From an uncultured Vicinamibacterales bacterium (GTDB lineage: Bacteria; Acidobacteriota; Vicinamibacteria; Vicinamibacterales; UBA8438), in NCBI GenBank assembly GCA_958295905.1, contig OY282382.1, positions 2,752,001-2,816,000 on the forward strand: DNA of 64,000 nt, written 5' to 3'. Positions 1 to 64,000 of this stretch are shown here, piece by piece. The position numbers were made by a program, and so were the translations under genes. Numbering within the stretch: the first letter of the stretch is position 1; every line of letters starts with the position of its first letter. A model generated the notes under the pieces. It searched no databases. It was not told the origin of the DNA and was given only the letters and a program-made list of their open reading frames with translations.

Positions 1-1001
1 AGACCGAGCAGCAGCCGCAGCATGTCCACGTCGCCGGACCGGGCGGCCGTCAGAAAGGGGGTGAGGCCGCTGCTGCGGCGTGCCGCCGCCGGGGCCCAGT
101 CGTCTCCCCGTCCGGTGCGCGCGTCCAGATCGGCCCCGCGGACGACGAGCGTCCGAACCATGTCGAGGTTGCCCTGCCGCACCGCGGCATGGAGCGGCGT
201 GCTGCCGGTGCGGTCCCGGACGTTCACGTCGGCGCCCTGATCGAGCATCAGCCTGGTGACGGCGTCACTGCCGGCGGCGATGGCCAGCAGGAAGGCGGTG
301 CCGCCGGCGGCGGTGGTGACGTGGGGGTCGGCCCCGGCCGCGATCAGCGCCCGCGCGCTCGCGGCGTCCCCCTGCTGGGCCGCGAACAGGATGGGCCGGA
401 AGCCGTTGCGGGAGACCGCGTTCACGTCGGCGCCCCGCTCGACGAGGAGGCCGGCGATGGACGGATGCCCCCCGGCGATGGCCCACATCAACGGCGTCTG
501 GCCCATGCGCGATTCGGTCACGCTCACATCGGCGCCCCGGTCGAGCAGCAGCCGCACCAGCGCCTCGTTGCCGCCGTGCACCGCGGCCAGCAACGCCGTG
601 CCGCCGCTCCAGCGGGCGGTGTTCACGCTCGCGCCGGCATCGAGGAGCAGCCGGGCGAGCGCCAGGCTGCCGTTGGCGCAGGCCAACAGCAGCGGGGTCT
701 CCCCGTTCTCGTCCGCCGGGTCGGGATCGGCCCCCGCGCGCAGCAGGACGGCGGCGATGCCGGCGTCGCCGCGGAACGCGGCCCACGACAGCGGGGTCGA
801 TCCGTCGGCGCGGACGGCGTTGACGTCCGCCCCGCCCGCGACGAGCGCCCCCACCGCGGCGGCGTCGCGTCGCTGCACGGCGTCGAACAGCCGTGCGGCC
901 GAGCCTGACGCCTGCGCGGCAGCCGCCGGCGGGCCCGTCAGCGCGAGGACGATCAGGACGGCGCCGGCGCGGTATCCCCGTAAGGTGGTCATGGTGGTCA
1001 T
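1..1001 (-). CDS. Ankyrin-repeat protein, exported, C-terminus cut by window edge
   Basis: The frame runs from an ATG at 1001 (a second in-frame ATG lies at 992) off the left edge, so about 333 residues are visible. A hydrophobic N-terminal stretch of roughly 15 residues followed by Ala-rich sequence looks like a signal peptide. After it come at least eight ankyrin units with the usual TPL, AA and G-AD-N signatures, for example GQTPLMWAIAGG and GADVNAVSRNG. Ankyrin repeats bind protein partners; the partner here is unknown. The gene starts 28 nt from the start of the divergent DUF1592 gene, so the two probably share a promoter region. A second ankyrin gene sits downstream of the other DUF1592/DUF1552 pair at 54990-56441, which suggests a functional link. 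Confidence 0.85.
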   Translation of the reverse strand, partial: MTTMTTLRGYRAGAVLIVLALTGPPAAAAQASGSAARLFDAVQRRDAAAVGALVAGGADVNAVRADGSTPLSWAAFRGDAGIAAVLLRAGADPDPADENGETPLLLACANGSLALARLLLDAGASVNTARWSGGTALLAAVHGGNEALVRLLLDRGADVSVTESRMGQTPLMWAIAGGHPSIAGLLVERGADVNAVSRNGFRPILFAAQQGDAASARALIAAGADPHVTTAAGGTAFLLAIAAGSDAVTRLMLDQGADVNVRDRTGSTPLHAAVRQGNLDMVRTLVVRGADLDARTGRGDDWAPAAARRSSGLTPFLTAARSGDVDMLRLLLG

Positions 1002-1029
1002 GATGGCGCAATGGTAAACTGCGGGCGTC

Positions 1030-3432
1030 GTGTCTCGCCAGAGCGCCTCTCGGCCGAGTGAGGGAACGGTGCGGAGCATCGCCGTCGCCGCGGTGCTGAT
1101 GCTGCTGCCGGGGACGATGACGGCGGGCGCCGCCGTTCAGGCGGTCTCCCCGGAGCGGCCCGCCCCGCCTGCGCGGTCCGTCGCATCCCCGCCGCCGGCC
1201 CAGCCGGCTCCGTCGGTCCCGCCGGGCGGCGAGCTGCTGCAGGCCACCGTCGACCGCTACTGCCTCGCGTGCCACAACGACCGGACCCGAACCGCCGGGT
1301 TGACCCTGGCCGGCGTGCGGGCGTCGGCGGTGGCGGCGCAGGCGCCGGTTCTCGAGAAGGTCCTGCGCAAGCTTCGCGCGGGGGAGATGCCTCCGGCCGG
1401 GCGGCCGGCCCCGGACCCCGGCGCGCGGGCGCAGCTCGTGGCGTGGCTCGAGACCGAGCTCGATGATGCGGCGGCCGAGCGGCCCGACCCGGGTTCGCCG
1501 GCCATTCACCGGCTGAACCGGGCCGAGTACCGCAACGCCGTTCGGGATCTGCTGGGGCTGGACCTCGACCATGCGCGCGACCTGCCGGCCGACGACTCCG
1601 GCTACGGATTCGACAACATCGGCGACGTGCTGACGGTGTCGCCGCTGCACGTCGAGAAGTACGTCAGCGCGGCGCGGCGCGTCAGCCGGCTCGCGGTCGG
1701 CACCGGCACCCCGCGTCCGGTCTTGCGGCGCTACCGCCCGGCGGGCGGGGGGGAGGAGATCGACGGACTGCCGCCCAACGAACGCGGCGGCATCCTGTTT
1801 CGGCACTACTTTCCCTTCGACGCCGAGTACACGGTTCAGGTACGGGTTCGCGGGCGCCGCGCGCCGGGCATGCCGGCCCCGAAGCTTGATGTGCGGCTCG
1901 ACGGGGCGCGCGTACGCCTGCTGGACGCCGACTTCGACACCGAAGAGGCGAACCAGGGCAGCCGCACCTTCGAGGTGCGGTTGGCGCTGGCGGCCGGCGA
2001 GCACGAGATCGCGGCGGGCTTTCTCACCGAGTACGCGAGGCGCGAGGGCGCCGGGGGCGGCACGGCCAACAGCGCGGCCGTCGACTACGTGCTCGTCGGC
2101 GGTCCCTACGACGCGTCCGGGCCCGGCGACACCGAGAGCCGGCGGCGCCTGTTCCTCTGCCGGCCCGCCGCCGGGGAGCCCGAGCCGCCGTGCGCCCGCC
2201 GGATTCTGGCCGCGGTGGCCCGGCGGGCGTATCGGCGTCCGGTCACCGCCGCCGACGTCGACCCGCTCCTGCGCCTGTTCGCGATGGGGCGCGCCGACGG
2301 CGGGAGCTTCGAGCACGGCATCGAGATGGCCCTCAGCGGGGTGCTCGTCTCCCCGAGCTTTCTCTTCCGGGCGCCCGCCGCCCCGGTCGGCGCGCGTCCC
2401 GGTGCGGTGTATCGGCTCGCGGACCTCGATCTCGCGTCCCGGCTCTCGTTCTTCCTCTGGAGCAGCATTCCCGACGAGGATCTGCTGCAGGCGGCGGAGC
2501 AGCAGCTCCTCGTCGCCCCGGGCGGGCTGGCGGCCCAGATCGCCCGCATGCTCGCCGACCCGAAGGCGCGGGCGCTCGTCGAGAACTTCGCGGGGCAGTG
2601 GCTCCATCTGCGGAACGTCGCGGATTGGACGCCCGACCCCGAGCGTTTCCCCCACTTCGACGACGGGATTCGCCATGCGTTCCAGCGCGAGACCGCGCTG
2701 TTCCTGGAGCACCTCGTGCGGGACGACCGCAGCGTGCTCGAGCTGATCGACGCCGACTACACCTTTCTCAACGAGGGGTTGGCCGACTTCTACGGCATCG
2801 ACGGGGTCGAAGGCGGCTACTTCCGGCGCGTGCCCCTCGCCGGCACCGGCCGCGGAGGCGTCCTGACCCAGGGCGGGGTGCTGATGGTGACGTCGTATCC
2901 GACCCGTACGTCGCCGGTGCTGCGCGGCAAGTGGATCCTCGAGAATCTGCTGGGCGCGCCGCCCCCCCCGCCGCCGCCCGACGTGCCCGAGCTGGAGGCC
3001 GCGGCCGGATCGTCGGCCGGCGGCCTGCGCGCGGCGCTCGAGCGGCACCGCGCCAACTCCGCGTGCGCCGTCTGTCACGCCCGTCTGGACCCGTTGGGGT
3101 TCGCGCTGGAGAACTTCGATGCGGTCGGCGCGTACCGGGCGGAAGAGGACGGGGTCGCGGTGGACGCCACCGGCGCCCTGCCGGACGGCACCGTGGTCGC
3201 CGGCCCCGGCGGGTTGCGGGAGATGCTGCTGGGCCGCCGCCGAGAGTTCGTCGAGGCGCTGGCCGGGAAGCTGCTGACGTACGCGATCGGGCGGGGTCTG
3301 GAGCCGCAGGACCGGCCGGCGGTTCGGGAGATCCGGCGCCGGGTCGAATCGGACGACTACCGGTTCTCCGCCTTGGTCGCCGCCGTCGTCGACAGCGTAC
3401 CGTTCAGAATGAGAAGGATTCCGGAGCCATGA
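1030..3432 (+). CDS. Exported DUF1592/DUF1588/DUF1585-type haem c protein
   Basis: This 800-residue protein starts with GTG and has a signal-like hydrophobic stretch at about residues 17-35. A c-type haem motif CLACH lies near residue 78 (PSCyt-type N-terminal domain). The central and C-terminal parts match the DUF1587/1595/1592/1588/1585 architecture of planctomycete and acidobacterial secreted proteins, including a second CxxCH (CAVCH) near residue 679 followed by DPLGFALENFD. The biochemical function is not established; the domains suggest periplasmic or surface electron transfer. The stop overlaps the start of the DUF1552 gene by ATGA, so translation is probably coupled. A paralogue lies at 58273-60735. 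Confidence 0.9.
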   Translation: MSRQSASRPSEGTVRSIAVAAVLMLLPGTMTAGAAVQAVSPERPAPPARSVASPPPAQPAPSVPPGGELLQATVDRYCLACHNDRTRTAGLTLAGVRASAVAAQAPVLEKVLRKLRAGEMPPAGRPAPDPGARAQLVAWLETELDDAAAERPDPGSPAIHRLNRAEYRNAVRDLLGLDLDHARDLPADDSGYGFDNIGDVLTVSPLHVEKYVSAARRVSRLAVGTGTPRPVLRRYRPAGGGEEIDGLPPNERGGILFRHYFPFDAEYTVQVRVRGRRAPGMPAPKLDVRLDGARVRLLDADFDTEEANQGSRTFEVRLALAAGEHEIAAGFLTEYARREGAGGGTANSAAVDYVLVGGPYDASGPGDTESRRRLFLCRPAAGEPEPPCARRILAAVARRAYRRPVTAADVDPLLRLFAMGRADGGSFEHGIEMALSGVLVSPSFLFRAPAAPVGARPGAVYRLADLDLASRLSFFLWSSIPDEDLLQAAEQQLLVAPGGLAAQIARMLADPKARALVENFAGQWLHLRNVADWTPDPERFPHFDDGIRHAFQRETALFLEHLVRDDRSVLELIDADYTFLNEGLADFYGIDGVEGGYFRRVPLAGTGRGGVLTQGGVLMVTSYPTRTSPVLRGKWILENLLGAPPPPPPPDVPELEAAAGSSAGGLRAALERHRANSACAVCHARLDPLGFALENFDAVGAYRAEEDGVAVDATGALPDGTVVAGPGGLREMLLGRRREFVEALAGKLLTYAIGRGLEPQDRPAVREIRRRVESDDYRFSALVAAVVDSVPFRMRRIPEP

Positions 3433-4772
3433 TCACCCGTACCGCCCTGCCGCGTCGAACCTTCCTGCGAGGTCTGGGAACGGCCGTCGCCCTCCCGTTC
3501 CTTGATGCGATGACCCCCGCGTTCGCATCCGCGTCCGCCCCCGTCACCCGGGTGGCGTTCATCTATACCGCCAACGGCGTGATCATGCGCGACTGGACCC
3601 CGGCCGAGAACGGGGCCGGATTCGCGTTCACGAAGACGCTGCACGCGCTCGAGCCGTTCCGCGATCGGCTCCTGGTGCTGACCGGGCTGGCCCACCGCAA
3701 CGGCGAGGCGCTCGGGGACGGGCCCGGCGACCACGCGCGGGCCGGCGCGAGCTGGCTGACCGGCGTGCACCCGAAGAAGACGCAGGGGGCGGACATCCGG
3801 AACGGCATGTCCGTCGACCAGATGCTGGCCCAGGACATCGGACGCTCGACGCCGCTGCCGTCGCTCGAGCTGGGGCTGCAGGACGTGCGGATGGTGGGGG
3901 GGTGCGATTCCGGCTATAGCTGCGCGTACAGCAACACCGTCTCGTGGAGCTCGCCCACGACCCCGCTGCCCTACGAGACCAACCCCCGCCGCGTCTTCGA
4001 GCGGCTGTTCGGCGACGGAGACACCACCGACCCCGCGGTGCGGGCGGTGCGCGCGCGGCAGAACCGGAGCCTGCTCGACTTCGTGCGTGAGGACGCGGGC
4101 CGGCTGCGGACGCGCCTCGGCGCCGGCGACCGCCGCAAGCTCGGCGACTATCTCGACTCGGTGCGCGAGGTCGAGCGCCGCATCCAGAACGCCGAGCGCC
4201 GCGACGCCGCCGGCGTGGACCTGCCGGCCCTCGCCCGGCCCGACGGGGTGCCTCCGACCTTCGAGGAGCACGTCCGGATGATGTCCGACCTGATCGCGAT
4301 CGCGTTCCAGGCGGACCTGACCCGGGTCGTCAGCCTGATGTACAGCCGCGAGGGCGGCAATCGGACCTATCGGTCCATCGGCGTGCCCGATGCGCATCAC
4401 GGCCTGTCGCACCATCAGAACGACCCCGAGCGCATGGCGCGCCTTCAGTTGATCGACCAGCACCACGTCGCGATGTTCGCGTATCTGCTCGGGAGGCTCC
4501 GCGACGCCGACGACGGCGGCGGGTCGCTGCTCGACCATGCGATGGTCCTTTACGGCAGCAGCCTCAGCGACTCGAACGCGCACACCCACGACGACCTGCC
4601 GGCCCTGCTCGCCGGCGGCGGCAGCGGCGCCCTCCGCGGGGGGCGCCATCTGCGCTACCCCGACCGGACGCCGATGACGAACCTGTTCGTGACCCTGCTC
4701 GACAAATTGGGTTCGCACCGCGGGCAGGTCGGCGACAGCACCGGGCGCATTGAGCACCTGAGCGACCTGTGA
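3429..4772 (+). CDS. DUF1552 protein, Tat-type signal
   Basis: This 447-residue protein begins with a twin-arginine-like signal (PRRTFLRGLGTAVALPFLD), so it is probably exported folded. The remainder matches DUF1552, including the motif SCAYSNTVSW, the RVFERLFGD segment and a conserved C-terminal GGRHLRYPDRTPMTNLF. The family belongs to the alkaline-phosphatase-like DUF1501/1552 group and almost always follows a DUF1592 gene; its activity is unknown. It overlaps the upstream gene by ATGA and the downstream metallopeptidase by GTGA, so the three form one translational unit. A paralogue is at 56912-58273. Confidence 0.9.
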   Translation: MITRTALPRRTFLRGLGTAVALPFLDAMTPAFASASAPVTRVAFIYTANGVIMRDWTPAENGAGFAFTKTLHALEPFRDRLLVLTGLAHRNGEALGDGPGDHARAGASWLTGVHPKKTQGADIRNGMSVDQMLAQDIGRSTPLPSLELGLQDVRMVGGCDSGYSCAYSNTVSWSSPTTPLPYETNPRRVFERLFGDGDTTDPAVRAVRARQNRSLLDFVREDAGRLRTRLGAGDRRKLGDYLDSVREVERRIQNAERRDAAGVDLPALARPDGVPPTFEEHVRMMSDLIAIAFQADLTRVVSLMYSREGGNRTYRSIGVPDAHHGLSHHQNDPERMARLQLIDQHHVAMFAYLLGRLRDADDGGGSLLDHAMVLYGSSLSDSNAHTHDDLPALLAGGGSGALRGGRHLRYPDRTPMTNLFVTLLDKLGSHRGQVGDSTGRIEHLSDL

Positions 4773-5560
4773 CCGGGGGGCGCGGCGGCCGCGCAGTGAC
4801 GGGTGGCGGCACCAGCCGCCCCGCGGTCGGCGTTCTGCCGAGCTCGTCCGCGCGCAGGGTGACGGGCGTCGGCGCGGGCCGGGCCGCGGCCGGGAGCCCA
4901 CCATCAGGCCCGGCGCCGCGGCGGGTGTGTGCGGTGCCGGTGGTTGCGGCGCTGGCGATCGGGACTCTGACCGCGGCAGCCGGCGAGTTGCCGGACAAAC
5001 CCTCGATCCTCGTCTTGACCGCGTCCGCGGCCGACGACCGGGTGGCGCCGTCACGCGAGGCGATCGCGTTCTGGAACGACCGGCTGGCCGAGCTGGGGGT
5101 GGTCTCGCGGTTCGCCGAGCCGCATGTCGTCGTCGAGTCCCCCGTCGAACGCGCCCTCGAGAACTACGCCCGGCAGGTCGCCCAGCGCGCTACCCGCCTC
5201 CCCGCCGGCGATGCCGAGCCGCCGCCGCCGGCGGCGCTCGTCGACCTCGACGCCGACGTCGTCCTGCTGCTGTCCCGCCAGGACATCCTGTCGTTCACTT
5301 GGCCGTTGCCGCGGGTGTCGCCGCCGCGCTATCTGGTGGTGATTCGGAAGGTCCGGGGACCGTACCGGACCGACCCGATGGTGACGAAGCACGTCGTGGC
5401 CCACGAGCTGGGCCATGCGCTGGGGCTCGACCACAACGCCGAGCCGCACACCCTCATGTGCGGTCCGTGTCAGCCGCTGACGGCCGAGCCCGACGCCACC
5501 GGCTTCCTGCCCCTGACCGCCGGCGACCGCGTCCGCCTCGTCGAGCTGCACGGCCGCTGA
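4769..5560 (+). CDS. Exported zinc metallopeptidase (HExxHxxGxxH)
   Basis: The sequence HELGHALGLDH near residue 213 is a metzincin-type zinc site (three His ligands and the catalytic Glu), as in matrixin or archaemetzincin-like peptidases. The GTG at 4769 overlaps the DUF1552 stop, but the first 50 residues are low-complexity. An internal GTG at 4925 would place a signal-like segment (VCAVPVVAALAIGTLTAAAG) right at the N-terminus and may be the real start. Two Cys follow the zinc site (CGPCQ). It is the last gene of the DUF1592-DUF1552 operon. The substrate is unknown. Confidence 0.75.
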   Translation: MTGGRGGRAVTGGGTSRPAVGVLPSSSARRVTGVGAGRAAAGSPPSGPAPRRVCAVPVVAALAIGTLTAAAGELPDKPSILVLTASAADDRVAPSREAIAFWNDRLAELGVVSRFAEPHVVVESPVERALENYARQVAQRATRLPAGDAEPPPPAALVDLDADVVLLLSRQDILSFTWPLPRVSPPRYLVVIRKVRGPYRTDPMVTKHVVAHELGHALGLDHNAEPHTLMCGPCQPLTAEPDATGFLPLTAGDRVRLVELHGR

Positions 5561-6062
5561 CGCCGGGCGTCGCGAGATCGAACCCCGCGCCGGCGAAGAC
5601 TGTCCGTCACACGAGCTGCGACAGGAACGTGAGGCCGGGACGCGGACGGGCCGAGTGCCCAGCGTCCGCCGCTTCCCCGCGCAAGGTCTCGTCCTCCACG
5701 GCGCCGGCGTCGCGCCGCCGCTCGTGCGCCAGCTTGACGTGGAGCCCGAGTTCCCCCTCAAGGTCCTCTCGGCCTTGGCGCCGGCCGGGAGGCGGAAGCA
5801 GCCGATACAGCCAGGAAGGGACTCTCCTGGGGTCGAGGTGAGTTCCCCGGTGGTCCAAACCAACATCGACCGCCAAGGTCGGTCGCGCCAAGTCGACGGG
5901 ATGGGTTTCAGGGGAGAGTTCAGCGGAAACGACACGCGGCTGACGGCGTGGTCGGCCGTCAGCCGCGAATCCCGGACCGCAGTCGGGGAGTTGCACGAAT
6001 ACGATCCCGACCTGCTGGCGCCGGAGAACCGGCACCCGGCAGGTCGGGGGGGAAGCCCGCGG
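5561..6062. other. Intergenic gap without recognised gene
   Basis: About 500 nt between the metallopeptidase stop and the end of the convergent minus-strand gene. Open frames exist on both strands, as expected at this GC content, but none shows a recognisable domain, a convincing ribosome site or family-like sequence. No terminator with a T-tract was seen. Confidence 0.5.
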
Positions 6063-6974
6063 TTACTTCACGGTCACCGTGACGTCGAGCGGGGTGGTCT
6101 TGATCGAGTCGTCGGCGTAGGCGCGCAGGATGTGCGTGCCGGGCTCGGTGAACGTGACGGTGGTCTCGAACTGGCCGCCTCGGCCGCCCTCGATCGAGGC
6201 GTTCATCGGGTCGAAGCGGACCCGGCCCGGCCCGCGGTAGTGGAGCCAGGTGATGCCGAGCCCCGTCTCGCCCGCGACCCGCGCGTTGACAATGGCCTGG
6301 TTCGTGGGGTGGGGGCGGCTCGCCCGGCGGGCGGCGTCCGCGGCCCGCCGGGCCGCCCGCTGCGGGTCGTCGTCATCCGTGGTGGCGGGGCGCGGCCGCG
6401 GTCCGGGAATGCCGTCGTCGCCGACCACCGCGGTGATCGTCAGCGTGTCGGGCAGGGTGACCGTCAGGTCGGTGCCGCCGGGGACGGCTATCGACGGGTG
6501 CTGGTTGTCGGACGGCGCCCCTCGGGCCCCCATGCCGCGGTTGGCCCGAATCACCCCGTCGTCGATCTCCCACGCCAGCCAGAGCCGGCCGATCGCCCGG
6601 TCGGTGCGGCCGTGGGTGGTCAGGGTCCAGACGAGATCCTTGTCGCCCCAGTCGGCCGGCACCTGCACGCGGAACACGAACTGCTGGCGCCGGGGGTAGA
6701 AGCGCGTCGGCTGGCCGCGGTCGGCGGGGCCGGGCTCGAAGGCGTTGGCCGCGCCGATCGGCGCTTCCGGCATCTCCTGGTAGTTCCGGTTCATGTACCC
6801 GAACACCATGTTGAAGGTGCCGTCCGAGTTGCGCTCCCAGCCTTCGAAGACCGGGGCCACGTTCTGGCCCCGGTCGTAACGAATCTGGGCATCGACCCCG
6901 GGGGCCGCGACCAGCGCGAGCAGCGTCAACGCCGCGCACACCACTCCGATCGGTTGAGGAGTGCGTATCGTCAT
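6063..6974 (-). CDS. Exported protein of unknown function, beta-rich C-terminus
   Basis: This 303-residue protein starts at an ATG at 6974 with a signal peptide (VCAALTLLALVAAPGVDAQ). I do not recognise a named family. The middle (residues 90-140) is beta-rich with many Trp and Asp. An RRAADAARRASRP-type basic, Ala-rich segment near residue 210 looks like a linker. The last about 80 residues read like an Ig-like or PKD-like domain (ETTVTFTEPGTHILRAYADD). It lies 12 nt downstream of the haem c/monooxygenase-like gene and is very likely co-transcribed with it, so it may be a periplasmic accessory protein. Confidence 0.8.
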   Translation of the reverse strand: MTIRTPQPIGVVCAALTLLALVAAPGVDAQIRYDRGQNVAPVFEGWERNSDGTFNMVFGYMNRNYQEMPEAPIGAANAFEPGPADRGQPTRFYPRRQQFVFRVQVPADWGDKDLVWTLTTHGRTDRAIGRLWLAWEIDDGVIRANRGMGARGAPSDNQHPSIAVPGGTDLTVTLPDTLTITAVVGDDGIPGPRPRPATTDDDDPQRAARRAADAARRASRPHPTNQAIVNARVAGETGLGITWLHYRGPGRVRFDPMNASIEGGRGGQFETTVTFTEPGTHILRAYADDSIKTTPLDVTVTVK

Positions 6975-6986
6975 CGTCTCTCGCTT

Positions 6987-8273
6987 CTAGTTGTCGTCCG
7001 CGTTCTGGGCCTCGCGCTCGGCGACGGCGGCGGCGAACTCGTCGTCGTCCAGTTCGTAGTAGCTCGTCCAGGTGAACGACATGTCGTCGCTCGACCGCTG
7101 GCCGAAGCCGGCCCAGTTCTCCGCGTCAGGGTTCCACCGGTTGCCGGGCGAGTTGTCGTGCCACGTGATCGTGTGCAGGAACGAGCCCGCCGGCAGCAGC
7201 GGCTGCACGTCGTCGGCGTAGTTGTAGACGATGTGCCACCCGAAGTCCCAGGTGGCGCAGCTGATCGTCCGGGTGTTCCCGTCGGGCAGAATCGCCTCGA
7301 TGCACTGCCGCTTTCCGCGGTTGTGCAGATGGGGCTGGAACCCCGTCAGCCGCACGTTGGTGGTGAACGGGTGGTAGCTGTCGTGCCGCACGTTGTCCTC
7401 GCCGGCCGGAATGTCGAGGTCGAAGTTCTGGGCCAGCGCGCGCGAGAACAGCTCTTTCTCCGGCTTCTCGCCCTCGGGATAGAACTGCAGCCCGACACTC
7501 GTGCGGTCGGTGACGTCCCGCCCGATCGACGCGTAGTGCATGTTGAACCGGATGACCGAGTTCGCCTTGACGAGGCGGCCGGTGCCCGGCGGGAAGATGT
7601 CGCCGTTCTTGCCCTGGGCGTACTCGTTCAGGAAGTCGCCGTCCTCGGCGTCCTCGTTCTCCTGCAGCCGGGTCACCGCGTGGTGCACCACGGGGAAGCC
7701 TTCGGCCGACGGCTTGGTCTCGACCGCCTTGATCCAGCGGTCCTCGCTCAGCCCCGACGGCGAGAACAGGTCGCCCCACCAGTTGGCGCCTTCCGCCGGC
7801 ACCAAGAACGGTTCGGGAATCGGCACGACCCAGTCGGGCTCGCCGATGTGCCACATGTCGCGGTCGGCGAACTGCCGCGGCGACGGCAGGTCCTCGGGGT
7901 TGCCCCGCGGGGCGCCGGCGTCGACCCAGGCCACGATGGTGTCGATCTGCTCGTCGCTCAGCGAGCGGTCGTATTTGAAGCCCTGGACGCCCACGTTGGG
8001 GTCGATGTACCAGGGGGGCATGGTGCGCGACGCCACCTTGTCCCGGATCGCCCGCGCCCACGGGCGGGTCTCCTGGTAGGTCATCAGCGACATCGGGGCG
8101 ATGGCGCCCTCGCGATGGCAACTCTGGCACGAGTCCTGAAGAATGGGCATCACGTCGCGGGTGAACGTGACTTCGTGGTCTTGCGCCGACGCGCCGGCGG
8201 GCAGGGCCGCCGCCGCGAGCAGCGCACCGACGACGACGCCGAGCGAACCGAAGGTCCTGGCGCGGATGTTCAT
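6987..8273 (-). CDS. Exported haem c protein fused to a copper monooxygenase-like domain
   Basis: This 428-residue protein has a signal peptide (residues 1-30), a cytochrome c motif CQSCH at residues 49-53 with a downstream Met-rich segment (AIAPMSLMTYQ, TMPPWY), and a long C-terminal domain with His motifs HHAV, HYAS and PHLHNRGKRQ. These resemble the metal sites of type II ascorbate-dependent copper monooxygenases (PHM-like fold); that assignment is by motif only. The C-terminus is acidic. The gene starts 147 nt from the divergent VapB start and leads a two-gene minus-strand operon with 6063-6974. It probably works as a periplasmic redox enzyme. Confidence 0.75.
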   Translation of the reverse strand: MNIRARTFGSLGVVVGALLAAAALPAGASAQDHEVTFTRDVMPILQDSCQSCHREGAIAPMSLMTYQETRPWARAIRDKVASRTMPPWYIDPNVGVQGFKYDRSLSDEQIDTIVAWVDAGAPRGNPEDLPSPRQFADRDMWHIGEPDWVVPIPEPFLVPAEGANWWGDLFSPSGLSEDRWIKAVETKPSAEGFPVVHHAVTRLQENEDAEDGDFLNEYAQGKNGDIFPPGTGRLVKANSVIRFNMHYASIGRDVTDRTSVGLQFYPEGEKPEKELFSRALAQNFDLDIPAGEDNVRHDSYHPFTTNVRLTGFQPHLHNRGKRQCIEAILPDGNTRTISCATWDFGWHIVYNYADDVQPLLPAGSFLHTITWHDNSPGNRWNPDAENWAGFGQRSSDDMSFTWTSYYELDDDEFAAAVAEREAQNADDN

Positions 8274-8390
8274 CGGGATGTCCTCCTATATCTGAGTGAT
8301 CATGCGCCCGTGTCGGGGGCTTGTCAATGCAATCCTCGGTCGCCTGGACGCGGCGGGCGCCGGCGCGCAGCCGATGGACGTGCCCTGGAT

Positions 8391-8417
8391 GGTGTATGGC
8401 AGGGTGTAGGATACACC
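8391..8417 (+). promoter_or_regulatory. Probable VapBC autoregulatory operator
   Basis: A perfect inverted repeat GGTGTA-GGA-TACACC occupies 8403-8417, ending 3 nt before the vapB ATG. A further half-site GGTGTA lies at 8391-8396, twelve bases upstream. A TAGGAT hexamer at 8407-8412, inside the palindrome, could be the -10 box, so binding of the VapBC complex would block both promoter and ribosome access. The site is seen directly; the binding protein is inferred from how such modules are regulated. Confidence 0.5.
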
Positions 8418-8420
8418 TCC

Positions 8421-8645
8421 ATGCGAACGAACATCGTGATCGACGACGACTTGGTCCGGCAGGCGATGGCGCTGACGGGGGCGCGGACCAAGCGGGAAGC
8501 GGTGCACGTGGCGCTCTCCGATCTGATCGAGCGCCGGAAGCGCAAGAACCTGCTGGACCTGGCCGGCGAGCTGGACTTCGCGCCGGACTTCGACCACAAG
8601 GCCCTGCGCGAGCTGCGCGGACCGTTCGCCGATGCTGATCGTTGA
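8421..8645 (+). CDS. vapB: VapB-type antitoxin
   Basis: This 74-residue protein begins MRTNIVIDDDLVRQAM, the beta-strand/helix start of ribbon-helix-helix type II antitoxins that follow the T/S-N-I-x-I-D-D pattern. The C-terminus (DFAPDFDHKALRELRG) would be the toxin-binding tail. It overlaps the toxin gene by 14 nt. It should neutralise the PIN toxin and repress its own promoter together with it at the adjacent palindrome. Confidence 0.85.
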   Translation: MRTNIVIDDDLVRQAMALTGARTKREAVHVALSDLIERRKRKNLLDLAGELDFAPDFDHKALRELRGPFADADR

Positions 8646-9024
8646 CACGTCGGTCTGGGTGGAGGTGCTGCGCGACGCGGCCGGGCGGGGGCGTCTCGAA
8701 GGCGCGATCGCCGGCGACGACCCCTGCCTGACCCGGTTCACGCAAATGGAGCTGCTGATGGGCGCCGCCCGAGAAGAGCAGTGGCGCCGGCTGGAGCGCT
8801 ATCTCGACGGCCAGCGTTACGTCGAGGCAGACCGTGACACGTGGCGCCGGGCGGGGCGGACGTTCTTCGATCTTCGGCGGGCGGGCAAGACCGTGCGGAG
8901 TCCGATAGACTGCTGCATCGCCGAGATTGCGATCGCCCACGAAGCGCTGCTCCTTCACCGGGACCGCGATTTTCGGGTCATCGCGACCGTCCGGCCCCTC
9001 CGGGAGCGGTGGTTCGACCTGTAG
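8632..9024 (+). CDS. vapC: VapC-type PIN-domain ribonuclease toxin
   Basis: This 130-residue PIN-domain protein has the first acidic residue in MLIVDTSVWVE (Asp5), a second in QMELLMGA, a third in SPIDCCIAEIA and a final Asp in LLHRDRDFRVIA, so the metal-binding set looks complete. VapC toxins cleave specific RNAs, often tRNA or rRNA. The start overlaps the vapB end by 14 nt, the usual antitoxin-first order. A second, unrelated PIN pair is at 62795-63487. Confidence 0.9.
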   Translation: MLIVDTSVWVEVLRDAAGRGRLEGAIAGDDPCLTRFTQMELLMGAAREEQWRRLERYLDGQRYVEADRDTWRRAGRTFFDLRRAGKTVRSPIDCCIAEIAIAHEALLLHRDRDFRVIATVRPLRERWFDL

Positions 9025-9086
9025 GGCGGGGACGGCTTTGCAGCCGCGGCGGGCTGTGCGAGGATGACCCGAACGAGGAGGAACCC

Positions 9087-10040
9087 ATGCTGAAGAAACT
9101 TGCGGTGGTCGCGCTGGTGGCGGCGGTCGGCGTGGTCTCGCTGGGAGGCCAGGAAGGGGGCGGCGGCTCCGGTGACTACACCCCCAAGCGGATCAACAAG
9201 GCGATCGAGCTGCTCGAGAACGACCAGCCGATCTACTACACGCAGGTCAGCGGGGGCGGCTACGAGGAGGGCAAGGCGCTGGCCCGGACGTGGGCCGACT
9301 ACATCACCTACAACCTTGAGCACAGCCCGTTCGACATGACGAATCTGCGCGCGTTCATGCAGGGGCTGGTCGACGGGGGGCCGACGAAGAGCGGCCACCG
9401 GACCCCGACGGTCATCGCGGTGCTGCCGTTCGGCGGCGTCAACGAGACGGTCATGTGGGGCAACTTCTGGATGGTCGAGCACCTGCTGGGTTCGGGGGTG
9501 CACGGGGTGCTGCTGGCCCACGCGCGGTCGCCCGAGGTCGTGAAGGTCCTGGTCGAGTCGGCCCGGTATCCCCACGCGAAGAAGGCCGACGGCCTCGACG
9601 AGGGCCTGCGCGGGAGCGGCGGACAGGGGTTCGCGGCCCGCATCTGGGGCGTGTCGAATGCCGAATACCAGCGGATGGCCGACACGTGGCCCCTCAATCC
9701 TGAAGGGGAGCTGCTCGTCGGCCTGAAGATCGAGGACCGGCACGCGCTGCAGAACGCCGAGGCGAGCACCGCGGTGCCCGGCGTCGGCTTCGCGGAGTGG
9801 GGGCCGGGCGACATGAGCATGTCCTACAACGTCTCGCGGGCCGAGAACCCCCAGGTGCTCGTCGACGCGCGGGCGCGGGTGTTCGCGGCCACGAAGGCGG
9901 CGGGCATCCCGTTCCTCAACGGCATGAACGCCGACAACATCATCGCGATGCTCGACGAAGGGGTGCGCATCGGGTCGAACCCGGGCCCCGAGGCGGCCGG
10001 CATGGGCCGCCGCCACACCGGGCGCCGGATGCCCTGGTAG
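9087..10040 (+). CDS. HpcH/HpaI aldolase-family protein with signal peptide
   Basis: This 317-residue protein is preceded by GAGGAGG five to six bases before the ATG. Residues 1-22 (MLKKLAVVALVAAVGVVSLG) form a signal peptide. The rest matches the HpcH/HpaI aldolase/citrate-lyase beta family: a central GVHGVLLAHARSPEVVKVLVE, a GLKIEDRHAL segment holding the acidic metal ligand region, and GPGDMSMSYN where family members have GPNDLS. Cytoplasmic members cleave 2-keto-3-deoxy sugar acids or similar compounds using a divalent metal. An exported form is unusual, and the true substrate is unknown. Confidence 0.8.
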   Translation: MLKKLAVVALVAAVGVVSLGGQEGGGGSGDYTPKRINKAIELLENDQPIYYTQVSGGGYEEGKALARTWADYITYNLEHSPFDMTNLRAFMQGLVDGGPTKSGHRTPTVIAVLPFGGVNETVMWGNFWMVEHLLGSGVHGVLLAHARSPEVVKVLVESARYPHAKKADGLDEGLRGSGGQGFAARIWGVSNAEYQRMADTWPLNPEGELLVGLKIEDRHALQNAEASTAVPGVGFAEWGPGDMSMSYNVSRAENPQVLVDARARVFAATKAAGIPFLNGMNADNIIAMLDEGVRIGSNPGPEAAGMGRRHTGRRMPW

Positions 10041-10049
10041 ACGGTCAAC

Positions 10050-10104
10050 CGGCGGGGGGGCGGCCCGCGCGCGCGAGAGATTCCGTGCGGGCCGCCCCCC
10101 GCCG
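10050..10104 (+). terminator. Strong hairpin after the aldolase-like gene
   Basis: The arms 10050-10068 and 10087-10104 are complementary over about 18 base pairs with one bulged G and an 18-nt loop. It begins 10 nt after the stop codon. No T-tract follows, so it is either a Rho-assisted or structure-only terminator, or a 3' stabilising hairpin. Confidence 0.5.
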
Positions 10105-10157
10105 ACCACGTTCGCGAACCCGCCCCGGGTGTAACGCGCGGCCGCGCCCCACGCGGG

Positions 10158-10163
10158 TATAAT
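10158..10163 (+). promoter_or_regulatory. Possible -10 box (TATAAT) upstream of PQQ dehydrogenase
   Basis: An exact TATAAT stands out in very GC-rich sequence 133 nt before the dehydrogenase start. No good -35 box lies 16-18 nt upstream. An overlapping TTGACT at 10163-10168 could instead serve as a -35 box for a weaker downstream -10. The call is tentative. Confidence 0.3.
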
Positions 10164-10295
10164 TGACTTCTTCGGCTTGCTCGTACCCGGTACGGGGCGC
10201 TCGATATCGCCGGCCGGGCCCGCATCGGACGCGCCATGCGTCCCTGCGGTCACGTCCCGTGCCCGCAACCCGGCAACCATGTTCGGAGGGAATGG

Positions 10296-12356
10296 ATGAG
10301 AGCACAGGCACAACGTCGCGGGGGCGCCGGACGCCTCGCGTGGATCGCGTTGCTGGCGGTGACCCTGGCGGTCACCGGCGCCACCGCCCAGGAGCGGGGC
10401 ACGCCCCACGGGGAATGGCGGTATCAGAGCGGTGACGCCTGGGGCACGCGGTTCTCGCCGCTCGACCAGATCGACGGTGAGAACTTCGAGGACCTCGAGG
10501 TGGCCTGGGTCTGGCGGGGCGACAACTTCAGCCCGCACACCAACTACGCGTCGCGGTCGACGCCCAGCTACATCGACGGCGTGCTCTACACCGTCGCCGG
10601 CTACCGGCGCACGGTGGTGGCGGTCGATCCGGCGACGGGCGAGACGCTGTGGACGTACCGCGAGCCCAACACCGTCCGCTGGGAGCAGTCCATGCGGTCG
10701 GCCTACGGCAAGGGCGTGGCCTACACGGAGCTCGACGGGCGGGGGGTCGTCTTCGTCGTGACCCCGGCCTTCTTCCTGCACGCGCTCGACGCCAAGACCG
10801 GACAGCACATCGAGGGATTCGGCTCGCCGGTGGACCTGCCCGGGTTCCCGGAGACCGGCGTCGTCGACCTGCTGGCCGGCCTGGGCCATCCCTACGATCC
10901 GAACACCGGGCTCGACCCGGCGCTGGGCTACATCACGAACTCGTCGCCCCCCATCGTGGTCAACGACACCATCGTCGTCGGCAACTCGCACGAGCAGGGC
11001 TACAGCCAGAGCCGCATCGAGAACGTGCCGGGCGACATCCTCGGCTACGACGTGCGCAACGGCCAGCTCAAGTGGAAGTTCAACATCATTCCGCAGACCG
11101 AGAGCGAGTTCGGGTTCGACACGTGGGAGAACGACGCGTGGCAATGGACCGGCGACGTGTCGTCGTGGGCGCCGCTCTCCGCCGACCTCGAGCGGGGCAT
11201 CGTCTACATTCCGACCAACGCGCCGACCATCGACTACTACGGCGGGTTCAGGCCGGGGGACAACCTGTTCGGCACGACCACCATCGCCCTCGACGTCGAG
11301 ACCGGTGAACGGGTCTGGCACTTCCAGACCGTGCATCATCCCATCTGGAACTACGACCTGCCCAACGTCCCGATTCTCGTGGACGTCACCGTCGACGGCG
11401 AAGAGGTGCCGATGGCCATCCAGACCACCAAGCAGGGTCTGACCTTCGCCTTCAACCGCGAGACCGGCGAGCCGGTCTGGCCCATCGAGGAGGTCGAGGT
11501 GCCGGCGTCGGTCGTGCCCGGCGAGCAGCTCTCGCCGACCCAGCCGATTCCCACCCGGCCCGCGCCGCTGGAGGCCCTCGGCCTGCCCGAGGAGAACGTC
11601 ATCGACTTCACCCCCGAGCTGCGGGCCGAGGCGCTCGAGATCATGAGCAACTTCCGGATCGGCGGGCCCTACATGCCGCCCCTGCCGGAAGGCCACAACG
11701 AGCCGGTCCAGGGGTGGATCGCCTGCTCGGGCGGGCTCAACATCACCAACCCGGCGTCGCTCGACCCGACCACCGGCGTCCTCTACCAGCCGTCGGGGCC
11801 GCAGTGCTCGGGTCGGCTGGTGCAGCCGGGGACCAACACCGACGGTGACACCCACGCCTGCACCTCGTCCGAGGGCGACTGCTGGACGACGGGCACGACG
11901 GTGTCCGACTGGGTGCAGGGCGGCGGCGTGGGCTGGGGCGGCCCCCAGGGGCTGCCGATGCACAAGCCTCCCTACAACCGCATCACCGCGATCGACATGA
12001 ACACCGGCGAGCATCTCTGGTGGCAGCCGGTGGGCGAGGCGTCCGAGCGCATGAAGCGGCACCCGGCCCTGCAGGGCGTCGACCTGACCGGGGTCGGCGG
12101 CGGCAGCCGGGCCGTGTCGATGGTGACCGGCAGCCTGCTGGTGACGACGCGGGGCATGAACGGGCCCGCCGTGCTCGACGCGCGCGACAAGGCGACGGGC
12201 GAGATCGTCGGCACCGTCGAGATCCCCGCGCCGGGTCAGTACGGCATGATGACCTACGAGCATGAGGGCCAGCAGTACATCGTCGTGCAGGTCGCGCAGG
12301 GCGGCAGCTTCCCCGCGTCCCTCGCGGCGCTGCGGCTGCCGGGCGACGGTCATTGA
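10296..12356 (+). CDS. Exported PQQ-dependent (quinoprotein) dehydrogenase
   Basis: This 686-residue protein starts at the ATG at 10296, chosen because GGAGGG lies 5 nt upstream; an earlier in-frame ATG at 10236 has no ribosome site. A signal peptide ends near ATAQE. The body is an eight-bladed quinoprotein propeller of the methanol/glucose dehydrogenase family, with repeated tryptophan-docking motifs such as AVDPATGETLWTYRE and ALDVETGERVWHFQ. No C-terminal cytochrome c domain is present, so electrons must leave through a separate carrier. The substrate, probably an alcohol or sugar, cannot be assigned. A clear intrinsic terminator follows at 12511. Confidence 0.88.
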   Translation: MRAQAQRRGGAGRLAWIALLAVTLAVTGATAQERGTPHGEWRYQSGDAWGTRFSPLDQIDGENFEDLEVAWVWRGDNFSPHTNYASRSTPSYIDGVLYTVAGYRRTVVAVDPATGETLWTYREPNTVRWEQSMRSAYGKGVAYTELDGRGVVFVVTPAFFLHALDAKTGQHIEGFGSPVDLPGFPETGVVDLLAGLGHPYDPNTGLDPALGYITNSSPPIVVNDTIVVGNSHEQGYSQSRIENVPGDILGYDVRNGQLKWKFNIIPQTESEFGFDTWENDAWQWTGDVSSWAPLSADLERGIVYIPTNAPTIDYYGGFRPGDNLFGTTTIALDVETGERVWHFQTVHHPIWNYDLPNVPILVDVTVDGEEVPMAIQTTKQGLTFAFNRETGEPVWPIEEVEVPASVVPGEQLSPTQPIPTRPAPLEALGLPEENVIDFTPELRAEALEIMSNFRIGGPYMPPLPEGHNEPVQGWIACSGGLNITNPASLDPTTGVLYQPSGPQCSGRLVQPGTNTDGDTHACTSSEGDCWTTGTTVSDWVQGGGVGWGGPQGLPMHKPPYNRITAIDMNTGEHLWWQPVGEASERMKRHPALQGVDLTGVGGGSRAVSMVTGSLLVTTRGMNGPAVLDARDKATGEIVGTVEIPAPGQYGMMTYEHEGQQYIVVQVAQGGSFPASLAALRLPGDGH

Positions 12357-12434
12357 TGCCGGATCCGGGCATGGGCCGCCCGTGCGTCGCCGTACCCGCG
12401 GCGCTGCGGCTGCCGGGCGGCGGTCACTGATGCC
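12323..12434 (+). repeat. Duplicated 3' end of the PQQ dehydrogenase gene
   Basis: The last 34 coding bases plus stop and a few more (12323-12360) are repeated at 12397-12434 with only two mismatches (offset 74 nt). The second copy keeps a TGA at the matching place but is outside the gene. This looks like a small tandem duplication of the gene tail. Confidence 0.8.
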
Positions 12435-12510
12435 GATCCGCGCGGATCGGCCCCGCCGGCGGCCGGGCGGCCAACGCCTTGCCGCCACGCCGGCGCCGGT
12501 TCGACATTTG

Positions 12511-12550
12511 GGCGGGTCCGGGGACGACCCCGGGCCCGCCTTCGTTTTTT
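12511..12550 (+). terminator. Intrinsic terminator
   Basis: A 13-base-pair stem (12511-12523 with 12528-12540, one G-T pair) and a 4-nt ACGA loop is followed at once by TTCGTTTTTT. This is the best Rho-independent terminator in the window. It ends the dehydrogenase transcript and lies just before the ribosome site of the next gene. Confidence 0.9.
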
Positions 12551-12574
12551 CCCACCATCGGGCGGAGGCGTTTC

Positions 12575-13393
12575 TTGAACGGTGACGGCAACCTGGCGGT
12601 CTTCTGCGACTTCGAGAACGTCGCCCTCGGGGTCCGCGACGCCGATCTCAAACGGTTCGACGTGCGGCCGGTGCTCGAACGGCTGCTGCTGAAGGGCAGC
12701 ATCGTCGCCAAGAAGGCGTACTGCGACTGGGACCGCTACAAGGAGTTCAAGGCGCCGATGCACGAGGCGGCGTTCGAGCTCATCGAGATTCCCCACGCGC
12801 GGCAGTCGGGCAAGAACTCGGCGGACATCCGCATGGTCGTCGACGCCCTCGACCTGTGCTACACGAAAGAGCACATCGACACGTTCGTGGTCATCTCGGG
12901 CGACTCCGACTTTTCCCCCCTGGTCAGCAAGCTGCGCGAGAACGCCAAGTCGGTGATCGGGGTCGGGGTGAAGAACGCCACCTCGGACCTGCTGGTCAAC
13001 AACTGCGACGAGTTCATCTTCTACGACGATCTGGTGGCCGAGAGCCCGCCCGCCCGCCGCCGGTCCCGCGGGAAGCCGCGGGCGAAGAAGACGGCCGAGA
13101 CACCGAAGAAGGCCGACGCCGCGCCGGCGAAGAACGATCCGGTGCAGACGGCCATCGACCTCGTCATCCAGACCGCCGAGGCGATCTACGCCGAGCGCGG
13201 AGATCGAGCGAAGCTGTGGGGGTCGATGATCAAGCAGACCCTCAAGCGGCGGCGCCCCGGATTCAACGAATCGGCCTACGGCTTCGGCTCGTTCAACGAC
13301 CTCCTGGAGGAGGCGCAGGCGCGCGGTCACCTGCAGCTCGACCTCGACGAGCGCTCCGGCGGCTACATCATCGGCAAGATCACCCGAGACTGA
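12575..13393 (+). CDS. NYN-domain (LabA/DUF88) protein with C-terminal OST-HTH/LOTUS-like domain
   Basis: The TTG at 12575 is taken as start because GGAGG lies 6 nt upstream. A longer frame from 12479 would run through the terminator stem. The 272-residue protein begins with the NYN core (LAVFCDFENVALG; conserved Asp12 and Asn15), continues with KNSADIRMVVDALDLCY and VVISGDSDFSPLVSKLRE, the other acidic metal-site motifs, and then a Lys/Ala-rich linker at about residues 155-185. The last about 85 residues (AIDLVIQTAEAIYAERGDRA onward) look like an OST-HTH/LOTUS RNA-binding domain. NYN proteins are PIN-like ribonucleases, so a role in RNA turnover is likely. Confidence 0.85.
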   Translation: MNGDGNLAVFCDFENVALGVRDADLKRFDVRPVLERLLLKGSIVAKKAYCDWDRYKEFKAPMHEAAFELIEIPHARQSGKNSADIRMVVDALDLCYTKEHIDTFVVISGDSDFSPLVSKLRENAKSVIGVGVKNATSDLLVNNCDEFIFYDDLVAESPPARRRSRGKPRAKKTAETPKKADAAPAKNDPVQTAIDLVIQTAEAIYAERGDRAKLWGSMIKQTLKRRRPGFNESAYGFGSFNDLLEEAQARGHLQLDLDERSGGYIIGKITRD

Positions 13394-13455
13394 TCGCGAG
13401 GAGAACCGAATGAGCTACAGTCTCGTGTTCCGGTGTCATTTGGCGTGGGTTCTCG

Positions 13456-13532
13456 CGGACTGGTCGGCGTAGCAGCCCCGTGGCAGTGCGCCGTGAAAGG
13501 CGCCATTCTTCAGCGGGTGCGAATCCCGTCCG
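13456..13532 (+). ncRNA. Candidate structured RNA element
   Basis: In a 363-nt gap between the NYN and amidase genes, several helices nest. CGGAC (13456-13460) pairs with GTCCG (13528-13532), enclosing a GCGCC/GGCGC hairpin (13488-13503) and a T-arm-like GCGGG-TGCGAAT-CCCGT hairpin (13513-13529, sharing two bases with the closing helix). It is not a tRNA: the middle loop has six bases and no anticodon geometry. Family unknown. It could be part of a HEARO/IscB-type or other element RNA, but no nuclease gene is nearby. Confidence 0.3.
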
Positions 13533-13574
13533 GCAACTGCGGAAGAAGACATCGAATAAAGTTGGACTCACCCC

Positions 13575-13681
13575 CACGACCCGGGGAGATTGCCCGACGA
13601 ACGCGACGAGCCTCGCCAAAGGCGGATCGTTCAACATCCTCTGGAGCACGACCCGGGAGATTGCCCGACGAACGCGACGAG
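13575..13681 (+). repeat. Two 35/36-nt direct repeats with a 36-nt gap
   Basis: The segments 13575-13610 and 13647-13681 are identical except for one extra G in the first. The second copy starts a further inverted pair, TTGCCCG (13661-13667) with CGGGCAA (13688-13694). No third copy and no cas gene are visible. Confidence 0.85.
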
Positions 13682-13756
13682 GGGTGGCGGGCAAGCCGGG
13701 GCAAGTTGCGCTCAAATCGGCGATCAATTCAAGGTTTTCCACTACAGGACCTGTCG

Positions 13757-15478
13757 ATGGATGATCTCAAGCTCGCGACGAACCGGCGGCACTTTCTCGG
13801 CGCGTTGTCGGCGGCCGGGCTCGGGTCGACCCTGCTGCCCGGGGCCCTCGTGGCGGTGGCCCAGGACGCGGAGGTGGTCACGGTGGAGATGCTCGAGGCG
13901 GCGCAGCGGCTGGCCGGGCTGCGCTTCACCCCCGACGAGCTCCAGCGGCTGGCCGAGCGTCTGAACGGTCCCGGCGACCGGCGGCGCGATTTCGAGACGC
14001 TGCGGGCCGCGAACCTCGGGAACGCCCAGCAGCCGGCCATCGTGTTCAATCCCGTGCCCCCGGGCATGACCCTGCCGGCCGACCGGGGTCCGAACCGCCG
14101 CGAGCCGGTCACCGTCGCCATGCCCGCCAGCGACGAGGCCCTGGCCTTCCTGCCCGTCACCCATCTCGCGCGGCTCGTCGAGACGCGGCAGGTCAAGCCG
14201 TCGGAGCTGACCGAGCTCTATCTGGCGCGGTTGAAGCAGCACGATCCGGCGCTGCGCTGCGTGGTCAGCTACACCGAGGACCTCGCCCGGCGCCAAGCCC
14301 GGCGGGCCGACGAGGAGATCGCGGCGGGGACCTACCGGGGGCCGCTGCACGGCATTCCCTGGGGCGCCAAGGACCTCCTCGCGGTGCGGGGGACCCGGAC
14401 CACCTGGGGCGCCTCGCCCTACCGCGGGCAGACCATCGACACCGACGCCACCGTCTACCGCCGGCTCACCGATGCCGGCGCGATCCTGGTCGCCAAGCTG
14501 TCGATGGGCGCGCTGGCCTCCGGCGACCGCTGGTTCGGCGGCCGCACCCGCAGCCCCTGGAACCTCGAGCAGGGATCGAGCGGATCGTCGGCGGGCCCGG
14601 GGGCGGCCACGGCGGCGGGCCTCGTCGGGTTCTCGATCGGCACCGAGACGCGGGGATCGATCATTTCGCCCTCGACCCGGAACGGGGTCACCGGCCTGCG
14701 CCCGACCTTCGGCCGCGTGAGCCGTCACGGCGCGATGGCCCTGAGCTGGACCATGGACAAGATCGGACCGATGTGCCGGTCGGCCGAGGACTGCGCGCTC
14801 GTGTTCGCGGCCATCCAGGGGCCGGACGGGCTCGACAACACCTTGTTCGACGTGCCGTTCAACTGGGACGCGGCCAGCGACGTCACCGCCCTGCGGGTCG
14901 CGTACCTGCGGTCGGCGTTCGAGGAAGAGGACGCCGGCGAAGGCGGGAACACGCCGCGGGCCGCCGGCCGCCGGCAGACGCTGGCCAACAACCGCGCCGC
15001 GCTCGACGTGATACGCGGTCTCGGGGTGCAGGCGGTGCCGCTCGACCTCCCCGAGCTGCCGAGCGGGGCGATCGGGTTCATTCTCGGCACCGAGGCGGCG
15101 GCGGCGTTCGACGTGCCCACACTGAACGCTCAGCTCGACAGCATGCGGGACGAGCCCGAACGCAGCCGGTGGCCCGACAGCTTCCGGGCGTCGCGCTTCG
15201 TGCCGGCCGTCGAGTACCTGCAGGCGAACCGCCTGCGCATGCGCATCATCGAAGACCTGCACGAGGCCCTCGGCGACTTCGACCTGTTCGTCGGCAGCAA
15301 CCTCGGGTTGACGAACCTGACCGGGCATCCCGAGATCAGCCTGCCCAGCGGGTTCCACGAGGGCAGCCCGACCAGCCTGCGATTCACCGGCAAGCTCTTC
15401 GGGGAACGCGGGATTCTGCGCTTGGCCCACGCGTTCCAGATGGCCACCGATCACCATCTGCAGCATCCGCAACTGTAA
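13757..15478 (+). CDS. Tat-exported amidase-signature family hydrolase
   Basis: This 573-residue protein starts at ATG 13757 and carries a twin-arginine signal (NRRHFLGALSAAGLGSTLLP). The amidase-signature Ser-cisSer-Lys triad is present: Lys in GIPWGAKDLLAVRG, and the Ser-rich loop SSGSSAGPGAATAAGLVGFS followed by GTETRGSIISPS. The C-terminal part (GHPEISLPSGFH) is also typical. Such enzymes hydrolyse amide bonds of diverse substrates; the substrate here is unknown. The frame is open far upstream, but that part covers the structured non-coding stretch and has no start with a ribosome site. Confidence 0.88.
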   Translation: MDDLKLATNRRHFLGALSAAGLGSTLLPGALVAVAQDAEVVTVEMLEAAQRLAGLRFTPDELQRLAERLNGPGDRRRDFETLRAANLGNAQQPAIVFNPVPPGMTLPADRGPNRREPVTVAMPASDEALAFLPVTHLARLVETRQVKPSELTELYLARLKQHDPALRCVVSYTEDLARRQARRADEEIAAGTYRGPLHGIPWGAKDLLAVRGTRTTWGASPYRGQTIDTDATVYRRLTDAGAILVAKLSMGALASGDRWFGGRTRSPWNLEQGSSGSSAGPGAATAAGLVGFSIGTETRGSIISPSTRNGVTGLRPTFGRVSRHGAMALSWTMDKIGPMCRSAEDCALVFAAIQGPDGLDNTLFDVPFNWDAASDVTALRVAYLRSAFEEEDAGEGGNTPRAAGRRQTLANNRAALDVIRGLGVQAVPLDLPELPSGAIGFILGTEAAAAFDVPTLNAQLDSMRDEPERSRWPDSFRASRFVPAVEYLQANRLRMRIIEDLHEALGDFDLFVGSNLGLTNLTGHPEISLPSGFHEGSPTSLRFTGKLFGERGILRLAHAFQMATDHHLQHPQL

Positions 15479-15484
15479 CTGCAG

Positions 15485-15577
15485 GAAGCCCGCGTTCGAC
15501 GGCGCCGGCGCGGCGGGGTGCCGGCGGTGCAGCGCGGCCAAGTCACGGCCCGGCCGCGGCGAAGCCCGCGTTCGACG
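15485..15577 (+). repeat. 17-nt direct repeat pair downstream of the amidase
   Basis: GAAGCCCGCGTTCGACG occurs at 15485-15501 and 15561-15577 in the 198-nt space between the amidase stop and the end of the convergent ATPase gene. Each copy is followed by a GC-rich region able to fold. No T-tract was seen. Confidence 0.6.
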
Positions 15578-15676
15578 CCGCGGCGCGGCCGCGTGCCGAC
15601 GGGGGCGACGGGGCGTACCGCGCCGGCGGACGTTGCGGCGGGGTGGTCGTGTTCCCCGGCCCGACGGTCGGGCAGA

Positions 15677-17275
15677 CTACATGCCCCACACGACGATCGT
15701 GCGGCCGTCCCGGCGCACCTCGCGGCGAAACACCCGCTCCTCCCACGGTTTTCCTGCCGTGCGATCGAAGACGATCAGGTGGCCGGCCCCGCTCCCGCAC
15801 CGATCCATGTAGCCGAGCGTCTGCTCGACGCCCTGGCGGATGGTCCCCTCGAGACTCTGGCGGCGTCCCTCGTGCAGCACTTTGCACTCGATGATGAACT
15901 TGCGCCGATGCTCGGGCGGGCCGTCGCCCCCCGGCCAGAGGATCAGCAGGTCGGTGCGCCCCCGGCCCAGGCCGTACTCCCGTTCGATGCGTCCGCCGCC
16001 GTTCACCACCCGCTGCAGAAACGCCTGCAGGATGAGCTGCGGGCCCGCCTCCCGATACTCGAACCGTTCCAGCCAATGCTCGGAGTGCGCGCGGAAGAAC
16101 GCCTGGAAGGCGGCCAGCAGCCTGTCGAGGTTCAGGCCGCCGTCGGCATTCACGTACCAGGCGGCCTCCTGAGCCAGGCTGTCCTGCAGGACGTAGCCCA
16201 ACTCGCGCGGCACTACCTCGGCGTAGATGGGATTGGCGATGCGCGGCGGCGAGCCCTGGGCGACCAAGCCCAGGTTGCGGACGTAGTCTAGATCGTGGAG
16301 ATCGTACCGGGGCTCGTCGCCGCCGCTCAGCATGGGCTCGACGACGCGCCGTACGCGCGCCTCTTGCAGCTTGTGGGCGAGCTGGTCGAGGTGGGTCCGC
16401 CGGCTCACGATCAGCCGCTCGCGGGCGTCGGCGATACCGGCCCCGGTGATGGCGCGCGAGCGGTCGCGGCCGGCTTCGCGCTCGAAGCAGGCGTCGGCGC
16501 AGAGCGCGTTCACCAGCCAGGGCTGGCCCCGGGTCTGGGTCCAGACCATCTCCAGGGCCTCGGGCGTGAACGCCTGACCGGTCGCATCGGTATGCTGCGC
16601 GAGCAACGCGCGCGTTTCGGCCTCGGAGAAGTCGCCGAGCCGCAGCGACTCGGCCACCACGTTGAACGGGCTGCCGCCGGCGATCACCTCTCCGGAACGG
16701 GAGCGGATGCGGTAGTCCTGGATGTCGCGCACGCCGCACAGCACCACGCTTTGCGGGAACCCCTCGGGCCGCTGCTCGTAGCCGGCGCGCAACTGACGGA
16801 GCACGGACAGCAGCGTGTCGCCGACGAGCGAGTCGATCTCGTCGACGAGCAGGACCAGCGGCGTGGGGTCGGCCAGGCACCAGCTCGTCAACGCCTCGCT
16901 CAGGGCGTCGTCGGGGCCGGATTTCGCCAGGATGCCGGGCCAGGCGTCGTGCAGGAACTCGTCGCCGGACAGGCGCGCCCGAGAGGCCAGCCGGCTCAGG
17001 ATGGCGCGAATCGCGCGTCCCGTGTCTTCGCGCGCCGCCTGACCGACCTCGACGTTCGTGTGCACGCACCGGAAGTCGCCCGCCCCGCCCCGGTTCAGCA
17101 GGTTCCGCAGGGCGATGAGGGTGGACGTCTTGCCCGTCTGCCGGGGCGCATGCAGCACGAAGTACCGCTTGCGCCGGATCATGTCCAGGACGCGGTCGAG
17201 GTCCAGCCGCTCCAGCGGCGGAACGTGATAGTGGTCCTCGGGGCGAACGGGGCCTTCCGTGTTGAATCGGCGCAT
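15677..17275 (-). CDS. AAA-like ATPase with C-terminal PD-(D/E)XK nuclease-like domain
   Basis: This 532-residue protein starts at ATG 17275. Walker A is HAPRQTGKTST (residues 42-52) and Walker B is PLVLLVDEIDSLVG near residue 140; an arginine-rich sensor region follows (GVRDIQDYRIRSRSG). Residues about 250-330 form a helical lid. The C-terminal part GLGRGRTDLLILW ... KFIIECKVLHEG gives the D and E-x-K signature of PD-(D/E)XK nucleases. This two-part design matches the AAA-like ATPase/nuclease proteins often annotated as hypothetical and linked to mobile DNA or defence. A MITE-like element begins 52 nt upstream of its start. An analogous protein of a related family lies at 50104-51642. Confidence 0.8.
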   Translation of the reverse strand: MRRFNTEGPVRPEDHYHVPPLERLDLDRVLDMIRRKRYFVLHAPRQTGKTSTLIALRNLLNRGGAGDFRCVHTNVEVGQAAREDTGRAIRAILSRLASRARLSGDEFLHDAWPGILAKSGPDDALSEALTSWCLADPTPLVLLVDEIDSLVGDTLLSVLRQLRAGYEQRPEGFPQSVVLCGVRDIQDYRIRSRSGEVIAGGSPFNVVAESLRLGDFSEAETRALLAQHTDATGQAFTPEALEMVWTQTRGQPWLVNALCADACFEREAGRDRSRAITGAGIADARERLIVSRRTHLDQLAHKLQEARVRRVVEPMLSGGDEPRYDLHDLDYVRNLGLVAQGSPPRIANPIYAEVVPRELGYVLQDSLAQEAAWYVNADGGLNLDRLLAAFQAFFRAHSEHWLERFEYREAGPQLILQAFLQRVVNGGGRIEREYGLGRGRTDLLILWPGGDGPPEHRRKFIIECKVLHEGRRQSLEGTIRQGVEQTLGYMDRCGSGAGHLIVFDRTAGKPWEERVFRREVRRDGRTIVVWGM

Positions 17276-17326
17276 GGGTCCCAGTATGCGCCCCGGCGGC
17301 GCGATGCCACCACCCGGCCCGGACCG

Positions 17327-17499
17327 CAGGACCATCCCGCGCTCCGCCACCGCCGTGCGCAGGCGGAATCGTGGCGGGTCCTGGGGTTCCGGACGTGCGG
17401 AATCGTGGGTCTCACGCGGCGCCGACCGGTCGGCAAGACGGTGGCGACCCCTCGAATCGGGGGCGGGCCGTCACGCGTAGTCAGCGTGGGATGCTCCTG
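17327..17499 (+). mobile_element. MITE-like element, copy A
   Basis: A 173-bp non-coding element. Its ends are inverted repeats: the left end CAGGACCATCCCGCGCT matches the reverse complement of the right end, CAGGAGCATCCCACGCT, at 15 of 17 positions. It is flanked by a perfect 9-bp direct repeat CCCGGACCG (17318-17326 and 17500-17508), the signature of transposition. A second copy lies inverted at 52065-52236. Inside is a direct repeat GCGGAATCGTGG at 17363 and 17397. It encodes no transposase and must have been moved in trans. Confidence 0.85.
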
Positions 17500-17508
17500 C
17501 CCGGACCG

Positions 17509-17978
17509 TCACGACGCTTGACAGTCCGGGGCGGGGGTCCCCGCCGCCGCGGTGGATGGACGACGTCCCCGAACTTCCGGAGACCGCGCCCGTGTTCCGG
17601 CAGATCGGTCTTCACGTCCGTGCGGCACGGTGCCCGCCCCGCCCGTCGCGCAATTCCTCTACGCTCGGGGTCAACAGTCCGTGGCAGAAGTTGTGCTGCA
17701 TCCGGCCGGGACCGTACTCGGCCCAAGAACGTGTCGTACAGCGGTCGAAATCGCCGAAATTCGGCCGATCCGAGCCGTTTCCGCGCACCGCCGGCCAGTG
17801 CTGGCGCGCTGCGGAGTTTTGCCACGGGCTGTCAAGGGGCCGTCGGCCACTGCGTACGGACGGCGCCCGCCTTGCCCGTCGCGCAATTACACAACTATTA
17901 CATCCGTCGCGCCCGGGGCTTGCTAGGCTTGGGTTCGGCTCGGACGTGGTGTCCGGACCATTCCTCGAAGGAGCTGCC
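17509..17978 (+). other. 470-nt leader of the desaturase gene with repeats
   Basis: No gene is recognised. Two imperfect inverted segments, 17674-17688 and 17818-17832 (about 13 of 15 complementary), could form a long stem-loop. A GCCCGTCGCGCAATT direct repeat occurs at 17641-17655 and again at 17874-17888. The stretch may contain regulatory elements or the relic of another small mobile element. Confidence 0.4.
17872..17901 (+). promoter_or_regulatory. Possible sigma-70-type promoter of the desaturase gene
   Basis: TTGCCC (17872-17877) and TATTAC (17896-17901) are separated by 18 nt in a locally AT-rich patch, 77 nt before the desaturase start. It is the best match near this gene, but the -35 box is weak. 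Confidence 0.35.
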
Positions 17979-18845
17979 GTGGCCACCAAGGACATCGACT
18001 TCGCCAGTGGAGACAGGATCAGTTGGGTGACGGCATCCGCGTTCGTCGTCTTCCACATCCTCGCGGTGGTGGCGCTGTTCAATACGACTTGGCAGGCGGT
18101 GGTCGTGGCCCTGGTGCTGCACTGGATGTGCATCGGTTGGGGCATCGGGTTGGGCTATCACCGGTTGCATACGCATCGTTCCTACAAGACGCCGAAGCTC
18201 GTCGAGTACTTCTTCGCGGTCTGCGGCTGTCTGACGCTGCAGGGCGGGCCGGTGTTCTGGACCGCGCTGCACCGCATCCATCATCAGCACTCCGACAAGA
18301 CCGGCGATCCGCATACGCCGCGCGACGGCAAGTGGTGGTCGCACATGCTGTGGACGATCTTCGGCGAGGAGCTGCACGGCGATACCGCGATCATGGGCAA
18401 GTATGCCCCCGACCTCATGAAGGACCGGTTCTATCAGGTGCTCACGCGGTGGCACTGGGTGCCGCTGGTGGTCCTGGGGCTGGCATTGTTCGCGATCGGC
18501 GGCTGGTCCTGGTTGTTGTGGGGGGTGTTCCTGCGCGTCGTCTTCGGTCTCCACTGCACGTGGCTCATCAACTCGGCGACCCACATCTGGGGCAGCCGCC
18601 GCTTCAATACCAGCGACGATTCGAAGAATTCGTTCTGGGTGGCCCTCATCACCTTCGGCGAGGGCTGGCACAACAACCACCACGCCCACCCCCGGTCGGC
18701 CCGGCACGGCATGGCGTGGTGGGAGGTCGATCTGAGCTGGATGCAGATTCGCGTCATGCAGTGGCTGGGGCTCGCGTGGGACGTGCAGGTCCCCAGCGCC
18801 ACGCAGATCGCCCACAAGACGCTGCCGATCGAGAACGCCGCGTAG
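17979..18845 (+). CDS. Membrane fatty-acid (acyl-CoA delta-9 type) desaturase
   Basis: The GTG at 17979 is preceded by GAAGGAG with a 5-nt spacer, which fixes the start inside a longer open frame. The 288-residue protein has hydrophobic segments near residues 12-50 and 155-185 and the three di-iron histidine boxes of type 1 membrane desaturases: HRLHTH, HRIHHQH and HNNHH. The family introduces a double bond into saturated acyl chains, usually at position 9, and needs ferredoxin or cytochrome b5-type electrons. It probably adjusts membrane fluidity. It stands alone with its own leader. Confidence 0.92.
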   Translation: MATKDIDFASGDRISWVTASAFVVFHILAVVALFNTTWQAVVVALVLHWMCIGWGIGLGYHRLHTHRSYKTPKLVEYFFAVCGCLTLQGGPVFWTALHRIHHQHSDKTGDPHTPRDGKWWSHMLWTIFGEELHGDTAIMGKYAPDLMKDRFYQVLTRWHWVPLVVLGLALFAIGGWSWLLWGVFLRVVFGLHCTWLINSATHIWGSRRFNTSDDSKNSFWVALITFGEGWHNNHHAHPRSARHGMAWWEVDLSWMQIRVMQWLGLAWDVQVPSATQIAHKTLPIENAA

Positions 18846-18857
18846 CTGCGCGACTGC

Positions 18858-19010
18858 GCGACCTTCGGTCGCGTTGGCAGTTCGCTGGCGCGAACTGCTG
18901 CGGCGCAAGCTCCTTGCGGGCACGTTGGCAGTTCGCTGGCGCGACCGCGCGACCTTCGGTCGCGTTGGCAGTTCGCTGGCGCGAATTGCTGCGGCGCAAG
19001 CTCCTGGCGG
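18858..19010 (+). repeat. Palindromic tandem repeat cluster
   Basis: A hairpin GCGACCTTCGGTCGC occurs at 18858 and 18949 (91-nt spacing), each followed by CGTTGGCAGTTCGCTGGCGC; a further copy of the latter lies at 18923 between them. The first hairpin begins 13 nt after the desaturase stop and could act in termination or mRNA protection. A related sequence (TTTCGCCGGCGCGGAACGCC) follows the peroxiredoxin gene near 26310, so this may be a dispersed family. Confidence 0.75.
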
Positions 19011-19281
19011 CTTCCCTCGCCGCCGATCCAAACGGTCCTGGCCGCGCTTGCGCGGCCACCCCGAGGGCCTGAGATTCGTCAGGGCGAAGCGCCGGGGTTC
19101 GGCAGGGGCATAATGGCGGCGGAGGCGAGGCCGGTGGTCGTTGTGTTCAGCGGCGGGTATTCATCCCCGGATCCGGCGGGAGTCGGCGCCTCCTCCGGCA
19201 ACGCCGTTCCACGGTGCAGGCGACCAGACACCGGTGGCGCGGGGGCAGGGCGGGAAGCGCCGGAAGCGCTATCCTAGGGGT

Positions 19282-20190
19282 ATGGATCGCTCCGGCGGGA
19301 ATCGCAGACGTTCGGTCATCCTGGTCGCCCTGCTCGGCGGCGGCCTGATCGCGGTCGCGGTCGCGCTCAACATCAGCTTCATCGTCAACTACTGGCGGAC
19401 GGGGCTGCTGCTGCTCCTCGGGGTGGTCAGCTTCGTGGTCCTCGTCGGCGGCCTGACCCTGAACACCGCCTTCCTCATCCGCGAAATCCGGAGGAGCGAG
19501 CAGCACGACGCCTTCATCCACGCGGTGACGCACGAGCTGAAGACGCCGCTCGCGAGCATCAAGCTGTACCTGCAGACGCTGCGCCAGCGCAATCTGCCGC
19601 CCCCCACCCGGCGCGACATCATCGACACGATGCTCGACGATTCCGATCGCCTGCAGCGGACCATCGACCAGATCCTGCTCGCCGGCAAGACCGGCGACGC
19701 CCGCCGGGTCCACAACCCGACCGACGTCGACCTGTCCGACGTCGTGGGCGAGTGCGTCTCGCTCGCCGGCAAGCGGCACAACCTCGTGAACGGCGAGGTG
19801 GAGGTGGTCGGCCGTCCCGCGCACGGCGCATTCGTCGTCAAGGGCGACCGCGAGGAGCTGACGGCGGCGGTGACCAACCTCGTCGACAACGCCATCAAGT
19901 ACTCGGGCGACCGGGTGCGGGTGGCGGTGGACGTGGCGCGGATCGGGGCGCGCCGGGTGGCGGTCAGCGTGCGCGACCAGGGCATGGGCATCACCGGCCA
20001 CGAGCTGAAGCGGGTGTTCCGCCGATTCTACCGGCTGCCCGCGGCCCTCCAGTCGCGGGTGCGGGGGACCGGCCTCGGACTGTCGATCGTGCGCGCGGTG
20101 GCGCGTCGGCACGGGGGCCGCGCGTACGCGGACAGCCGGGGGGCGGAGCGGGGGAGCACGTTCACCCTCGAGCTGCCGCTGAAGTCATGA
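19282..20190 (+). CDS. Sensor histidine kinase, two transmembrane segments
   Basis: The 302-residue protein has transmembrane helices at about residues 12-33 and 41-64 with almost no periplasmic loop. Then come a dimerisation domain with the phospho-acceptor in HELKTPLASIK (His84) and a complete ATPase domain: N box NLVDNAIKYSGD, G1 DQGMGI, F box VFRRFY, and G2 GTGLGLSIV. The tiny extracytoplasmic part suggests that it senses a membrane state or relies on a partner. It overlaps the response-regulator gene by ATGA. The ATG at 19282 has an AGGGG only 2 nt away, so the start is not certain. Confidence 0.9.
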   Translation: MDRSGGNRRRSVILVALLGGGLIAVAVALNISFIVNYWRTGLLLLLGVVSFVVLVGGLTLNTAFLIREIRRSEQHDAFIHAVTHELKTPLASIKLYLQTLRQRNLPPPTRRDIIDTMLDDSDRLQRTIDQILLAGKTGDARRVHNPTDVDLSDVVGECVSLAGKRHNLVNGEVEVVGRPAHGAFVVKGDREELTAAVTNLVDNAIKYSGDRVRVAVDVARIGARRVAVSVRDQGMGITGHELKRVFRRFYRLPAALQSRVRGTGLGLSIVRAVARRHGGRAYADSRGAERGSTFTLELPLKS

Positions 20191-20918
20191 ACCGCGTCCT
20201 CATCGTCGAAGACGAAGACCATCTCGCGGCGGGTCTGAAGCTGAATCTCGAAGCGGAGGGGTTCGCGGCCGATGTCGAGGACAACGGCGAGGCGGCCCTG
20301 GACCGGCTCATCGACGGGGACGCCGCCGCCAACGCCTTCGACGTCGTGCTGCTCGACGTCATGCTGCCGGGCCTCGACGGGTTCGAGGTCGTGCGGCGGC
20401 TGCGCGAGGCGCGGCGGTTCGTCCCGGTCATGCTGCTGACGGCGCGCTCGCACACCGACGACGTCCTGCGCGGGTTCGAGGCGGGGGCCGACGACTATCT
20501 GCCGAAGCCGTTCGACCTGTCCATTCTCCTGGCCCGCATCCAGGGGCTGCTCCGCCGCCGCCGGTGGCTGCAGGGGGACGAGGAAGGGCAGGCCCCCGAG
20601 GCCGACGAGTACTCCTTCGCCGGCCGGCACGTCGATTTCCGCAACCAGGTGCTGCGCCGCGGCCGAGCCGAGCAGCCGCTGACGCTGATGGAAGCGACGC
20701 TGCTGCGCTATCTGCTGCAGCATGCGGGCGAGACGGTGTCCCGGCGGGCCCTCCTCGAAGAGGTGTGGGGGGTGCGGCAGGACACCGACACCCGGACCGT
20801 CGACAACTTCGTGGCGCGGCTGCGCCGCTACATCGAGGCGGAGCCGGCCCATCCGCGGCATCTGCTGACGGTGCGCGGGGTCGGCTACCGGTTCGTGGAG
20901 GAGCCGGAAGACCAGTAA
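20187..20918 (+). CDS. OmpR/PhoB-family response regulator
   Basis: This 243-residue protein has a receiver domain with acidic pocket VEDED (residues 7-11), phospho-acceptor Asp57 in VVLLDVMLPG, the conserved Thr in LLTARS and Lys in YLPKPFD. The C-terminal winged-helix DNA-binding domain is intact (LTLMEATLLRYLL ... VDNFVARLRRYIE ... TVRGVGYRF). It is translationally coupled to the kinase gene before it. Its target genes cannot be read from the sequence. Confidence 0.93.
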   Translation: MNRVLIVEDEDHLAAGLKLNLEAEGFAADVEDNGEAALDRLIDGDAAANAFDVVLLDVMLPGLDGFEVVRRLREARRFVPVMLLTARSHTDDVLRGFEAGADDYLPKPFDLSILLARIQGLLRRRRWLQGDEEGQAPEADEYSFAGRHVDFRNQVLRRGRAEQPLTLMEATLLRYLLQHAGETVSRRALLEEVWGVRQDTDTRTVDNFVARLRRYIEAEPAHPRHLLTVRGVGYRFVEEPEDQ

Positions 20919-21060
20919 ACTGTCGCAGAGAAGGTTTCCGCCCGACCGTCGTCGTCCACGCGGGTGATCCCGGCTTGGCGTCGGAGCGGCTTCTGCGGCG
21001 GTCCACCCGTCGTCTGGCGCGGACCGCCGGCGGTTGGACTTGGCTTCCTGGTTGAACCCC

Positions 21061-21705
21061 ATGCGCAAGCAGACCCTCGTGAAGCTCGTCCTCGTACTGA
21101 TTGTCCTGATCGTGGTGCCCTGGCTGTTCATGCGAACCCTGCAGAACACCATCGCCGAGCCCTACGCAGTGGCGCCGGAGGCGTTGTCCGGGTGGACCCT
21201 GGTGCTGGCCGACCCGACACGCCCTGCGGTCTGGGCGGTGGGGCTGCAACCGCCGGCCCTGTTCCGTGCGGGCCTCTTCGATCAACTGTTCGATCGGACC
21301 ATGGCCTCGATGACCTCGCCCGTGGACGACGTTCTGCCGATCGTGCTCGGCCGCGAGCTGAGCGGCGGGCCGGGCGCCGTCTCCCCCGACGCGATCCGCC
21401 GGGCGGCGGACGAGGCCGGCCTCGAGCGGGCGCGCCTCCAGCCGGTCTGCATGGCGGTGAAGCGGGAGACCTTCGCAGGCCGCACGCGCGAGTTCCACTT
21501 CGTGGTGTTCGACATCCCCGAGGCCGCGGCGTTCCGCCGGCGCCTGGGCGAGCTGGTGGAGGACAGCGCAGGAGGGAACGCCCTCGCCGACCTCGACCTG
21601 ATTCTGCCCATCGCGGGCTCGGACGCGGCGTTCGGCGGCTGGTGGCCGGTCATCGTCGATCGCGGGACCGACTGCCAAGCCCCGATCGGGGTCCTGAACC
21701 CGTGA
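21061..21705 (+). CDS. Membrane-anchored protein of unknown function
   Basis: A 214-residue protein from ATG 21061 with one strong N-terminal transmembrane segment (LVKLVLVLIVLIVVPWLFM) and a mainly soluble rest that I do not recognise. It has two cysteines (PVCMAV and TDCQAP). No good ribosome site precedes the ATG; a TTG at 21034 in frame is an alternative. It lies 142 nt after the response-regulator gene and may be part of its regulon, which is inference from position only. Confidence 0.6.
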   Translation: MRKQTLVKLVLVLIVLIVVPWLFMRTLQNTIAEPYAVAPEALSGWTLVLADPTRPAVWAVGLQPPALFRAGLFDQLFDRTMASMTSPVDDVLPIVLGRELSGGPGAVSPDAIRRAADEAGLERARLQPVCMAVKRETFAGRTREFHFVVFDIPEAAAFRRRLGELVEDSAGGNALADLDLILPIAGSDAAFGGWWPVIVDRGTDCQAPIGVLNP

Positions 21706-21743
21706 CGCGCGTTGCCGGCGGTCGATGTGCGGGCCGGCAGCGT

Positions 21744-22304
21744 CTACGGGAGCAGGTCGCCGGCGGCCATGGTCGCCGCGGGCCGGGCGAGCGGCGCGAG
21801 CGTCTCGCCGGCGCGGCGTATCAGGACGGTGCGGTAGCCCGTTCGGGTCGGATCGCGGTACACCTCCAGGCGGGCGTCAGGCAAGGCGAGAATCCAGTAC
21901 TCCGGAATGCCGTGGCGCGCATAGAGGCGCTGCTTGACGGTGCGGTCGCGGCGCAGAGAGTCGTCGGACACTTCGACCACGAGCAGTGCGGCCGTCGGAT
22001 GGGCGTCGACGTAGTCGAGCGCCCGCCCCGGCACGATTGCGAGGTCCGGCTCGGGCTCGGAGTCGTCGCCGACCGCCAGCGGGCATTGCGTCCGGACGCT
22101 GTAGTCTGCGCCGAACACGCCGCGCAGGACCTCGCCGACATGCGCCACGATCGCGGCATGCCGGCTGCCCTGCGGGGTCATTGCGAGAAGCTGTCCATCG
22201 ACCAGTTCAAGGCGGTCTCCGGGGCCGAACACGCCCGCGTCGACCGCACGGTCATAGGTTTCGCGGCTCCATCGGTAGGTGGTCTCGGAGATTGTATCGG
22301 GCAC
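21744..22304 (-). CDS. Uma2-family (DUF820) PD-(D/E)XK-like protein
   Basis: This 186-residue protein starts at GTG 22304 (PDTISETTYRWSRETYDRAV). It shows the Uma2 pattern: ELVDGQLLAMTPQGSRHA, a PEPDLAIVPGRALDY motif holding the first acidic site, LLVVEVSDDSLRRDRTVKQRLYAR with the E-V-S/D segment, and GIPEYWILALPDARLEVYRD. The fold is a restriction-endonuclease type, but catalysis and target are unknown for the family, which is very expanded in cyanobacteria and some acidobacteria. It stands alone on the minus strand. Confidence 0.88.
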   Translation of the reverse strand: MPDTISETTYRWSRETYDRAVDAGVFGPGDRLELVDGQLLAMTPQGSRHAAIVAHVGEVLRGVFGADYSVRTQCPLAVGDDSEPEPDLAIVPGRALDYVDAHPTAALLVVEVSDDSLRRDRTVKQRLYARHGIPEYWILALPDARLEVYRDPTRTGYRTVLIRRAGETLAPLARPAATMAAGDLLP

Positions 22305-22408
22305 GGCGTTCTTTCGTGAAATCGCTCGAATTGTACCACTGCGGGTTGAGCCGCGGTGATCGCAGTCAATGAGGCGCGGTGCCCGCCGGGCGACGGTGTC
22401 CGGGCCAA

Positions 22409-23665
22409 CTAAGGCTCGTCCACGATCGCCCGGTGGACGAGATGCTTGAACTCCTCGCGGAACCCGCCCCCCCGCGATGGCGAGACCGCGGCCATGATGA
22501 CGGTGACGAGATCGTGCTCCGGATCGATCGAGAACCGGGTGCCGGACGACCCGTCCCACCAGTACTCGCCGTCGCCGACCGGGAACGGATAGCGGCCGGC
22601 GTCGAGGACGACGTTGAATCCCAGTCCCCAGCCGGACCCCGCCATGTAGCCGGAGCGCGACAGCGGGAGCGCCGCGTCCGGCACGTGGTTCCGGGTCATC
22701 AGGGCGACGGTCTCGGGCTCGAGCACCCGCACGCCATTCAGGGCGCCGCCGTTCAGGAGCATCTGCGAGAAGCGCAGGTAGTCCATGACCGTCGACAGCA
22801 GGCCCACGCCGCCTTCGATGAGGGCGGGACGTTCGGTGAACGGCACGTCCTCGATGGCATAGGGGTAGAGCTCGCCGCTGCCGTCGTCGAGGCGGTAGAC
22901 GGTGGTGAGGCGATCCGCGCGCCCGCCCTCGGCCCAGAACACGGTGTCGGTCATCCCCAGCGGCGCGAACAGCCGCTCGGCCAGGAATTCCTCGAACGGT
23001 TGTCCGGACCAGACCTCCACCAGCCGGCCGAGGATGGTGGTGGAGATGCCGTACCGGAACCGCGTGCCGGGGTCCTCGAACAGGGGTACGCGGGCGGCGT
23101 TGTCCACCATCTCGGGCAGGGTGATGGACCGCAGCCGAACCCCCTCGGCGCGGTAGACGGGGGTGCTGCGGCTGCCGAGGCCGGCGGTATGGGTCAGCAG
23201 ATGGCGCACCGTGACGTCGCCGGCGCGCGGGCGGGTCCGGGCGGGATCGGGCGCCGCGGGGTCCTCGAACACCCGCTGGCCGGCGAACTGCGGCAGGTAT
23301 TGCGCGATCGGGTCGTCGAGGCGGAACCGGCCCTCCTCCCACAGCATCATGACCGCGGCGCTCGTGATGGGCCGGGTCATCGAGTACAGCCGGAACAGGT
23401 CGTCGCGGGCCATCGCGTCGCCCGTCTCGCGGTCGCGCTGTCCGAGCGCCTCGAAGTACACGATCCGGCCGTGGCGGGCCACCGCCGCCACCACTCCGGC
23501 GATGTCCGACGCGTTGACGTGGGCCTGCAGCGCCTCGGTGGCTTCGGCGAGGCGGCTCGACGACATGCCCGCCGATTCGGGCTCGGCCGGCGCGAGAGCC
23601 TGGGCCGCGGCCGGCGAAGCCGGGGCGAGACAGAGGACGGCGATCACGGCGAATCGAAGGCTCAT
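22409..23665 (-). CDS. Exported beta-lactamase-fold serine hydrolase
   Basis: This 418-residue protein has a signal peptide (MSLRFAVIAVLCLAPASPAAAQ) and belongs to the class C beta-lactamase/esterase EstB-like family. The nucleophile motif is SMTR (Ser95 to residue 98) in LFRLYSMTRPITSAAVM, where the family normally has Ser-x-x-Lys; Arg replaces the general-base Lys. Other motifs are normal: HLLTHTAGLG, a Tyr in RFRYGIS, and WDGSSGTRFSIDP. It may hydrolyse esters or peptides of unknown identity, or be inactive because of the K to R change. Confidence 0.87.
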   Translation of the reverse strand: MSLRFAVIAVLCLAPASPAAAQALAPAEPESAGMSSSRLAEATEALQAHVNASDIAGVVAAVARHGRIVYFEALGQRDRETGDAMARDDLFRLYSMTRPITSAAVMMLWEEGRFRLDDPIAQYLPQFAGQRVFEDPAAPDPARTRPRAGDVTVRHLLTHTAGLGSRSTPVYRAEGVRLRSITLPEMVDNAARVPLFEDPGTRFRYGISTTILGRLVEVWSGQPFEEFLAERLFAPLGMTDTVFWAEGGRADRLTTVYRLDDGSGELYPYAIEDVPFTERPALIEGGVGLLSTVMDYLRFSQMLLNGGALNGVRVLEPETVALMTRNHVPDAALPLSRSGYMAGSGWGLGFNVVLDAGRYPFPVGDGEYWWDGSSGTRFSIDPEHDLVTVIMAAVSPSRGGGFREEFKHLVHRAIVDEP

Positions 23666-23980
23666 CGGGTTCTCCGGTGCGGCGGTATCCAGGGTCGTGT
23701 CCCGCATCCTATAATCATCAGTCGTCGTACGCGAGGCCCCGGGCCGGCCGGGAGTCTGCGCGGTAGGTAACGGTGCGGACCGGGCGGGCGGTCCGGACAG
23801 GAGCCGGCGGCGGTCGGTGACGCAGGTCCCCGCGCCGCCGGACCGCGGGCGAACGGCGAACGTTTTGTCTTTCACGAAATCAACGCTGGCCTGGTGGGGG
23901 TTCGGCGCAGGTCCCGCGCCCCCCGGCGGCGGGCGAACGGTGGCGGCTCGCGCCGCCGGCCGAAGACAAGGGAGGGAATA
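23666..23980. other. Divergent intergenic region
   Basis: This 315-nt space separates the divergent hydrolase and propeller genes. It holds a plus-strand TATAAT (23710-23715), too far from the propeller start to be convincing, and a short hairpin GGACCG/CGGTCC at 23777-23794. Promoters for both genes must lie here, but I cannot assign them. Confidence 0.4.
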
Positions 23981-25213
23981 GTGCTGAAGCGTCTGATGGT
24001 GGTCGGAATCGCGCTGATGATCGGGGTGACGGCGGTGCCGGTGCCGGTGGCCGGCCAGGACACGCCCCAGTGGCGGGGACCGAATCGGGACGGCTCGGTG
24101 ACGGGGTTCGACGTGCCCGGGACGTGGCCGGACGGGCTCACCCGGCAGTGGACGGTCGAGGTGGGATTCGGCTACGCGACGCCGCTGCTGGTCGGCGAGC
24201 GGATGTACCTGTTCAGCCGGCAGGGTGACGACGAGGTGATGCAGGCGCTCGACCCCGCCACCGGGACGACCCTCTGGCGATCGAGCTACCCCGCCCCGTT
24301 CCAGATGATGCCGGCTACCCGCAACCACGGGCCCGGACCCAAGTCGACCCCGGCCTACGCCGACGGGCGCCTCTTCACGCTCGGCATCAGCGGCATCGTG
24401 ACCGCGTTCGACGCGGGCGACGGCCGGCAGCTCTGGCAGCGGCCCGCCGATCCGGTCCAGCCGCTCTACCACACCGGCCAATCGCCCGTCGTGGACGGTG
24501 ATCGGGTCATTCTGCACGTGGGCGGCCAGGACGACGGCGCCCTGACCGCGTTCGACGCGGCCACCGGCGAGGTCCGGTGGCGCTGGGACGGCGACGGGCC
24601 CGCCTACGGGTCGCCGATCATCGCCGAGGTCGAAGGCGCGAGGCAGGTCATCACCTTCACCCAGGAGCACTTCGTCGGGGTGGCGGCCGAGACCGGGCAA
24701 CTGCTGTGGAGCCGGCCGTTCACGACCCCGTCGACGACCACGTCGCAGACGCCGCATCTCTACGAGGGCGACGTCATCGAAACCGGCCGCGCGAACGGCG
24801 TCACCCGCTTCCGCATCGTCCGCGAGGGCAACGCCTGGACCACCGAGGACGTGTGGCACACCGGCGAGGTGGGGCTGCACATGACCAACGGGGTGGTCGT
24901 CGACGGCGTGCTGTACGGGCTGTCGCACCTGAACAGCGGCCAGTACTTCGGCCTCGACCTCGATACCGGCGAGGTGCTCTGGACGAGCGCGCCGCGCCAA
25001 GCCGAGAACGCCGCCATCCTGAACGCGGGCGCCACCATCCTGTCGCTGCAGAACGACGCCGAACTCGTCGTCCTGCCCAGCAGCCGCACCGGCTTCGAGC
25101 CGGTGCGGCGGTACGAGGTCGCCGAGAGCTCGACCTGGACGCAGCCCACGCTGGCCGGGAACCGGGTGTTCGTCAAGGACATCGAGACGCTGACGCTCTG
25201 GACGGTCGAGTAG
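23981..25213 (+). CDS. Exported quinoprotein-like beta-propeller (PQQ_2/YncE type)
   Basis: This 410-residue protein starts at GTG 23981 with GGAGGG 4 nt upstream and has a signal peptide ending VPVAGQD. It opens with QWRGPNRDGS, typical of outer-membrane-type propeller proteins of planctomycetes and acidobacteria, followed by blades with ALDPATGTTLWRS, AFDAGDGRQLWQR and GLDLDTGEVLWTS. The length and lack of enzyme domains point to a binding or scaffold propeller, not a known dehydrogenase. It precedes the alternating repeat array and the peroxiredoxin gene. Confidence 0.85.
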   Translation: MLKRLMVVGIALMIGVTAVPVPVAGQDTPQWRGPNRDGSVTGFDVPGTWPDGLTRQWTVEVGFGYATPLLVGERMYLFSRQGDDEVMQALDPATGTTLWRSSYPAPFQMMPATRNHGPGPKSTPAYADGRLFTLGISGIVTAFDAGDGRQLWQRPADPVQPLYHTGQSPVVDGDRVILHVGGQDDGALTAFDAATGEVRWRWDGDGPAYGSPIIAEVEGARQVITFTQEHFVGVAAETGQLLWSRPFTTPSTTTSQTPHLYEGDVIETGRANGVTRFRIVREGNAWTTEDVWHTGEVGLHMTNGVVVDGVLYGLSHLNSGQYFGLDLDTGEVLWTSAPRQAENAAILNAGATILSLQNDAELVVLPSSRTGFEPVRRYEVAESSTWTQPTLAGNRVFVKDIETLTLWTVE

Positions 25214-25280
25214 AAACGCAGGGCGGCGATTCCCCGGGCCGGCGCCGGGGATGGGGTCCGGGCGGCCCGCGGGCGGAGAC

Positions 25281-25584
25281 GGGATCGCGCTGTCGGGAGC
25301 CTGCGCCGCGGAAACCGGGCGGGCTGCCGCAGGCCGCACGACGGGATCGCGCTGGTCAGGAACCTGCGCCCCGGGGCCGGACGGGCTGCCGCAGTCGAAC
25401 GGCGGGATCGCGCTGTCGGGGGCCTGCGCCGCGGAAACCGGGCGGGCTGCCGCAGGCCGCACGACGGGATCGCGCTGGTCAGGAGCCTGCGTGCCGGGGC
25501 CGGACGGGTAGCCGCAGGTCGAATGACGGGATCGCGCTGTCGGGGGCCTGCGCCGCGGAAACCGGGCGGGCTGCCGCAGATTAA
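25281..25584 (+). repeat. Five alternating 61/62-bp tandem repeats
   Basis: Units start at 25281, 25343, 25404, 25466 and 25528 and alternate as A-B-A-B-A. Type A continues from GGGATCGCGCTG with TCGGG and type B with GTCAGGA; both end in a shared CTGCCGCAG (with point changes). Within each unit the CTGCG and CGCAG ends are complementary and can close a stem-loop. The array fills the space up to the ribosome site of the peroxiredoxin gene. Confidence 0.92.
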
Positions 25585-25600
25585 ACGAGGAGGGAAAGTC

Positions 25601-26260
25601 ATGTCGCTACGCATCAACGACGTCGCCCCCGATTTCACGGCGGAATCGACGCAGGGCACCATCAACTTCCACGAGTGGATCGGGGACGGCTGGGCCATCC
25701 TGTGCTCGCACCCCAAGGACTTCACGCCGGTGTGCACGACGGAGCTGGGCTACATGGCCGGGCTGCAGCCGGAGTTCGAGAAACGCAACTGCAAGATTCT
25801 CGGCATCAGCGTCGACGGCGTGAGCAACCACGAGGCCTGGTCCCGGGACATCGAGGCGTCGCAGGGCCACGCCGTGACCTATCCCCTCATCGGCGATCCC
25901 CGGTTGAAGATCGTCAAGCAGTACGACATGCTGCCGGCCGACGCCGGGGACACCAGCGAAGGGCGCACGCCGGCCGACAACGCGACGGCGCGATCGGTGT
26001 TCGTCATCGGTCCCGACAAGAAGATCAAGGCCACCATCACCTACCCGATGAGCACCGGCCGCAACTTCGACGAGATCCTGCGCCTGGTGGACTCCTGCCA
26101 GCTCACGGCGTCGAAGAAGGTGGCCACCCCCGTGAACTGGAAGCAGGGCGAGGACGTCATCATCCTGCCGGCGGTGTCCGACGAGGACGCGAAGGCCGCG
26201 TACCCCGGCGGTTGGCGGCAGCCGTTGCCGTACATCCGGATCGTGCCGCAGCCGAAGTAG
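25601..26260 (+). CDS. 1-Cys peroxiredoxin (Prx6 family)
   Basis: This 219-residue protein starts at ATG 25601, 6 nt after GAGGAGGG. The peroxidatic cysteine lies in HPKDFTPVCTTELG (Cys45; the P-x-x-x-T-x-x-C signature), and the long C-terminal extension (NWKQGEDVIILPAVSDEDA) identifies the Prx6/AhpC-TSA-1-Cys group. It reduces hydrogen peroxide and organic or lipid peroxides in the cytoplasm. A second Cys at 35 is not at a known resolving position. The unusual repeat array immediately upstream makes the leader of this gene odd. Confidence 0.95.
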   Translation: MSLRINDVAPDFTAESTQGTINFHEWIGDGWAILCSHPKDFTPVCTTELGYMAGLQPEFEKRNCKILGISVDGVSNHEAWSRDIEASQGHAVTYPLIGDPRLKIVKQYDMLPADAGDTSEGRTPADNATARSVFVIGPDKKIKATITYPMSTGRNFDEILRLVDSCQLTASKKVATPVNWKQGEDVIILPAVSDEDAKAAYPGGWRQPLPYIRIVPQPK

Positions 26261-26441
26261 GGCGACGACGACGTTCTTTTTTGCGCGGCCTTGCGGTGGC
26301 GTCGGGCGTTTCGCCGGCGCGGAACGCCTGCGGCGCAAGCCCCCTGGTCGGCGATTTGAGGGTTGCATCCGGCGGTCGGGTATCAGAGGATCGGCGGGAC
26401 GGGTCCCGGAAGATCGGCGGGAGCCTGGGAGGAGAGCAGTC

Positions 26442-27629
26442 ATGCAGACGAGAAAAGGACGACGGCTGGCGTTCGGGGCGGTGAGCCTCGCGCTGGTCGC
26501 ACTGATCGGGGCCGGCGCCATGCTCGGCCGCACGGAGGCCATGCAGGGCGACCTGGTCTGGGGTCCGATATTCGAGGTGGACCCGCTGTGGCCGAAGCCG
26601 CTGCCGAACCACTGGTTGCTGGGCACCACCATCGGGGTGTCGGTCGACAACCGCGACCATATCTGGATCATCCACCGCGGCGATTCGCTGTCGGCCGGCG
26701 AGGTGCCGGCGGCGCAGGATCCGCCCGTGGCGGCCGAGTGCTGCTTCCCCGCGCCGCCCGTGCTCGAGTTCGACCAGGCCGGCCTCCTGGTCAACTACTG
26801 GGGCGGCCCCGGCGAGGGCTACGAGTGGCCGGCCTCGAACCACGGCCTCTTCGTCGACCACATGGACAACGTGTGGATCGGCGGCAACGGCGGCCCCGAC
26901 TCGCATCTCCTGAAGTTCACGCGGCAGGGGAACTTCCTGCTGCAGGTGGGCCGCTCGGGCGGCAACGCCGGCAGCAACGACACCGAGAACTTCGGCCGCG
27001 TCGCCAAGATCTTCGTGGACGCGAAGGACAACGAGGCGTACATCGCCGACGGCTATCTGAACAAGCGGGTCGTCGTGCTCGACGCCGAGACCGGTGCCTT
27101 CAAGCGCTTCTGGGGCGCCTACGGCAACACCCCGGACGACACCGACCTCGGCCGCTACGACCCGAACGCCGAGCCCGCGCAGCAGTTCCGGACCCCGGTG
27201 CATTGCGCCGAGCTGTCGAACGACGGCCTCGTCTACGTCTGCGACCGCGTGAACAACCGGATTCAGGTGTTCCAGAAGGACGGCACGTTCGTCGAAGAGC
27301 TGATCGTGGCCCGGGACACCCTGGGGGCCGGGTCGGCCTGGGACATCGCGTTCTCGCGCGACGCCGACCAGAAGTACCTCTACATGGCGGACGGCGTGAA
27401 CGAGAAGGTCTACATCATCGACCGCGCAGAGATGCAGGTGCTGTCGAGCTTCGGCGACGGCGGGCGCCAGCCGGGTCAGTTCTACGGCACCCACAGCATC
27501 ATGACCGACTCGAGCGGCAACATCTACACGACCGAGACGTTCGAGGGCAAGCGCGTGCAGAAGTTCGTCTACAAGGGCGAGGGTCCGATTCGCGCCGGCG
27601 ACCAGGGCGTCGTCTGGCCGTCCAACTAA
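26442..27629 (+). CDS. Exported NHL-repeat beta-propeller protein
   Basis: This 395-residue protein follows a strong GGAGGAG site. It has an N-terminal signal or anchor (LAFGAVSLALVALIGAGAML) and then six or so NHL-type blades, for example NHGLFVDHMDNVWIGGNG, HCAELSNDGLVYVCDRVNNR and THSIMTDSSGNIYTTETFEG. Such proteins resemble the lyase domain of peptidyl-alpha-hydroxyglycine alpha-amidating lyase but lack a firm assignment. A perfect 16-bp hairpin follows the stop at 27648. Confidence 0.88.
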   Translation: MQTRKGRRLAFGAVSLALVALIGAGAMLGRTEAMQGDLVWGPIFEVDPLWPKPLPNHWLLGTTIGVSVDNRDHIWIIHRGDSLSAGEVPAAQDPPVAAECCFPAPPVLEFDQAGLLVNYWGGPGEGYEWPASNHGLFVDHMDNVWIGGNGGPDSHLLKFTRQGNFLLQVGRSGGNAGSNDTENFGRVAKIFVDAKDNEAYIADGYLNKRVVVLDAETGAFKRFWGAYGNTPDDTDLGRYDPNAEPAQQFRTPVHCAELSNDGLVYVCDRVNNRIQVFQKDGTFVEELIVARDTLGAGSAWDIAFSRDADQKYLYMADGVNEKVYIIDRAEMQVLSSFGDGGRQPGQFYGTHSIMTDSSGNIYTTETFEGKRVQKFVYKGEGPIRAGDQGVVWPSN

Positions 27630-27647
27630 CGGTCCCGGCATGCATCC

Positions 27648-27683
27648 CTCGGGGGACCGGGGCGCGGGCCCCGGTCCCCCGAG
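27648..27683 (+). terminator. Perfect 16-bp hairpin after the NHL gene
   Basis: Arms 27648-27663 and 27668-27683 are fully complementary with a GCGG tetraloop, 18 nt after the stop codon. No T-run follows, so termination efficiency is uncertain. It lies inside a longer open frame of the next gene, which argues for the later start at 27862. Confidence 0.6.
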
Positions 27684-27861
27684 CGGGCCGCACCCGGCGG
27701 CGAGACGAGTGAAGCGGCGAAGCGCGCCGCTCCTGCCGCCAGGGCGGCCGGCTCTCCGCGCCCCACCGGCAGTTTCGGCTCGACACGCGGCGCGCCCCTT
27801 CGTCCCCGCCCACGCGATCCGCGGCGGTGCGCTGGATTTCGAGGGCGGATCGGGCCACGGC

Positions 27862-28275
27862 ATGGGAGAGATCAACGCAAGCGTCGTCCTGGAGAATCCC
27901 GGCGACCGAGACCATTTTCGGCGGGGATACGGCCAGGAATCCGATGTCCGCCGTTCGACGGTCGACGCGATCGTCGATACGGGTGCCGTGATGCTGGTTC
28001 TGCTGCAGAACGTGGTGGAACGTCTTGGTCTGGAGCAGCGCGGCACCGTCATGGTCACCTACGCGGACGAACGCCAGGATGAACGACCGATCGCCGGTCC
28101 GGTTACGGTCTGGATCGGCAACCGGTCCCTGAACACCGATTGCATCGTCGGTCCGCCGCTGAGCGAGCCGTTGATCGGCCAAGTCGTCCTTGAGACGCTG
28201 GACCTGATTGCCGATTGCGCGAATCGCACGTTGGAGCCCCGGTTTCCCGACTATCCGTTGCTCAAGCTGAAATGA
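27862..28275 (+). CDS. Retropepsin-like (clan AA) aspartic protease
   Basis: This 137-residue protein from ATG 27862 has the catalytic motif VDAIVDTGAVMLVLL (Asp-Thr-Gly-Ala) and the downstream hydrophobic-Gly segment SEPLIGQVVLETLDLIAD, as in the small bacterial homodimeric retropepsin-like family. No signal peptide is present, so it is probably cytoplasmic. A longer frame from 27640 has low-complexity Pro/Arg-rich sequence and crosses a terminator-like hairpin. The stop overlaps the multicopper oxidase start by ATGA. The substrate is unknown. Confidence 0.82.
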   Translation: MGEINASVVLENPGDRDHFRRGYGQESDVRRSTVDAIVDTGAVMLVLLQNVVERLGLEQRGTVMVTYADERQDERPIAGPVTVWIGNRSLNTDCIVGPPLSEPLIGQVVLETLDLIADCANRTLEPRFPDYPLLKLK

Positions 28276-30431
28276 GACAGTCGGCGTGGGGCCCCTCCCT
28301 GTGCCTCGCGGCGCTGTCGGCGTTTGCGCCGCTGGTCGCAGGCGGCCAGTCGCCGGTCGACGCCCTCCGGTGTCCCGCCCTCGACCCGCGCGGACCCGCG
28401 GCCGACCCCGACCTGTACTGCATCGAGCTGGTTCACGCTCCCGACTTCCCCGGCGTCTCGGGCTACGTCGAGCTCACGCCGCCGCCCTCGCCGTTCGGCG
28501 CCTCGGTCACCGCCGGCGGCAGTCACCGCTTCGACCTGACCCTGCACGCCGCCGGCCTGCCCGATCCGGCGGCGCTCGGCGACTACCGCGGCTATGTGGC
28601 CTGGGCCGCCACCCCGCGCCTGCGGCCGGTGGTCAACCTGGGGCCGGTCGCCAACGGCCGCACCGCGCTCCCGCCCGTCGACCTCGACAAGTTCCTCGTG
28701 CTCGTCACCGCCGAGGCGGCGCCGGACGGGCCCGCGTGGGACGGACGCATCGTGTTGCGGGGCATCTCCGCCGGCATGCGCATGGAGCCGGAGGACCTGC
28801 TGGCGGTGACCGGGATGGTCGGGGGCGGCGCGCCGCCGCCTCCCGCGCGCGGCTGGACGCGTCCCCCCATGCATCCGTCGGTGGCGATGATGCCGGGGGT
28901 CGGCCGCCTCGCTCCGCCCGTCGACCCGTTCCTGCCCTCGGCCGTAGAGCCGCCCCCCGCCGCCCGGCCGCGCGAGATCGTCCGGCTCGGCGACGGCGGC
29001 GCCCTCGACCTCGAAGCGGGGCTGGTGCGCCGTACCATCGGGGGCCGGACGTTTACCATGTACGGCTTCAACGGCCAGTATCCGGGTCCCCTCATCCAGG
29101 TGCCGCAGGGGGCCGCGATCACCGTCAACGTCGTCAACCGGCTCGCGGTGCCCACGGCCGTCCACTGGCACGGCATCCGCCTCGAGAACCGGTTCGACGG
29201 CGTCCCCGGCCTCACCCAGGACCCCATCGCGCCGGGCGCGACGTTCCGGTATCGGATTGTCTTCCCGGACGCCGGCCTCTACTGGTACCACCCGCATCAC
29301 CGCGAGGACTTCCAGCAGGACCTCGGGCTGTACGGGAACCTGCGGGTGGACGCGCCGGACCCGGAGTACTTCGGCCCCGCGAACCGCGAGCAGGTGCTGA
29401 TGCTGGACGACCTGCTGGCCGGCGGGACCGGCCTCGTGCCGTTCGGCCGCGACCGGGCGACCCATGCCCTGATGGGCCGGTTCGGAAACCTGCTGCTCGT
29501 CAACGGCGAGCCCGAGTACCGCCTGACGGTGGCGCGGGGCGAGGTCGTCCGCTTCTTCCTCACCAACGTCTCGAACACGCGCACGTTCAACGTCTCGTTC
29601 GGCGGCGCCGCCATCAAGCTGGTGGCGTCCGACGTCGGGAAGTTCGAGCGGCAGACGTGGGTCGACAGCGTGGTCATCGCGCCGGCCGAGCGCTACATCG
29701 TCGAGGTCCGCTTCGACGAGCCGGGCGAGACGCGGCTCGTCAACCGCGTGCGCGCCATCGACCACGTCTACGGGAACTACTTTCCCGACGAGGCGGCGCT
29801 CGGAGCGGTCACCGTCACCGATGCCCCGGCCGTCCCGGACCACGGGGCCAGCTTCCGCGAGCTGCGGACCCACCCGGACGTCGCGTCCGACATCGACCGC
29901 TACCGCGGCAACTTCGATCGGCCGGTCGACCACCGGCTCCTCCTGACTCTCGAGCTCGGCGCGCTGCCCGACCCCCTCGAGCCCTTGCTGAACCTGGACC
30001 GGTCGTTCTTCAACCCCGTCGAGTGGAGCGGCACCATGCCCCGCATGAACTGGGTGACGACGGCCGGCGAGGTGCGGTGGATATTGCGCGACCTCGACAC
30101 CGGGCTCGAGAACGGCGCCATCGACTGGCGCTTCAGACGGGGCGATGTCGTGAAGATACGCCTGCGCAACGATCGGAGGGCCGTGCACGCGATGCAGCAC
30201 CCGGTCCACATCCACGGGCAGCGGTTCCTGCTGCTCGGCCGCGACGGCGTACCGAACGACAATCTGGTCTGGAAGGACACGGTGCTGCTGCCGGCGGGCT
30301 CGACCGCCGATCTGCTGCTGGAGCTGTCGAACCCGGGTCGCTGGATGCTGCACTGCCACATCGCCGAGCATCTCGAATCGGGCATGAAGCTGGTGTTCGA
30401 CGTCGCGGCGGGTCCGCCGCCGGGACGTTGA
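28272..30431 (+). CDS. Exported multicopper oxidase
   Basis: This 719-residue protein starts with ATG overlapping the protease stop. The N-terminal about 240 residues after the signal peptide are a lineage-specific extension with Pro-rich loops. The rest is a cupredoxin-type oxidase with all copper-binding motifs: HWHG, YWYHPHHRED, HPVHIHGQ, and HCHIAEHLESGM including the type 1 Cys and axial Met. It probably oxidises metals or phenolics with reduction of oxygen in the periplasm. Coupling to a cytoplasmic-type aspartic protease gene is unusual. Confidence 0.92.
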   Translation: MRQSAWGPSLCLAALSAFAPLVAGGQSPVDALRCPALDPRGPAADPDLYCIELVHAPDFPGVSGYVELTPPPSPFGASVTAGGSHRFDLTLHAAGLPDPAALGDYRGYVAWAATPRLRPVVNLGPVANGRTALPPVDLDKFLVLVTAEAAPDGPAWDGRIVLRGISAGMRMEPEDLLAVTGMVGGGAPPPPARGWTRPPMHPSVAMMPGVGRLAPPVDPFLPSAVEPPPAARPREIVRLGDGGALDLEAGLVRRTIGGRTFTMYGFNGQYPGPLIQVPQGAAITVNVVNRLAVPTAVHWHGIRLENRFDGVPGLTQDPIAPGATFRYRIVFPDAGLYWYHPHHREDFQQDLGLYGNLRVDAPDPEYFGPANREQVLMLDDLLAGGTGLVPFGRDRATHALMGRFGNLLLVNGEPEYRLTVARGEVVRFFLTNVSNTRTFNVSFGGAAIKLVASDVGKFERQTWVDSVVIAPAERYIVEVRFDEPGETRLVNRVRAIDHVYGNYFPDEAALGAVTVTDAPAVPDHGASFRELRTHPDVASDIDRYRGNFDRPVDHRLLLTLELGALPDPLEPLLNLDRSFFNPVEWSGTMPRMNWVTTAGEVRWILRDLDTGLENGAIDWRFRRGDVVKIRLRNDRRAVHAMQHPVHIHGQRFLLLGRDGVPNDNLVWKDTVLLPAGSTADLLLELSNPGRWMLHCHIAEHLESGMKLVFDVAAGPPPGR

Positions 30432-30470
30432 GAGGATGTCAAAGGCGGCGAAGCGGCTACTGCTGGAAAG

Positions 30471-30706
30471 AACTCGGTGATGATCGGCCGCCTCCCGTGC
30501 GCTCCGCTCCGCGCGTGCCGGCGCCCGTCACCACGCTGCGCGTCGATTTCATGCCGCGCGGGTCCGGCCGCGCCGGGTGGAAACGAGAAAGAAACTCGGT
30601 GATGATCGGCCGCCTCCCGTGCGCTCCGCCCCGCGCGTGCCGGCGCCCGTCACCCCGCCGCGCGTCGATTTCATGCCGCGCGGGTCCGGCCGCGCCGGGT
30701 GGAAAA
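30471..30706 (+). repeat. 114-bp tandem duplication
   Basis: The segments 30471-30584 and 30593-30706 (offset 122 nt) are near-identical, with only a few mismatches such as GCTCC/GCCCC. The unit starts AACTCGGTGATGATCGGCCG and ends GCCGGGTGGAAA. It lies between the oxidase and amidohydrolase genes. The rest of the gap to 30903 holds no gene that I recognise. Confidence 0.9.
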
Positions 30707-30903
30707 CGACTACGAGAGGAAACCGACAGCGCAGGGGGAAGTTGCCGCCGCTGAACGACCATGCCGGACGGGTACTGGTGCGAGTGTCGCGAAGTGCCCG
30801 TTCATGCGAAAAAGAGATGGTGCAAGTATCCGGTCATACGAACGCTCCGCCGTGTTCGTCTTTCGGGCGGGGGCGTCGCTTCAAGGAAGACGGAGGAACA
30901 GCC

Positions 30904-32322
30904 ATGCGCAACCTGATCGCCACGCTCGTGCTCCTGGCCCTTGCCGCGCCCTTCGCGCCGGCGCAGCCGGCAAGCGCGCTGTCCGACGCGGTGCGGCAGT
31001 TCGTCGAGGTTGACGACGCGGTGGTCGCCTTGACCGGCGTGCAGGTGGTCGACGGCGCCGGCCGGGCCGCGGCCGGCGGTCAGACCGTCGTGATCCGGGA
31101 CGGCCGCATCGCCGCGGTGGGGCCGGACGCCGAAGTCGCGGTTCCCGCCGACGCGCGCACCCTGGCCCTCGCCGGGCACACCGTCGTGCCCGGGTTCGTC
31201 GGCCTGCACGACCACACGTTCTACATGACCCGCGGCCGGCGGGTGCAGCTCAACTTCAGCGCGCCGCGCCTCTATCTGGCGAGCGGGGTGACGACCATCC
31301 GGACCACCGGGGCCTTCTCGCCGTACAGCGAGCTGAATCTCAAGCGCGCGATCCAGGAGGGCCGCGAAATCGGGCCGCGCATGTACATCACCGGCCCCTA
31401 CCTGTCGGGGGCCGGCGCGTCGTCGCAGATGTTCCAGGTCGGCACCCCGGAGGACGCGCGGCGGGTCGTCGCCTACTGGGCCGACGAGGGCGTGGACTGG
31501 TTCAAGGCGTACACCCGCATCGGCGACGAAGAGCTGGCCGCGGCCATCGACGAGGCGCACCGGCGGGGCGTCAAGGTCACCGGGCACCTGTGCTCGGTCT
31601 CGTTCCGGGAAGCGGTGGACCTCGGCATCGACAACATCGAGCACGGCTTCTTCACCAACAGCGACTACGTCCCCGGCAAGGAGCCGGGCGTGTGCCCGCC
31701 CGGGGTGCAGCGCAGCCTGCTCGAGGTCGACGTGAACGGCGACGCCGTCGCCGCCACCATCCGCGCCATGGTCGAGGGCGGCGTCGCCATGACCTCGACC
31801 CTCGCCGTCTACGAGCTCGCGGTGCCGAACCGCCCGCCCCTCGAAGACCGGGTGCTCGACATGCTCGCCCCCGGCGCCCGCGACGAGTACCTGGCGTCGC
31901 GGGCCGACGTGGCCTCGCGCGACGACGCGCCGATGGCCACCCTGTTCCCCAAGGCGCAGCGGTTCGAGAAGCTGTTCGCCGACGCCGGGGGGCTGCTCGC
32001 GGCCGGCGTCGACCCCACCGGCATGGGCGGGGCGCTGCCCGGCTACGGCGACCAGCGGAACTACGAGCTGCTGCTCGAGGCCGGGTTCACCCCCGAGCAG
32101 GTCATCGAGATCATGACCCTGAACGGCGCCCGCGTGCTCGGCGAAGACGCCCGGTTCGGCTCGATCGAGGCGGGCAAGCTGGCCGACCTCATCGTCATCG
32201 ACGGCGACCCGGTGCGCCGCCCGGCCGAGATCCGCAACGTCGCGCTGGTGTTCAAGGAGGGCGTCGGCTACGACGCGCCCGCCCTCGCCGAGTCCGTGAA
32301 GGGCATCGTCGGCCTGCGGTGA
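30904..32322 (+). CDS. Exported metal-dependent amidohydrolase
   Basis: This 472-residue protein follows GGAGG about 6 nt before its ATG and carries a signal peptide (LIATLVLLALAAPFAPAQ). The metal ligands of the amidohydrolase superfamily are in order: HDH in GLHDHTF, Lys in WFKAYTRI, His in VTGHLCSV, His in NIEHGFF and Asp in GVDPTGMG. The last part (ASEAIEAGKLADLIVI-like: FGSIEAGKLADLIVIDGDP) is the typical beta-sandwich return. Imidazolonepropionase and prolidase-like members hydrolyse cyclic amides or dipeptides; the substrate is not assigned. Confidence 0.88.
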   Translation: MRNLIATLVLLALAAPFAPAQPASALSDAVRQFVEVDDAVVALTGVQVVDGAGRAAAGGQTVVIRDGRIAAVGPDAEVAVPADARTLALAGHTVVPGFVGLHDHTFYMTRGRRVQLNFSAPRLYLASGVTTIRTTGAFSPYSELNLKRAIQEGREIGPRMYITGPYLSGAGASSQMFQVGTPEDARRVVAYWADEGVDWFKAYTRIGDEELAAAIDEAHRRGVKVTGHLCSVSFREAVDLGIDNIEHGFFTNSDYVPGKEPGVCPPGVQRSLLEVDVNGDAVAATIRAMVEGGVAMTSTLAVYELAVPNRPPLEDRVLDMLAPGARDEYLASRADVASRDDAPMATLFPKAQRFEKLFADAGGLLAAGVDPTGMGGALPGYGDQRNYELLLEAGFTPEQVIEIMTLNGARVLGEDARFGSIEAGKLADLIVIDGDPVRRPAEIRNVALVFKEGVGYDAPALAESVKGIVGLR

Positions 32323-32427
32323 TGCGCCGGCCGGGCGCCCGGGTCGGAACCGTCGGACCCGTGGACGGGACGCAACGCACCGTCATCGCCCGGCTACCCC
32401 GGCTGCGCCGTCGAGGAGGCGACGTTC

Positions 32428-33066
32428 GTGCCCGTCGGCGCGGAGGAGCTCCCCGCGGCCATGAGCGCCTGGGAGCGGTACGTGCACCGCGAGGCCCCCG
32501 ATCGGCTGGTGCAGCTCGCCGTCCTGCACGCCGAGTTCGAGGCCCTGCACCCGTTCCTGGACGGCAACGGCCGCCTGGGCCGCATGCTGGTGCCTCTGTT
32601 CCTGTGGCAATGCGGCCTCATCGGCCAGCCCATGTTCTACATCAGCGCCTATTTCGAGGCCCGCCGCGACGCTTACTACGAAGGGCTTCTCGCCGTCTCC
32701 CGCGACGACGACTGGACCGGATGGTGCCGGTTCTTCTTGAAGGCGGTCCGGGCGCAGGCCGAGGAAAACCTGACGAAAGCGAGGGGTACCCTCGACCTCT
32801 ACGAGACCATGAAGGGGCGGGTGGCGGACGTGACCCGCTCCCGGTACGCCATCCACACCCTGGACTGGATCTTCGAGCACCCGATCTTCAACAGCAGCAG
32901 CTTCGCGGCCGACGCGGGGATTCCGGACCGCACGGCGCGGCGGCTTCTGGCCGCGCTGTGCGACCACGGCATCCTGCGGGTCATCAGGCCCGGCAACGGC
33001 CGCCGGGGGACCATCCTCGTGTTCCCGGACCTCCTGAACATTGCCGAGGGCCGGAACGTGTTTTGA
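32428..33066 (+). CDS. Fic-family AMP-transferase, N-terminally truncated
   Basis: The 212-residue frame has an intact Fic motif HPFLDGNGRLGR and a C-terminal winged-helix-like domain (SSSFAADAGIPDRTARRLLA). Typical Fic proteins of this type have about 130 more N-terminal residues, including the inhibitory helix. Here the matching frame upstream holds only a short degenerate stretch before the amidohydrolase stop. GTG 32428 is the first usable start. Fic enzymes transfer AMP to protein Tyr/Thr. The truncated copy may be unregulated or inactive. Its 3' end (from 33048) is the first unit of a tandem repeat. Confidence 0.7.
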   Translation: MPVGAEELPAAMSAWERYVHREAPDRLVQLAVLHAEFEALHPFLDGNGRLGRMLVPLFLWQCGLIGQPMFYISAYFEARRDAYYEGLLAVSRDDDWTGWCRFFLKAVRAQAEENLTKARGTLDLYETMKGRVADVTRSRYAIHTLDWIFEHPIFNSSSFAADAGIPDRTARRLLAALCDHGILRVIRPGNGRRGTILVFPDLLNIAEGRNVF

Positions 33067-33400
33067 CGGTCATCCGTGTCCGGCGGGTCATTTTGTCGGC
33101 CATTTTTGTGAAAATGTGTCCGGCAACGAGATTTGGCGGTCACCGGTGACCGGCAACGGACTCCGGCGGCGGCGGGAGTCCGGTCGGGGCCGGAACGTGT
33201 TTCGACGGTCATCCGTGTCCGGCGAGTCGTTTTATCGGCCAGTGTTAGGAAAATATGACCGGCAAGCGGCGTCCGATCGGCGGGAGGATGGCGGGGCCGG
33301 AACGTGTTTGCCGGCCATCCGTGTCCGGCGAGTCGCTTTGTCGGCCATTTTTATGAAAATGTGTCCGGCAACGAGATTTGGCGGTCACCGGTGACCGGCA
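33048..33400 (+). repeat. Three degenerate tandem repeats between Fic and hsdM
   Basis: Units start at 33048 (inside the Fic 3' end), 33187 and 33294 with GGGCCGGAACGTGTTT, then CATCCGTGTCCGGC and a CATTTT-GAAAATG hairpin. Units 1 and 3 also share a perfect 16-nt palindrome CGGTCACCGGTGACCG (33137-33152, 33382-33397). The AT-rich hairpin and repeated GTCCGGC boxes look like the multiple-repeat ends of a lost transposon (IS21-like, inference). Confidence 0.75.
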
Positions 33401-33592
33401 AGCGGCACAGGAATCACGGTCAGGCGGGTTCGTCGCGGGTCAGGCGCTCGGCCGTGTTCCTGCGTTCCGGATCGGCCATCGTTCGGTCTCCAGCGCGCGT
33501 GCGTCCCGAGCCCGAGGGGCCGAGGGGCCGCGCCGCGCATCGGGTAGGATACCCCTGCCGGCGGCCGGCCGCCGGCCTGACCAAGCCGCCCG

Positions 33593-35578
33593 ATGCCCGA
33601 CCACGGCTATTTCGCCACCCTGATCTGGCAGATCGCCGACCTGCTGCGCGGCCCCTACCGCCCCCCGCAGTACGAGCGCGTGATGCTGCCGATGACGGTG
33701 CTCCGCCGCTTCGACTGCGTGCTCGCGCCCACCAAGCCGCAGGTTCTGGCGGAGTACGAACGGCGCAAGCCGCGGATGCGGGGCGAAGCGCTCGACCGCT
33801 GGCTCAACCAGGCGGCCGGGCAGCGCTTCCACAACCATTCGCCGCTCGACTTCGAGAAGCTGCAGGGCGACCCCGACCATATCGCCCAGCACCTGGTCAG
33901 CTATGTCCAGGGCTTCTCGGCCAACGTGCGCCGCATCTTCGAGTACTTCGAGTTCGAGGCCGAGATCGAGAAGATGCAGGAGGCGCAGATCCTCTACATG
34001 GTCGTCTCGCAGTTCCGTTCCGTCGACCTGCATCCCGACACGGTGCCGAACGCGCAGATGGGGCTGATCTTCGAGAACCTCATCCGCCGCTTCAACGAGC
34101 TCGCCAACGAGACCGCCGGCGACCACTTCACGCCGCGCGAAGTCATCCGGCTGATGGTGAGCCTGCTGTTCATCGACGACGACGCGCTGCTCGCCACCCC
34201 CGGCGCCGTCCGCACGCTGCTCGACCCCGCCTGCGGCACCGGCGGCATGCTGGCCGAGGCGCAGGGCTACCTGCGCGACCACCACCGCGAGGCGGCGCTC
34301 TACGTTTACGGCCAGGACTACAACCGGCGCGCCTACGCCACCGCCGCCGCCGACATGCTGATGAAGGAGGTCAGCCACAACGGCGGCGGCGACAACGTGC
34401 GCTTCGGCGACAGCCTCGTCGAGGACCGCTTCGCCGGCCAGACCTTCGATTACTTCCTCACCAACCCGCCCTTCGGCGTCGACTGGAAGCGGCAGCGCGA
34501 CGAGATCCGGCGCGAGCACGAGCAGCAGGGCTTCGCGGGCCGCTTCGGGGCCGGGCTGCCGCGGGTGAACGACGGCTCGCTCCTCTTCCTGCAGCACATG
34601 ATCGCCAAGTTCGAGCCGCTGCGGCCGAAGGAGCGCCGGCACGGCTCGCGCCTCGCCATCGTCTTCAGCGGCTCGCCGCTGTTCACCGGCGGCGCCGGCT
34701 CGGGCGAGAGCAACGTCCGCCGCTGGATCCTGGAGAACGACTGGCTGGAAGCGATTGTCGCCCTGCCCGAGCAGATGTTCTACAACACCGGCATCGGCAC
34801 CTACGTCTGGATCGTCACCAACCGCAAGGCGGCGGCGCGCCGGGGCCGGGTCCAGTTGCTCGACGCCCGCGATCTCTGGACCCCCGGCGGCAGCCCCGAG
34901 AGCCGGCGCAGCCTCGGCGACAAGCGCCGGCACCTGTCGGCCGGCCAGATCGACGAGATCGTGCGCCTCTACGGCCGCTTCGGCGAGGGCGGCCTCTCGA
35001 AGATCTTCGAGAACGCCGACTTCGGCTACACCCGCGTCACCGTCGAGCGCCCGCTCCGCCTCCGCTACCGGATGACGACCGACGACAAGGCGCGTTTCCT
35101 CGACGCCTGCCCGCTGCTGCTCGACGACGTCCAGGCGATCGACCAGTCGATAGGCCGCGACGCGCTGCTCGACTGGAACGCGGTTCGGGAGCGCATCGCC
35201 GGCCTGCTGCGCGAACGCGGGTCGTACTGGCGGAAGACCGAGCACCGGCTGTTCCGCGACGTGTTCACGGTCCGCGACACCGCCGCCGAGCCGGTCCGGG
35301 CGGACGGCGGCGGTGCCGGCTTCGAACCCGATCCGAAGCTGCGCGACTTCGAGAACGTCCCGCTCGCCGAGGACGTCGACGCCTGGTTCGAACGTGAGGT
35401 CCGCCCCCACGTCCCCGACGCCTGGATGGACCGCGCCAAGGACAAGGCGGGCTGCGAGATCAACTTCAACCGGCACTTCTACACCTACACGCCGCCCCGC
35501 CCGCTGGAGGAGATCGACGCCGACCTGAAGCGGGCGGAGGAGGAGATTGTAAGGTTGTTGCGGGAGGTGGTGGGGTGA
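33593..35578 (+). CDS. hsdM: Type I restriction-modification DNA methyltransferase subunit
   Basis: This 661-residue protein has the N-terminal helical domain (LIWQIADLLRGPYRP) and an N6-adenine methyltransferase core. The SAM-binding motif is DPACGTGGML near residue 211 and the catalytic motif is NPPF (LTNPPFGVDW) near residue 291. The C-terminal coiled part ends EEIVRLLREVVG. With HsdS it methylates adenines in a bipartite target and protects host DNA. It overlaps hsdS by GTGA. The cognate hsdR lies 10 kb downstream at 45756, separated by other defence genes. Confidence 0.95.
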   Translation: MPDHGYFATLIWQIADLLRGPYRPPQYERVMLPMTVLRRFDCVLAPTKPQVLAEYERRKPRMRGEALDRWLNQAAGQRFHNHSPLDFEKLQGDPDHIAQHLVSYVQGFSANVRRIFEYFEFEAEIEKMQEAQILYMVVSQFRSVDLHPDTVPNAQMGLIFENLIRRFNELANETAGDHFTPREVIRLMVSLLFIDDDALLATPGAVRTLLDPACGTGGMLAEAQGYLRDHHREAALYVYGQDYNRRAYATAAADMLMKEVSHNGGGDNVRFGDSLVEDRFAGQTFDYFLTNPPFGVDWKRQRDEIRREHEQQGFAGRFGAGLPRVNDGSLLFLQHMIAKFEPLRPKERRHGSRLAIVFSGSPLFTGGAGSGESNVRRWILENDWLEAIVALPEQMFYNTGIGTYVWIVTNRKAAARRGRVQLLDARDLWTPGGSPESRRSLGDKRRHLSAGQIDEIVRLYGRFGEGGLSKIFENADFGYTRVTVERPLRLRYRMTTDDKARFLDACPLLLDDVQAIDQSIGRDALLDWNAVRERIAGLLRERGSYWRKTEHRLFRDVFTVRDTAAEPVRADGGGAGFEPDPKLRDFENVPLAEDVDAWFEREVRPHVPDAWMDRAKDKAGCEINFNRHFYTYTPPRPLEEIDADLKRAEEEIVRLLREVVG

Positions 35579-36867
35579 ACGCGGCTGACGAATCAACTTG
35601 GCCGGTGAAGCGTATGCGTTTCCTGGTGCGGCGCGATCTTTCCGAAGAACGGCAACGACTTCTGGACGGCGTGACGCAGGCTACGTTTCTGCCGATGGAG
35701 GCGGTTGGCGACCGGGGCGACCTCGATCTTTCGATTACTCGATACGTCGACGACGTTCGGAGCGGCTATACGCAGTTCTTCGACGGCGACGTTCTGGTGG
35801 CCAAGATCACGCCGTGTTTCGAAAACGGCAAGGGAGCCCTCGTAAATGCAACCCTGAATGGAATCGGCTTCGGCACCACCGAGCTCCACGTACTGACGCC
35901 CACCAGCGAGATCGACGGGCGCTATCTGTACTACACGACAGTCAGCGACCGTTTTCGCAAACTTGGCCAAGCCGCCATGTTCGGGGCTGCCGGTCAGAAG
36001 CGTGTGCCCGAGGAGTTCGTGCGAAACTATCGGGTTTCCGTTCCCCCGATCGGGAAACAACGGGCCATCGCCGACTACCTCGACCGGGAGACGGCGCGGC
36101 TGGACGCGCTGGTGGCGGCGAAAGAGCGCCTGCTGGCGCTGCTGGCCGAGAAGCGCCGGGCGATCGTCACCCGCACCGTCACCCGCGGCCTCGATCCACG
36201 CGCTTCGATGCGGGATTCCGGCGTCCCGTGGCTGGGCGAGATCCCGGCGCACTGGGAGATCTGGAAGATTGGGCATGTGGCGTCGGTTGGAAACGGATCG
36301 ACACCAAGCCGCGACAACGCCGCATACTGGACCGACGGTACGATCCCCTGGCTCAACAGCGGCGTCGTGAACCGGCCCGAAGTCACTGGCACCGATCAGT
36401 TCGTCACCGCGCTCGCCGTCCGGCGGTGTCACCTGCCCCTGGTGAAAGCGGGCAGCGTTCTGATTGCTATTACCGGCCAGGGAAAGACACGCGGCCGAGC
36501 GGTTGTGTCGTCGATCGACTCCACCATCAATCAGCACCTCGCATTCATACAGCCCAACCACTCCCGGCTGCGGCCGTGGTTCCTCAGGTGGACGCTGTTG
36601 GCCGCCTACGATTTCCTCAGAAGCATCAGTGACGACACCGGCGGCACGAAGGGCGCATTGACATGCGAAGATGTCGCCAATCTCCGCGTGCCGGTTCCGC
36701 CGCCGGGCGAACAAGCGGCGGTTCTCGACCACATCGCCACTGTCACCGAGCGAGTCGATTCGCTTCGGGCCGCGACGGAAAGCACCATCTCGATCGTCAA
36801 GGAGCGCCGGGCCGCGCTCATCGCCGCCGCCGTGACAGGCCGGATCGACGTTGGAAGCGCGTCATGA
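35575..36867 (+). CDS. hsdS: Type I restriction-modification specificity subunit
   Basis: This 430-residue protein starts at GTG within the hsdM stop. It has the classic two target-recognition domains (about residues 10-165 and 215-385), each followed by a long helix: GKQRAIADYLDRETARLDAL in the middle and GEQAAVLDHIATVTERVDSL at the end. It sets the DNA sequence recognised by both methylase and restriction complexes. GC content is visibly lower in the recognition domains, as expected from domain exchange. Its stop overlaps the next gene by ATGA. Confidence 0.95.
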   Translation: MNAADESTWPVKRMRFLVRRDLSEERQRLLDGVTQATFLPMEAVGDRGDLDLSITRYVDDVRSGYTQFFDGDVLVAKITPCFENGKGALVNATLNGIGFGTTELHVLTPTSEIDGRYLYYTTVSDRFRKLGQAAMFGAAGQKRVPEEFVRNYRVSVPPIGKQRAIADYLDRETARLDALVAAKERLLALLAEKRRAIVTRTVTRGLDPRASMRDSGVPWLGEIPAHWEIWKIGHVASVGNGSTPSRDNAAYWTDGTIPWLNSGVVNRPEVTGTDQFVTALAVRRCHLPLVKAGSVLIAITGQGKTRGRAVVSSIDSTINQHLAFIQPNHSRLRPWFLRWTLLAAYDFLRSISDDTGGTKGALTCEDVANLRVPVPPPGEQAAVLDHIATVTERVDSLRAATESTISIVKERRAALIAAAVTGRIDVGSAS

Positions 36868-38549
36868 GAGTCGCCACGCTTCGCATCGAGAACTTCCGCG
36901 GTATCAAGCGCCTCGATCTCGATCTGGATGAGATCACGGTCCTGATCGGCGAGAACAACACCGGCAAGACCGCGGTGCTTGACGCCTTGCGGATCTGCCT
37001 CCGGGATCTCGGACCGCGCCGGCGGGTCGTTTTCGATACGCTCGATTTCCATCTGGCGGAAGCCACGTCGGAACCGGCGACCGCGGCCCCGATCCGGATC
37101 GAAGTCAGGTTTTCCGAACAGGCGGCCGGCGAATGGAGCGATGCGCTCGTGGGACGCCTCAACCGTGACAGCGTTCTTCAGGTGGACGACGCGGGTCTTG
37201 GCCATGTGATCCTGCGCGTCACGTGTGAATACGACGCCGCGAGCCGAGACTTCGCCCAGGATTGGTCGTTCCTGAATCTTGACCGGCAACCGCTGCCGCG
37301 GGTCGGCGAACGCGCGCTGGCGGGTATCCAGCGGGAAGTGTCCTATTTCTACCTGCAAGCTCTTCGAGACGCCCAGTACCACTTTGGGGACAAGGGACCG
37401 TTCTGGCGACCGTTTCTGAAGGACACGCAACTGCCGGAAGAAAAGAAGGCTGAAATCGAGAACAAGCTCCGGGAAGTGAACGAGCTGGTCGTCAGCTCCC
37501 ACGACAGCTTCGAGCGGGTCCACGACGGCCTTGGTCGCGTGCAGGATGTCGTTCCGCTCGGGGCCGGTGACGTCGTCTCCATCGAGGCGGTTCCCGGTCG
37601 GATCTTCGACATGCTCGCCAAGGCCCGCGTCAATCTGGGTACCGTAGAGGGGGCGAAGATCCCCGTCGGGCGTCACGGGGAGGGTACGCAGAGCCTTGCG
37701 GTGCTGATGCTGTTCGCGGCCTTTCTCGAGGCATGGCCCGAGGGCGATCCCATCGTGGCGCTGGAGGAACCGGAGGCGCACCTGCATCCGTCGGCGATCC
37801 GCGCGTTGCAACGTCTTGTGAGCGGTTTGTCGGGCCAGAAGCTGATCTCCACGCACAGCGGCGATCTGCTCGCCGAGATCGAAATCCAACAGATCCGGCG
37901 GCTGGCGCGCACCAGGAACGGGATCCAGTCCTTCCGGGTTCCCGCCGGTCTCCTGTCCGGCGAGGAAACACGGAAGTTCAACTACCACGTACGGCAGGCT
38001 CGCGGCGAGCTGCTGTTCGCCCGCTGCTGGCTGCTCGTCGAGGGAGAAACCGAATGCTGGATCTTTCCCGCCGCCGCCCGCGCGTTGGGCATCGACTTGG
38101 ATCGGGAAGGCGTCAGGACCGTCGCGTACAAACATTCGGGTGTCGGCCTTCTGGCGAAGGTCGCGAACGCGCTCGGCATCGCGTGGTACTGCGTGGGTGA
38201 CAACGATGACGAGGGGCCAAAAGCCAGGACGACGCTGGACCCTCTGGATTCGAGTCATGAAAAGGATCGGGTAGTGCTTCCGTACCAGAACATCGAGATT
38301 CATCTTTTGAGCAATGGCTACGGCGACGTTTACGATGCCGATATGCCGAATCAGAACCGAAACAAGATGGAGAAACAACCGGGCGAGACGAATTATTGGG
38401 TCGAGTACGCCAAGAATTTCCCTAAAAAATACAAGACGCATGCGGCGGCAAGAGTCGCCGTGGAGATGGAGAAACGCGGCGACGATGGGGTCACGGCCGA
38501 GATTCGTGCGGTGTTGGACAGAGTGGTATCTCTTGCGAGAGATGCATGA
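36864..38549 (+). CDS. gajA: OLD-family ATP-dependent endonuclease, Gabija GajA-like
   Basis: This 561-residue protein has an ABC-type ATPase: Walker A GENNTGKTA (residues 29-37), a signature-like GEGTQSLAVL, Walker B IVALEEPEAHLHP near 300 and an H-loop ISTHSGDLL near 330. A TOPRIM domain follows: catalytic Glu in LLVEGETECWIF near 393, D-x-D in VGDNDDEGPKA near 445, and a further Glu in YQNIEIHLL. Domain order and length match GajA, the DNA-nicking nuclease of Gabija anti-phage systems. Direct coupling to a UvrD-like helicase gene supports this. It overlaps hsdS and the helicase gene by ATGA each. Confidence 0.88.
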   Translation: MRVATLRIENFRGIKRLDLDLDEITVLIGENNTGKTAVLDALRICLRDLGPRRRVVFDTLDFHLAEATSEPATAAPIRIEVRFSEQAAGEWSDALVGRLNRDSVLQVDDAGLGHVILRVTCEYDAASRDFAQDWSFLNLDRQPLPRVGERALAGIQREVSYFYLQALRDAQYHFGDKGPFWRPFLKDTQLPEEKKAEIENKLREVNELVVSSHDSFERVHDGLGRVQDVVPLGAGDVVSIEAVPGRIFDMLAKARVNLGTVEGAKIPVGRHGEGTQSLAVLMLFAAFLEAWPEGDPIVALEEPEAHLHPSAIRALQRLVSGLSGQKLISTHSGDLLAEIEIQQIRRLARTRNGIQSFRVPAGLLSGEETRKFNYHVRQARGELLFARCWLLVEGETECWIFPAAARALGIDLDREGVRTVAYKHSGVGLLAKVANALGIAWYCVGDNDDEGPKARTTLDPLDSSHEKDRVVLPYQNIEIHLLSNGYGDVYDADMPNQNRNKMEKQPGETNYWVEYAKNFPKKYKTHAAARVAVEMEKRGDDGVTAEIRAVLDRVVSLARDA

Positions 38550-40453
38550 TGGAAATCTCTTTCGACTCCCTCAACGACAACCAGCGGCAGGCTGTGGCGT
38601 GGAGTGACGGCCCGCTGCTGGTGCTGGCCGGACCCGGTTCCGGCAAGACGCGCGTGCTTGCCTTCCGGGTCGCCCGGATCCTCAAAGAGAGCGACGAAGC
38701 GTCGGTGCTGGCGCTGACCTTCACGAACAAGGCAGCAGCGGAGATGCGCGAGCGGGTCGAGCAGCTTCTGGGCCATCGGGCGGACCGCGCCCATCTGTGC
38801 ACGTTCCACGCGTTCGCCGCCGACGTCCTGCGCCAGCACGGGAGCCACGTGGGATTGCGGCCGGACTTCATGCTGCTCACCCAGGACGAGGATCGTCTCG
38901 CCATTCTCGACGAGGTCGTGGCCGGACTGCCCGGCGACGGCGCTCCGCCGCCGACGGATCGCCGGAATCTCCTCGACTTGGTCGACCACGTGTTCGCCGA
39001 GTCGTACGACGGCGGAGTCCGTGCGCGGACGCTGGTTCGCACGCCCGCATGGCTGCCCCGGTTGCACGCGGAGTACTGCAGGACCCTCGTCGCCGGCAAC
39101 CGGCTGGACTTCGGAAGCCTGCTGCATTTCGCGCGCCGTCTGTTGAAGGTGAAGCCGGGCGTCGCGCGGGTCGTGCGTCTCGGGTGGACCCACGTGTGCG
39201 TCGACGAGTTTCAGGACACCAACAAGGCGCAGTACGATCTGCTTCGGTTGATCGCGCCCGGAAGGCGGCACGCCCTGTTCGTGGTCGGAGACGACGACCA
39301 GATCATCTACCAGTGGAACGGCGCGAGCCCGGAACGATTGGCGGCGTTGCGGCGCGACTACGACCTGGGCGTCGTCCAGCTTCCCGAGTGTTACCGTTGT
39401 CCGGCGTCCATCATCGCGATCGCCAACCGTCTGATCGCGCGCAACGAGCGCCGCACGCCGGACAAGCAGGTCCTGACTTCGGCGGTCGCGGCGGCGCACG
39501 ATGACGGCGGCGGTGTTCGACACCGGGCGTTCCCGTCGCCGGAAGACGAGGTAGCGTTCCTGCCGCGCGACATCCGGGAGAGGCGGCTCGACGCGGCCGA
39601 CTGCGTGGTGCTCGGGCGCACCGCGAAACTGCTGGCCCGCGCCGCCGACGCCCTGAACGACGGGGGCGTTCCCGCCTGTCTGCTGCGGCGGAAGACCGAT
39701 TTCGAGTCGCCGGCGGTGCGCGTGCTCGTGGAGACGTTGCGTCTAGCGAACGCGCGGCATGACCGCGACGTCCTGCGCCGGCTCTGCGTGGCGTGGACGG
39801 GACTGTCCGGCGCGGCCCTGGAGCCGGAGGCCGTCGCGGCGGCGGCGGCCTTGTCGGGCGGCGACTTCCTGCGGGCCTGGGCCGATACGGCGGCGGCGCA
39901 GCCTTCCGGCCGCGCCGGGCCGGTGCTCGATCGCCTGCGGACGGATCTGGTCGATGCGCTGGCGTTTCCGTCCATCGTGAACTGGTTTCTGGAAGGCGGC
40001 TGGAAATCCTGGAGCGGCGCCGAAGATCGGCAGGACGATCGGGAACTCGCCGGCGAACTGGAGGTCTGGCGCAGTCTGCACGACAACATCGTTCACGAGT
40101 ACGGTGCCAACGTGACCCTGAACGTCTACCTTCAGCAGATGGACTTGGCGTCGAAGGCACCCCTTCCGAGGCCGAACGAAGTACGCTGCCTGACCATCCA
40201 CGGGTCGAAGGGACTGGAGTTCCGGCACGTCTACCTGATCGGCATGGCGCAGGAGGTCTTTCCGTCGTTCCAGGCGCTCCGCAAGGGTGGACGGAGCCGG
40301 GAGCTGGAGGAAGAGCGCCGGAACTGCTTCGTCGCCATCACGCGCGTCGAGCGCACGTTGACCCTGACCCGCGCCGAGCGGTACTACGGCTATCCGAAGC
40401 GGCCGTCGCAGTTTCTCGCCGAGATGGGCGTCCGTGCGGAGAACGGCCGATGA
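38546..40453 (+). CDS. gajB: UvrD/Rep-type helicase, Gabija GajB-like
   Basis: This 635-residue superfamily 1 helicase has motif Q (LNDNQRQAV), motif I LAGPGSGKTRVLAF, motif Ia LTFTNKAAAEM, motif II CVDEFQDTNKAQYD, motif III VVGDDDQIIYQWNGAS, motif V TIHGSKGLEF and motif VI FVAITRVERTL. In Gabija, GajB senses DNA ends or nucleotides and stimulates GajA to cut invading DNA. It is somewhat longer than well-studied GajB (about 500 residues). The start overlaps the gajA stop by ATGA. Confidence 0.88.
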   Translation: MMEISFDSLNDNQRQAVAWSDGPLLVLAGPGSGKTRVLAFRVARILKESDEASVLALTFTNKAAAEMRERVEQLLGHRADRAHLCTFHAFAADVLRQHGSHVGLRPDFMLLTQDEDRLAILDEVVAGLPGDGAPPPTDRRNLLDLVDHVFAESYDGGVRARTLVRTPAWLPRLHAEYCRTLVAGNRLDFGSLLHFARRLLKVKPGVARVVRLGWTHVCVDEFQDTNKAQYDLLRLIAPGRRHALFVVGDDDQIIYQWNGASPERLAALRRDYDLGVVQLPECYRCPASIIAIANRLIARNERRTPDKQVLTSAVAAAHDDGGGVRHRAFPSPEDEVAFLPRDIRERRLDAADCVVLGRTAKLLARAADALNDGGVPACLLRRKTDFESPAVRVLVETLRLANARHDRDVLRRLCVAWTGLSGAALEPEAVAAAAALSGGDFLRAWADTAAAQPSGRAGPVLDRLRTDLVDALAFPSIVNWFLEGGWKSWSGAEDRQDDRELAGELEVWRSLHDNIVHEYGANVTLNVYLQQMDLASKAPLPRPNEVRCLTIHGSKGLEFRHVYLIGMAQEVFPSFQALRKGGRSRELEEERRNCFVAITRVERTLTLTRAERYYGYPKRPSQFLAEMGVRAENGR

Positions 40454-40757
40454 ACAGGGTTCGGCGCAGAGAGGGGTGGTTTCCGGCGGCCGGCAACACC
40501 CGGTGCGCCGGTGCCGCGGGGTTGGGAGACCGGGGAACCCGCGTTGGAGACGGGTATCGCGATAGGTCGCTTCGCCCGCCGCGCCGAGCGTCTCGATCTC
40601 GGCCGGTTCGGACGGCTTCACGCCGACTTGATTGCCGACCATGTTCTTCCGAAGCGAGATGCCCGCGGCCGGTTCACCCGGGACTTGATCAAGAACGAGC
40701 GGATCGCGCTGGTCGAGCTGACCAAGACGCCTACGACGCGGACGCCAACCGGGTCGA
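40454..40757 (+). pseudogene. Fragment of an unidentified gene
   Basis: Directly after the gajB stop, in the same frame, protein-like sequence runs through RLDLGRFGRLHADLIADHVL and TRDLIKNERIALVELTK. A one-base frameshift then seems needed to continue as AYDADANRVDR. It stops abruptly at about 40757, where a reversed dehydrogenase fragment begins. I do not recognise the family. It looks like the 3' remainder of a broken gene. Confidence 0.4.
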
Positions 40758-41296
40758 CCGGATTTCTTCACGTAGTCGAGGGTCGGCCGCGCATGGCTGC
40801 GGGAGGTGAGGTGCATCATCTCCACCCGACCGACCTCGCCCTCGCCGACCGTGCGCTTCAGCGCGGTATACTGCCGATCGAAACGCCGGTTGAACCCGAT
40901 TCCGGCAAGGACGCCGGCCTCGCGAACGTACCGCACCGTGGCGACGGCAGCGTCCCGATGCGTATCGAGCGGTTTTTCGCAGAGAAAGGGTTTGCCCGCG
41001 TGGGCGCAGGCCCGTGCGATTTCGCCATGCGAATCGGTGGACGAGGCAATCACCACGGCATCGGTCTCGCCACTGCCGGCGATCTCCCCGAGGGAGCCCG
41101 CGACTCGGGCGCCGTGGCGTGCGGCCAGGGCGCCCGCCGCCGATTCGTCCGTGTCGAAAACGGCCGCCAGCCGGGTCGCGGCGTTCGCGGCAATGCACTG
41201 CGCGTGCACCCGTCCGATGAATCCCGCACCGACGAGCGATACATTCAACACGGCACCGGAACGCGTTCCGGCGTCGATGGATGCGGTGGTGGACAT
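40758..41296 (-). pseudogene. Truncated Gfo/Idh/MocA-family dehydrogenase
   Basis: From an ATG at 41296 the frame gives a clear NAD-binding half of an inositol 2-dehydrogenase-like protein: VSLVGAGFIGRVHAQCIAA (Rossmann GxGxxG), DAVVIASSTDSHGEIARA and KPFLCEKPLD with the conserved E-K-P. It ends suddenly after TLDYVKKSG, where the family goes on with its C-terminal domain for another about 150 residues. The remainder is absent from the window, so this is an inactive relic at a recombination junction. Confidence 0.8.
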
Positions 41297-41438
41297 GTCG
41301 GGATGGTACTCGCCGGCGTCCCGGGCGAATCCGGACATCGAACGTCTCCCGAAACGGCGGCGAGATTCCGGGGCAAGGGTTTGATGCTAGACTGCGTTGG
41401 CATGAAGCCCGCCAGCCCCACGTTCTGAAGGAATCGTC

Positions 41439-42770
41439 ATGACGCCCGATGATCGTATCTTCCTGAAAAGTTTCTTCCAGAATCTTCTGGATCAGTCGCT
41501 TGATCCATCGGACAGGCGTTACGTTCCTCTGTACGGTGACCCCGAATTGGTGGAAGAGGATCCTGTCCAACGACTCTCCCAGGCGATTGAATGGACATCG
41601 GAAAGCGTGCAGCTTCTCTCCGGATATCGCGGCACGGGTAAAAGTACGGAGCTGAAGCGACTCAAGGACCGTCTGGAGAAATCCAACTACCTCGTGTTCC
41701 TGTGCGACGTCGAAGATTACCTTAACTTGTCGACGCCCATTGACGTGAGCGACTTCCTGATGGTCGTCGCCGGGGCGTTCGGCGAAGCCGTGAACAAGCG
41801 TTTGGAAAAAGACGGCCATCAGTCGCACGAGGGCTATTGGGAACGGTTTCGTACCCTCTGGAGCGGACTGGCAATCGAAGCTCCCAAATTGTCCACCTCG
41901 ATCGGGACGGGTCCGGTATCGATCGGAATCCAGGCCAACCTGAAAAGCGACCCCACGTTCAAGGAGCAACTACAGAAACATATGGCCGGGCATCTGGGTG
42001 CTCTCGTCGCCCACGTCCAAAAGTTCCTCGAAGACTGTGTGAAGCTGTTGAGAGAACACTGCGGCGATCGGGAAATCGTGCTGCTCCTCGATTCCATCGA
42101 ACATATCAAGGGCACACCGGCGAATGCGGAGGATGTTCACAATTCGGTGGAAAGGTTGTTCGCGGGTCATCCGGAAAAACTTCGCCTGCCCAACCTGCAC
42201 GTGGTTTACACCGTCCCGCCGTATCTCAAGGTCCGTCACCCTAACGTGGGCGCGCTCTATGGGCCGTCCGGCCTTAAAGTTCTCCCCGCATTCAAGCTGT
42301 ATACCCAGGAAGGAAAGCGTATTTCGGAAAGCTTCGACGCCATGGAACGAGTCGTCAGCCGTCGGGGCGAGTGGAAGAGGTTGTTGGGCAAGGAGCGCCC
42401 CCTTCTGGATCGCCTGATACAATCTTCGGGCGGACACCTGCGAGATCTTCTACGTCTCCTGGCCGAAGTCCTGCTCCGGACGAGGATGCTTCCCGTACCT
42501 GAACGCACCGTAGACTCCGCCATCAGTCAGGTGAGAACGGAATTCCTGCCTATTCCAAACAACGACGCGCTCTGGCTGGCCAAGATTGCCGACAGCCATG
42601 AAGTCGCCCTGGAGGAACTGGCGGCTCTTCCGTCCCTTGCTCGTTTCTTCGACACCCATCTGGTGCTCTGCTACCGCAACGGCGAGGAGTGGTACGACGT
42701 CCATCCCCTGGTTCGGGAGCATGTTCGCGCGCAAGCTGAACAGGTCCGCCAGCCCCGTGCCCTTCCGTAA
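41439..42770 (+). CDS. P-loop NTPase (STAND/AAA-like), partner of the TPR protein
   Basis: This 443-residue protein has Walker A LLSGYRGTGKSTELKRLK (residues 60-77), a Walker B-like EIVLLLDSIEHI near 213-223 and a sensor-like VVYTVPPYLKVRHP. The C-terminal third is helical, like the arm of STAND ATPases. The pair NTPase plus TPR protein is seen in other bacteria next to defence genes and resembles NTP-dependent conflict systems, where the NTPase acts as a switch. Codon use is visibly less GC-rich than in hsdM or hsdR, suggesting separate acquisition. The TPR gene starts 18 nt later. No known defence name can be given. Confidence 0.75.
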   Translation: MTPDDRIFLKSFFQNLLDQSLDPSDRRYVPLYGDPELVEEDPVQRLSQAIEWTSESVQLLSGYRGTGKSTELKRLKDRLEKSNYLVFLCDVEDYLNLSTPIDVSDFLMVVAGAFGEAVNKRLEKDGHQSHEGYWERFRTLWSGLAIEAPKLSTSIGTGPVSIGIQANLKSDPTFKEQLQKHMAGHLGALVAHVQKFLEDCVKLLREHCGDREIVLLLDSIEHIKGTPANAEDVHNSVERLFAGHPEKLRLPNLHVVYTVPPYLKVRHPNVGALYGPSGLKVLPAFKLYTQEGKRISESFDAMERVVSRRGEWKRLLGKERPLLDRLIQSSGGHLRDLLRLLAEVLLRTRMLPVPERTVDSAISQVRTEFLPIPNNDALWLAKIADSHEVALEELAALPSLARFFDTHLVLCYRNGEEWYDVHPLVREHVRAQAEQVRQPRALP

Positions 42771-42788
42771 TCGCGTGAGGCTCCGAAG

Positions 42789-45152
42789 GTGACGACCGAC
42801 GCTTTGCCCACGGACGGCGACGAAATCGTTCTCGACCCGGCGGCCGAGGCCGAATGGCAGATACTCCGCCGGCAGATCGAGTTCGCCTCCGGCTTCTGGC
42901 TCGGGTTCATCTTCTGCCCGTCCCCGCGCCCGGTCGCCGCGCTGCGGCGGCGGGTGGAACAGATCTACCGGCTTCGTGCGCTGCCGGTACGGCTGCTCCG
43001 CCCCACCGCACCGGAAGAGCTTCGCGAGATGCTGCCTCGGGTGTTGGAGTCGGCGTCCGTGGAGGCGGGCTGCATCTGGGTCGAGGCCGTTCACCTGGAC
43101 GTTTCGACGTTCACGGATGAGGAGCCCGGTCCTTGGGCTGCGGCTTGGGATTGGACCCTGCTGCGCACCAACGAGCATCGCGAAGTCCTGCGTCGCCGGC
43201 TGAACGGGGGGTTGGTGTACGCGGTCCCGCCGGAGTGGAAGCCCCGCACCCGCAATGCCGCTCCCGATCTGTGGTCGATACGTTCCCTGGTGCTCGATCT
43301 GCCGGCAAGCGCCGGCGTGTCACGGGATGCCGATCAGCGGGGCGCGGTGGAAAGGGAATCCCCCGTACTTGATTTCCTCTCCAATACCGCCATTGACGTT
43401 GATTTCGCACTGGCGGAAGCGCGTCGAATCGAAGGCAAGGCGAAATACGACCCGCGCTCTCATGCGCGCGTACTCCTGCGGGCGGTCGAGGGGTTGCTGG
43501 CGCAGGACCGGACAGAGGAGGCGGTAGAGACGGCTCACAGAACACTGGGTATCTTGAAGAATGTGTCAGATCCGGGACGCCTGTTGGCGGAAGCGCTGGT
43601 GTGGGCAGGAAAGGCGGAGCGGGCGGACGGCGACGTTGCCGCGGCCGAGTCGCACCTTGATGAAGCAGTGCACCGTTGGAAGTTCATCCTCGACAGGGAC
43701 GGTGAATCACCACAAGCGTTGCGCGACCTGACCGTCAGTCTTGGCCGGCTCGGAGATGTCCGGCGCGACTCGGGTGACCTCGCGGCTGCGACGACGGCGT
43801 TCGAAGAATCCCTTGCTCTCGACCGCCGCCTGCTTGAAGCGTATGGCGAGACGCCGCAGTCGTTGCGCGACCTCTCCGTTAGCCTTGAAAGGCTCGGAGA
43901 TGTCCAGCGCGAGTGGGGTGACCTCGCGGCTGCGACGGGGGCGTTCGAAGAATCCCTCGCCCTGTGTCGCCGTGTTCTTGAAGCGTATGGCGAGACGCCG
44001 CAGTTGTTGCGCGACCTGTCCGTCAGTCTTAACAAGCTCGGAGATGTCCGGCGCGACTCGGGTGACCTCGCGGCTGCGACAGGGGCGTTCGAAGAATCCC
44101 TCGCCCTCGACCGTCGCATTCTTGAAGCGCATGGCGAGACGCCGCAGTCGTTGCGCGACCTGTCCGTCAGTCTTGGCCGGCTCGGAGATGTCCGGCGCGA
44201 CTCGGGTGACCTCGCGGCTGCGACGGAGGCGTTCGAAGACTCTCTCGCCCTCGACCGTCGCATTCTTGAAGCGTATGGCGAGACGCCGCAGTCGTTGCGC
44301 GACCTGTCCGTCAGCCTTGGCCGGCTCGGAGATGTCCAGCGCAAATCGGGTGACCTCGCGGCTGCGACGGGGGCGTTCGAAGACTCCCTCGCCCTGCATC
44401 GCCGCCTGCTTGAAGCGTATGGCGAGACGCCGCAGAGGTTGCGCGACCTGTCCGTCAGTCTTAACAAGCTCGGAGATGTCCGGCGCGAATCGGGTGGTCT
44501 CGAAGCTGCGACGGGGGCGTTCGAAGAATCCCTCGCCCTGCGTCGCCGCATTCTTGAAGCGTATGGCGAGACGCCGCAGAGGTTGCGCGACCTGTCCGTC
44601 AGTCTTGACAGGCTCGGAGATGTCCGGCGCGAATCGGGTGACCTCGCGGCTGCGACGACGGCGTTCGAAGAATCCCTTGCTCTCTCCCGCCGCCTGCTTG
44701 AAGCGCATGGCGAGACGCCGCAGGGGTTGCGCGACCTGTCCGTCAGTCTTGGCCGGCTCGGAGATGTCCGGCGCGACTCGGGTGACCTCGCGGCTGCGAC
44801 GACGGCGTTCGAAGAATCCCTTGCTCTCTCCCGCCGCCTGCTTGAAGCGCATGGCGAGACGCCGCAGGGGTTGCGCGACCTGTCCGTCAGTCTTGGCCGG
44901 CTCGGAGATGTCCGGCGCGACTCGGGTGACCTCGCGGCTGCGACGACGGCGTTCGAAGAATCCCTTGCTCTCGACCGCCGCATTCTTGAAGCGTATGGCG
45001 AGACGCCGCAGGGGTTGCGCGACCTGTCCGTCAGTCTTCGCAAGCTCGGAGATGTCCGGCGCGCATCCGGGGATTTGACAGCCGCTACGGCTGTATTCGA
45101 GGAATCCGCTGCCCTGGATCGGCGTTTGCGCAATATCACGAGTGAGACATGA
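42789..45152 (+). CDS. TPR-repeat protein with N-terminal STAND-associated domain
   Basis: This 787-residue protein starts at GTG 42789. Residues 1-190 are a globular domain with the motifs ASGFWLGFIFCPSPRPVAAL and NAAPDLWSIRSLVLDLP, which I recall from proteins paired with GYRGTGKST-type NTPases. Residues 190-295 are two or three divergent TPRs. Residues about 298-775 hold ten near-identical 48-residue units, each reading LEAYGETPQSLRDLSVSL plus GRLGDVRRDSGDLAAATTAF (with variations): two-helix TPRs forming a long superhelix. It probably senses or binds a partner and controls the NTPase. A truncated methyltransferase frame overlaps its stop by ATGA. Confidence 0.8.
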   Translation: MTTDALPTDGDEIVLDPAAEAEWQILRRQIEFASGFWLGFIFCPSPRPVAALRRRVEQIYRLRALPVRLLRPTAPEELREMLPRVLESASVEAGCIWVEAVHLDVSTFTDEEPGPWAAAWDWTLLRTNEHREVLRRRLNGGLVYAVPPEWKPRTRNAAPDLWSIRSLVLDLPASAGVSRDADQRGAVERESPVLDFLSNTAIDVDFALAEARRIEGKAKYDPRSHARVLLRAVEGLLAQDRTEEAVETAHRTLGILKNVSDPGRLLAEALVWAGKAERADGDVAAAESHLDEAVHRWKFILDRDGESPQALRDLTVSLGRLGDVRRDSGDLAAATTAFEESLALDRRLLEAYGETPQSLRDLSVSLERLGDVQREWGDLAAATGAFEESLALCRRVLEAYGETPQLLRDLSVSLNKLGDVRRDSGDLAAATGAFEESLALDRRILEAHGETPQSLRDLSVSLGRLGDVRRDSGDLAAATEAFEDSLALDRRILEAYGETPQSLRDLSVSLGRLGDVQRKSGDLAAATGAFEDSLALHRRLLEAYGETPQRLRDLSVSLNKLGDVRRESGGLEAATGAFEESLALRRRILEAYGETPQRLRDLSVSLDRLGDVRRESGDLAAATTAFEESLALSRRLLEAHGETPQGLRDLSVSLGRLGDVRRDSGDLAAATTAFEESLALSRRLLEAHGETPQGLRDLSVSLGRLGDVRRDSGDLAAATTAFEESLALDRRILEAYGETPQGLRDLSVSLRKLGDVRRASGDLTAATAVFEESAALDRRLRNITSET
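43680..45119 (+). repeat. Ten 144-bp in-frame tandem repeats
   Basis: The marker CGGAGATGTCC recurs at 43751, 43895, 44039, 44183, 44327, 44471, 44615, 44759, 44903 and 45047, exactly 144 nt apart. Identity between units is very high at DNA level, and the consecutive units covering about 44690-44835 and 44834-44979 appear identical. The variation is concentrated at a few codons (e.g. AYGE/AHGE, DRR/SRR/HRR). Confidence 0.95.
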
Positions 45153-45487
45153 GCCAGTCATTCAAGAAACTGGTCACGCTGCTGAAGGAACTGTTCCAGC
45201 TCGACCGGCCGGATCTGGACTTCGGGTTCTATCGCATCATGCACGCGAAGAGCGCCGAGGTGACGCAGTTTCTGGAACAGGACCTGTTGCCGCAGGTGCA
45301 GGCGGCCTTGCCGCAGCATCATCTGCGCCGTCTGATGGGCATCGGCACGCCCCGGAGCCTGCAGGGGCGGGCTCTATCGATCATTTTCCGGCTGATCGGG
45401 CGTTGGAGGCGCCTGACACGCACTTGGGGGTTCATATGGACATCGACGGTGCTCGTCGGCGCCGTCGCTCCTCGTCAAGCTGCCTGA
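45149..45487 (+). pseudogene. N-terminal stub of a DNA methyltransferase-like gene
   Basis: ATG 45149 overlaps the TPR stop. The first about 53 residues (LKELFQLDRPDLDFGFYRIM and AEVTQFLEQDLLPQVQAAL) match the start of very large adenine-specific DNA methyltransferases of the type III or stand-alone kind. After about 45310 the frame becomes unrelated sequence and stops at 45487. The catalytic core is missing. The original operon was probably NTPase-TPR-methyltransferase. Confidence 0.55.
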
Positions 45488-45529
45488 ACAGGCGTGCTCA
45501 GTGGACAGACTTCTTCCACGGGCTGTTAG

Positions 45530-45668
45530 GGATGATGCTGTTTCAGAGGCTGAAGCTGTCGGCGCTGTTGTCGTTCGGACCGGAGGGATCGATCTGCCAA
45601 TGGAGCGGCTGAACGTGCTGATCGGCCGGAACGGATCCGGCGAGTCGAACCTACTGGAGGCTGGATGA
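45530..45668 (+). pseudogene. Degenerate AAA_21-type ATPase start
   Basis: The sequence reads MLFQRLKLSALLSFGPEG in one frame; after a frameshift near 45592 it continues IDLPMERLNVLIGRNGSGES followed by NLLEAG and a stop. This is the N-terminal Walker A region of a RecF-like ATPase, but the P-loop Lys (GSGKS) is Glu, the frame is broken and the rest of the gene is gone. It is a clear relic. Confidence 0.6.
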
Positions 45669-45754
45669 ATCTTCAGGGACGGTACGAGCCCGCCCTCGCG
45701 GAACGAGAGGCCGCCGGCGCCCTGGACGCCATCCGTCCGCGGGAGGTGGCCTGA
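45665..45754 (+). CDS. Small frame before hsdR, doubtful
   Basis: A 29-residue frame (MNLQGRYEPALAEREAAGAL onward) starts at ATG 45665 overlapping the ATPase relic's stop and ends 1 nt before the hsdR GTG. It may be the tail of a lost gene or simply a leader through which hsdR is translationally coupled. No family match is recognised. Confidence 0.25.
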   Translation: MNLQGRYEPALAEREAAGALDAIRPREVA

Positions 45755-45755
45755 C

Positions 45756-48700
45756 GTGAAGCCGACCGGCGAGGCCGCCTTCGAAACGGTCATCGAGGCG
45801 CATCTGCTGGCGAACGGTTACGTCCCGGTCTCCGGCGCCGGCTTCGACCGCGGGCGGGCGATCTTCCCCGACACCGCGCTCGGGTTCATCCGCGAGACCC
45901 AGCCGCGGGAGTGGTCCCGGCTGGAGGCGCTGCTCGGCGAGCGGACCGGCGGGCAGGTGCTGGCCGACCTGTGCAAGTGGATGGACGTGCACGGCGCGCT
46001 GGCGACGCTGCGCCACGGGTTCAAGTGCTACGGCCGGCTGCTGCGCATCGCCTTCTTCAAGGCGGCCCACGGGCTGAATCCGGAGCTGGAGGCGCGCTAC
46101 GCCGCGAACCGGAATGGCATCACCCGCCAACTGCGCTTCTCGCCGCGCTCGGAGCAGTCGCTCGACGTGGTGCTGAGCGTGAACGGGGTGCCGGTCGTCA
46201 CGGTGGAGCTCAAGAACCCGCTGACCGGGCAGATGGTCGAGGACGCGCGCCGGCAGTACCGGGAGGACCGTGACCCCCGTGAGCCGATCTTCGCGTTCAA
46301 GCGGCGCGCGCTCGTCCACTTCGCCGCCGATACCGAGTCGGTGGCGATGACGACCCGGCTCGCGGGCGCCGCAACCCGTTTCCTGCCCTTCGACCGGGGG
46401 TGCGGCGGGGGCGCCGGCAACCCGCCCGACCCGCGGGGGCGCAGCTACCGCACCGCGTACCTGTGGGAGGAGGTCCTCGAACGCGGCAGCCTGCTCGACC
46501 TGCTGGCGCGGTTCATCCACCTGCAGGCCGGCGAGAAGCGCGACGAGCGCGGGCGGAAGGCGCGGGCCGAGACGATGATCTGCCCCCGCTACCACCAGCT
46601 TCAGGCGGTGCGCCTGCTGGTCGAGACGGCACAGCGCGAAGGCGTCGGCCACAACGCCCTCGTCGAGCACTCCGCGGGCAGCGGCAAGAGCAACACCATC
46701 GGCTGGCTGACGCACCGTCTCGCCTCGCTGCACGACGCGCAGGACCGCCGCGTCTTCGACAGCGTGATCGTGGTGACCGACCGCGTGGTGCTCGATCAGC
46801 AGCTTCAGGACACGATCTACCAGTTCGAGCACAAGCGCGGCGTGGTGCGGAAGATCGGCGACAACTCGCGCCAGCTTGCCGAGGCGCTCGAACAGGCGGT
46901 CCCGATCGTCATCACGACGCTCCAGAAGTTCCCGTTCGTCGCCCGCCAGTTGCTCCGCATGGCGGAGGAGCGGGGCGCGGAGCCGACCGGCGTGCTGCCG
47001 ACCCGCCGCTGCGCGGTGGTGATCGACGAGGCGCACAGCTCGCAGGGCGGCGAGGCGGCGACCGAACTGAACGCGGTGCTCGGCGGCGAGGCGCTGCGGG
47101 CGGAGGCGAAGCGGCGGGCGGCCGAGGAGGGCCGGGAGGATTCGGCGGAGCTGTTCGTCAGCATGGCCAAGCGCGGCCGGCAGGCGAACCTGAGCTTCTT
47201 CGCCTTCACGGCGACGCCGAAGCACCGGACGCTCAAGGTGTTCGGCCGCGACGGCCGGCCCGCGCACCGCTACACGATGCGGCAGGCGATCGAGGAGGGG
47301 TTCATCCTCGACGTGCTGAAGCACTACACGTCGTACGCCGCCTACTACCGGCTCCTGAAGGCGTGCGCCGGCGATCCGCACGTGGAGCGGAAGACGGCGG
47401 CCCGCGCGCTGGCGCGCTTCCTGCGGCTCCATCCGCACAACGTCGCCCAGAAGACGGAAGTCATGGTCGAGCACTTCCAGGCCGTCACCCGCCACCGGAT
47501 CGGCGGGCGCGCCAAGGCGATGGTGGTCACCGGCTCGCGCCTCGAGGCGGTCCGCTACAAGCAGAGCTTCGACCGCTACGTCCGGGAGAAGGGGTACGCG
47601 ATCAGGTCGCTCGTCGCGTTCTCGGGCGCGGTGGAGGACGACCGGCTCCCGGGCGTGACGTACACCGAAGAGCAGATGAACGACGGCCTGCGTGAGAAGG
47701 AGCTGCCGGAGCGGTTCGCGGCGCCCGGCTGCCACGTGCTGCTCGTGGCCGAGAAATACCAGACCGGCTTCGATCAGCCGCTGCTGCACACGATGTACGT
47801 CGACAAGCGGCTGGCCGGCATCCAGGCGGTGCAGACGCTCTCGCGCCTCAACCGGATCCACCCGCTCAAGGAGGACACGTTCGTCCTCGACTTCGTCAAC
47901 GACCGCGGCGAAATCCACGACGCGTTCAAGACGTATTACGAAGGCGCCGCGCTGGGCGACGAGGTCGACCCCGCGCGCCTGTACGCCGTCAAGGGCGATC
48001 TCGACGCGTCGGGCGTCTATCTCGACGAAGAGATCGACCGGTTCTGCGCGGCGTACTTCCAGCCGGTGCGGCACCAGAGCGCGGCCGACCACCGCGCCAT
48101 GAACGCGGCGCTCGACCCGGCGGTTTCCCGTTTCGCGGCGCGCCTCGACGACGACGAAGACGAGGCCGAGCTCTGGCGCGGCAGGGCGCAGGCGTTCCGC
48201 AACCTGTATGCGTTCCTCAGCCAGGTGATCCCGTACCAGGACTCGGATCTGGAGCGCCTCTACGTCTATCTCCGCCACCTGTCGGCGAAGCTCCCGCGGC
48301 GGCGCTCCGGCCCCGCCTATCGGTTCGACGACGACGTGCGCCTGGAGTATTACCGCCTGCAGAAGATCGCCGAGGGGTCGATTGCGCTCGGGGAAGGCGG
48401 GGCGCGCGCCCTCGACGGACCGACCGAGGTGGGCAGCGGCGCGGCCCGCGGGGAGGACGTGCCGCTCTCGCAGCTCATCCATGTCGTCAACGAGCGCTTC
48501 GGTACGGAATTCGTCCAGGCCGACCAGCTCTTCTTCGACCAGATCGTCCAGGCCGCGGTCGCCGACGACGCCCTGCGCCGGACGGCCGCGGTCAACGCCG
48601 AGGACAAGTTCAGCCTGGTGTTCAAGCAGTTGGTCGAGGGCCTCTTCGTCGAGCGGATGGACCAGAACGAGGAGATCTTCGTCCGCTACATGAACGACCC

Positions 48701-49361
48701 GGCGTTCCAGGGCGTGGTCACCGACTGGCTGGCGTCGGAGGCGTACCGCCGGCTTCAGGCGGCGGCGTCGGACGAGGCAGGCGCGGGCGCGGCGATCGCG
48801 GGCGCGGCGGTCGAGCGCGCGGGAGTCGGGGGCGCGGCGGTCGTGGGTGCGGCGGCCGGGAGCGCCGGCGGCCTGCGGCTGGTCGAGGGCCGGCCGGAGG
48901 ACCGCTACGTCAGTTGCGTTCCGCTCGTGCCGCTTGCGGCGGCGGCCGGGGCGTTCAGCGGCCCGCAGGACGCGGGCGCGCAGGAAGACTGGCAATGGGT
49001 CGCGGCCCACCCGAAGCATCGCCCGCGGCCGGGCATGTTCGTCGCGCAGGTGGCGGGGAAGTCGATGGAACCGCTCGTTCCCGACGGCGCGTACGGCCTG
49101 TTTCGCGCCCCCGTCGAAGGCGCGCGGCAGGGGAAGATCGTGCTGGCGCAGCTTCGCGGCGCGGCCGATCCGGAGACCGGCGCGCGCTACACGGTCAAGC
49201 GCTACGAGAGCGAGAAAGCGCCCGGCGGCGACTCCTGGCGGCATGTCTCGATCACGCTCAAGCCGATCAATCCGGCCTTCGAACCTATCGTCCTGACCGG
49301 GGCGGACGAGGGCGCGTGCGACGTGGTGGCCGAGCTGGTCGACGTGATGCCGGGCGGTTGA
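45756..49361 (+). CDS. hsdR: Type I restriction subunit R with C-terminal LexA/S24-like domain
   Basis: This 1201-residue protein starts with GTG. The N-terminal nuclease domain has the PD-(D/E)XK-type LDVVLSVNGVPVVTVELKNP (about 147-166). The helicase motor follows with Walker A EHSAGSGKSNTIGW (near 306), DEAH in VVIDEAHSSQGG, TATP in FFAFTATPKH, and motif VI-like AVQTLSRLNR. After an Ala/Gly-rich linker (about 1010-1050) comes an S24/LexA-like domain: VPLVPLAAAAGAFSG with Ala1064-Gly1065, GKSMEPLVPDGAYGLFR with Ser1103, and RYTVKRYESEK-type Lys1148. The spacing mirrors LexA cleavage site, Ser and Lys. HsdR cuts unmodified DNA with HsdM and HsdS; the extra domain suggests self-cleavage control. 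Confidence 0.9.
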   Translation: MKPTGEAAFETVIEAHLLANGYVPVSGAGFDRGRAIFPDTALGFIRETQPREWSRLEALLGERTGGQVLADLCKWMDVHGALATLRHGFKCYGRLLRIAFFKAAHGLNPELEARYAANRNGITRQLRFSPRSEQSLDVVLSVNGVPVVTVELKNPLTGQMVEDARRQYREDRDPREPIFAFKRRALVHFAADTESVAMTTRLAGAATRFLPFDRGCGGGAGNPPDPRGRSYRTAYLWEEVLERGSLLDLLARFIHLQAGEKRDERGRKARAETMICPRYHQLQAVRLLVETAQREGVGHNALVEHSAGSGKSNTIGWLTHRLASLHDAQDRRVFDSVIVVTDRVVLDQQLQDTIYQFEHKRGVVRKIGDNSRQLAEALEQAVPIVITTLQKFPFVARQLLRMAEERGAEPTGVLPTRRCAVVIDEAHSSQGGEAATELNAVLGGEALRAEAKRRAAEEGREDSAELFVSMAKRGRQANLSFFAFTATPKHRTLKVFGRDGRPAHRYTMRQAIEEGFILDVLKHYTSYAAYYRLLKACAGDPHVERKTAARALARFLRLHPHNVAQKTEVMVEHFQAVTRHRIGGRAKAMVVTGSRLEAVRYKQSFDRYVREKGYAIRSLVAFSGAVEDDRLPGVTYTEEQMNDGLREKELPERFAAPGCHVLLVAEKYQTGFDQPLLHTMYVDKRLAGIQAVQTLSRLNRIHPLKEDTFVLDFVNDRGEIHDAFKTYYEGAALGDEVDPARLYAVKGDLDASGVYLDEEIDRFCAAYFQPVRHQSAADHRAMNAALDPAVSRFAARLDDDEDEAELWRGRAQAFRNLYAFLSQVIPYQDSDLERLYVYLRHLSAKLPRRRSGPAYRFDDDVRLEYYRLQKIAEGSIALGEGGARALDGPTEVGSGAARGEDVPLSQLIHVVNERFGTEFVQADQLFFDQIVQAAVADDALRRTAAVNAEDKFSLVFKQLVEGLFVERMDQNEEIFVRYMNDPAFQGVVTDWLASEAYRRLQAAASDEAGAGAAIAGAAVERAGVGGAAVVGAAAGSAGGLRLVEGRPEDRYVSCVPLVPLAAAAGAFSGPQDAGAQEDWQWVAAHPKHRPRPGMFVAQVAGKSMEPLVPDGAYGLFRAPVEGARQGKIVLAQLRGAADPETGARYTVKRYESEKAPGGDSWRHVSITLKPINPAFEPIVLTGADEGACDVVAELVDVMPGG

Positions 49362-50103
49362 CGCCGCGCGCGCCGCGAATGATCGATTCGCCGGCGTCTT
49401 GGGTCACCTCGATGCCCTTCGCTCCGCGAGGAGGCGGCCTGCTTCAGATCGTGTTCTGTTGCCGAACGCGTGAAAGCGATCGATTCGAGCCCGGCACCGA
49501 CCCCAAGAGGTTGTGGTGGCCGGGGCATCGTCCGACCGACAGCTTCGGCGTGTGCTCGCCGCCGTCAAGGTGCGTCGCTTCGCTCCGCCCCCGCTTCGCG
49601 GGGCTCCCGGCCTGGACGACGGCTCCGCGCACGCCTGTCCAGACTGGGCATTTATCGGACGATGCCCAACCCTGACCCCCTACAGGTTGTGGTCGACGAC
49701 CTGTCCAGAACGACGCGCTTTCGGGCGACTGTTGACAGCCGACGAAGGACACCTGGAACAGACGCTTCGGCGAGTGATTCGCGAGGAGTTCCCGCGGGGG
49801 TGACGAAACGGCGCCGACCCGTAGATCGGACGCCGTTCGCGCCGCCGACGGAAGCGTCGGCGCGGCGCGCGCGGTTTCCGCCGAGGTCACTCACGGAATG
49901 ACGGCAACGTTCGTGCGCCCGGCCGGCGTTCCAAATGGTCGTGGCAGGTGGAAGATTGTCGGGCAGGACACTAGTGCGCCGCCACGACTAAAAATAGGGT
50001 CGCTGGGCACTCACCTCGAACCGAAAGAGTTCCCATGCAGAGGAAATACATCGTTCGGCTCAAGTCTGTCTGTCCGAAACTTATGACGTGACGGACCACT
50101 AGC
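49362..50103. other. Long intergenic region with inverted repeat
   Basis: No gene is recognised. A perfect 13-nt inverted pair, GGGCATCGTCCGA (49523-49535) and TCGGACGATGCCC (49655-49667), is flanked by related AGGTTGTGG segments (about 49508 and 49684). Near the right end a 19-codon frame (50035-50091) begins MQRKYIVRLK, like the start of IS630-family transposases, and then stops. The region looks like the scar of lost mobile DNA. Confidence 0.45.
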
Positions 50104-51642
50104 CTAGGTGCTTTCCACCTCGAAGGCGGCGATGTTGCGTTCCCGCTCACTGAATTCCACGCCGATCAGGTGGATCGGCTCGCCCAGGTGGCGGTACTTG
50201 TCCACGTAGCGCTTCTCCCTGAGCTGCGCCAGCGCTGCGCCAGCCCCGGCGGTCGTCTTGAACTCGAACACGCACACGCCGCCGTCGTGGCGTACCGCCA
50301 GGTCCGACCGCCCGCGACCCGTGCTCTCCTCCGCCGCCACTTCCAGTCCCGCGCCTGCGAAATGGGAATAGAACACACTGGCGTAGTATCCCTCGTAGTG
50401 GGCGATGTCGTTCTTCATGTGCCACTGATAGGGCACGCTCGCGAAGAAAGCGCGAAACAGGCGCTCCACGCCGTCGAAGTCGTGGTTCGCCAGCAGCCGG
50501 CGCAGGTGCGAGCACTCGGTCTGGGCCGGCACGTCCGGCGCCATCTCCGCCAGCAGGCTCATGTTCAGGCTGCAGCGCACTTCGCGGTTCGGATAACCCA
50601 GCCGATACAGGTAGCCGACCGCGTCGTGTTCTTCGGCGATGATCGTGAGGTAGCCGGTCTGGAACAGCAGCGCCTCGGTCTTCGCATGCTTCACGTCGGA
50701 CGCGGAGAGATCGGCGTCACCGACGACGAGGGCTTCGAGCGCCGCCGGATCCACCTTGCGTTCCAGCAGCGTCTTCGGCAGGAAAGCCGGCGTGCCGGTC
50801 TCGAACCAGTGCGCCCTGAACTCGCGGCTGCGCAGGAACAGCAGCATGCCGTAGGGGTTGTAGACGTTCCGTTCGCCGCGCCAGTTGTAACCGTCGTACC
50901 AGTCGCGGACGGTCTGTCGATCCACCCCCTGGAGCTCCGGCGCGAATACCGTGTCCAGGTCGTCGTCGGTGTAGCCGCAGATGGCGGCGAAGCGGCGATC
51001 CAGCGTGAGGTCGGTGAGGTTGTTGAGCTCCGAGAAGATGCTTACCTTGCTGAACTTGCTCACTCCTGTGAAGAAACTGAACCGGATCAGCGCGTCGCTG
51101 TCCTTCACCACGCCGTACACGCCGCGCAGGAAGTCCCGATTGTCCTCCGCCAGCGCCTGGTCGTCCAGCGCGTCGGTGATCGGCCGGTCGTATTCGTCCA
51201 CCAGCACCACGACGCGTTGACCGCTCTTCTCCCGCAGCGCCTCGATCAACCCCGCGAAGCGGCCCTCGGGCGTGGCATAGTCCAACGCCACGCCGGCGGC
51301 GCGTTCAAAGGCGGCCAACTTGTCCGCGAAACTCGCTTCCAGCCGGCCGGGACGATTGAAGCGCCCCGCGGCGAAGCTGAATCGCAGCACCGGATGGCGC
51401 GCGGACCAGTCCCACCGGTCGTGGATGGCGAGGCCGCGAAACAGCGGCTCGTTGCCCTCGAAGAGCTCCTTGAGCGTGTCCACGAACAGGCTCTTGCCGA
51501 ACCGCCGGGGGCGCGAGAGGAAGTAGTGCTTGCCTTCCTCCACCAGACGCAGCGCGAAGGCCGTCTTGTCGACATAGTAGCAGTCGTCTTCGCGGATTTC
51601 ACGGAAGGTCTGAATGCCGGTGGGCAGCTTGCGTCGCTTCAC
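50104..51642 (-). CDS. AAA-ATPase-like / PD-(D/E)XK protein
   Basis: GTG 51642 begins KRRKLPTGIQTFREIREDDC, the standard N-terminus of this family (PF09820-type AAA-ATPase-like plus PDDEXK_9), giving 512 residues. Walker A is LSRPRRFGKSLFVDTL, Walker B VVVLVDEYDRPITDAL, and a long helical middle follows. The C-terminal nuclease-like part has STGRGRSDLAVRHDGG and VCVFEFKTTAG, the D and E-x-K positions. The family is hugely expanded in Bacteroidetes and others, with unknown function and links to mobile DNA. A MITE-like element lies 423 nt upstream of its start. Confidence 0.9.
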   Translation of the reverse strand: MKRRKLPTGIQTFREIREDDCYYVDKTAFALRLVEEGKHYFLSRPRRFGKSLFVDTLKELFEGNEPLFRGLAIHDRWDWSARHPVLRFSFAAGRFNRPGRLEASFADKLAAFERAAGVALDYATPEGRFAGLIEALREKSGQRVVVLVDEYDRPITDALDDQALAEDNRDFLRGVYGVVKDSDALIRFSFFTGVSKFSKVSIFSELNNLTDLTLDRRFAAICGYTDDDLDTVFAPELQGVDRQTVRDWYDGYNWRGERNVYNPYGMLLFLRSREFRAHWFETGTPAFLPKTLLERKVDPAALEALVVGDADLSASDVKHAKTEALLFQTGYLTIIAEEHDAVGYLYRLGYPNREVRCSLNMSLLAEMAPDVPAQTECSHLRRLLANHDFDGVERLFRAFFASVPYQWHMKNDIAHYEGYYASVFYSHFAGAGLEVAAEESTGRGRSDLAVRHDGGVCVFEFKTTAGAGAALAQLREKRYVDKYRHLGEPIHLIGVEFSERERNIAAFEVEST

Positions 51643-52064
51643 GGCTGCACCATACGCTCGGTGGAAACGGTCGCCCGGATGGAGCAGTTCGGCCGACCGG
51701 GACGGCCGACCGAAGGCGCCGCAGAGCGTCGTACGACGAACCGCCGAGCAACACACGATTACAATCCCCCGGTTCCGTGCTGGTCGAACCCTCCGAGGGC
51801 GCGCGTAGCTCTCGACGTAACCATCTTCCAGTCGCAGACGTTATACAGTCCGAACTGGGGATCGGCTCCACCGGGCCGAACAAGAAAACGGCCGCGGCCG
51901 ACTGATGCCGGCCGTGGCCTGTGTCCCGCCTCTGGCGCCCCAAATTCCAGATACCCGCTTGTTCGGTCCAGGTCCGAAGTCAGCTATGTTTTCCTGGAGT
52001 CGAACGGGACAGGTTCCAGTGTAGCAGGGTTTGGCCCAAACGCCGACCCGGTGCCTTGGGCGGG
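51643..52064. other. Intergenic stretch left of MITE copy B
   Basis: No gene is recognised between the ATPase start and the MITE-like element. It contains a GC-rich inverted segment around 51888-51920 (GGCCGCGGCC and GGCCGGCATC-type pairs) and no other clear signal. Confidence 0.4.
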
Positions 52065-52236
52065 CAGGGGCATCCCACGCTGACTGCGCGTGACGGCTCG
52101 CCCCCGATTCGAGGGGTCGCCACCGTCTTGCCGACCGGCCGGCGCCGCGTGAGACCCACGATTCCGCACGTCTGGAGCCCAGGACCCGCCACGATTCCGC
52201 CTGCGCACGGCGGTGGCGGAGCGTGGGATGGTCCTG
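52065..52236 (-). mobile_element. MITE-like element, copy B (inverted)
   Basis: A 172-bp copy, in reverse orientation, of the element at 17327-17499; by eye over 90 percent of positions match. Its terminal repeats are again CAGG-n-n-CATCCC-n-CGCT. It is flanked by TTGGGCGGG (52056-52064) and TTGGGGGGG (52237-52245), a 9-bp target duplication with one mismatch. It is non-coding and has no transposase. Confidence 0.85.
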
Positions 52237-52711
52237 TTGGGGGGGAGCAGCCACCGCGCCGGCAGGACGGGCGAGGTGCGGTTCGGGTGGGAGGTCTGCG
52301 CTTGGACCCTCAGGTCTTCATCTGTAGAATCTCCCGTGGCGGACGTCCGCCACGACGACAGGAAGCTGTCATGCCGCAGAAACTCTCCCGGACTCCCTGG
52401 CGCCGCGTGGTGCTGCCGGTGCCGGCCTACCTTCGGAGGTGCGGCGGTTCGTGATCGATGTCGTCGTCGGCCGGGTGCTGACGGCGGGCGGCGGGGGAGG
52501 TGGTCGCCGGGCTCGTCGACGCGACCACCGGTTATCTGCCGCACCGGTACAACTTCGGCTGGGGTGCCGCGCGGGCCGGTGCCTGCATCCGGTACGCGCT
52601 GTCGTGCAACCTGTCGGACCGGGTGCCCGGCGTCATGATCAACCGTGGAGATCGGTCCCCGCACGCGTGGCCGCATCTTCCGAAACGCGAACGGCGGCCT
52701 GGAGGCGCGGG
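52237..52711. other. Intergenic region with possible gene fragment
   Basis: The frame 52500-52718 reads VDATTGYLPHRYNFGWGAAR and ARAGACIRYALSCNLSDRVP, which is protein-like but unrecognised, lacks a good start and runs into the next gene. A 20-nt perfect palindrome is noted separately. No promoter could be assigned for the ATPase gene that follows. Confidence 0.35.
52335..52354. promoter_or_regulatory. 20-nt perfect palindrome
   Basis: CGTGGCGGACGTCCGCCACG is fully self-complementary. It lies 358 nt before the ATPase gene and 19 nt before a small ATG frame. It may be a dimeric repressor site; nothing else in the sequence supports a specific regulator. Confidence 0.3.
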
Positions 52712-54097
52712 ATGCTGAAGCGGGTGCGCGTCAAGGGTTACAAGTCTCTGGCGGACGTCGAGGTGACGCTCGAGACGTTGACGGTGCTGTTCGGACCGAA
52801 CGCGGCCGGCAAGAGCAACTTCCTCGACGCACTGCAATTGCTGACCCGACTCGGCACGAGCCGGACGCTCAAGGACGCCTTCGACCCGCCCTACCGGGGC
52901 AAGCCGATCGAGTCGTTCCGCATCGGCGGAGGCGGCATCAAGGGGTTGGTCGAGCAGGAACGTCTGGGGTTCTCGATTGAGGCGGATCTGCGCCTGTCGG
53001 ATGCGGTGGTGGCGGCCGTCGATCGGCAGATAGATGACATGCGCCGGCCGAGCCGGGACGCCGAGGCGTCGGGGACCGCCCGTCCGCCGGCTCGCGGGTG
53101 GGTGCGCGAACGAGACCTGCGCTATTGCATCGAGATCGAGATGCTGCCGAAGTCGGGCAGCCTGCGCGTCGCCGACGAGTACCTCGCGGCCCTGAACCGG
53201 ACGGGCCAGCCGACCGGCAAAAGGAAGCCATTCTTCGAACGGCGGGGCGAAAAGATCCACCTGCGGCTTGAAGGACAAGGGCGCCCCACGCACTACGACC
53301 GTTTCCTGGACCACAGCATCCTGTCGCTGCCGCACTATCCACCGCACTATCCCCACCTGATCGCGGCGCGGCGCGAACTGGAGAGCTGGCGGTTCTTCTA
53401 CTTCGAACCACGCGAACGGATGCGCGCGGCCAATCCGGTGAAGGAAGTGCGCCACATCGGGTTGATGGGAGAGGAGCTGGCCGCGTTTCTCAACACCGTG
53501 CGGGCGGCCGCCCCCCGGCAATTCGAGAGCATCGAAAGGGCGCTGCACACCTTGTTGCCGAACGTCGACGGCATCGAGGTCGAGGTCAGCGATCTCGGCG
53601 AAGTGGAGTTGCGCCTCCGGGAAGGGGGCGTCGCGATTCCGGCGCGCGTGCTGTCCGAAGGCACGTTGCGCCTTCTCGGGCTTCTGGCGCTGAGCGGCGT
53701 CGCCCAGGCGCCGGCCCTGGTCGGTTTCGAGGAACCGGAGAACGGCGTGCACCCCCGCCGGATCGAGATGATCGCGGAGTTGCTGAAGACACGGGAACGC
53801 CTGCAGGAAAGTCAGTACATCGTCACCACGCACTCGCCGATTCTGCCGAATCTGCTGCCGAAACGCTCGCTGTTCGTGGTCCGGCGCACGAACGGACGAA
53901 CCGGCATCGATGCGTTTTCCACGTGGGGACCGTTGGGACGCCGCGACGACGGTGATGCAGGGCTTTCCGACGATTGGGACGCCGAGGAACTCCAGAAGGT
54001 CAAGGCGGCGGCCGACGACGTCGATGCAGCGCTTTCCGACGATCGGGACGGACCCACCATCTCGCAGCGCATTCTGAGAGGCGACTTCGGTGCGTGA
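52712..54097 (+). CDS. AAA_21-type ATPase, partner of a DUF4276-like protein
   Basis: ATG 52712 follows GGAGG by 6 nt; 461 residues. Walker A is LFGPNAAGKSNFLDAL (27-42), the signature region RVLSEGTLRLLGLLALSG, Walker B LVGFEEPENGVHPRRI and H-loop IVTTHSPILPNLLP, as in OLD/RecF-like ATPases of defence systems. It lacks the TOPRIM domain of OLD proteins; the overlapping next gene may supply it. Near the C-terminus a 34-nt duplication gives GDAGLSDDWD and VDAALSDDRD. The pair is a plausible anti-phage module separate from Gabija. Confidence 0.85.
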   Translation: MLKRVRVKGYKSLADVEVTLETLTVLFGPNAAGKSNFLDALQLLTRLGTSRTLKDAFDPPYRGKPIESFRIGGGGIKGLVEQERLGFSIEADLRLSDAVVAAVDRQIDDMRRPSRDAEASGTARPPARGWVRERDLRYCIEIEMLPKSGSLRVADEYLAALNRTGQPTGKRKPFFERRGEKIHLRLEGQGRPTHYDRFLDHSILSLPHYPPHYPHLIAARRELESWRFFYFEPRERMRAANPVKEVRHIGLMGEELAAFLNTVRAAAPRQFESIERALHTLLPNVDGIEVEVSDLGEVELRLREGGVAIPARVLSEGTLRLLGLLALSGVAQAPALVGFEEPENGVHPRRIEMIAELLKTRERLQESQYIVTTHSPILPNLLPKRSLFVVRRTNGRTGIDAFSTWGPLGRRDDGDAGLSDDWDAEELQKVKAAADDVDAALSDDRDGPTISQRILRGDFGA

Positions 54098-54677
54098 AAT
54101 CGCGTTGTTCGTGGAGGACTTCGCCCACCAGCAGATCATCGGGCCGTTGGTGGAACGGATTGCCGGCGAGCAGGATGTCGAGGTGCGGCTCGACTGGCGG
54201 AGCGCCGTGCGCGGCCACGGCCAAGTGGCGCGGGAGCTGGGCGACTATCTGCGCGACGTGGACCGGCAGGGCGAGCCGTGGCCACACCTGATCGTCGTTG
54301 CAACCGACGCGAATTGCAAAGGGTTGAACGAACGCGCCGGGGAGATTGGGAGACAGACCCGTCAAGCGCGTGCGCCGGTGGTTCTCGCCGTTCCCGATCC
54401 GCACATCGAACGTTGGCTGCTACTCGACGGCGCGGCGTTCAAGGCCGTGTTCGGCCAAGGTTGCGACGCGCCGGATCAGAAGTGCGACCGCGACCGCTAC
54501 AAGCAGCGTCTCATCGAAGCCATCCGCGGGACGGGCGTGACGCCGAGCGTGGGCGGTATCGAGTACGCGGAGGACATCGTGCGGAAGATGGATGTCGAGC
54601 GTGCGATGCAGGCAGACAGGTCCTTCGCGCGTTTCGTCGATGGTCTGCGCACGACGTTCCAGAGTTGGAGATCGTGA
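54090..54677 (+). CDS. DUF4276-like (TOPRIM-fold) protein
   Basis: GTG 54090 overlaps the ATPase stop by 8 nt; 195 residues. The layout fits DUF4276/RloB-like proteins with a TOPRIM-type site: Glu in IALFVEDFAHQQIIGPLVER, an acidic segment VVATDANCKGLNER, and AVPDPHIERWLLLDG with a conserved Glu. Together with the ATPase it would form a two-polypeptide equivalent of an OLD nuclease. The exact family call is by motif pattern only. The second Asp of the usual D-x-D is Asn here (DAN), which may affect metal binding. Confidence 0.65.
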   Translation: MREIALFVEDFAHQQIIGPLVERIAGEQDVEVRLDWRSAVRGHGQVARELGDYLRDVDRQGEPWPHLIVVATDANCKGLNERAGEIGRQTRQARAPVVLAVPDPHIERWLLLDGAAFKAVFGQGCDAPDQKCDRDRYKQRLIEAIRGTGVTPSVGGIEYAEDIVRKMDVERAMQADRSFARFVDGLRTTFQSWRS

Positions 54678-54768
54678 CGCAACACATCGACCACCTCGCG
54701 CGGCGTCTCGACGCCCGCTTGGCTCGGCTGCTGAAACAAGTCGCGGAAAGGTCGACGTCGCCACGGTC

Positions 54769-54915
54769 GGCCTGCGTGCTGCGCGCCGGGGGATAGCCGT
54801 TACGCCATGCGTCAACCCGGTCTGCGGCCTGCGTGCTGCGCGCCGGGGGATAGCCAACCGGTGGGCGGCGAGTCCGCCGCCGAGGTGGCCTGCGTGCCGC
54901 GCGCGGGGGGGATAG
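54769..54915 (+). repeat. Three short direct repeats
   Basis: GGCCTGCGTGCTGCGCGCCG and a following GGGGGATAG recur at 54769, 54826 and 54887 (spacing 57 and 61 nt); the third is slightly diverged. They fill the space between the DUF4276-like gene and the convergent ankyrin gene. Confidence 0.8.
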
Positions 54916-54989
54916 ATCGTTCCAAGCCCCGCCCCCGTCCGCGCCCGGGTAGTGCCGGCCGCTGGGGCCGATGCGAATCCGGCGCCCGG

Positions 54990-56441
54990 TTATTCCGAGC
55001 ACGCGCCGGCGGCCAGACCCGCCAGCCTTCCGGTGGCGTCGCGGCAAATCAGGTCCCGCGCCGACGTGCCGTTCTGGTTCTGGACGTCGAGGTCTCCCCC
55101 GTGGTCGACCAGGAGCTGAACGACGGTCGGAAAGGCGAGTCTCACCGCCTCGTGCAGCGCGGTGTTTCCGTCGGGGTCCGTCGCGTTCGCGTCGTTGCCG
55201 AGCTCGAGCGCCAGCCGGGTCGCTTCCCAGGTCGGGCGCTCGGCCGCCGACAGCAACAGCCGGGCCGCATCGACCCCGATGCCCTGGCCCCGGCGGTTGT
55301 TCGACCGCGTCGTCCACCCGTCGCCGGCGGCGACCAGGAGGGGCGGTATCCCGTGGTCCGGCGACAGCAGGGGATCGGCGCCGCACTCGGCCAGCGAGCG
55401 CATGATCTCGGTCTCCGCGAACTTGGCGGCGAGCCAGAACGGGGTCGCCCCGGCCTCGGCGGCGGACAAGGCGTACCAGTTGAGGTTGCGCTGCTGCCGG
55501 CTCCCGTTGGTGATGCGGCTGTTCGGGTCTGCGCCGTGCGCGCACAGGGCCTTCACCAAATCCGGATCGCCCCGCAGCACCGCCGTGTGCAGGGCGGTGT
55601 ACCCGGCGTCGGCGGCCTCGGGGTCGGCCCCGCGCTCCAGGAGGAACGCGGCCAGGCGGCCCTGGTCGCTGAAGCTCGCCAACACCAGGGCCGACTGGCC
55701 GTCGGGAGCCTTCTCGTTCACGTCCGCGCCCGCGTCGAGCAGGAGGCGCGCGTTCTCGATACGGCCGTTCCGGGCCGCGAACAGCAGCGGCGTGGACCCC
55801 CGATGCGGCTGCATCACGTACTGCTCGAAGGGGTTCCCGCCCCCGAGGCTGACGGGCAGCAGGTGGCTGGTGGAACGCGCGTGGACGTCGGCGCCGTGGG
55901 CCAGCAGCACCCGCACCGCCTCCGGGTTCGGCTGGGCCGCCGCCCACATCAGGGCGGTCTGGCCGTGCGATGCCTCGCGGGCGTCGACGTTGCCCGCGCC
56001 GTGTTCGAACAAGAGCGCCAACGCATCAGCGCTGCCGGTCTTCGCGCAGCTCATCAGCGCCGTCTCGCCCATCGTGGTCGCCGCGTCCGGGTCGGCGCCC
56101 CCGTCTAGGAGCCTGCCGACCAGCGCGGCGCTCCGGTTGGTGCAGGCCAGCGACAGGGGCGTCACCCCGTAGTCGTTGGCCGCGTTCACGTCGGCCCCGG
56201 CGTCGAGCAGCGCGTCGACCACTTCGACGTCGTCGCGTACGACCGCCCAGTGCAGGGCCGTCGCGCCGTCCCCCTCGCGGGCGTTGACGTCGACCTTCTG
56301 CTCGATCAACGCGCGCACGGTCTCGCGCTCCTGGTCCTGGATCGCCTCGATCAGGCGGAGATCGTCGTTGCCCGCCGCAACCCCGGCGACCCCGAGCCAC
56401 GCAACCGCCGCCGCAGCCGTCGACCTGCTGGTCAGCCGCAT
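54990..56441 (-). CDS. Ankyrin-repeat protein, exported
   Basis: This 483-residue protein starts at ATG 56441 with a signal-like N-terminus (STAAAAVAWLGVAGVAAG). About twelve ankyrin repeats follow, with units such as GATALHWAVVRDDVEVVDAL, GQTALMWAAAQPNPEAVRVL and GNTALHEAVRLAFPTVVQLL. An insertion with HARSTSHLLPVSLGGGNPFE interrupts the stack near residue 190. The C-terminus ends with a Cys-containing tail. It is downstream of the DUF1592-DUF1552 pair on the same strand and is probably co-expressed. It parallels the ankyrin gene at the left window edge. Confidence 0.9.
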   Translation of the reverse strand: MRLTSRSTAAAAVAWLGVAGVAAGNDDLRLIEAIQDQERETVRALIEQKVDVNAREGDGATALHWAVVRDDVEVVDALLDAGADVNAANDYGVTPLSLACTNRSAALVGRLLDGGADPDAATTMGETALMSCAKTGSADALALLFEHGAGNVDAREASHGQTALMWAAAQPNPEAVRVLLAHGADVHARSTSHLLPVSLGGGNPFEQYVMQPHRGSTPLLFAARNGRIENARLLLDAGADVNEKAPDGQSALVLASFSDQGRLAAFLLERGADPEAADAGYTALHTAVLRGDPDLVKALCAHGADPNSRITNGSRQQRNLNWYALSAAEAGATPFWLAAKFAETEIMRSLAECGADPLLSPDHGIPPLLVAAGDGWTTRSNNRRGQGIGVDAARLLLSAAERPTWEATRLALELGNDANATDPDGNTALHEAVRLAFPTVVQLLVDHGGDLDVQNQNGTSARDLICRDATGRLAGLAAGACSE

Positions 56442-56484
56442 GCCGCTCCTCCCTCCGTCGGGCGTCTCTCCGACCCCGTCCGGT

Positions 56485-56685
56485 GCCGGGTTCGCCAAGG
56501 TCCGGCCACGGAGGCCGCGGCCCGGACGGACGGCAACCCCGATTACCGGCGCGAAAACGATGCTACCGGCGGCCGGTGCGACTCCGGCCGGCGCCGGGTC
56601 CGCCAGGGTCCGGCCACGGAGGGCCGCGGCCCGGACGGACGGCAACCCCCGGTTACCGGCGCGAAAACAACGCTACCGCGGCCGG
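56485..56685. repeat. About 92-bp tandem duplication
   Basis: The segments 56485-56576 and 56593-56685 (offset 108 nt) match closely, both containing GGTCCGGCCACGGAGG and TTACCGGCGCGAAAAC. They lie directly upstream of the ankyrin start on the minus strand and so may influence its leader. Confidence 0.85.
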
Positions 56686-56715
56686 CAGCTCCATGCGGTG
56701 CCGCCGGCCGCCCAA

Positions 56716-56981
56716 CCAACCTTGCCGGGGATCGGCACCCCCGCCGCGGGAGGCGCCGATGTTTCTACGGCGCCGACGCCTACGAGAGCCCCGAGAGCTC
56801 GTGGATCTGGGCCGTGCTTCCGCTGAAGCTCTCGACGGGGACGCCCAACCAATCTTGCCGGGGAATCGGCGCCCCCCCGGCGGGAGGCGCCGTGTTCTAC
56901 GGCGCCGACGCCTACGAGAGCCCCGAGAGCTCGTGGATCTGGTCCGTGCTCCCGCTGAAGCTCTCGACGGGGACGCCCAGC
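56716..56981. repeat. Duplicated 3' end of the DUF1552 gene
   Basis: The last about 70 coding bases of the DUF1552 gene plus about 60 nt after its stop (56849-56981) are repeated at 56716-56849 (offset about 132 nt). The copy keeps the reading of the C-terminus up to the stop codon but is detached from the gene. Confidence 0.88.
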
Positions 56982-58273
56982 TTCGCCAGCATCGTGTACT
57001 GGAGATCGGTCAGCGGGGTGCCCTCGGGACAGACGACGTGACGCCCGCCCTTGATCTCGCCGCAGCCGCCCCCGACGACCAGAATCGGCAGATTCTCGGT
57101 CGTGTGCCGGTTCGAATTGCGCAGCGCGCCGCCGTAGAGCAGCATCACGTGGTCGAGCAACGAGCCGTCGCCGTCCGGCGTGGACTGCAGCTTGACCAGG
57201 AACTCGCTGAACAACTGCATGTGATAGGCGTTGATCCGCGCCAGCTTCTCGATCTTCTCGGGGTTGTCCCGGTGGTGGCTCAGCGGGTGGTGCGGCTCGG
57301 TGACCCCGATCTGCGGGTAGGTGGCGCCGCTCTCTTCGCGGCCGATCATGAACGAGATCACGCGCGTCATGTCGGTCTGATAGGCCAGCGCTATCAGGTC
57401 GAACATCAGTCTCGCGTGCTCTTCGTACGAGACGGGAATGCCCGCCGGGGACGCGACCTCGGGCAGCTCCCGGTCCGCCTGCTGCTCGGCGAGCTGAATG
57501 CGCCGCTCGATCCCGCGGACGGCCTGCAGGTACTCGTCGAGTTTCCGCCGGTCGTACGGCGCCAGCCCCACCTTGAGGTCGGCGACCTTGTCCATCACCC
57601 GGTCGAGAATGCTCCGCTGCCGCTGCACGTTCGCGCGGCGCGCGTCGGCGCTCGTATTCCCCACGTCTCCGAACAGCCGCTCGAAGACGATGCGCGGGTT
57701 CGTCTCGCGCGGCATCGGCGTCGTCCGGTTCGCCCACGAGTTGTTGAGATAGGCGCAACTGAAGCCGCCGTCGCAGGTGGCCACGCCGTAGACGGTGTCG
57801 CCGCCCTCGAGGGAGAGCTCCAACGAGGGCAACTGCGTCTCGCGCCCGATGCCCGCGGCGTTGGCGGCAACCTGGTCCATGGAGATGCCCAGCTCGAGCG
57901 CCGCTCCCGTGGTGCGCTTCGGACGCGCGCCGGTGAGCAACGCCGACGCCGCCTGGGAGTGGGTCGTGCCGCGGCCCGGCTCCGCCCCGACGCTGTCGAG
58001 GTTCGTCATCACCAGCAGGTGTTCGCGTACGGGCTCGAGCGCCTTCAGGCTCGGGGTCCACTCGAATCCCGCGCCCGCCGTCTTCGGCGTCCAGTACTCC
58101 ACGGGGGCGCCGTTCGGCACCGTGAAGACGCCGAGGCGCCTCGCCGGTGCCGCCGGCGTCTGGGCCAGGGCCGTCATGGCCGGCACCATTCCGTCGAGAA
58201 GCGGCAGCGCCAGCGTCGCTCCAACGCCACGCAGCACGGTACGACGCGGGATTACCGTCTTGGTCACGATCAT
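56912..58273 (-). CDS. DUF1552 protein, Tat-type signal (second locus)
   Basis: ATG 58273 shares its A with the upstream TGA, so it is translationally coupled to the DUF1592 gene. The 453-residue protein has a twin-arginine-like signal (IPRRTVLRGVGATLALPLLD), the family motif FSCAYLNNSWANRTTP, IVFERLFGD and GGRHVVCPEGTPLTDLQYTM. It aligns along its whole length with the copy at 3429-4772, though at clearly lower identity, so the two loci are old paralogues. Confidence 0.9.
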   Translation of the reverse strand: MIVTKTVIPRRTVLRGVGATLALPLLDGMVPAMTALAQTPAAPARRLGVFTVPNGAPVEYWTPKTAGAGFEWTPSLKALEPVREHLLVMTNLDSVGAEPGRGTTHSQAASALLTGARPKRTTGAALELGISMDQVAANAAGIGRETQLPSLELSLEGGDTVYGVATCDGGFSCAYLNNSWANRTTPMPRETNPRIVFERLFGDVGNTSADARRANVQRQRSILDRVMDKVADLKVGLAPYDRRKLDEYLQAVRGIERRIQLAEQQADRELPEVASPAGIPVSYEEHARLMFDLIALAYQTDMTRVISFMIGREESGATYPQIGVTEPHHPLSHHRDNPEKIEKLARINAYHMQLFSEFLVKLQSTPDGDGSLLDHVMLLYGGALRNSNRHTTENLPILVVGGGCGEIKGGRHVVCPEGTPLTDLQYTMLAKLGVPVESFSGSTDQIHELSGLS

Positions 58274-60735
58274 CAGCCTATCCTCCTCGTCTGGAATGGT
58301 GCGCTCTTCACGATCGCCAGAATTACCGCCGACCAGCGGGACTCGTCCGCCTCGGCTTCCCGAAGAATCCGCCGAACCGCCGGCATGTCGGCCGCTTCCA
58401 GCCGGCGCCCGACGGCATAGGTCAGCAGCCGCTCGGTCACCGTCGCGATGAACTCGCCCCGGCTCGCCAGGATGTGCCGGAAGCCGCTCGCCCCTTCGAA
58501 GGCGCTGCCGTCGGGCGCCACGCCCGACGGGTCGATGGCCGGTCCGACCTCGCCCGGAACGCCGGTGTCCTCGGTGGTGCGCCAGCGCCCGATGCCGTCG
58601 AAGTTCTCCAGCGCGAACCCCAGCGGGTCCATGTTCCGGTGGCATGCGGCGCAGGCCGGGTTCTGACGGTGGACCTCCATGAGGGCGCGCAGCGACGTCG
58701 GGGGCTCGCCGTCCTCGCGGCTCTGCAGATCCGGCACGTCGGGCGGCGGCGGCGGGGGCGGCGCCCCGAGCAGGTTCTCCAGCACCCACTTGCCGCGCGT
58801 CACCGGCGACGTGCGGTTCGCGTACGACGTCAGGGTCAGAATGCCCGCCTGCCCCAGGATGCCGGCCCGCCGGTCGTCAGGCCACGTCACCCGCCGGAAG
58901 TGGTTCCCGTGAATGTCCGGAATCCCGTAGTGCTCGGCCAGCCGCTGGTTCACGAAGGTGTAGTCGGCCGTCACCAGCTCGGCGAGCGGGCGGTCCTCGC
59001 GGAGTTGCGTATCCAGGAACAGTTGCGTCTCCCGCTGCATCGCGACGCGCAGGTTCTCGTCGAACTCGGGGAACGCGGTCGGGTCCGGCGACGCGTTGCG
59101 GAGGCTGCGCAGTCCGAGCCACTGGCCGGCGAAGCTGTCGGCCAGCGTGTTCCGCGCGCGGGGCTCGGCCAGCATCCGGCGCACCTGCTGATCGAGCACC
59201 GCGGGGTCGCTCAGCTTCTCCTGCGCCGCCAGATCGAGGAGCTCGTCGTCGGGGATGCTCCCCCAGAGGAAGAACGACAGCCGCGAGGCGAGCTCCAGGT
59301 CGCCGATCGGATAGGCGAGCCCCGGTTCCGCGTCCACCGGCGCGCGCTCGATGCGGAACACGAACTCCGGATCCGTCAGCAGGAACTCCAGCGCCGTCTG
59401 GATGCCCGCCTCGAACCCGCCCCCGCGCCGTCCCGCCTCGAAGAAGCTGAACAGCGCCGTCACGTCTCTCGGCGTCACAGGGCGCCGATACGCGCGCCGC
59501 GCCAGATTGCCGAGGATCTCCTCCGCGCACCCCGCCTCTTCTGCGGGGCTCTCCGGCTGACAGACGAAGATCTTCCGCCGGCTCGCCGTCTCGGCCGGCT
59601 TGCTGCCGTCGAACGGCCCGGTGACGGTCAGCCGGGCCACCGCCGGATTCCCGTCCTGCCGGTCGTCGGTGCTGAATCCGAACGTCGCCGGGCTCGGCCG
59701 CGGCTGCAGCACCCCTTCGGCCAGCGCCGGGCGCCGGAGGAACGACACCCCGACCAACCGCATCCCGGCCTTCACCGGCATCCGGAAGCGCAGCTCCTCG
59801 TCCGCAATGACCGAATACGTGCCCCACTCGGGGAACCCCCCGCTGCCCGAGCCGCAGTAGCTCGTCGCGCACCGCGCGCCCTCGAACGCGCCGCCGACCA
59901 TGAACGTATGGGCCAGGGCCTTGTCCACCCGCACATCGAGCTGGTGCGGCGTGTTGCCGAGGCCGCGGATGTAGTTGTAGAAGTTGCGGTGCAGGTCGAC
60001 CTTGAACTCGTACTCGCCATCGAGCGGGAAGTAGTGCTCCGCGGCGAGGCCGCCCCGCGACCCGAACGGGAGATCCTCGCTCGTCCGGTCGTCCTGCACC
60101 TCGAGCTGGGGCACCGAGTAGGACCGGGCCCGAGACGCGAGGGCGGGGTCGCCGACGGCGAGCTGGCTGATACGCCGCGCCGCCGTCAGGTAGCGTTCCA
60201 TCAGCGTCGTCGAGACGGACAGGACTTCGGCGTTGTTGTCGAAGCCCTCGGCGTCCGCGTCGTCCGGCGGCAGCAGGGCCTCGATGTCCACGTCGAGTCC
60301 GATCAGGTCGCGCACCGCGTTCCGGTACTCGAAACGATTGAGGCGATGCACCGTCATCGGGCGCCCGAGGGGCGGACGGGCGTCGGCCGCGCGGTCCAGC
60401 TCGGTCTCCAGCCAGTCGACCCACGCGCCGCGCGCGGCGTCGTCCGGCGCCCGCGCCGCCGCCGGCGGCATCATCCCGCTCCGGACCCTCCGCAGCGCCC
60501 CTTCCCAGACCTCGGCGTGGGCTCCGACCTCCCGCAGGTCGAGCCCCTGCAGCGAGATGGGCACCGCACCGCGCTCGAATCCGCGGTCGTTGTGGCACGC
60601 GACGCAGTACCGATTCACGAAGGCCTGCGCCGCCGCCTCGTCCGAAACGGCCTGCGCGTGGCCCGCGTGGGGCGCCAGGGCGCCCAACGCCACCGCGACC
60701 GCCGTTCCGCCCGTCACCTTGAACAGCCACGACAT
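58273..60735 (-). CDS. Exported DUF1592/DUF1588/DUF1585-type haem c protein (second locus)
   Basis: ATG 60735 is chosen because GGAGGG lies 9 nt upstream; GTG codons at 60744 and 60741 are too close to it. The 820-residue protein has a signal peptide (AVAVALGALAPHAGHAQ), haem motif CVACH (44-48), the long DUF1587/1595/1592 body and a second CAACH followed by MDPLGFALENFDG. Partner of the DUF1552 protein downstream. Function unknown; probably part of an extracellular degradative or electron-transfer complex. Confidence 0.9.
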   Translation of the reverse strand: MSWLFKVTGGTAVAVALGALAPHAGHAQAVSDEAAAQAFVNRYCVACHNDRGFERGAVPISLQGLDLREVGAHAEVWEGALRRVRSGMMPPAAARAPDDAARGAWVDWLETELDRAADARPPLGRPMTVHRLNRFEYRNAVRDLIGLDVDIEALLPPDDADAEGFDNNAEVLSVSTTLMERYLTAARRISQLAVGDPALASRARSYSVPQLEVQDDRTSEDLPFGSRGGLAAEHYFPLDGEYEFKVDLHRNFYNYIRGLGNTPHQLDVRVDKALAHTFMVGGAFEGARCATSYCGSGSGGFPEWGTYSVIADEELRFRMPVKAGMRLVGVSFLRRPALAEGVLQPRPSPATFGFSTDDRQDGNPAVARLTVTGPFDGSKPAETASRRKIFVCQPESPAEEAGCAEEILGNLARRAYRRPVTPRDVTALFSFFEAGRRGGGFEAGIQTALEFLLTDPEFVFRIERAPVDAEPGLAYPIGDLELASRLSFFLWGSIPDDELLDLAAQEKLSDPAVLDQQVRRMLAEPRARNTLADSFAGQWLGLRSLRNASPDPTAFPEFDENLRVAMQRETQLFLDTQLREDRPLAELVTADYTFVNQRLAEHYGIPDIHGNHFRRVTWPDDRRAGILGQAGILTLTSYANRTSPVTRGKWVLENLLGAPPPPPPPDVPDLQSREDGEPPTSLRALMEVHRQNPACAACHRNMDPLGFALENFDGIGRWRTTEDTGVPGEVGPAIDPSGVAPDGSAFEGASGFRHILASRGEFIATVTERLLTYAVGRRLEAADMPAVRRILREAEADESRWSAVILAIVKSAPFQTRRIG

Positions 60736-61174
60736 GGTCACCACCCTCCGATCCTCAAGAGCGTGCCGAAAGTGCGCGCCGCCGGTGGAGAAGCGTCCGA
60801 CAACGACGTTTCTTGTTCTTTTTTTAGCGGTGCCGACATCCTACGCCGCGCCGGCCGCGCTGTCAATTCGACAAGGCCGATGGGCGCACGTCAAGAAAGT
60901 GAGACGCCGTTGGAGGTATCCGACGCCGCTGGCTCCGAGGCGTTCTATCGCGCCAAAGCCCGAAGGGGCCCGTTCGGAGGGTCTCGAGGCCGAGAACGAG
61001 ATCGAAATCGCCGATCTGACCGTGACAGGGCAGTCGTCCCACAAATCTGACGTGCGCCCAAGGCCGATTCGCGGGGCTGCCGCGAGTTCCCGCCGGAGGC
61101 CGCCTCGGCCGCCCGCCCCTCGAGAGGGCGGTCGATATCGAGGATGTGCCGGATGTCGTGACTCGCCGGCCCGG
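60736..61174. other. Intergenic region upstream of the DUF1592 gene
   Basis: This 439-nt gap between the aldehyde dehydrogenase stop and the DUF1592 start contains an AT-rich patch (around 60808-60826, TTTCTTGTTCTTTTTTTAG) where a minus-strand promoter could lie. I see no gene. Confidence 0.4.
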
Positions 61175-62650
61175 TCAGCCGTCGATCCCGCCCAGGCAGA
61201 GGTACTTGATCTCGAGGAAGTCGTCCATGCCGTACTTCGAGCCCTCGCGGCCGATCCCCGATTCCTTGACGCCGCCGAACGGCGCCACCTCGTTCGAGAT
61301 GATCCCCTCGTTGACGCCCACGATGCCGTACTCCAGGCCCTCGGCGACGCGCCAGATGCGGCCGACGTCGCGGCTGTAGAAGTAGGCGGCGAGGCCGAAC
61401 TCGGTGTCGTTGGCCAGGCGGACGGCCTCGTCCTCGGTCGAGAAGCGGAACAGCGGCGCCAGCGGGCCGAACGTCTCCTCGCGGGCCACCGCCATCGCGG
61501 GGGTGACGCCGGTGAGCAGGGTCGGCTGGAAGAAGCTGCCGCCGAGGGGGTGACGCCCGCCGCCGACCGCGACCGCCGCCCCCTTGCCGACCGCGTCGGC
61601 GATGTGCTCTTCGACCTTCTCGACCGCCCGCAGGTCGATCAGCGGGCCCTGCTGGGTGCCGGCCTCCAACCCGTTGCCGACCCGGAGGCCCGCCACCGCC
61701 TCGGCCATCCTCGCCGCGAACGCATCGTAGATGCCGTCGTGCACGAGCACGCGGTTGGCGCAGACGCAGGTCTGTCCGGCGTTGCGGTACTTCGAGGCCA
61801 TCGCCCCGGCCACCGCGGCGTCGAGGTCGGCGTCGTCGAAGACGATGAAGGGGGCGTTGCCCCCGAGCTCGAGGCTGACCTTCTTCACCGTCGACGCGCA
61901 CTGCGACATGAGGAGCTTGCCGACCTCCGTGGACCCGGTGAACGACAGCTTGCGGACGGTCGGGTTCGAGGTCAGTTCGGCCCCCATCGGCCGGGACGGG
62001 CCGGTGATGACGTTGACCACCCCGGGCGGGATGCCCGCCCGGTCGGCGAGCTCGGCGAGGGCGAGGGCCGAGAACGGCGTCTGCGAGGCGGGGCGGATGA
62101 CGACGGGGCAGCCCGCCGCGAGGGCCGGCGCGCACTTGCGGGTGATCATCGCGGCCGGGAAGTTCCACGGCGTGATCGAGGCGACGACGCCGATGGGCTG
62201 CTTCAGCACCACGATGCGCCGGCCGGGCAGGGGATGGTCGATGACGTCGCCGTAGACGCGCTTCGCCTCCTCCGCGAACCACTCGACGAACGACGCCGCG
62301 TAGGCGATCTCGCCGCGCGACTCGGCCAGGGGCTTGCCCTGCTCGCTCGTCATCAGCACCGCGAGGTCTTCCTGGTGCGCCATCATGAGCTCGAACCACC
62401 GGCGCATCAGCTTGGCGCGCTCCTTCGCGGGGCGCGAGCGCCACCCGCTCCACGCCGCGTCGGCCGCCTCGATCGCGGCCCGCGTCTCCTCCCGGCCGAA
62501 CGCGGGGACGGCGCCGACGACCTCGCCCGTCGCGGGGTTGTCGACCTCCACGACTTCGCGGCTCCGCGCGTCGGTCCAGGCGCCGTTCACGTAGCACTGC
62601 TGGCGGAAGAGGGCGGTTTCGGTGAGGGCAATCGTCGTCTGGGTTTCCAT
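61175..62650 (-). CDS. gabD: NAD(P)-dependent succinate-semialdehyde dehydrogenase-like
   Basis: This 491-residue protein from ATG 62650 has the aldehyde dehydrogenase catalytic set: Glu261 in VSLELGGNAPF, Cys295 in NAGQTCVCANR and Asn163 in TPWNFPAAM. SYNPATG-like N-terminus (VDNPATGEVVG) and KESGIGREGSKYGMDDFLEI at the end fit the GabD branch, which oxidises succinate semialdehyde to succinate. Residue 186 is Arg (VIRPASQTP) where nearly all members have the Lys that contacts the cofactor ribose or phosphate. The gene stands between a TA pair and the DUF1592 operon. Confidence 0.88.
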   Translation of the reverse strand: METQTTIALTETALFRQQCYVNGAWTDARSREVVEVDNPATGEVVGAVPAFGREETRAAIEAADAAWSGWRSRPAKERAKLMRRWFELMMAHQEDLAVLMTSEQGKPLAESRGEIAYAASFVEWFAEEAKRVYGDVIDHPLPGRRIVVLKQPIGVVASITPWNFPAAMITRKCAPALAAGCPVVIRPASQTPFSALALAELADRAGIPPGVVNVITGPSRPMGAELTSNPTVRKLSFTGSTEVGKLLMSQCASTVKKVSLELGGNAPFIVFDDADLDAAVAGAMASKYRNAGQTCVCANRVLVHDGIYDAFAARMAEAVAGLRVGNGLEAGTQQGPLIDLRAVEKVEEHIADAVGKGAAVAVGGGRHPLGGSFFQPTLLTGVTPAMAVAREETFGPLAPLFRFSTEDEAVRLANDTEFGLAAYFYSRDVGRIWRVAEGLEYGIVGVNEGIISNEVAPFGGVKESGIGREGSKYGMDDFLEIKYLCLGGIDG

Positions 62651-62794
62651 GGTCGTCTCTCGGGGCGATCGTAACGCCGCCGCGCCGGGGCGGCCAGACC
62701 CCCCGCGCGACGTCGTCGTCGAGCCCGTGTCGGGGGCAACCGGCTCCAAGTGCCTCACCGCCGCGTTCCGGAGCAACGCCGGGACCGGACGGGC

Positions 62795-63223
62795 TCATAG
62801 GACGACGAGGTTGCGTGGGCTTGCCGTCCGTACCGCGGCCAACGCCATCGTCTGATCGAAGGTGACGAGGCGCCCGCCGTGATGCGCCGCCAAGCCGACC
62901 AGGTAGACGTCGGTGAGCTGTCTCGGACCGTGAATGCGCGCGTGGTCGAAGGTCGTTCCGTCGAGAATCGAAACCTCGCTGCGCCAGTGTTCGTGGTGCG
63001 CGGTGGACGTCGCCGCGGCGAGAAGCTGTACCGCCTTGCCGGTGGACACCGGGTTCGGGTAGCCCGGCTGGCTCAGGATTCGGATGAAGCCGTTCTGGGT
63101 GACCGCGCACGACGCCCAGCCGTGGTGGACCTCCTGCTCGAACCACCGCCGGCCCTGTTCGTGCAGGACGTGGTCACGATCGAGGAGGGCCAAGAGGACG
63201 TTGATGTCCAGCAGGGCGCGCAA
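62795..63223 (-). CDS. PIN-domain toxin (VapC-like)
   Basis: TTG 63223 is taken as start because GGAGG lies 5 nt upstream; 142 residues. It shows Asp6 in RALLDINVLLALLDRDH, Asn/Gly in AVTQNGFIRIL, the acidic LTDVYLVGLAAHHGG and LVTFDQTM, the signature of the VapC subgroup often called TA-system VapC. It probably cuts RNA when the antitoxin is degraded. The antitoxin gene ends 21 nt upstream. Confidence 0.88.
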   Translation of the reverse strand: MRALLDINVLLALLDRDHVLHEQGRRWFEQEVHHGWASCAVTQNGFIRILSQPGYPNPVSTGKAVQLLAAATSTAHHEHWRSEVSILDGTTFDHARIHGPRQLTDVYLVGLAAHHGGRLVTFDQTMALAAVRTASPRNLVVL

Positions 63224-63244
63224 GTCGGCCTCCAGGCGGAGCAG

Positions 63245-63487
63245 CTAGTAGGGGCCGTCTTCGCGCAGCCGGTCGATCAACTCGTTCGTGACCGGTTTGC
63301 CGCGCCGGGGTAACGGCCGGAATCCGTGGAAGCCTTCGTTCTCGGGTACCGTGTCGACGGTCGGGTCACCGTTCAGGCCCTTGCGGGCGAGCTCGGAGAT
63401 CACGGCGCCGAGGCTGCTTCCGTCGCGGCGCGCCAGAGCCTTGGCGGCAAGAAGGACATCGTCGTCGATGGCTATCGTGGTGCGCAT
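63245..63487 (-). CDS. Ribbon-helix-helix antitoxin (VapB-like)
   Basis: This 80-residue protein (MRTTIAIDDDVLLAAKALAR) has the ribbon-helix-helix start of MetJ/Arc-type antitoxins and a C-terminal tail (GFRPLPRRGKPVTNELIDRL) that usually wraps the PIN toxin. ATG 63487 abuts a short palindrome at 63488-63498, the probable autoregulatory site. Confidence 0.82.
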   Translation of the reverse strand: MRTTIAIDDDVLLAAKALARRDGSSLGAVISELARKGLNGDPTVDTVPENEGFHGFRPLPRRGKPVTNELIDRLREDGPY

Positions 63488-63498
63488 GCATCAGATGC
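63488..63498 (-). promoter_or_regulatory. Possible operator of the second TA module
   Basis: GCATCAGATGC is a perfect palindrome with a one-base centre, immediately before the antitoxin ATG. A further related GATG half-site follows. By analogy with other type II modules it may bind the toxin-antitoxin complex. Confidence 0.4.
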
Positions 63499-63771
63499 TA
63501 TCACATCGTGAACGGGGTCTTCGGGGGTCTTCGGGGGTCTTCTGGGGTTTCGGGTACCGACCGGCCATCGCCGCGACGTCGCGACCGCGCAACGACGGGC
63601 GAACGGCGTACACTCGGAAGGCGGGCTTCGCCGCCGGGCGGGCCGCCGGTCCCCCGGGAGGCGCCGGGCCGGCGCCGCATCCCGGTCGGGGAAGACCTCG
63701 GCGCCGGGGCCGCCGCCGGTAGCGTCATGTCGCGGATGCTCCGGTTGTGGATCGGTTCAGGGAGACTGCGG

Positions 63772-64000
63772 ATGCCCTTCTCGACCCTCGAAACCGCTCG
63801 ACTCGATCTGCGGCCCTTCGTGCCGGGCGATGCCGAAGCCGTCCACGCCTACCGGCGGGATCCCGAAGTGATGCGTTTCGCGGGAGGTTCCGACCGGTCG
63901 CTGGAAGACACCAGACGGACGATCGAAGAGTACCGTCGCTGTCAGCGCAGGTATGGCTTCAGCAAGTGGGCTGTGCTCATGAAGGGCACTGGTGAGCTGG
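63772..64000 (+). CDS. GNAT acetyltransferase (RimJ/RimL type), cut by window edge
   Basis: From ATG 63772 the first 76 residues are visible: FSTLETARLDLRPFVPGDAE and VHAYRRDPEVMRFAGG are typical of RimJ/RimL-like N-acetyltransferases, which acetylate ribosomal-protein N-termini or small molecules. The acetyl-CoA-binding motif lies beyond the edge. A GGAG 6-7 nt upstream supports the start. Confidence 0.8.
   Translation, partial: MPFSTLETARLDLRPFVPGDAEAVHAYRRDPEVMRFAGGSDRSLEDTRRTIEEYRRCQRRYGFSKWAVLMKGTGEL

Follow-up and report, generated by a model that had tools for sequence, protein, structure and literature searches.

A high-copy MITE family in a Vicinamibacterales genome and its probable mobilisation by an ISAs1-family transposase

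Two copies of a short element in one genomic window

The window analysed here, a stretch of 64,000 nucleotides (G000:C1:2752001-2816000), belongs to the 6.3-Mb, 3-contig and 98% complete genome of an uncultured Vicinamibacterales bacterium. It contains two copies of a short element with inverted ends. A sequence-only reading had described a MITE-like element of 173 bp with 17-bp ends and a perfect 9-bp target duplication, together with an inverted second copy. Direct reading bears out both copies. Copy A starts with CAGGACCATCCCGCGCT and terminates, read as reverse complement, with CAGGAGCATCCCACGCT; the two 17-bp ends are identical at 15 of 17 positions, and a perfect CCCGGACCG abuts the element on both sides, with the base before it also fitting a 10-bp duplication. 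Pfam places copy A between two divergent genes, one for an AAA ATPase, which starts near 17275 on the reverse strand, and the other for a fatty-acid desaturase on the forward strand. The ends of copy B likewise match at 15/17 positions, and its flanks CCCCCCCAA and CCCGCCCAA form an imperfect duplication with one of nine bases mismatched (8/9 same).

Table 1. Coordinates of the MITE copies and associated features in the window.
Feature	Position	Strand	Basis or remark
Left copy of target duplication, CCCGGACCG	17318..17326		Read directly
MITE copy A, 173 bp	17327..17499	+	Sequence read; neighbours by Pfam
Copy A, left terminal inverted repeat, CAGGACCATCCCGCGCT	17327..17343	+	Read directly
Copy A, right terminal inverted repeat, CAGGAGCATCCCACGCT	17483..17499	-	15/17 to left repeat
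Right copy of target duplication, CCCGGACCG	17500..17508		Read directly
Paralogous empty site for the MITE at L008	19023..19150		91% alignment across insertion junction, element absent
Copy B flank, one side of imperfect 9-bp duplication	52056..52064		CCCGCCCAA read on reverse strand
MITE copy B, 172 bp, 95% identical to copy A	52065..52236	-	Sequence comparison
Copy B flank, other side of imperfect 9-bp duplication	52237..52245		CCCCCCCAA read on reverse strand

The genes near the two copies have features of their own. The AAA ATPase gene adjoining copy A (window 15680-17275) belongs to a many-copy gene family with about 71-75% DNA identity in relatives, and the gene beside copy B (window 50107-51639) is a predicted AAA-ATPase_like (PF09820) gene with a PD-(D/E)XK nuclease domain. 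Downstream of the desaturase gene, at window 18848-18895, a ~47-bp repeat matches dozens of places in genomes of the same genus and family, and it is therefore an interspersed repeat family distinct from the MITE.

Family size and restriction to one species

A scan of the whole 6.3-Mb genome for the end pattern CAGGANCATCCCACGCT, up to one mismatch being allowed, finds 237 + 242 = 479 ends. The same pattern read backwards gives 0 + 0 occurrences genome-wide, and the abundance of ends is therefore not due to chance. Copies were sampled at 97 of 100 listed end-pattern places and at the 30 best BLAST places, which yielded 97 distinct full copies; dimer partners are included in this number, and over-length copies were left out except for L003. 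The pattern, again with at most one mismatch, is passed by 90/97 left and 83/97 right ends. From these pass rates and the 479 ends we estimate that the genome holds roughly 250 MITE copies (240-270), a figure that depends on a sample chosen by good matches, and that the family makes up ~0.7% of the genome by end count. Full copies are 152-177 bp long, 82 of the 97 have CAGGA in place of CAGGG at the left end, and one copy among the BLAST matches listed lies on the second contig.

Outside this genome the family is not seen. None of 59 other genomes contains a full-length relative, five of them giving short matches only (up to 41 bases), and the left-end DNA pattern found no match in a genome-contig collection. 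The end pattern has a match in 13 of 119 other genomes, with several ends (nine) only in G012, a genome of the same family and another genus. On these searches, the genome-wide and relative-wide survey that the sequence-only reading had advised, the MITE family appears to be species-specific.

Target duplications and empty sites

Exact abutting repeats are present at 55 of the 97 full copies and measure 8 bp (3 copies), 9 bp (26) or 10 bp (26); when right flanks were shuffled, a mean of ~0.65 copies in total had exact 8-10-bp repeats. The 9-bp duplication claimed for the family holds for 26/97 copies and needs to be widened to include the 8- and 10-bp lengths. This sharp spectrum offers material to test how ISAs1 chooses its cut stagger. 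Two aspects count against an ISAs1-moved MITE: 42/97 copies have no exact abutting 8-10-bp repeat, and the share of perfect duplications barely drops with divergence (19/32, 19/32 and 17/33), a near-flat course that is not fully explained.

Empty sites, with one copy of the repeat and no element, are found for MITEs that have inserted into some other repeated sequence. The pairs are L125 with L134 and L017, L082 with L138, L161 with L087, L086 with L027, and L014 with L058 and with L198, the last in a same-genus genome at 75% identity; a further empty site, for the MITE at L008, lies in the window itself (Table 1). Self-matches inside dimers, MITE-to-MITE matches and the pair L126 / L027, which has a junction deletion, were left out of these comparisons. 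For copy A there is no clean orthologous empty site in the same-genus genomes G001 and G002, where the desaturase gene is conserved (~90% identity), the alignment breaks off short of the MITE and the ATPase side falls outside the same match; the empty-site evidence consequently consists of paralogous repeats and one same-genus match. A lack of empty sites had been named as the observation that would speak against insertion. Single-repeat sites do exist, and together with the copy number and the 8-10-bp duplications they support a MITE-like family with target duplication.

Nesting also occurs in the reverse direction, a resident insertion sequence having landed inside the MITE copy at L046. One MITE target is a dispersed repeat of ~130 bp or longer that includes an AT-rich part in this otherwise GC-rich genome (L017:2850-2978, L125, L134, L094, L133).

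A related insertion sequence in another genus

In G012, nine contigs run into an end of the MITE type and eight of the nine stop about 51 bases in, a pattern characteristic of multicopy elements that have been collapsed. The ends read CAGGACTATCCCACGCT (5) and CAGGGCCATCCCACGCT (4), and each matches the MITE consensus at 16/17 positions of the left end and 15/17 of the right end CAGGAGCATCCCACGCT. Pairing of flanks, possible for 3/5 left ends, gives the duplications CGTCTTCGAC, TGGGGGAGG and GAGCTTGAC of 10, 9 and 9 bp. One contig reaches 420 bp into the element and encodes 70 amino acids of a transposase C-terminus. Its sole NCBIfam match is a weak one to NF033564 ISAs1 (E 0.013, below the cut-off, over the last 36 model positions), and Pfam gives no match. 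A tblastn search with this C-terminus returned 48 plasmid records, mostly Streptomyces; the best 20 of the 48 have 42-53% identity, and 14 of these 20 are annotated as ISAs1 family transposase. A search for a full-length insertion sequence with the same ends, proposed from the sequence alone, is thus answered in part: a multicopy element with ends at 16/17 to the MITE left end exists, and it is only partly readable.

Members of the ISAs1 family generally carry CAGGG-type ends and leave duplications of 8-10 bp. Among six annotated ISAs1 loci that we scanned, three have CAGGG inverted ends with exact 10-bp repeats. Inverted ends starting with CAGG and duplications of 8-10 bp are accordingly common to ISAs1 and the MITE, whereas the MITE of the window is only 173 bp long, has no transposase gene and mostly begins with CAGGA instead of CAGGG. 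Through G012, the MITE shares its ends with an element whose transposase is ISAs1-like in its C-terminal 70 amino acids, and duplications of the length left by ISAs1-mobilised elements occur at the MITE copies, in G012 and at the three annotated loci. Several points count against the ISAs1 explanation. The readable part of the G012 transposase is confined to these 70 residues, below the NF033564 cut-off and without a Pfam match; the MITE interior has no recognisable sequence in common with the readable parts of the G012 element beyond the ends; and the other three annotated loci gave no end-plus-duplication pair in the scan.

A transposase relic in the host genome

The transposase had been reported absent from the window, and the absence extends further: the whole genome has 0 matches to PF13808 and 0 to NF033564. 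Instead of an intact ISAs1 transposase, which would be expected for an active family and is not required of an orphaned one, only a relic is present. At C1:4722710-4722790, 27 amino acids are 74% identical to the G012 C-terminus, and at the DNA level ~107 bp are 84% identical to the G012 element. The G012 C-terminus matches only two of 162 genomes of the order, that of the window and G012 itself. The relic implies that an element closely related to that of G012 was formerly present in the host. No recognisable inverted end lies near it, and as the original ends are uncheckable this too weighs against ISAs1.

Origin of the family

Our preferred interpretation, to which we assign a probability of roughly 0.88, is that the 173-bp element is a non-autonomous MITE whose 17-bp ends would be recognised, and the element moved in trans, by an ISAs1-family transposase. 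The enzyme would bind the ends CAGGAnCATCCCACGCT and join the MITE to staggered target cuts of 8-10 bp, so that a direct target repeat would flank each insertion. The mover may have been a transposase of the G012 type or its lost local ortholog, with amplification presumably ending when the transposase decayed. Most likely, the family is an orphaned ISAs1-mobilised MITE in a genome that has since almost entirely lost ISAs1.

The genome is rich in other potential movers, with 68 matches to PF01609 spread over many multicopy insertion sequences, and a resident DDE_Tnp_1-type insertion sequence or another resident transposase might have moved the MITE in place of ISAs1. We consider this very unlikely, as none of the 49 PF01609-group loci read (of the 68 matches) is itself bounded by the 17-bp ends, and the good end matches at L046, L059 and L137 are nearby MITE copies; on the boundaries of these 49 loci we rejected an origin from the resident PF01609 insertion sequences. 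The MITE might also be active to this day through an intact ISAs1 element that the assembly, with a completeness below 100%, fails to include, and the perfect duplications kept by many copies would suit such continuing activity. Divergence from the consensus argues against it, with a median of 4.0% and a range of 1.2-11.0% over the 97 copies: even the least diverged copy is 1.2% off, and each of the 97 sequences is unique. Combined with the lack of any ISAs1 model match (PF13808, NF033564) in the genome, this makes present activity unlikely, and we read the divergence as the outcome of an old burst with neutral decay since then.

According to another interpretation, the repeat is a structured RNA gene, a regulatory RNA or a REP-like palindrome kept for its function, and the flanking repeats are incidental. 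A copy does fold better than shuffled sequences (z -3.0), which the inverted ends by themselves would produce. Compensatory changes are found at 0/46 predicted pairs in 60 of the 97 copies and no Rfam family reaches threshold, so that selection on an RNA fold is not apparent and a structured-RNA role was rejected. The 8-10-bp duplications and empty sites show insertion, and as a primary identity the functional RNA or palindrome is disfavoured and extremely unlikely. Exaptation of single MITE copies is possible.

Relation to known MITE families

Bacterial MITEs described in PMC11578231, PMC4596501 and PMC3542288 are linked to IS1182, to IS5 or to no element in the genome, and number from 1-3 to 147 copies per genome; a typical bacterial copy number is 10-20, according to PMC4596501. 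MITEPye1 of Paracoccus yeei resembles the present family in being short, non-coding and hairpin-forming, with direct repeats and inverted ends that match an insertion sequence, but is linked to IS1182 and has 1-3 copies per chromosome (PMC11578231), as opposed to roughly 250 copies and probably ISAs1 here. BrickBuilt of Porphyromonas gingivalis has internal tandem repeats, as do the longer variants described below, whereas its ends match IS5-family elements and it has about 19 copies per genome (PMC4596501). MITEs linked to insertion sequences are well known, and it is the copy number that stands out here.

We found no literature linking a MITE family to ISAs1, which is weak evidence given that most subscription journals lay outside the search, and looking for work on transposable elements of this bacterial order in sponges was equally without result. 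The family was called unnamed in the sequence-only reading, and this description stands; its mover is most likely ISAs1, and a related insertion sequence is present in G012, from a different genus of the host's family. A bacterial MITE family of high copy number would thereby gain a named engine. The likely life story of a parasite can be followed in one place, from a near-matching insertion sequence that is multicopy in a relative, through a decaying relic in the host, to hundreds of orphans, some of them inside other mobile elements.

Dimers and longer variants

The sample contains seven head-to-tail pairs. In six of them (L004, L010, L022, L024, L085 and L104) the units are separated by 9-10 bp that repeat the outer duplication exactly or almost exactly, which is not seen in the seventh, L088. 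Dimer partners are 0.92-0.98 identical, whereas for random pairs the median is 0.914 and the 95th percentile 0.954; some dimers therefore look like younger duplications, and others cannot be told apart from pairs drawn at random. Internal repeats give rise to longer variants of 236-441 bp, and most of the seven examined have 9-10-bp duplications of their own. L097 contains three 134-bp units. L003, entered among the 97 as a copy of 173 bp that lacks a duplication, is a variant of 244 bp flanked on either side by GCCCAAATG. In L112 no array was detected by TRF, and its internal duplication is accordingly drawn from BLAST pieces.

Dimers that share the middle duplication could have formed by replication slippage or unequal exchange between short flanking repeats, and we infer that slippage between short repeats, brought together by the hairpin ends, is the simplest account of the rearranged copies. 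Head-to-tail MITE arrays in corals are likewise ascribed to replication slippage (PMC2872659), although those are eukaryotic and piggyBac-related. The dimers and multi-unit variants could instead be products of ISAs1-type transposition itself, a tandem-amplifying mode in which repeated insertion at, or copying through, the element's own target duplication would keep that duplication between and around the units; we know of no description of such a mode for ISAs1, and we regard this as improbable. Dimers sharing a duplication are material to test how short flanking repeats rearrange in the presence of hairpin ends.

One MITE dimer lies inside a 5.15-kb segment that is present in five chromosomal copies of 99.9-100% identity (L213:8498-13647; L214, L215, L216 and L217). 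The segment is bounded by inverted ends GGGTGCACGTCAGATTTGTGAGA and flanked by repeats (in L217, for instance, ATCGACGGG); it encodes an ISKra4-family transposase and has passenger genes for citrate synthase and LarB. L216 also has a 1.9-kb copy without passengers. The 5.15-kb segment looks like a transposon carrying central-metabolism genes.

Follow-up and report, generated by a model that had tools for sequence, protein, structure and literature searches.

A LexA/UmuD-like S24 domain fused to a type I restriction subunit: a candidate self-cleavage switch found also on other prokaryotic DNA defence enzymes

Known systems and the fused restriction subunit

LexA, UmuD and phage lambda CI, all of peptidase family S24, have C-terminal domains that bind RecA filaments and dimerise; the N-terminal fragment of LexA, with its Ala-Ala C-terminus, is degraded by ClpXP. 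DNA damage leads to suppression of type I restriction enzymes, in part independently of ClpXP, as in the alleviation of EcoR124I (PMC3874165); EcoKI is alleviated by ClpXP degradation of the translocating HsdR subunit (PMC4231737). The protein described here, encoded in a window of 64,000 nucleotides from an uncultured Vicinamibacterales bacterium (contig OY282382.1), joins an HsdR to an S24 domain. It has in common with LexA, UmuD and lambda CI the fold, the Ser/Lys dyad, the Ala-Gly cut site and the order cut site-Ser-Lys; it differs from them in having no DNA-binding domain, in being tethered to a restriction motor-nuclease, and in its longer distances between these residues (39 and 45). 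With unfused type I HsdR proteins of the same family (about 75% identical, e.g., L031 and L029) it shares the nuclease, motor and helical parts and the hsdM-hsdS operon; these relatives, in contrast, end near residue 1005 without an S24 domain, and no adjacent S24 gene was detected. The job proposed for the fusion resembles EcoKI alleviation by ClpXP, in that HsdR would be shut off when it attacks host DNA (PMC4231737; PMC3874165); whereas control of EcoKI lies with a host protease distinct from the enzyme, and its HsdR has yielded no degron, the switch proposed here would lie within HsdR and be keyed to RecA.

The hsdR::S24 gene (45756..49361, forward strand) begins with a GTG codon preceded by GGGAGG and stays open for 1201 codons; its identity as a type I restriction subunit with a C-terminal S24 domain is drawn from the open frame, the Pfam domains and 20 homologous fusions. 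Pfam matches to the whole protein, all above cut-offs, comprise HSDR_N (5e-12), SWI2_SNF2 (5e-25), a T1R_D3-like domain (2e-10) and Peptidase_S24 (9e-8); ResIII also matches the motor region together with SWI2_SNF2. The HSDR_N nuclease domain (residues 116-204; 46101..46367, forward strand) has an intact D137...E151-x-K153 motif that is kept in the fusions, and the first part of the SF2 motor (residues 280-521; 46593..47318, forward strand) has conserved Walker A (306-312), DEAH (424-427) and TATPK motifs; SRLNR is intact as well. The match to the NCBIfam hsdR model TIGR00348, at 175.5 bits, falls below the curated cut-off of 284.55; the remaining HsdR features (nuclease, motor, cognate hsdM and hsdS) are present, and as judged from its sequence the protein represents a divergent HsdR subfamily. 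The Ala/Gly-rich linker between the HsdR core and the S24 domain (about residues 1005-1040; 48768..48875, forward strand), recognized already in an earlier note on this DNA, is a variable region of 11-39 residues in the alignment; its long Ala/Gly-rich form is peculiar to the window sequence (39 residues vs. 11-22 in relatives). It has low pLDDT in the full-length AlphaFold model, which is unusable for placing the S24 domain (mean pLDDT 53.7, pTM 0.32).

Upstream of hsdR, on the same strand, lie hsdM (33593..35578; 661 aa; N6_Mtase and HsdM_N; PADLOC MTase_I, 3.6e-254) and hsdS (35575..36867; 430 aa; Methylase_S; PADLOC Specificity_I, 3e-105), a cognate pair that the earlier note had not mentioned and that rules out an orphan hsdR without a methylase. 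Between hsdS and hsdR, also in forward orientation, a Gabija pair (36864..40453) overlaps hsdS by four bases, so that a second defence system is embedded in the type I operon; it consists of gajA (36864-38549; PADLOC GajA, 1e-193) and gajB (38546-40453; PADLOC GajB, 6e-214), and is cargo rather than a part of the switch. The corresponding slot in relatives is usually occupied by PtuA/PtuB-like (Septu) genes (e.g., L012:5987-7339 and L015:7294-7992), and in others by an ImmA/IrrE-like metallopeptidase and DUF4411 pair or by other genes; the variety of genes in this slot shows a type I operon whose cargo is exchangeable, and the S24 fusion is found alongside more than one kind of cargo.

The remainder of the slot in the window contains a Gfo/Idh/MocA dehydrogenase-like fragment (40700-41338, reverse strand; named by eye), apparently an insertion remnant; an AAA ATPase of 443 aa and, after it, a 787-aa TPR protein rich in near-identical repeats (41439-45152), possibly a further cargo system; and, just upstream of hsdR (45149-45665), debris in which a type III methylase-like protein is represented by roughly its first 50 residues and an AAA protein by a broken start (LNVLIGRNGSGESNLLE). 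Immediately upstream of hsdR, no site resembling a promoter or a terminator was seen. Downstream, an AAA-ATPase-like protein of 550 aa with a C-terminal nuclease-like part and no PADLOC match (50104-51756, reverse strand) separates hsdR from a HEC-01-like AAA ATPase and its partner gene (52439-54677), a pair that marks the region as a defence island. The genome encodes RecA and three LexAs; the proposed trigger therefore exists in the organism.

The S24 domain and its conservation among HsdR fusions

The S24 domain occupies residues 1050-1201 (48903..49358, forward strand). The Peptidase_S24 profile covers residues 1061-1192 and scores 32.3 bits when the full sequence is searched and 38.2 bits (E 1.3e-9) when the domain is searched by itself, against a cut-off of 23.3. 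Sequence searches of the PDB with this domain gave no significant match, but comparison of folds did: an AlphaFold2 model of residues 1038-1201, built from 20 input sequences (mean pLDDT 83.5, pTM 0.81), had LexA, CI and UmuD' as its top Foldseek matches, with LexA of T. maritima as the best structural match (Z 13.0; rmsd 2.6 over 125 residues), and the closest solved structures include RecA-filament complexes of LexA, UmuD' and lambda CI. The earlier note had proposed a LexA/UmuD-like domain fused to HsdR, and had suggested the comparison with LexA and UmuD; profile and predicted fold concur that the HsdR tail is a true S24 (LexA/UmuD/CI) domain. The N-terminal winged helix-turn-helix of LexA (LexA_DNA_bind) is absent from the Pfam matches; the protein is not a LexA, though it may work in a LexA-like manner.

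The predicted cut site between Ala1064 and Gly1065 (48945..48950), the predicted catalytic Ser1103 (49062..49064) and the predicted catalytic Lys1148 (49197..49199), all on the forward strand, stand in the translated frame where the earlier note had placed them, Ser1103 and Lys1148 within the G-x-S-M and T-x-K motifs of the S24 family; the Ala-Gly pair, too, suits that family, in which an Ala-Gly or Cys-Gly cut site precedes the serine. The spacing of 45 residues that it gave from Ser1103 to Lys1148 is correct; its 38 residues from cut site to serine hold only when counted from Gly1065 (38 in most homologues), the distance from Ala1064 being 39. In phage lambda CI the corresponding spacings are 38 and 43. 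The same genome's three LexAs have 34-36 residues from cut site to Ser and 37-38 from Ser to Lys, and in the light of both comparisons the longer spacing is ordinary for S24 proteins.

Relatives of the window HsdR were sought in one genome per species across 84,980 species, and proved numerous. Among the best 80 relatives, 20 are HsdR-S24 fusions (L002-L018, L020, L041 and L049), which is not a frequency because the list is ranked by score and favours longer matches; they span eight phyla (Acidobacteriota, Myxococcota, Pseudomonadota, Nitrospirota, Binatota, Chloroflexota, Gemmatimonadota and Rhodothermota). Most of the other 60 (at most 77% identical) end at approximately residue 1001-1009, the usual end of window-type HsdR, and a profile search of the flanks of these 60 unfused loci found no stand-alone S24 gene beside HsdR. 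One fusion, L018, has a frameshift inside the S24 domain that may be a sequencing error. Phage records gave no match and plasmids a single one at 40% identity; one viral contig carries an HsdR-S24 fusion (L136). Ala1063, Ala1064, Gly1065, Ser1103 and Lys1148 are invariant in the window protein and all 20 further fusions (21/21), so that the residues singled out in the earlier note are retained throughout; in this alignment, as in that of the 18 modules described below, the conservation of cut site and dyad is far beyond chance.

The S24 module on other defence enzymes

Beyond what the earlier note had considered, the S24 module is common to several defence enzymes rather than specific to HsdR. 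Its profile matches 36 of 396 sampled genomes of the window's phylum, and besides window-type HsdR the module is located at or close to the C-terminus of type ISP restriction enzymes (L112, L113 and L114; Type_ISP_C followed by S24), of DruE-like DEAD/MZB helicases of about 2000 aa (L115, identified as DruE by PADLOC at 1.3e-102, and L117 and L125, assigned by the same Pfam domains as L115), of Schlafen-group-3 helicases (L118 and L120), of ResIII proteins (L116 and L119), and of a DUF3037 protein (L121:2625-3440, reverse strand). The exception is an EcoEI-type HsdR (L123) with the module near its N-terminus, where it splits the nuclease domain, separating the first helix from the ADYVLYD...EAK (D...ExK) strands; the insertion point was derived from alignment with two module-less relatives (L134 and L135). 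A free S24 ORF of 152 aa in L122 shares 63% identity with the module fused to the ResIII protein L119, and no related enzyme was found beside it; it was rejected as a separate type and looks like a remnant.

The fused enzymes listed by class above (L112-L120, L123 and L125) have the same module, cut site and dyad as the window protein in unrelated or distant hosts; they differ in the nuclease-domain insertion of L123 and in the Ala-Ala-Ser site of L116 and L119. An alignment of 18 modules, that of the window and 17 carried by different host proteins, has pairwise identities averaging 47% (lowest 33%) and no more than 16 invariant columns out of 164, among them Ala1063, Ala1064, Ser1103, Met1104 and Lys1148. 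The cut site reads AA|G or AA|S in 18/18 modules, Gly1065 being replaced by Ser in the two ResIII proteins. A domain kept for its fold or for binding only would not be expected to retain both cut site and dyad, and their joint conservation thus argues for selected autoproteolysis.

In a tree of HsdR cores, 20 of the 21 fusions fall into one region and L020 stands apart; at least four changes are forced, among them losses of the S24 domain inside the fused clade in L019, which has a clean end, and in L058, which is truncated. In the S24 tree, the modules of the HsdR proteins L010 and L020 group with those of Schlafen helicases (support 95); modules from DruE and ISP proteins fall among HsdR modules, although many of those branches are weak. 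Most likely, defence enzymes have acquired and lost the module and exchanged it with one another. We tentatively propose, at slightly less than even odds, that the S24 self-cleavage module is mobile and that many DNA defence enzymes of prokaryotes share it as a switch sensing damage: type I HsdR of two subfamilies, the type ISP/IIG enzymes, the DruE-like and Schlafen-group-3 helicases, and the ResIII proteins. Defence activity would then follow the RecA state directly, through cleavage of protein and not through transcription. The component families are known; the open literature searched, with subscription journals mostly uncovered, contained no report of S24-restriction enzyme fusions or of S24 reuse across defence enzymes, and the combination and its reuse are new to that literature. 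The architecture may already stand in annotation.

A putative built-in off switch and its alternatives

The reading that we prefer, with a probability of roughly 45%, is an HsdR with a built-in, RecA-triggered, LexA-type self-cleavage switch, whose direction is probably off and which would amount to built-in restriction alleviation. The earlier note had already suggested that DNA damage or RecA could release or inactivate the motor-nuclease; this suggestion is supported in part, by the S24 identity, the fold and the conserved residues. When the enzyme itself or other damage breaks host DNA, RecA would assemble into filaments on single-stranded DNA; these would be bound by the S24 domain, whose cut-site loop would enter the Ser1103/Lys1148 active site, and the chain would be cut between Ala1064 and Gly1065. 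The motor-nuclease would thereby be separated from the S24 domain, the counterpart of the dimerising domain in LexA, and left with a new ...LAAAA C-terminus; this Ala-Ala end could be read by ClpXP, as is that of the LexA N-terminal fragment, and restriction would drop until repair is done, a hard-wired form of alleviation. The off direction is preferred because a cut in L123 would break the nuclease domain, and because a cut in the C-terminal fusions would remove a domain of the LexA-dimerising type and expose a ClpXP-type Ala-Ala end. The suppression of type I enzymes after DNA damage, partly independent of ClpXP (PMC3874165), speaks for an off switch, as does the failure to find a degron in EcoKI HsdR (PMC4231737); the plasmid-induced alleviation of EcoKI in E. 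coli, which is independent of LexA cleavage (PMC11109961), speaks against it. It also counts against an off switch that the cut alone need not inactivate HsdR, since the piece remaining in the C-terminal fusions is a normal full-length HsdR.

The same piece, which has the length of the unfused and presumably active HsdRs plus a short tail, would suit a switch of opposite sign, in which the S24 domain restrains the motor-nuclease until damage-triggered self-cleavage frees a fully active HsdR, so that loading of RecA upon phage replication or breakage would raise restriction; UmuD, after all, is activated by cleavage (PMC3765255). Such an on-switch appears unlikely, given that the cut in L123 would break the nuclease domain and that increased restriction during self-damage would harm the host. 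The trigger of self-cleavage could also be something else than RecA: a phage product, HsdR itself as it translocates, or a different stress signal. The LexA-like IrvR, for which a response without RecA has been reported (PMC7101444), counts against the RecA-triggered reading and provides a precedent for such control, and cut site and dyad are kept whatever the host protein; but all closest solved folds are the RecA-responsive LexA, UmuD and CI, and the genome encodes RecA and LexA, so that a different trigger is considered unlikely.

Two further alternatives dispense with cleavage or with function. The filament binding and dimerisation of the LexA, UmuD and CI C-terminal domains, and the RecA complexes among the fold matches, would be consistent with a tether or dimeriser, never cut in life, through which the defence enzyme is recruited to RecA filaments or one HsdR is paired with another; binding or pairing alone, however, is not expected to preserve the Ala-Ala-Gly, the Ser and the Lys jointly in modules that are 33-47% identical, which makes this reading distinctly improbable. 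That the domain is a passenger, functionless in restriction, could be argued from its losses in L019 and L058, which mark it as dispensable, but is very improbable in view of the eight-phylum spread with invariant catalytic residues and the repeated fusion to different defence enzymes.

How DNA-destroying defences spare their own host is a long-standing question, and the degron of EcoKI HsdR was never found (PMC4231737). With a predicted cut site and dyad inside the restriction subunit, this question becomes directly testable by point mutations. The proposed RecA-triggered switch would connect defence against phages with SOS signalling at the level of protein; and, as the module is carried by several defence enzymes, one mechanism could explain the control of many systems.
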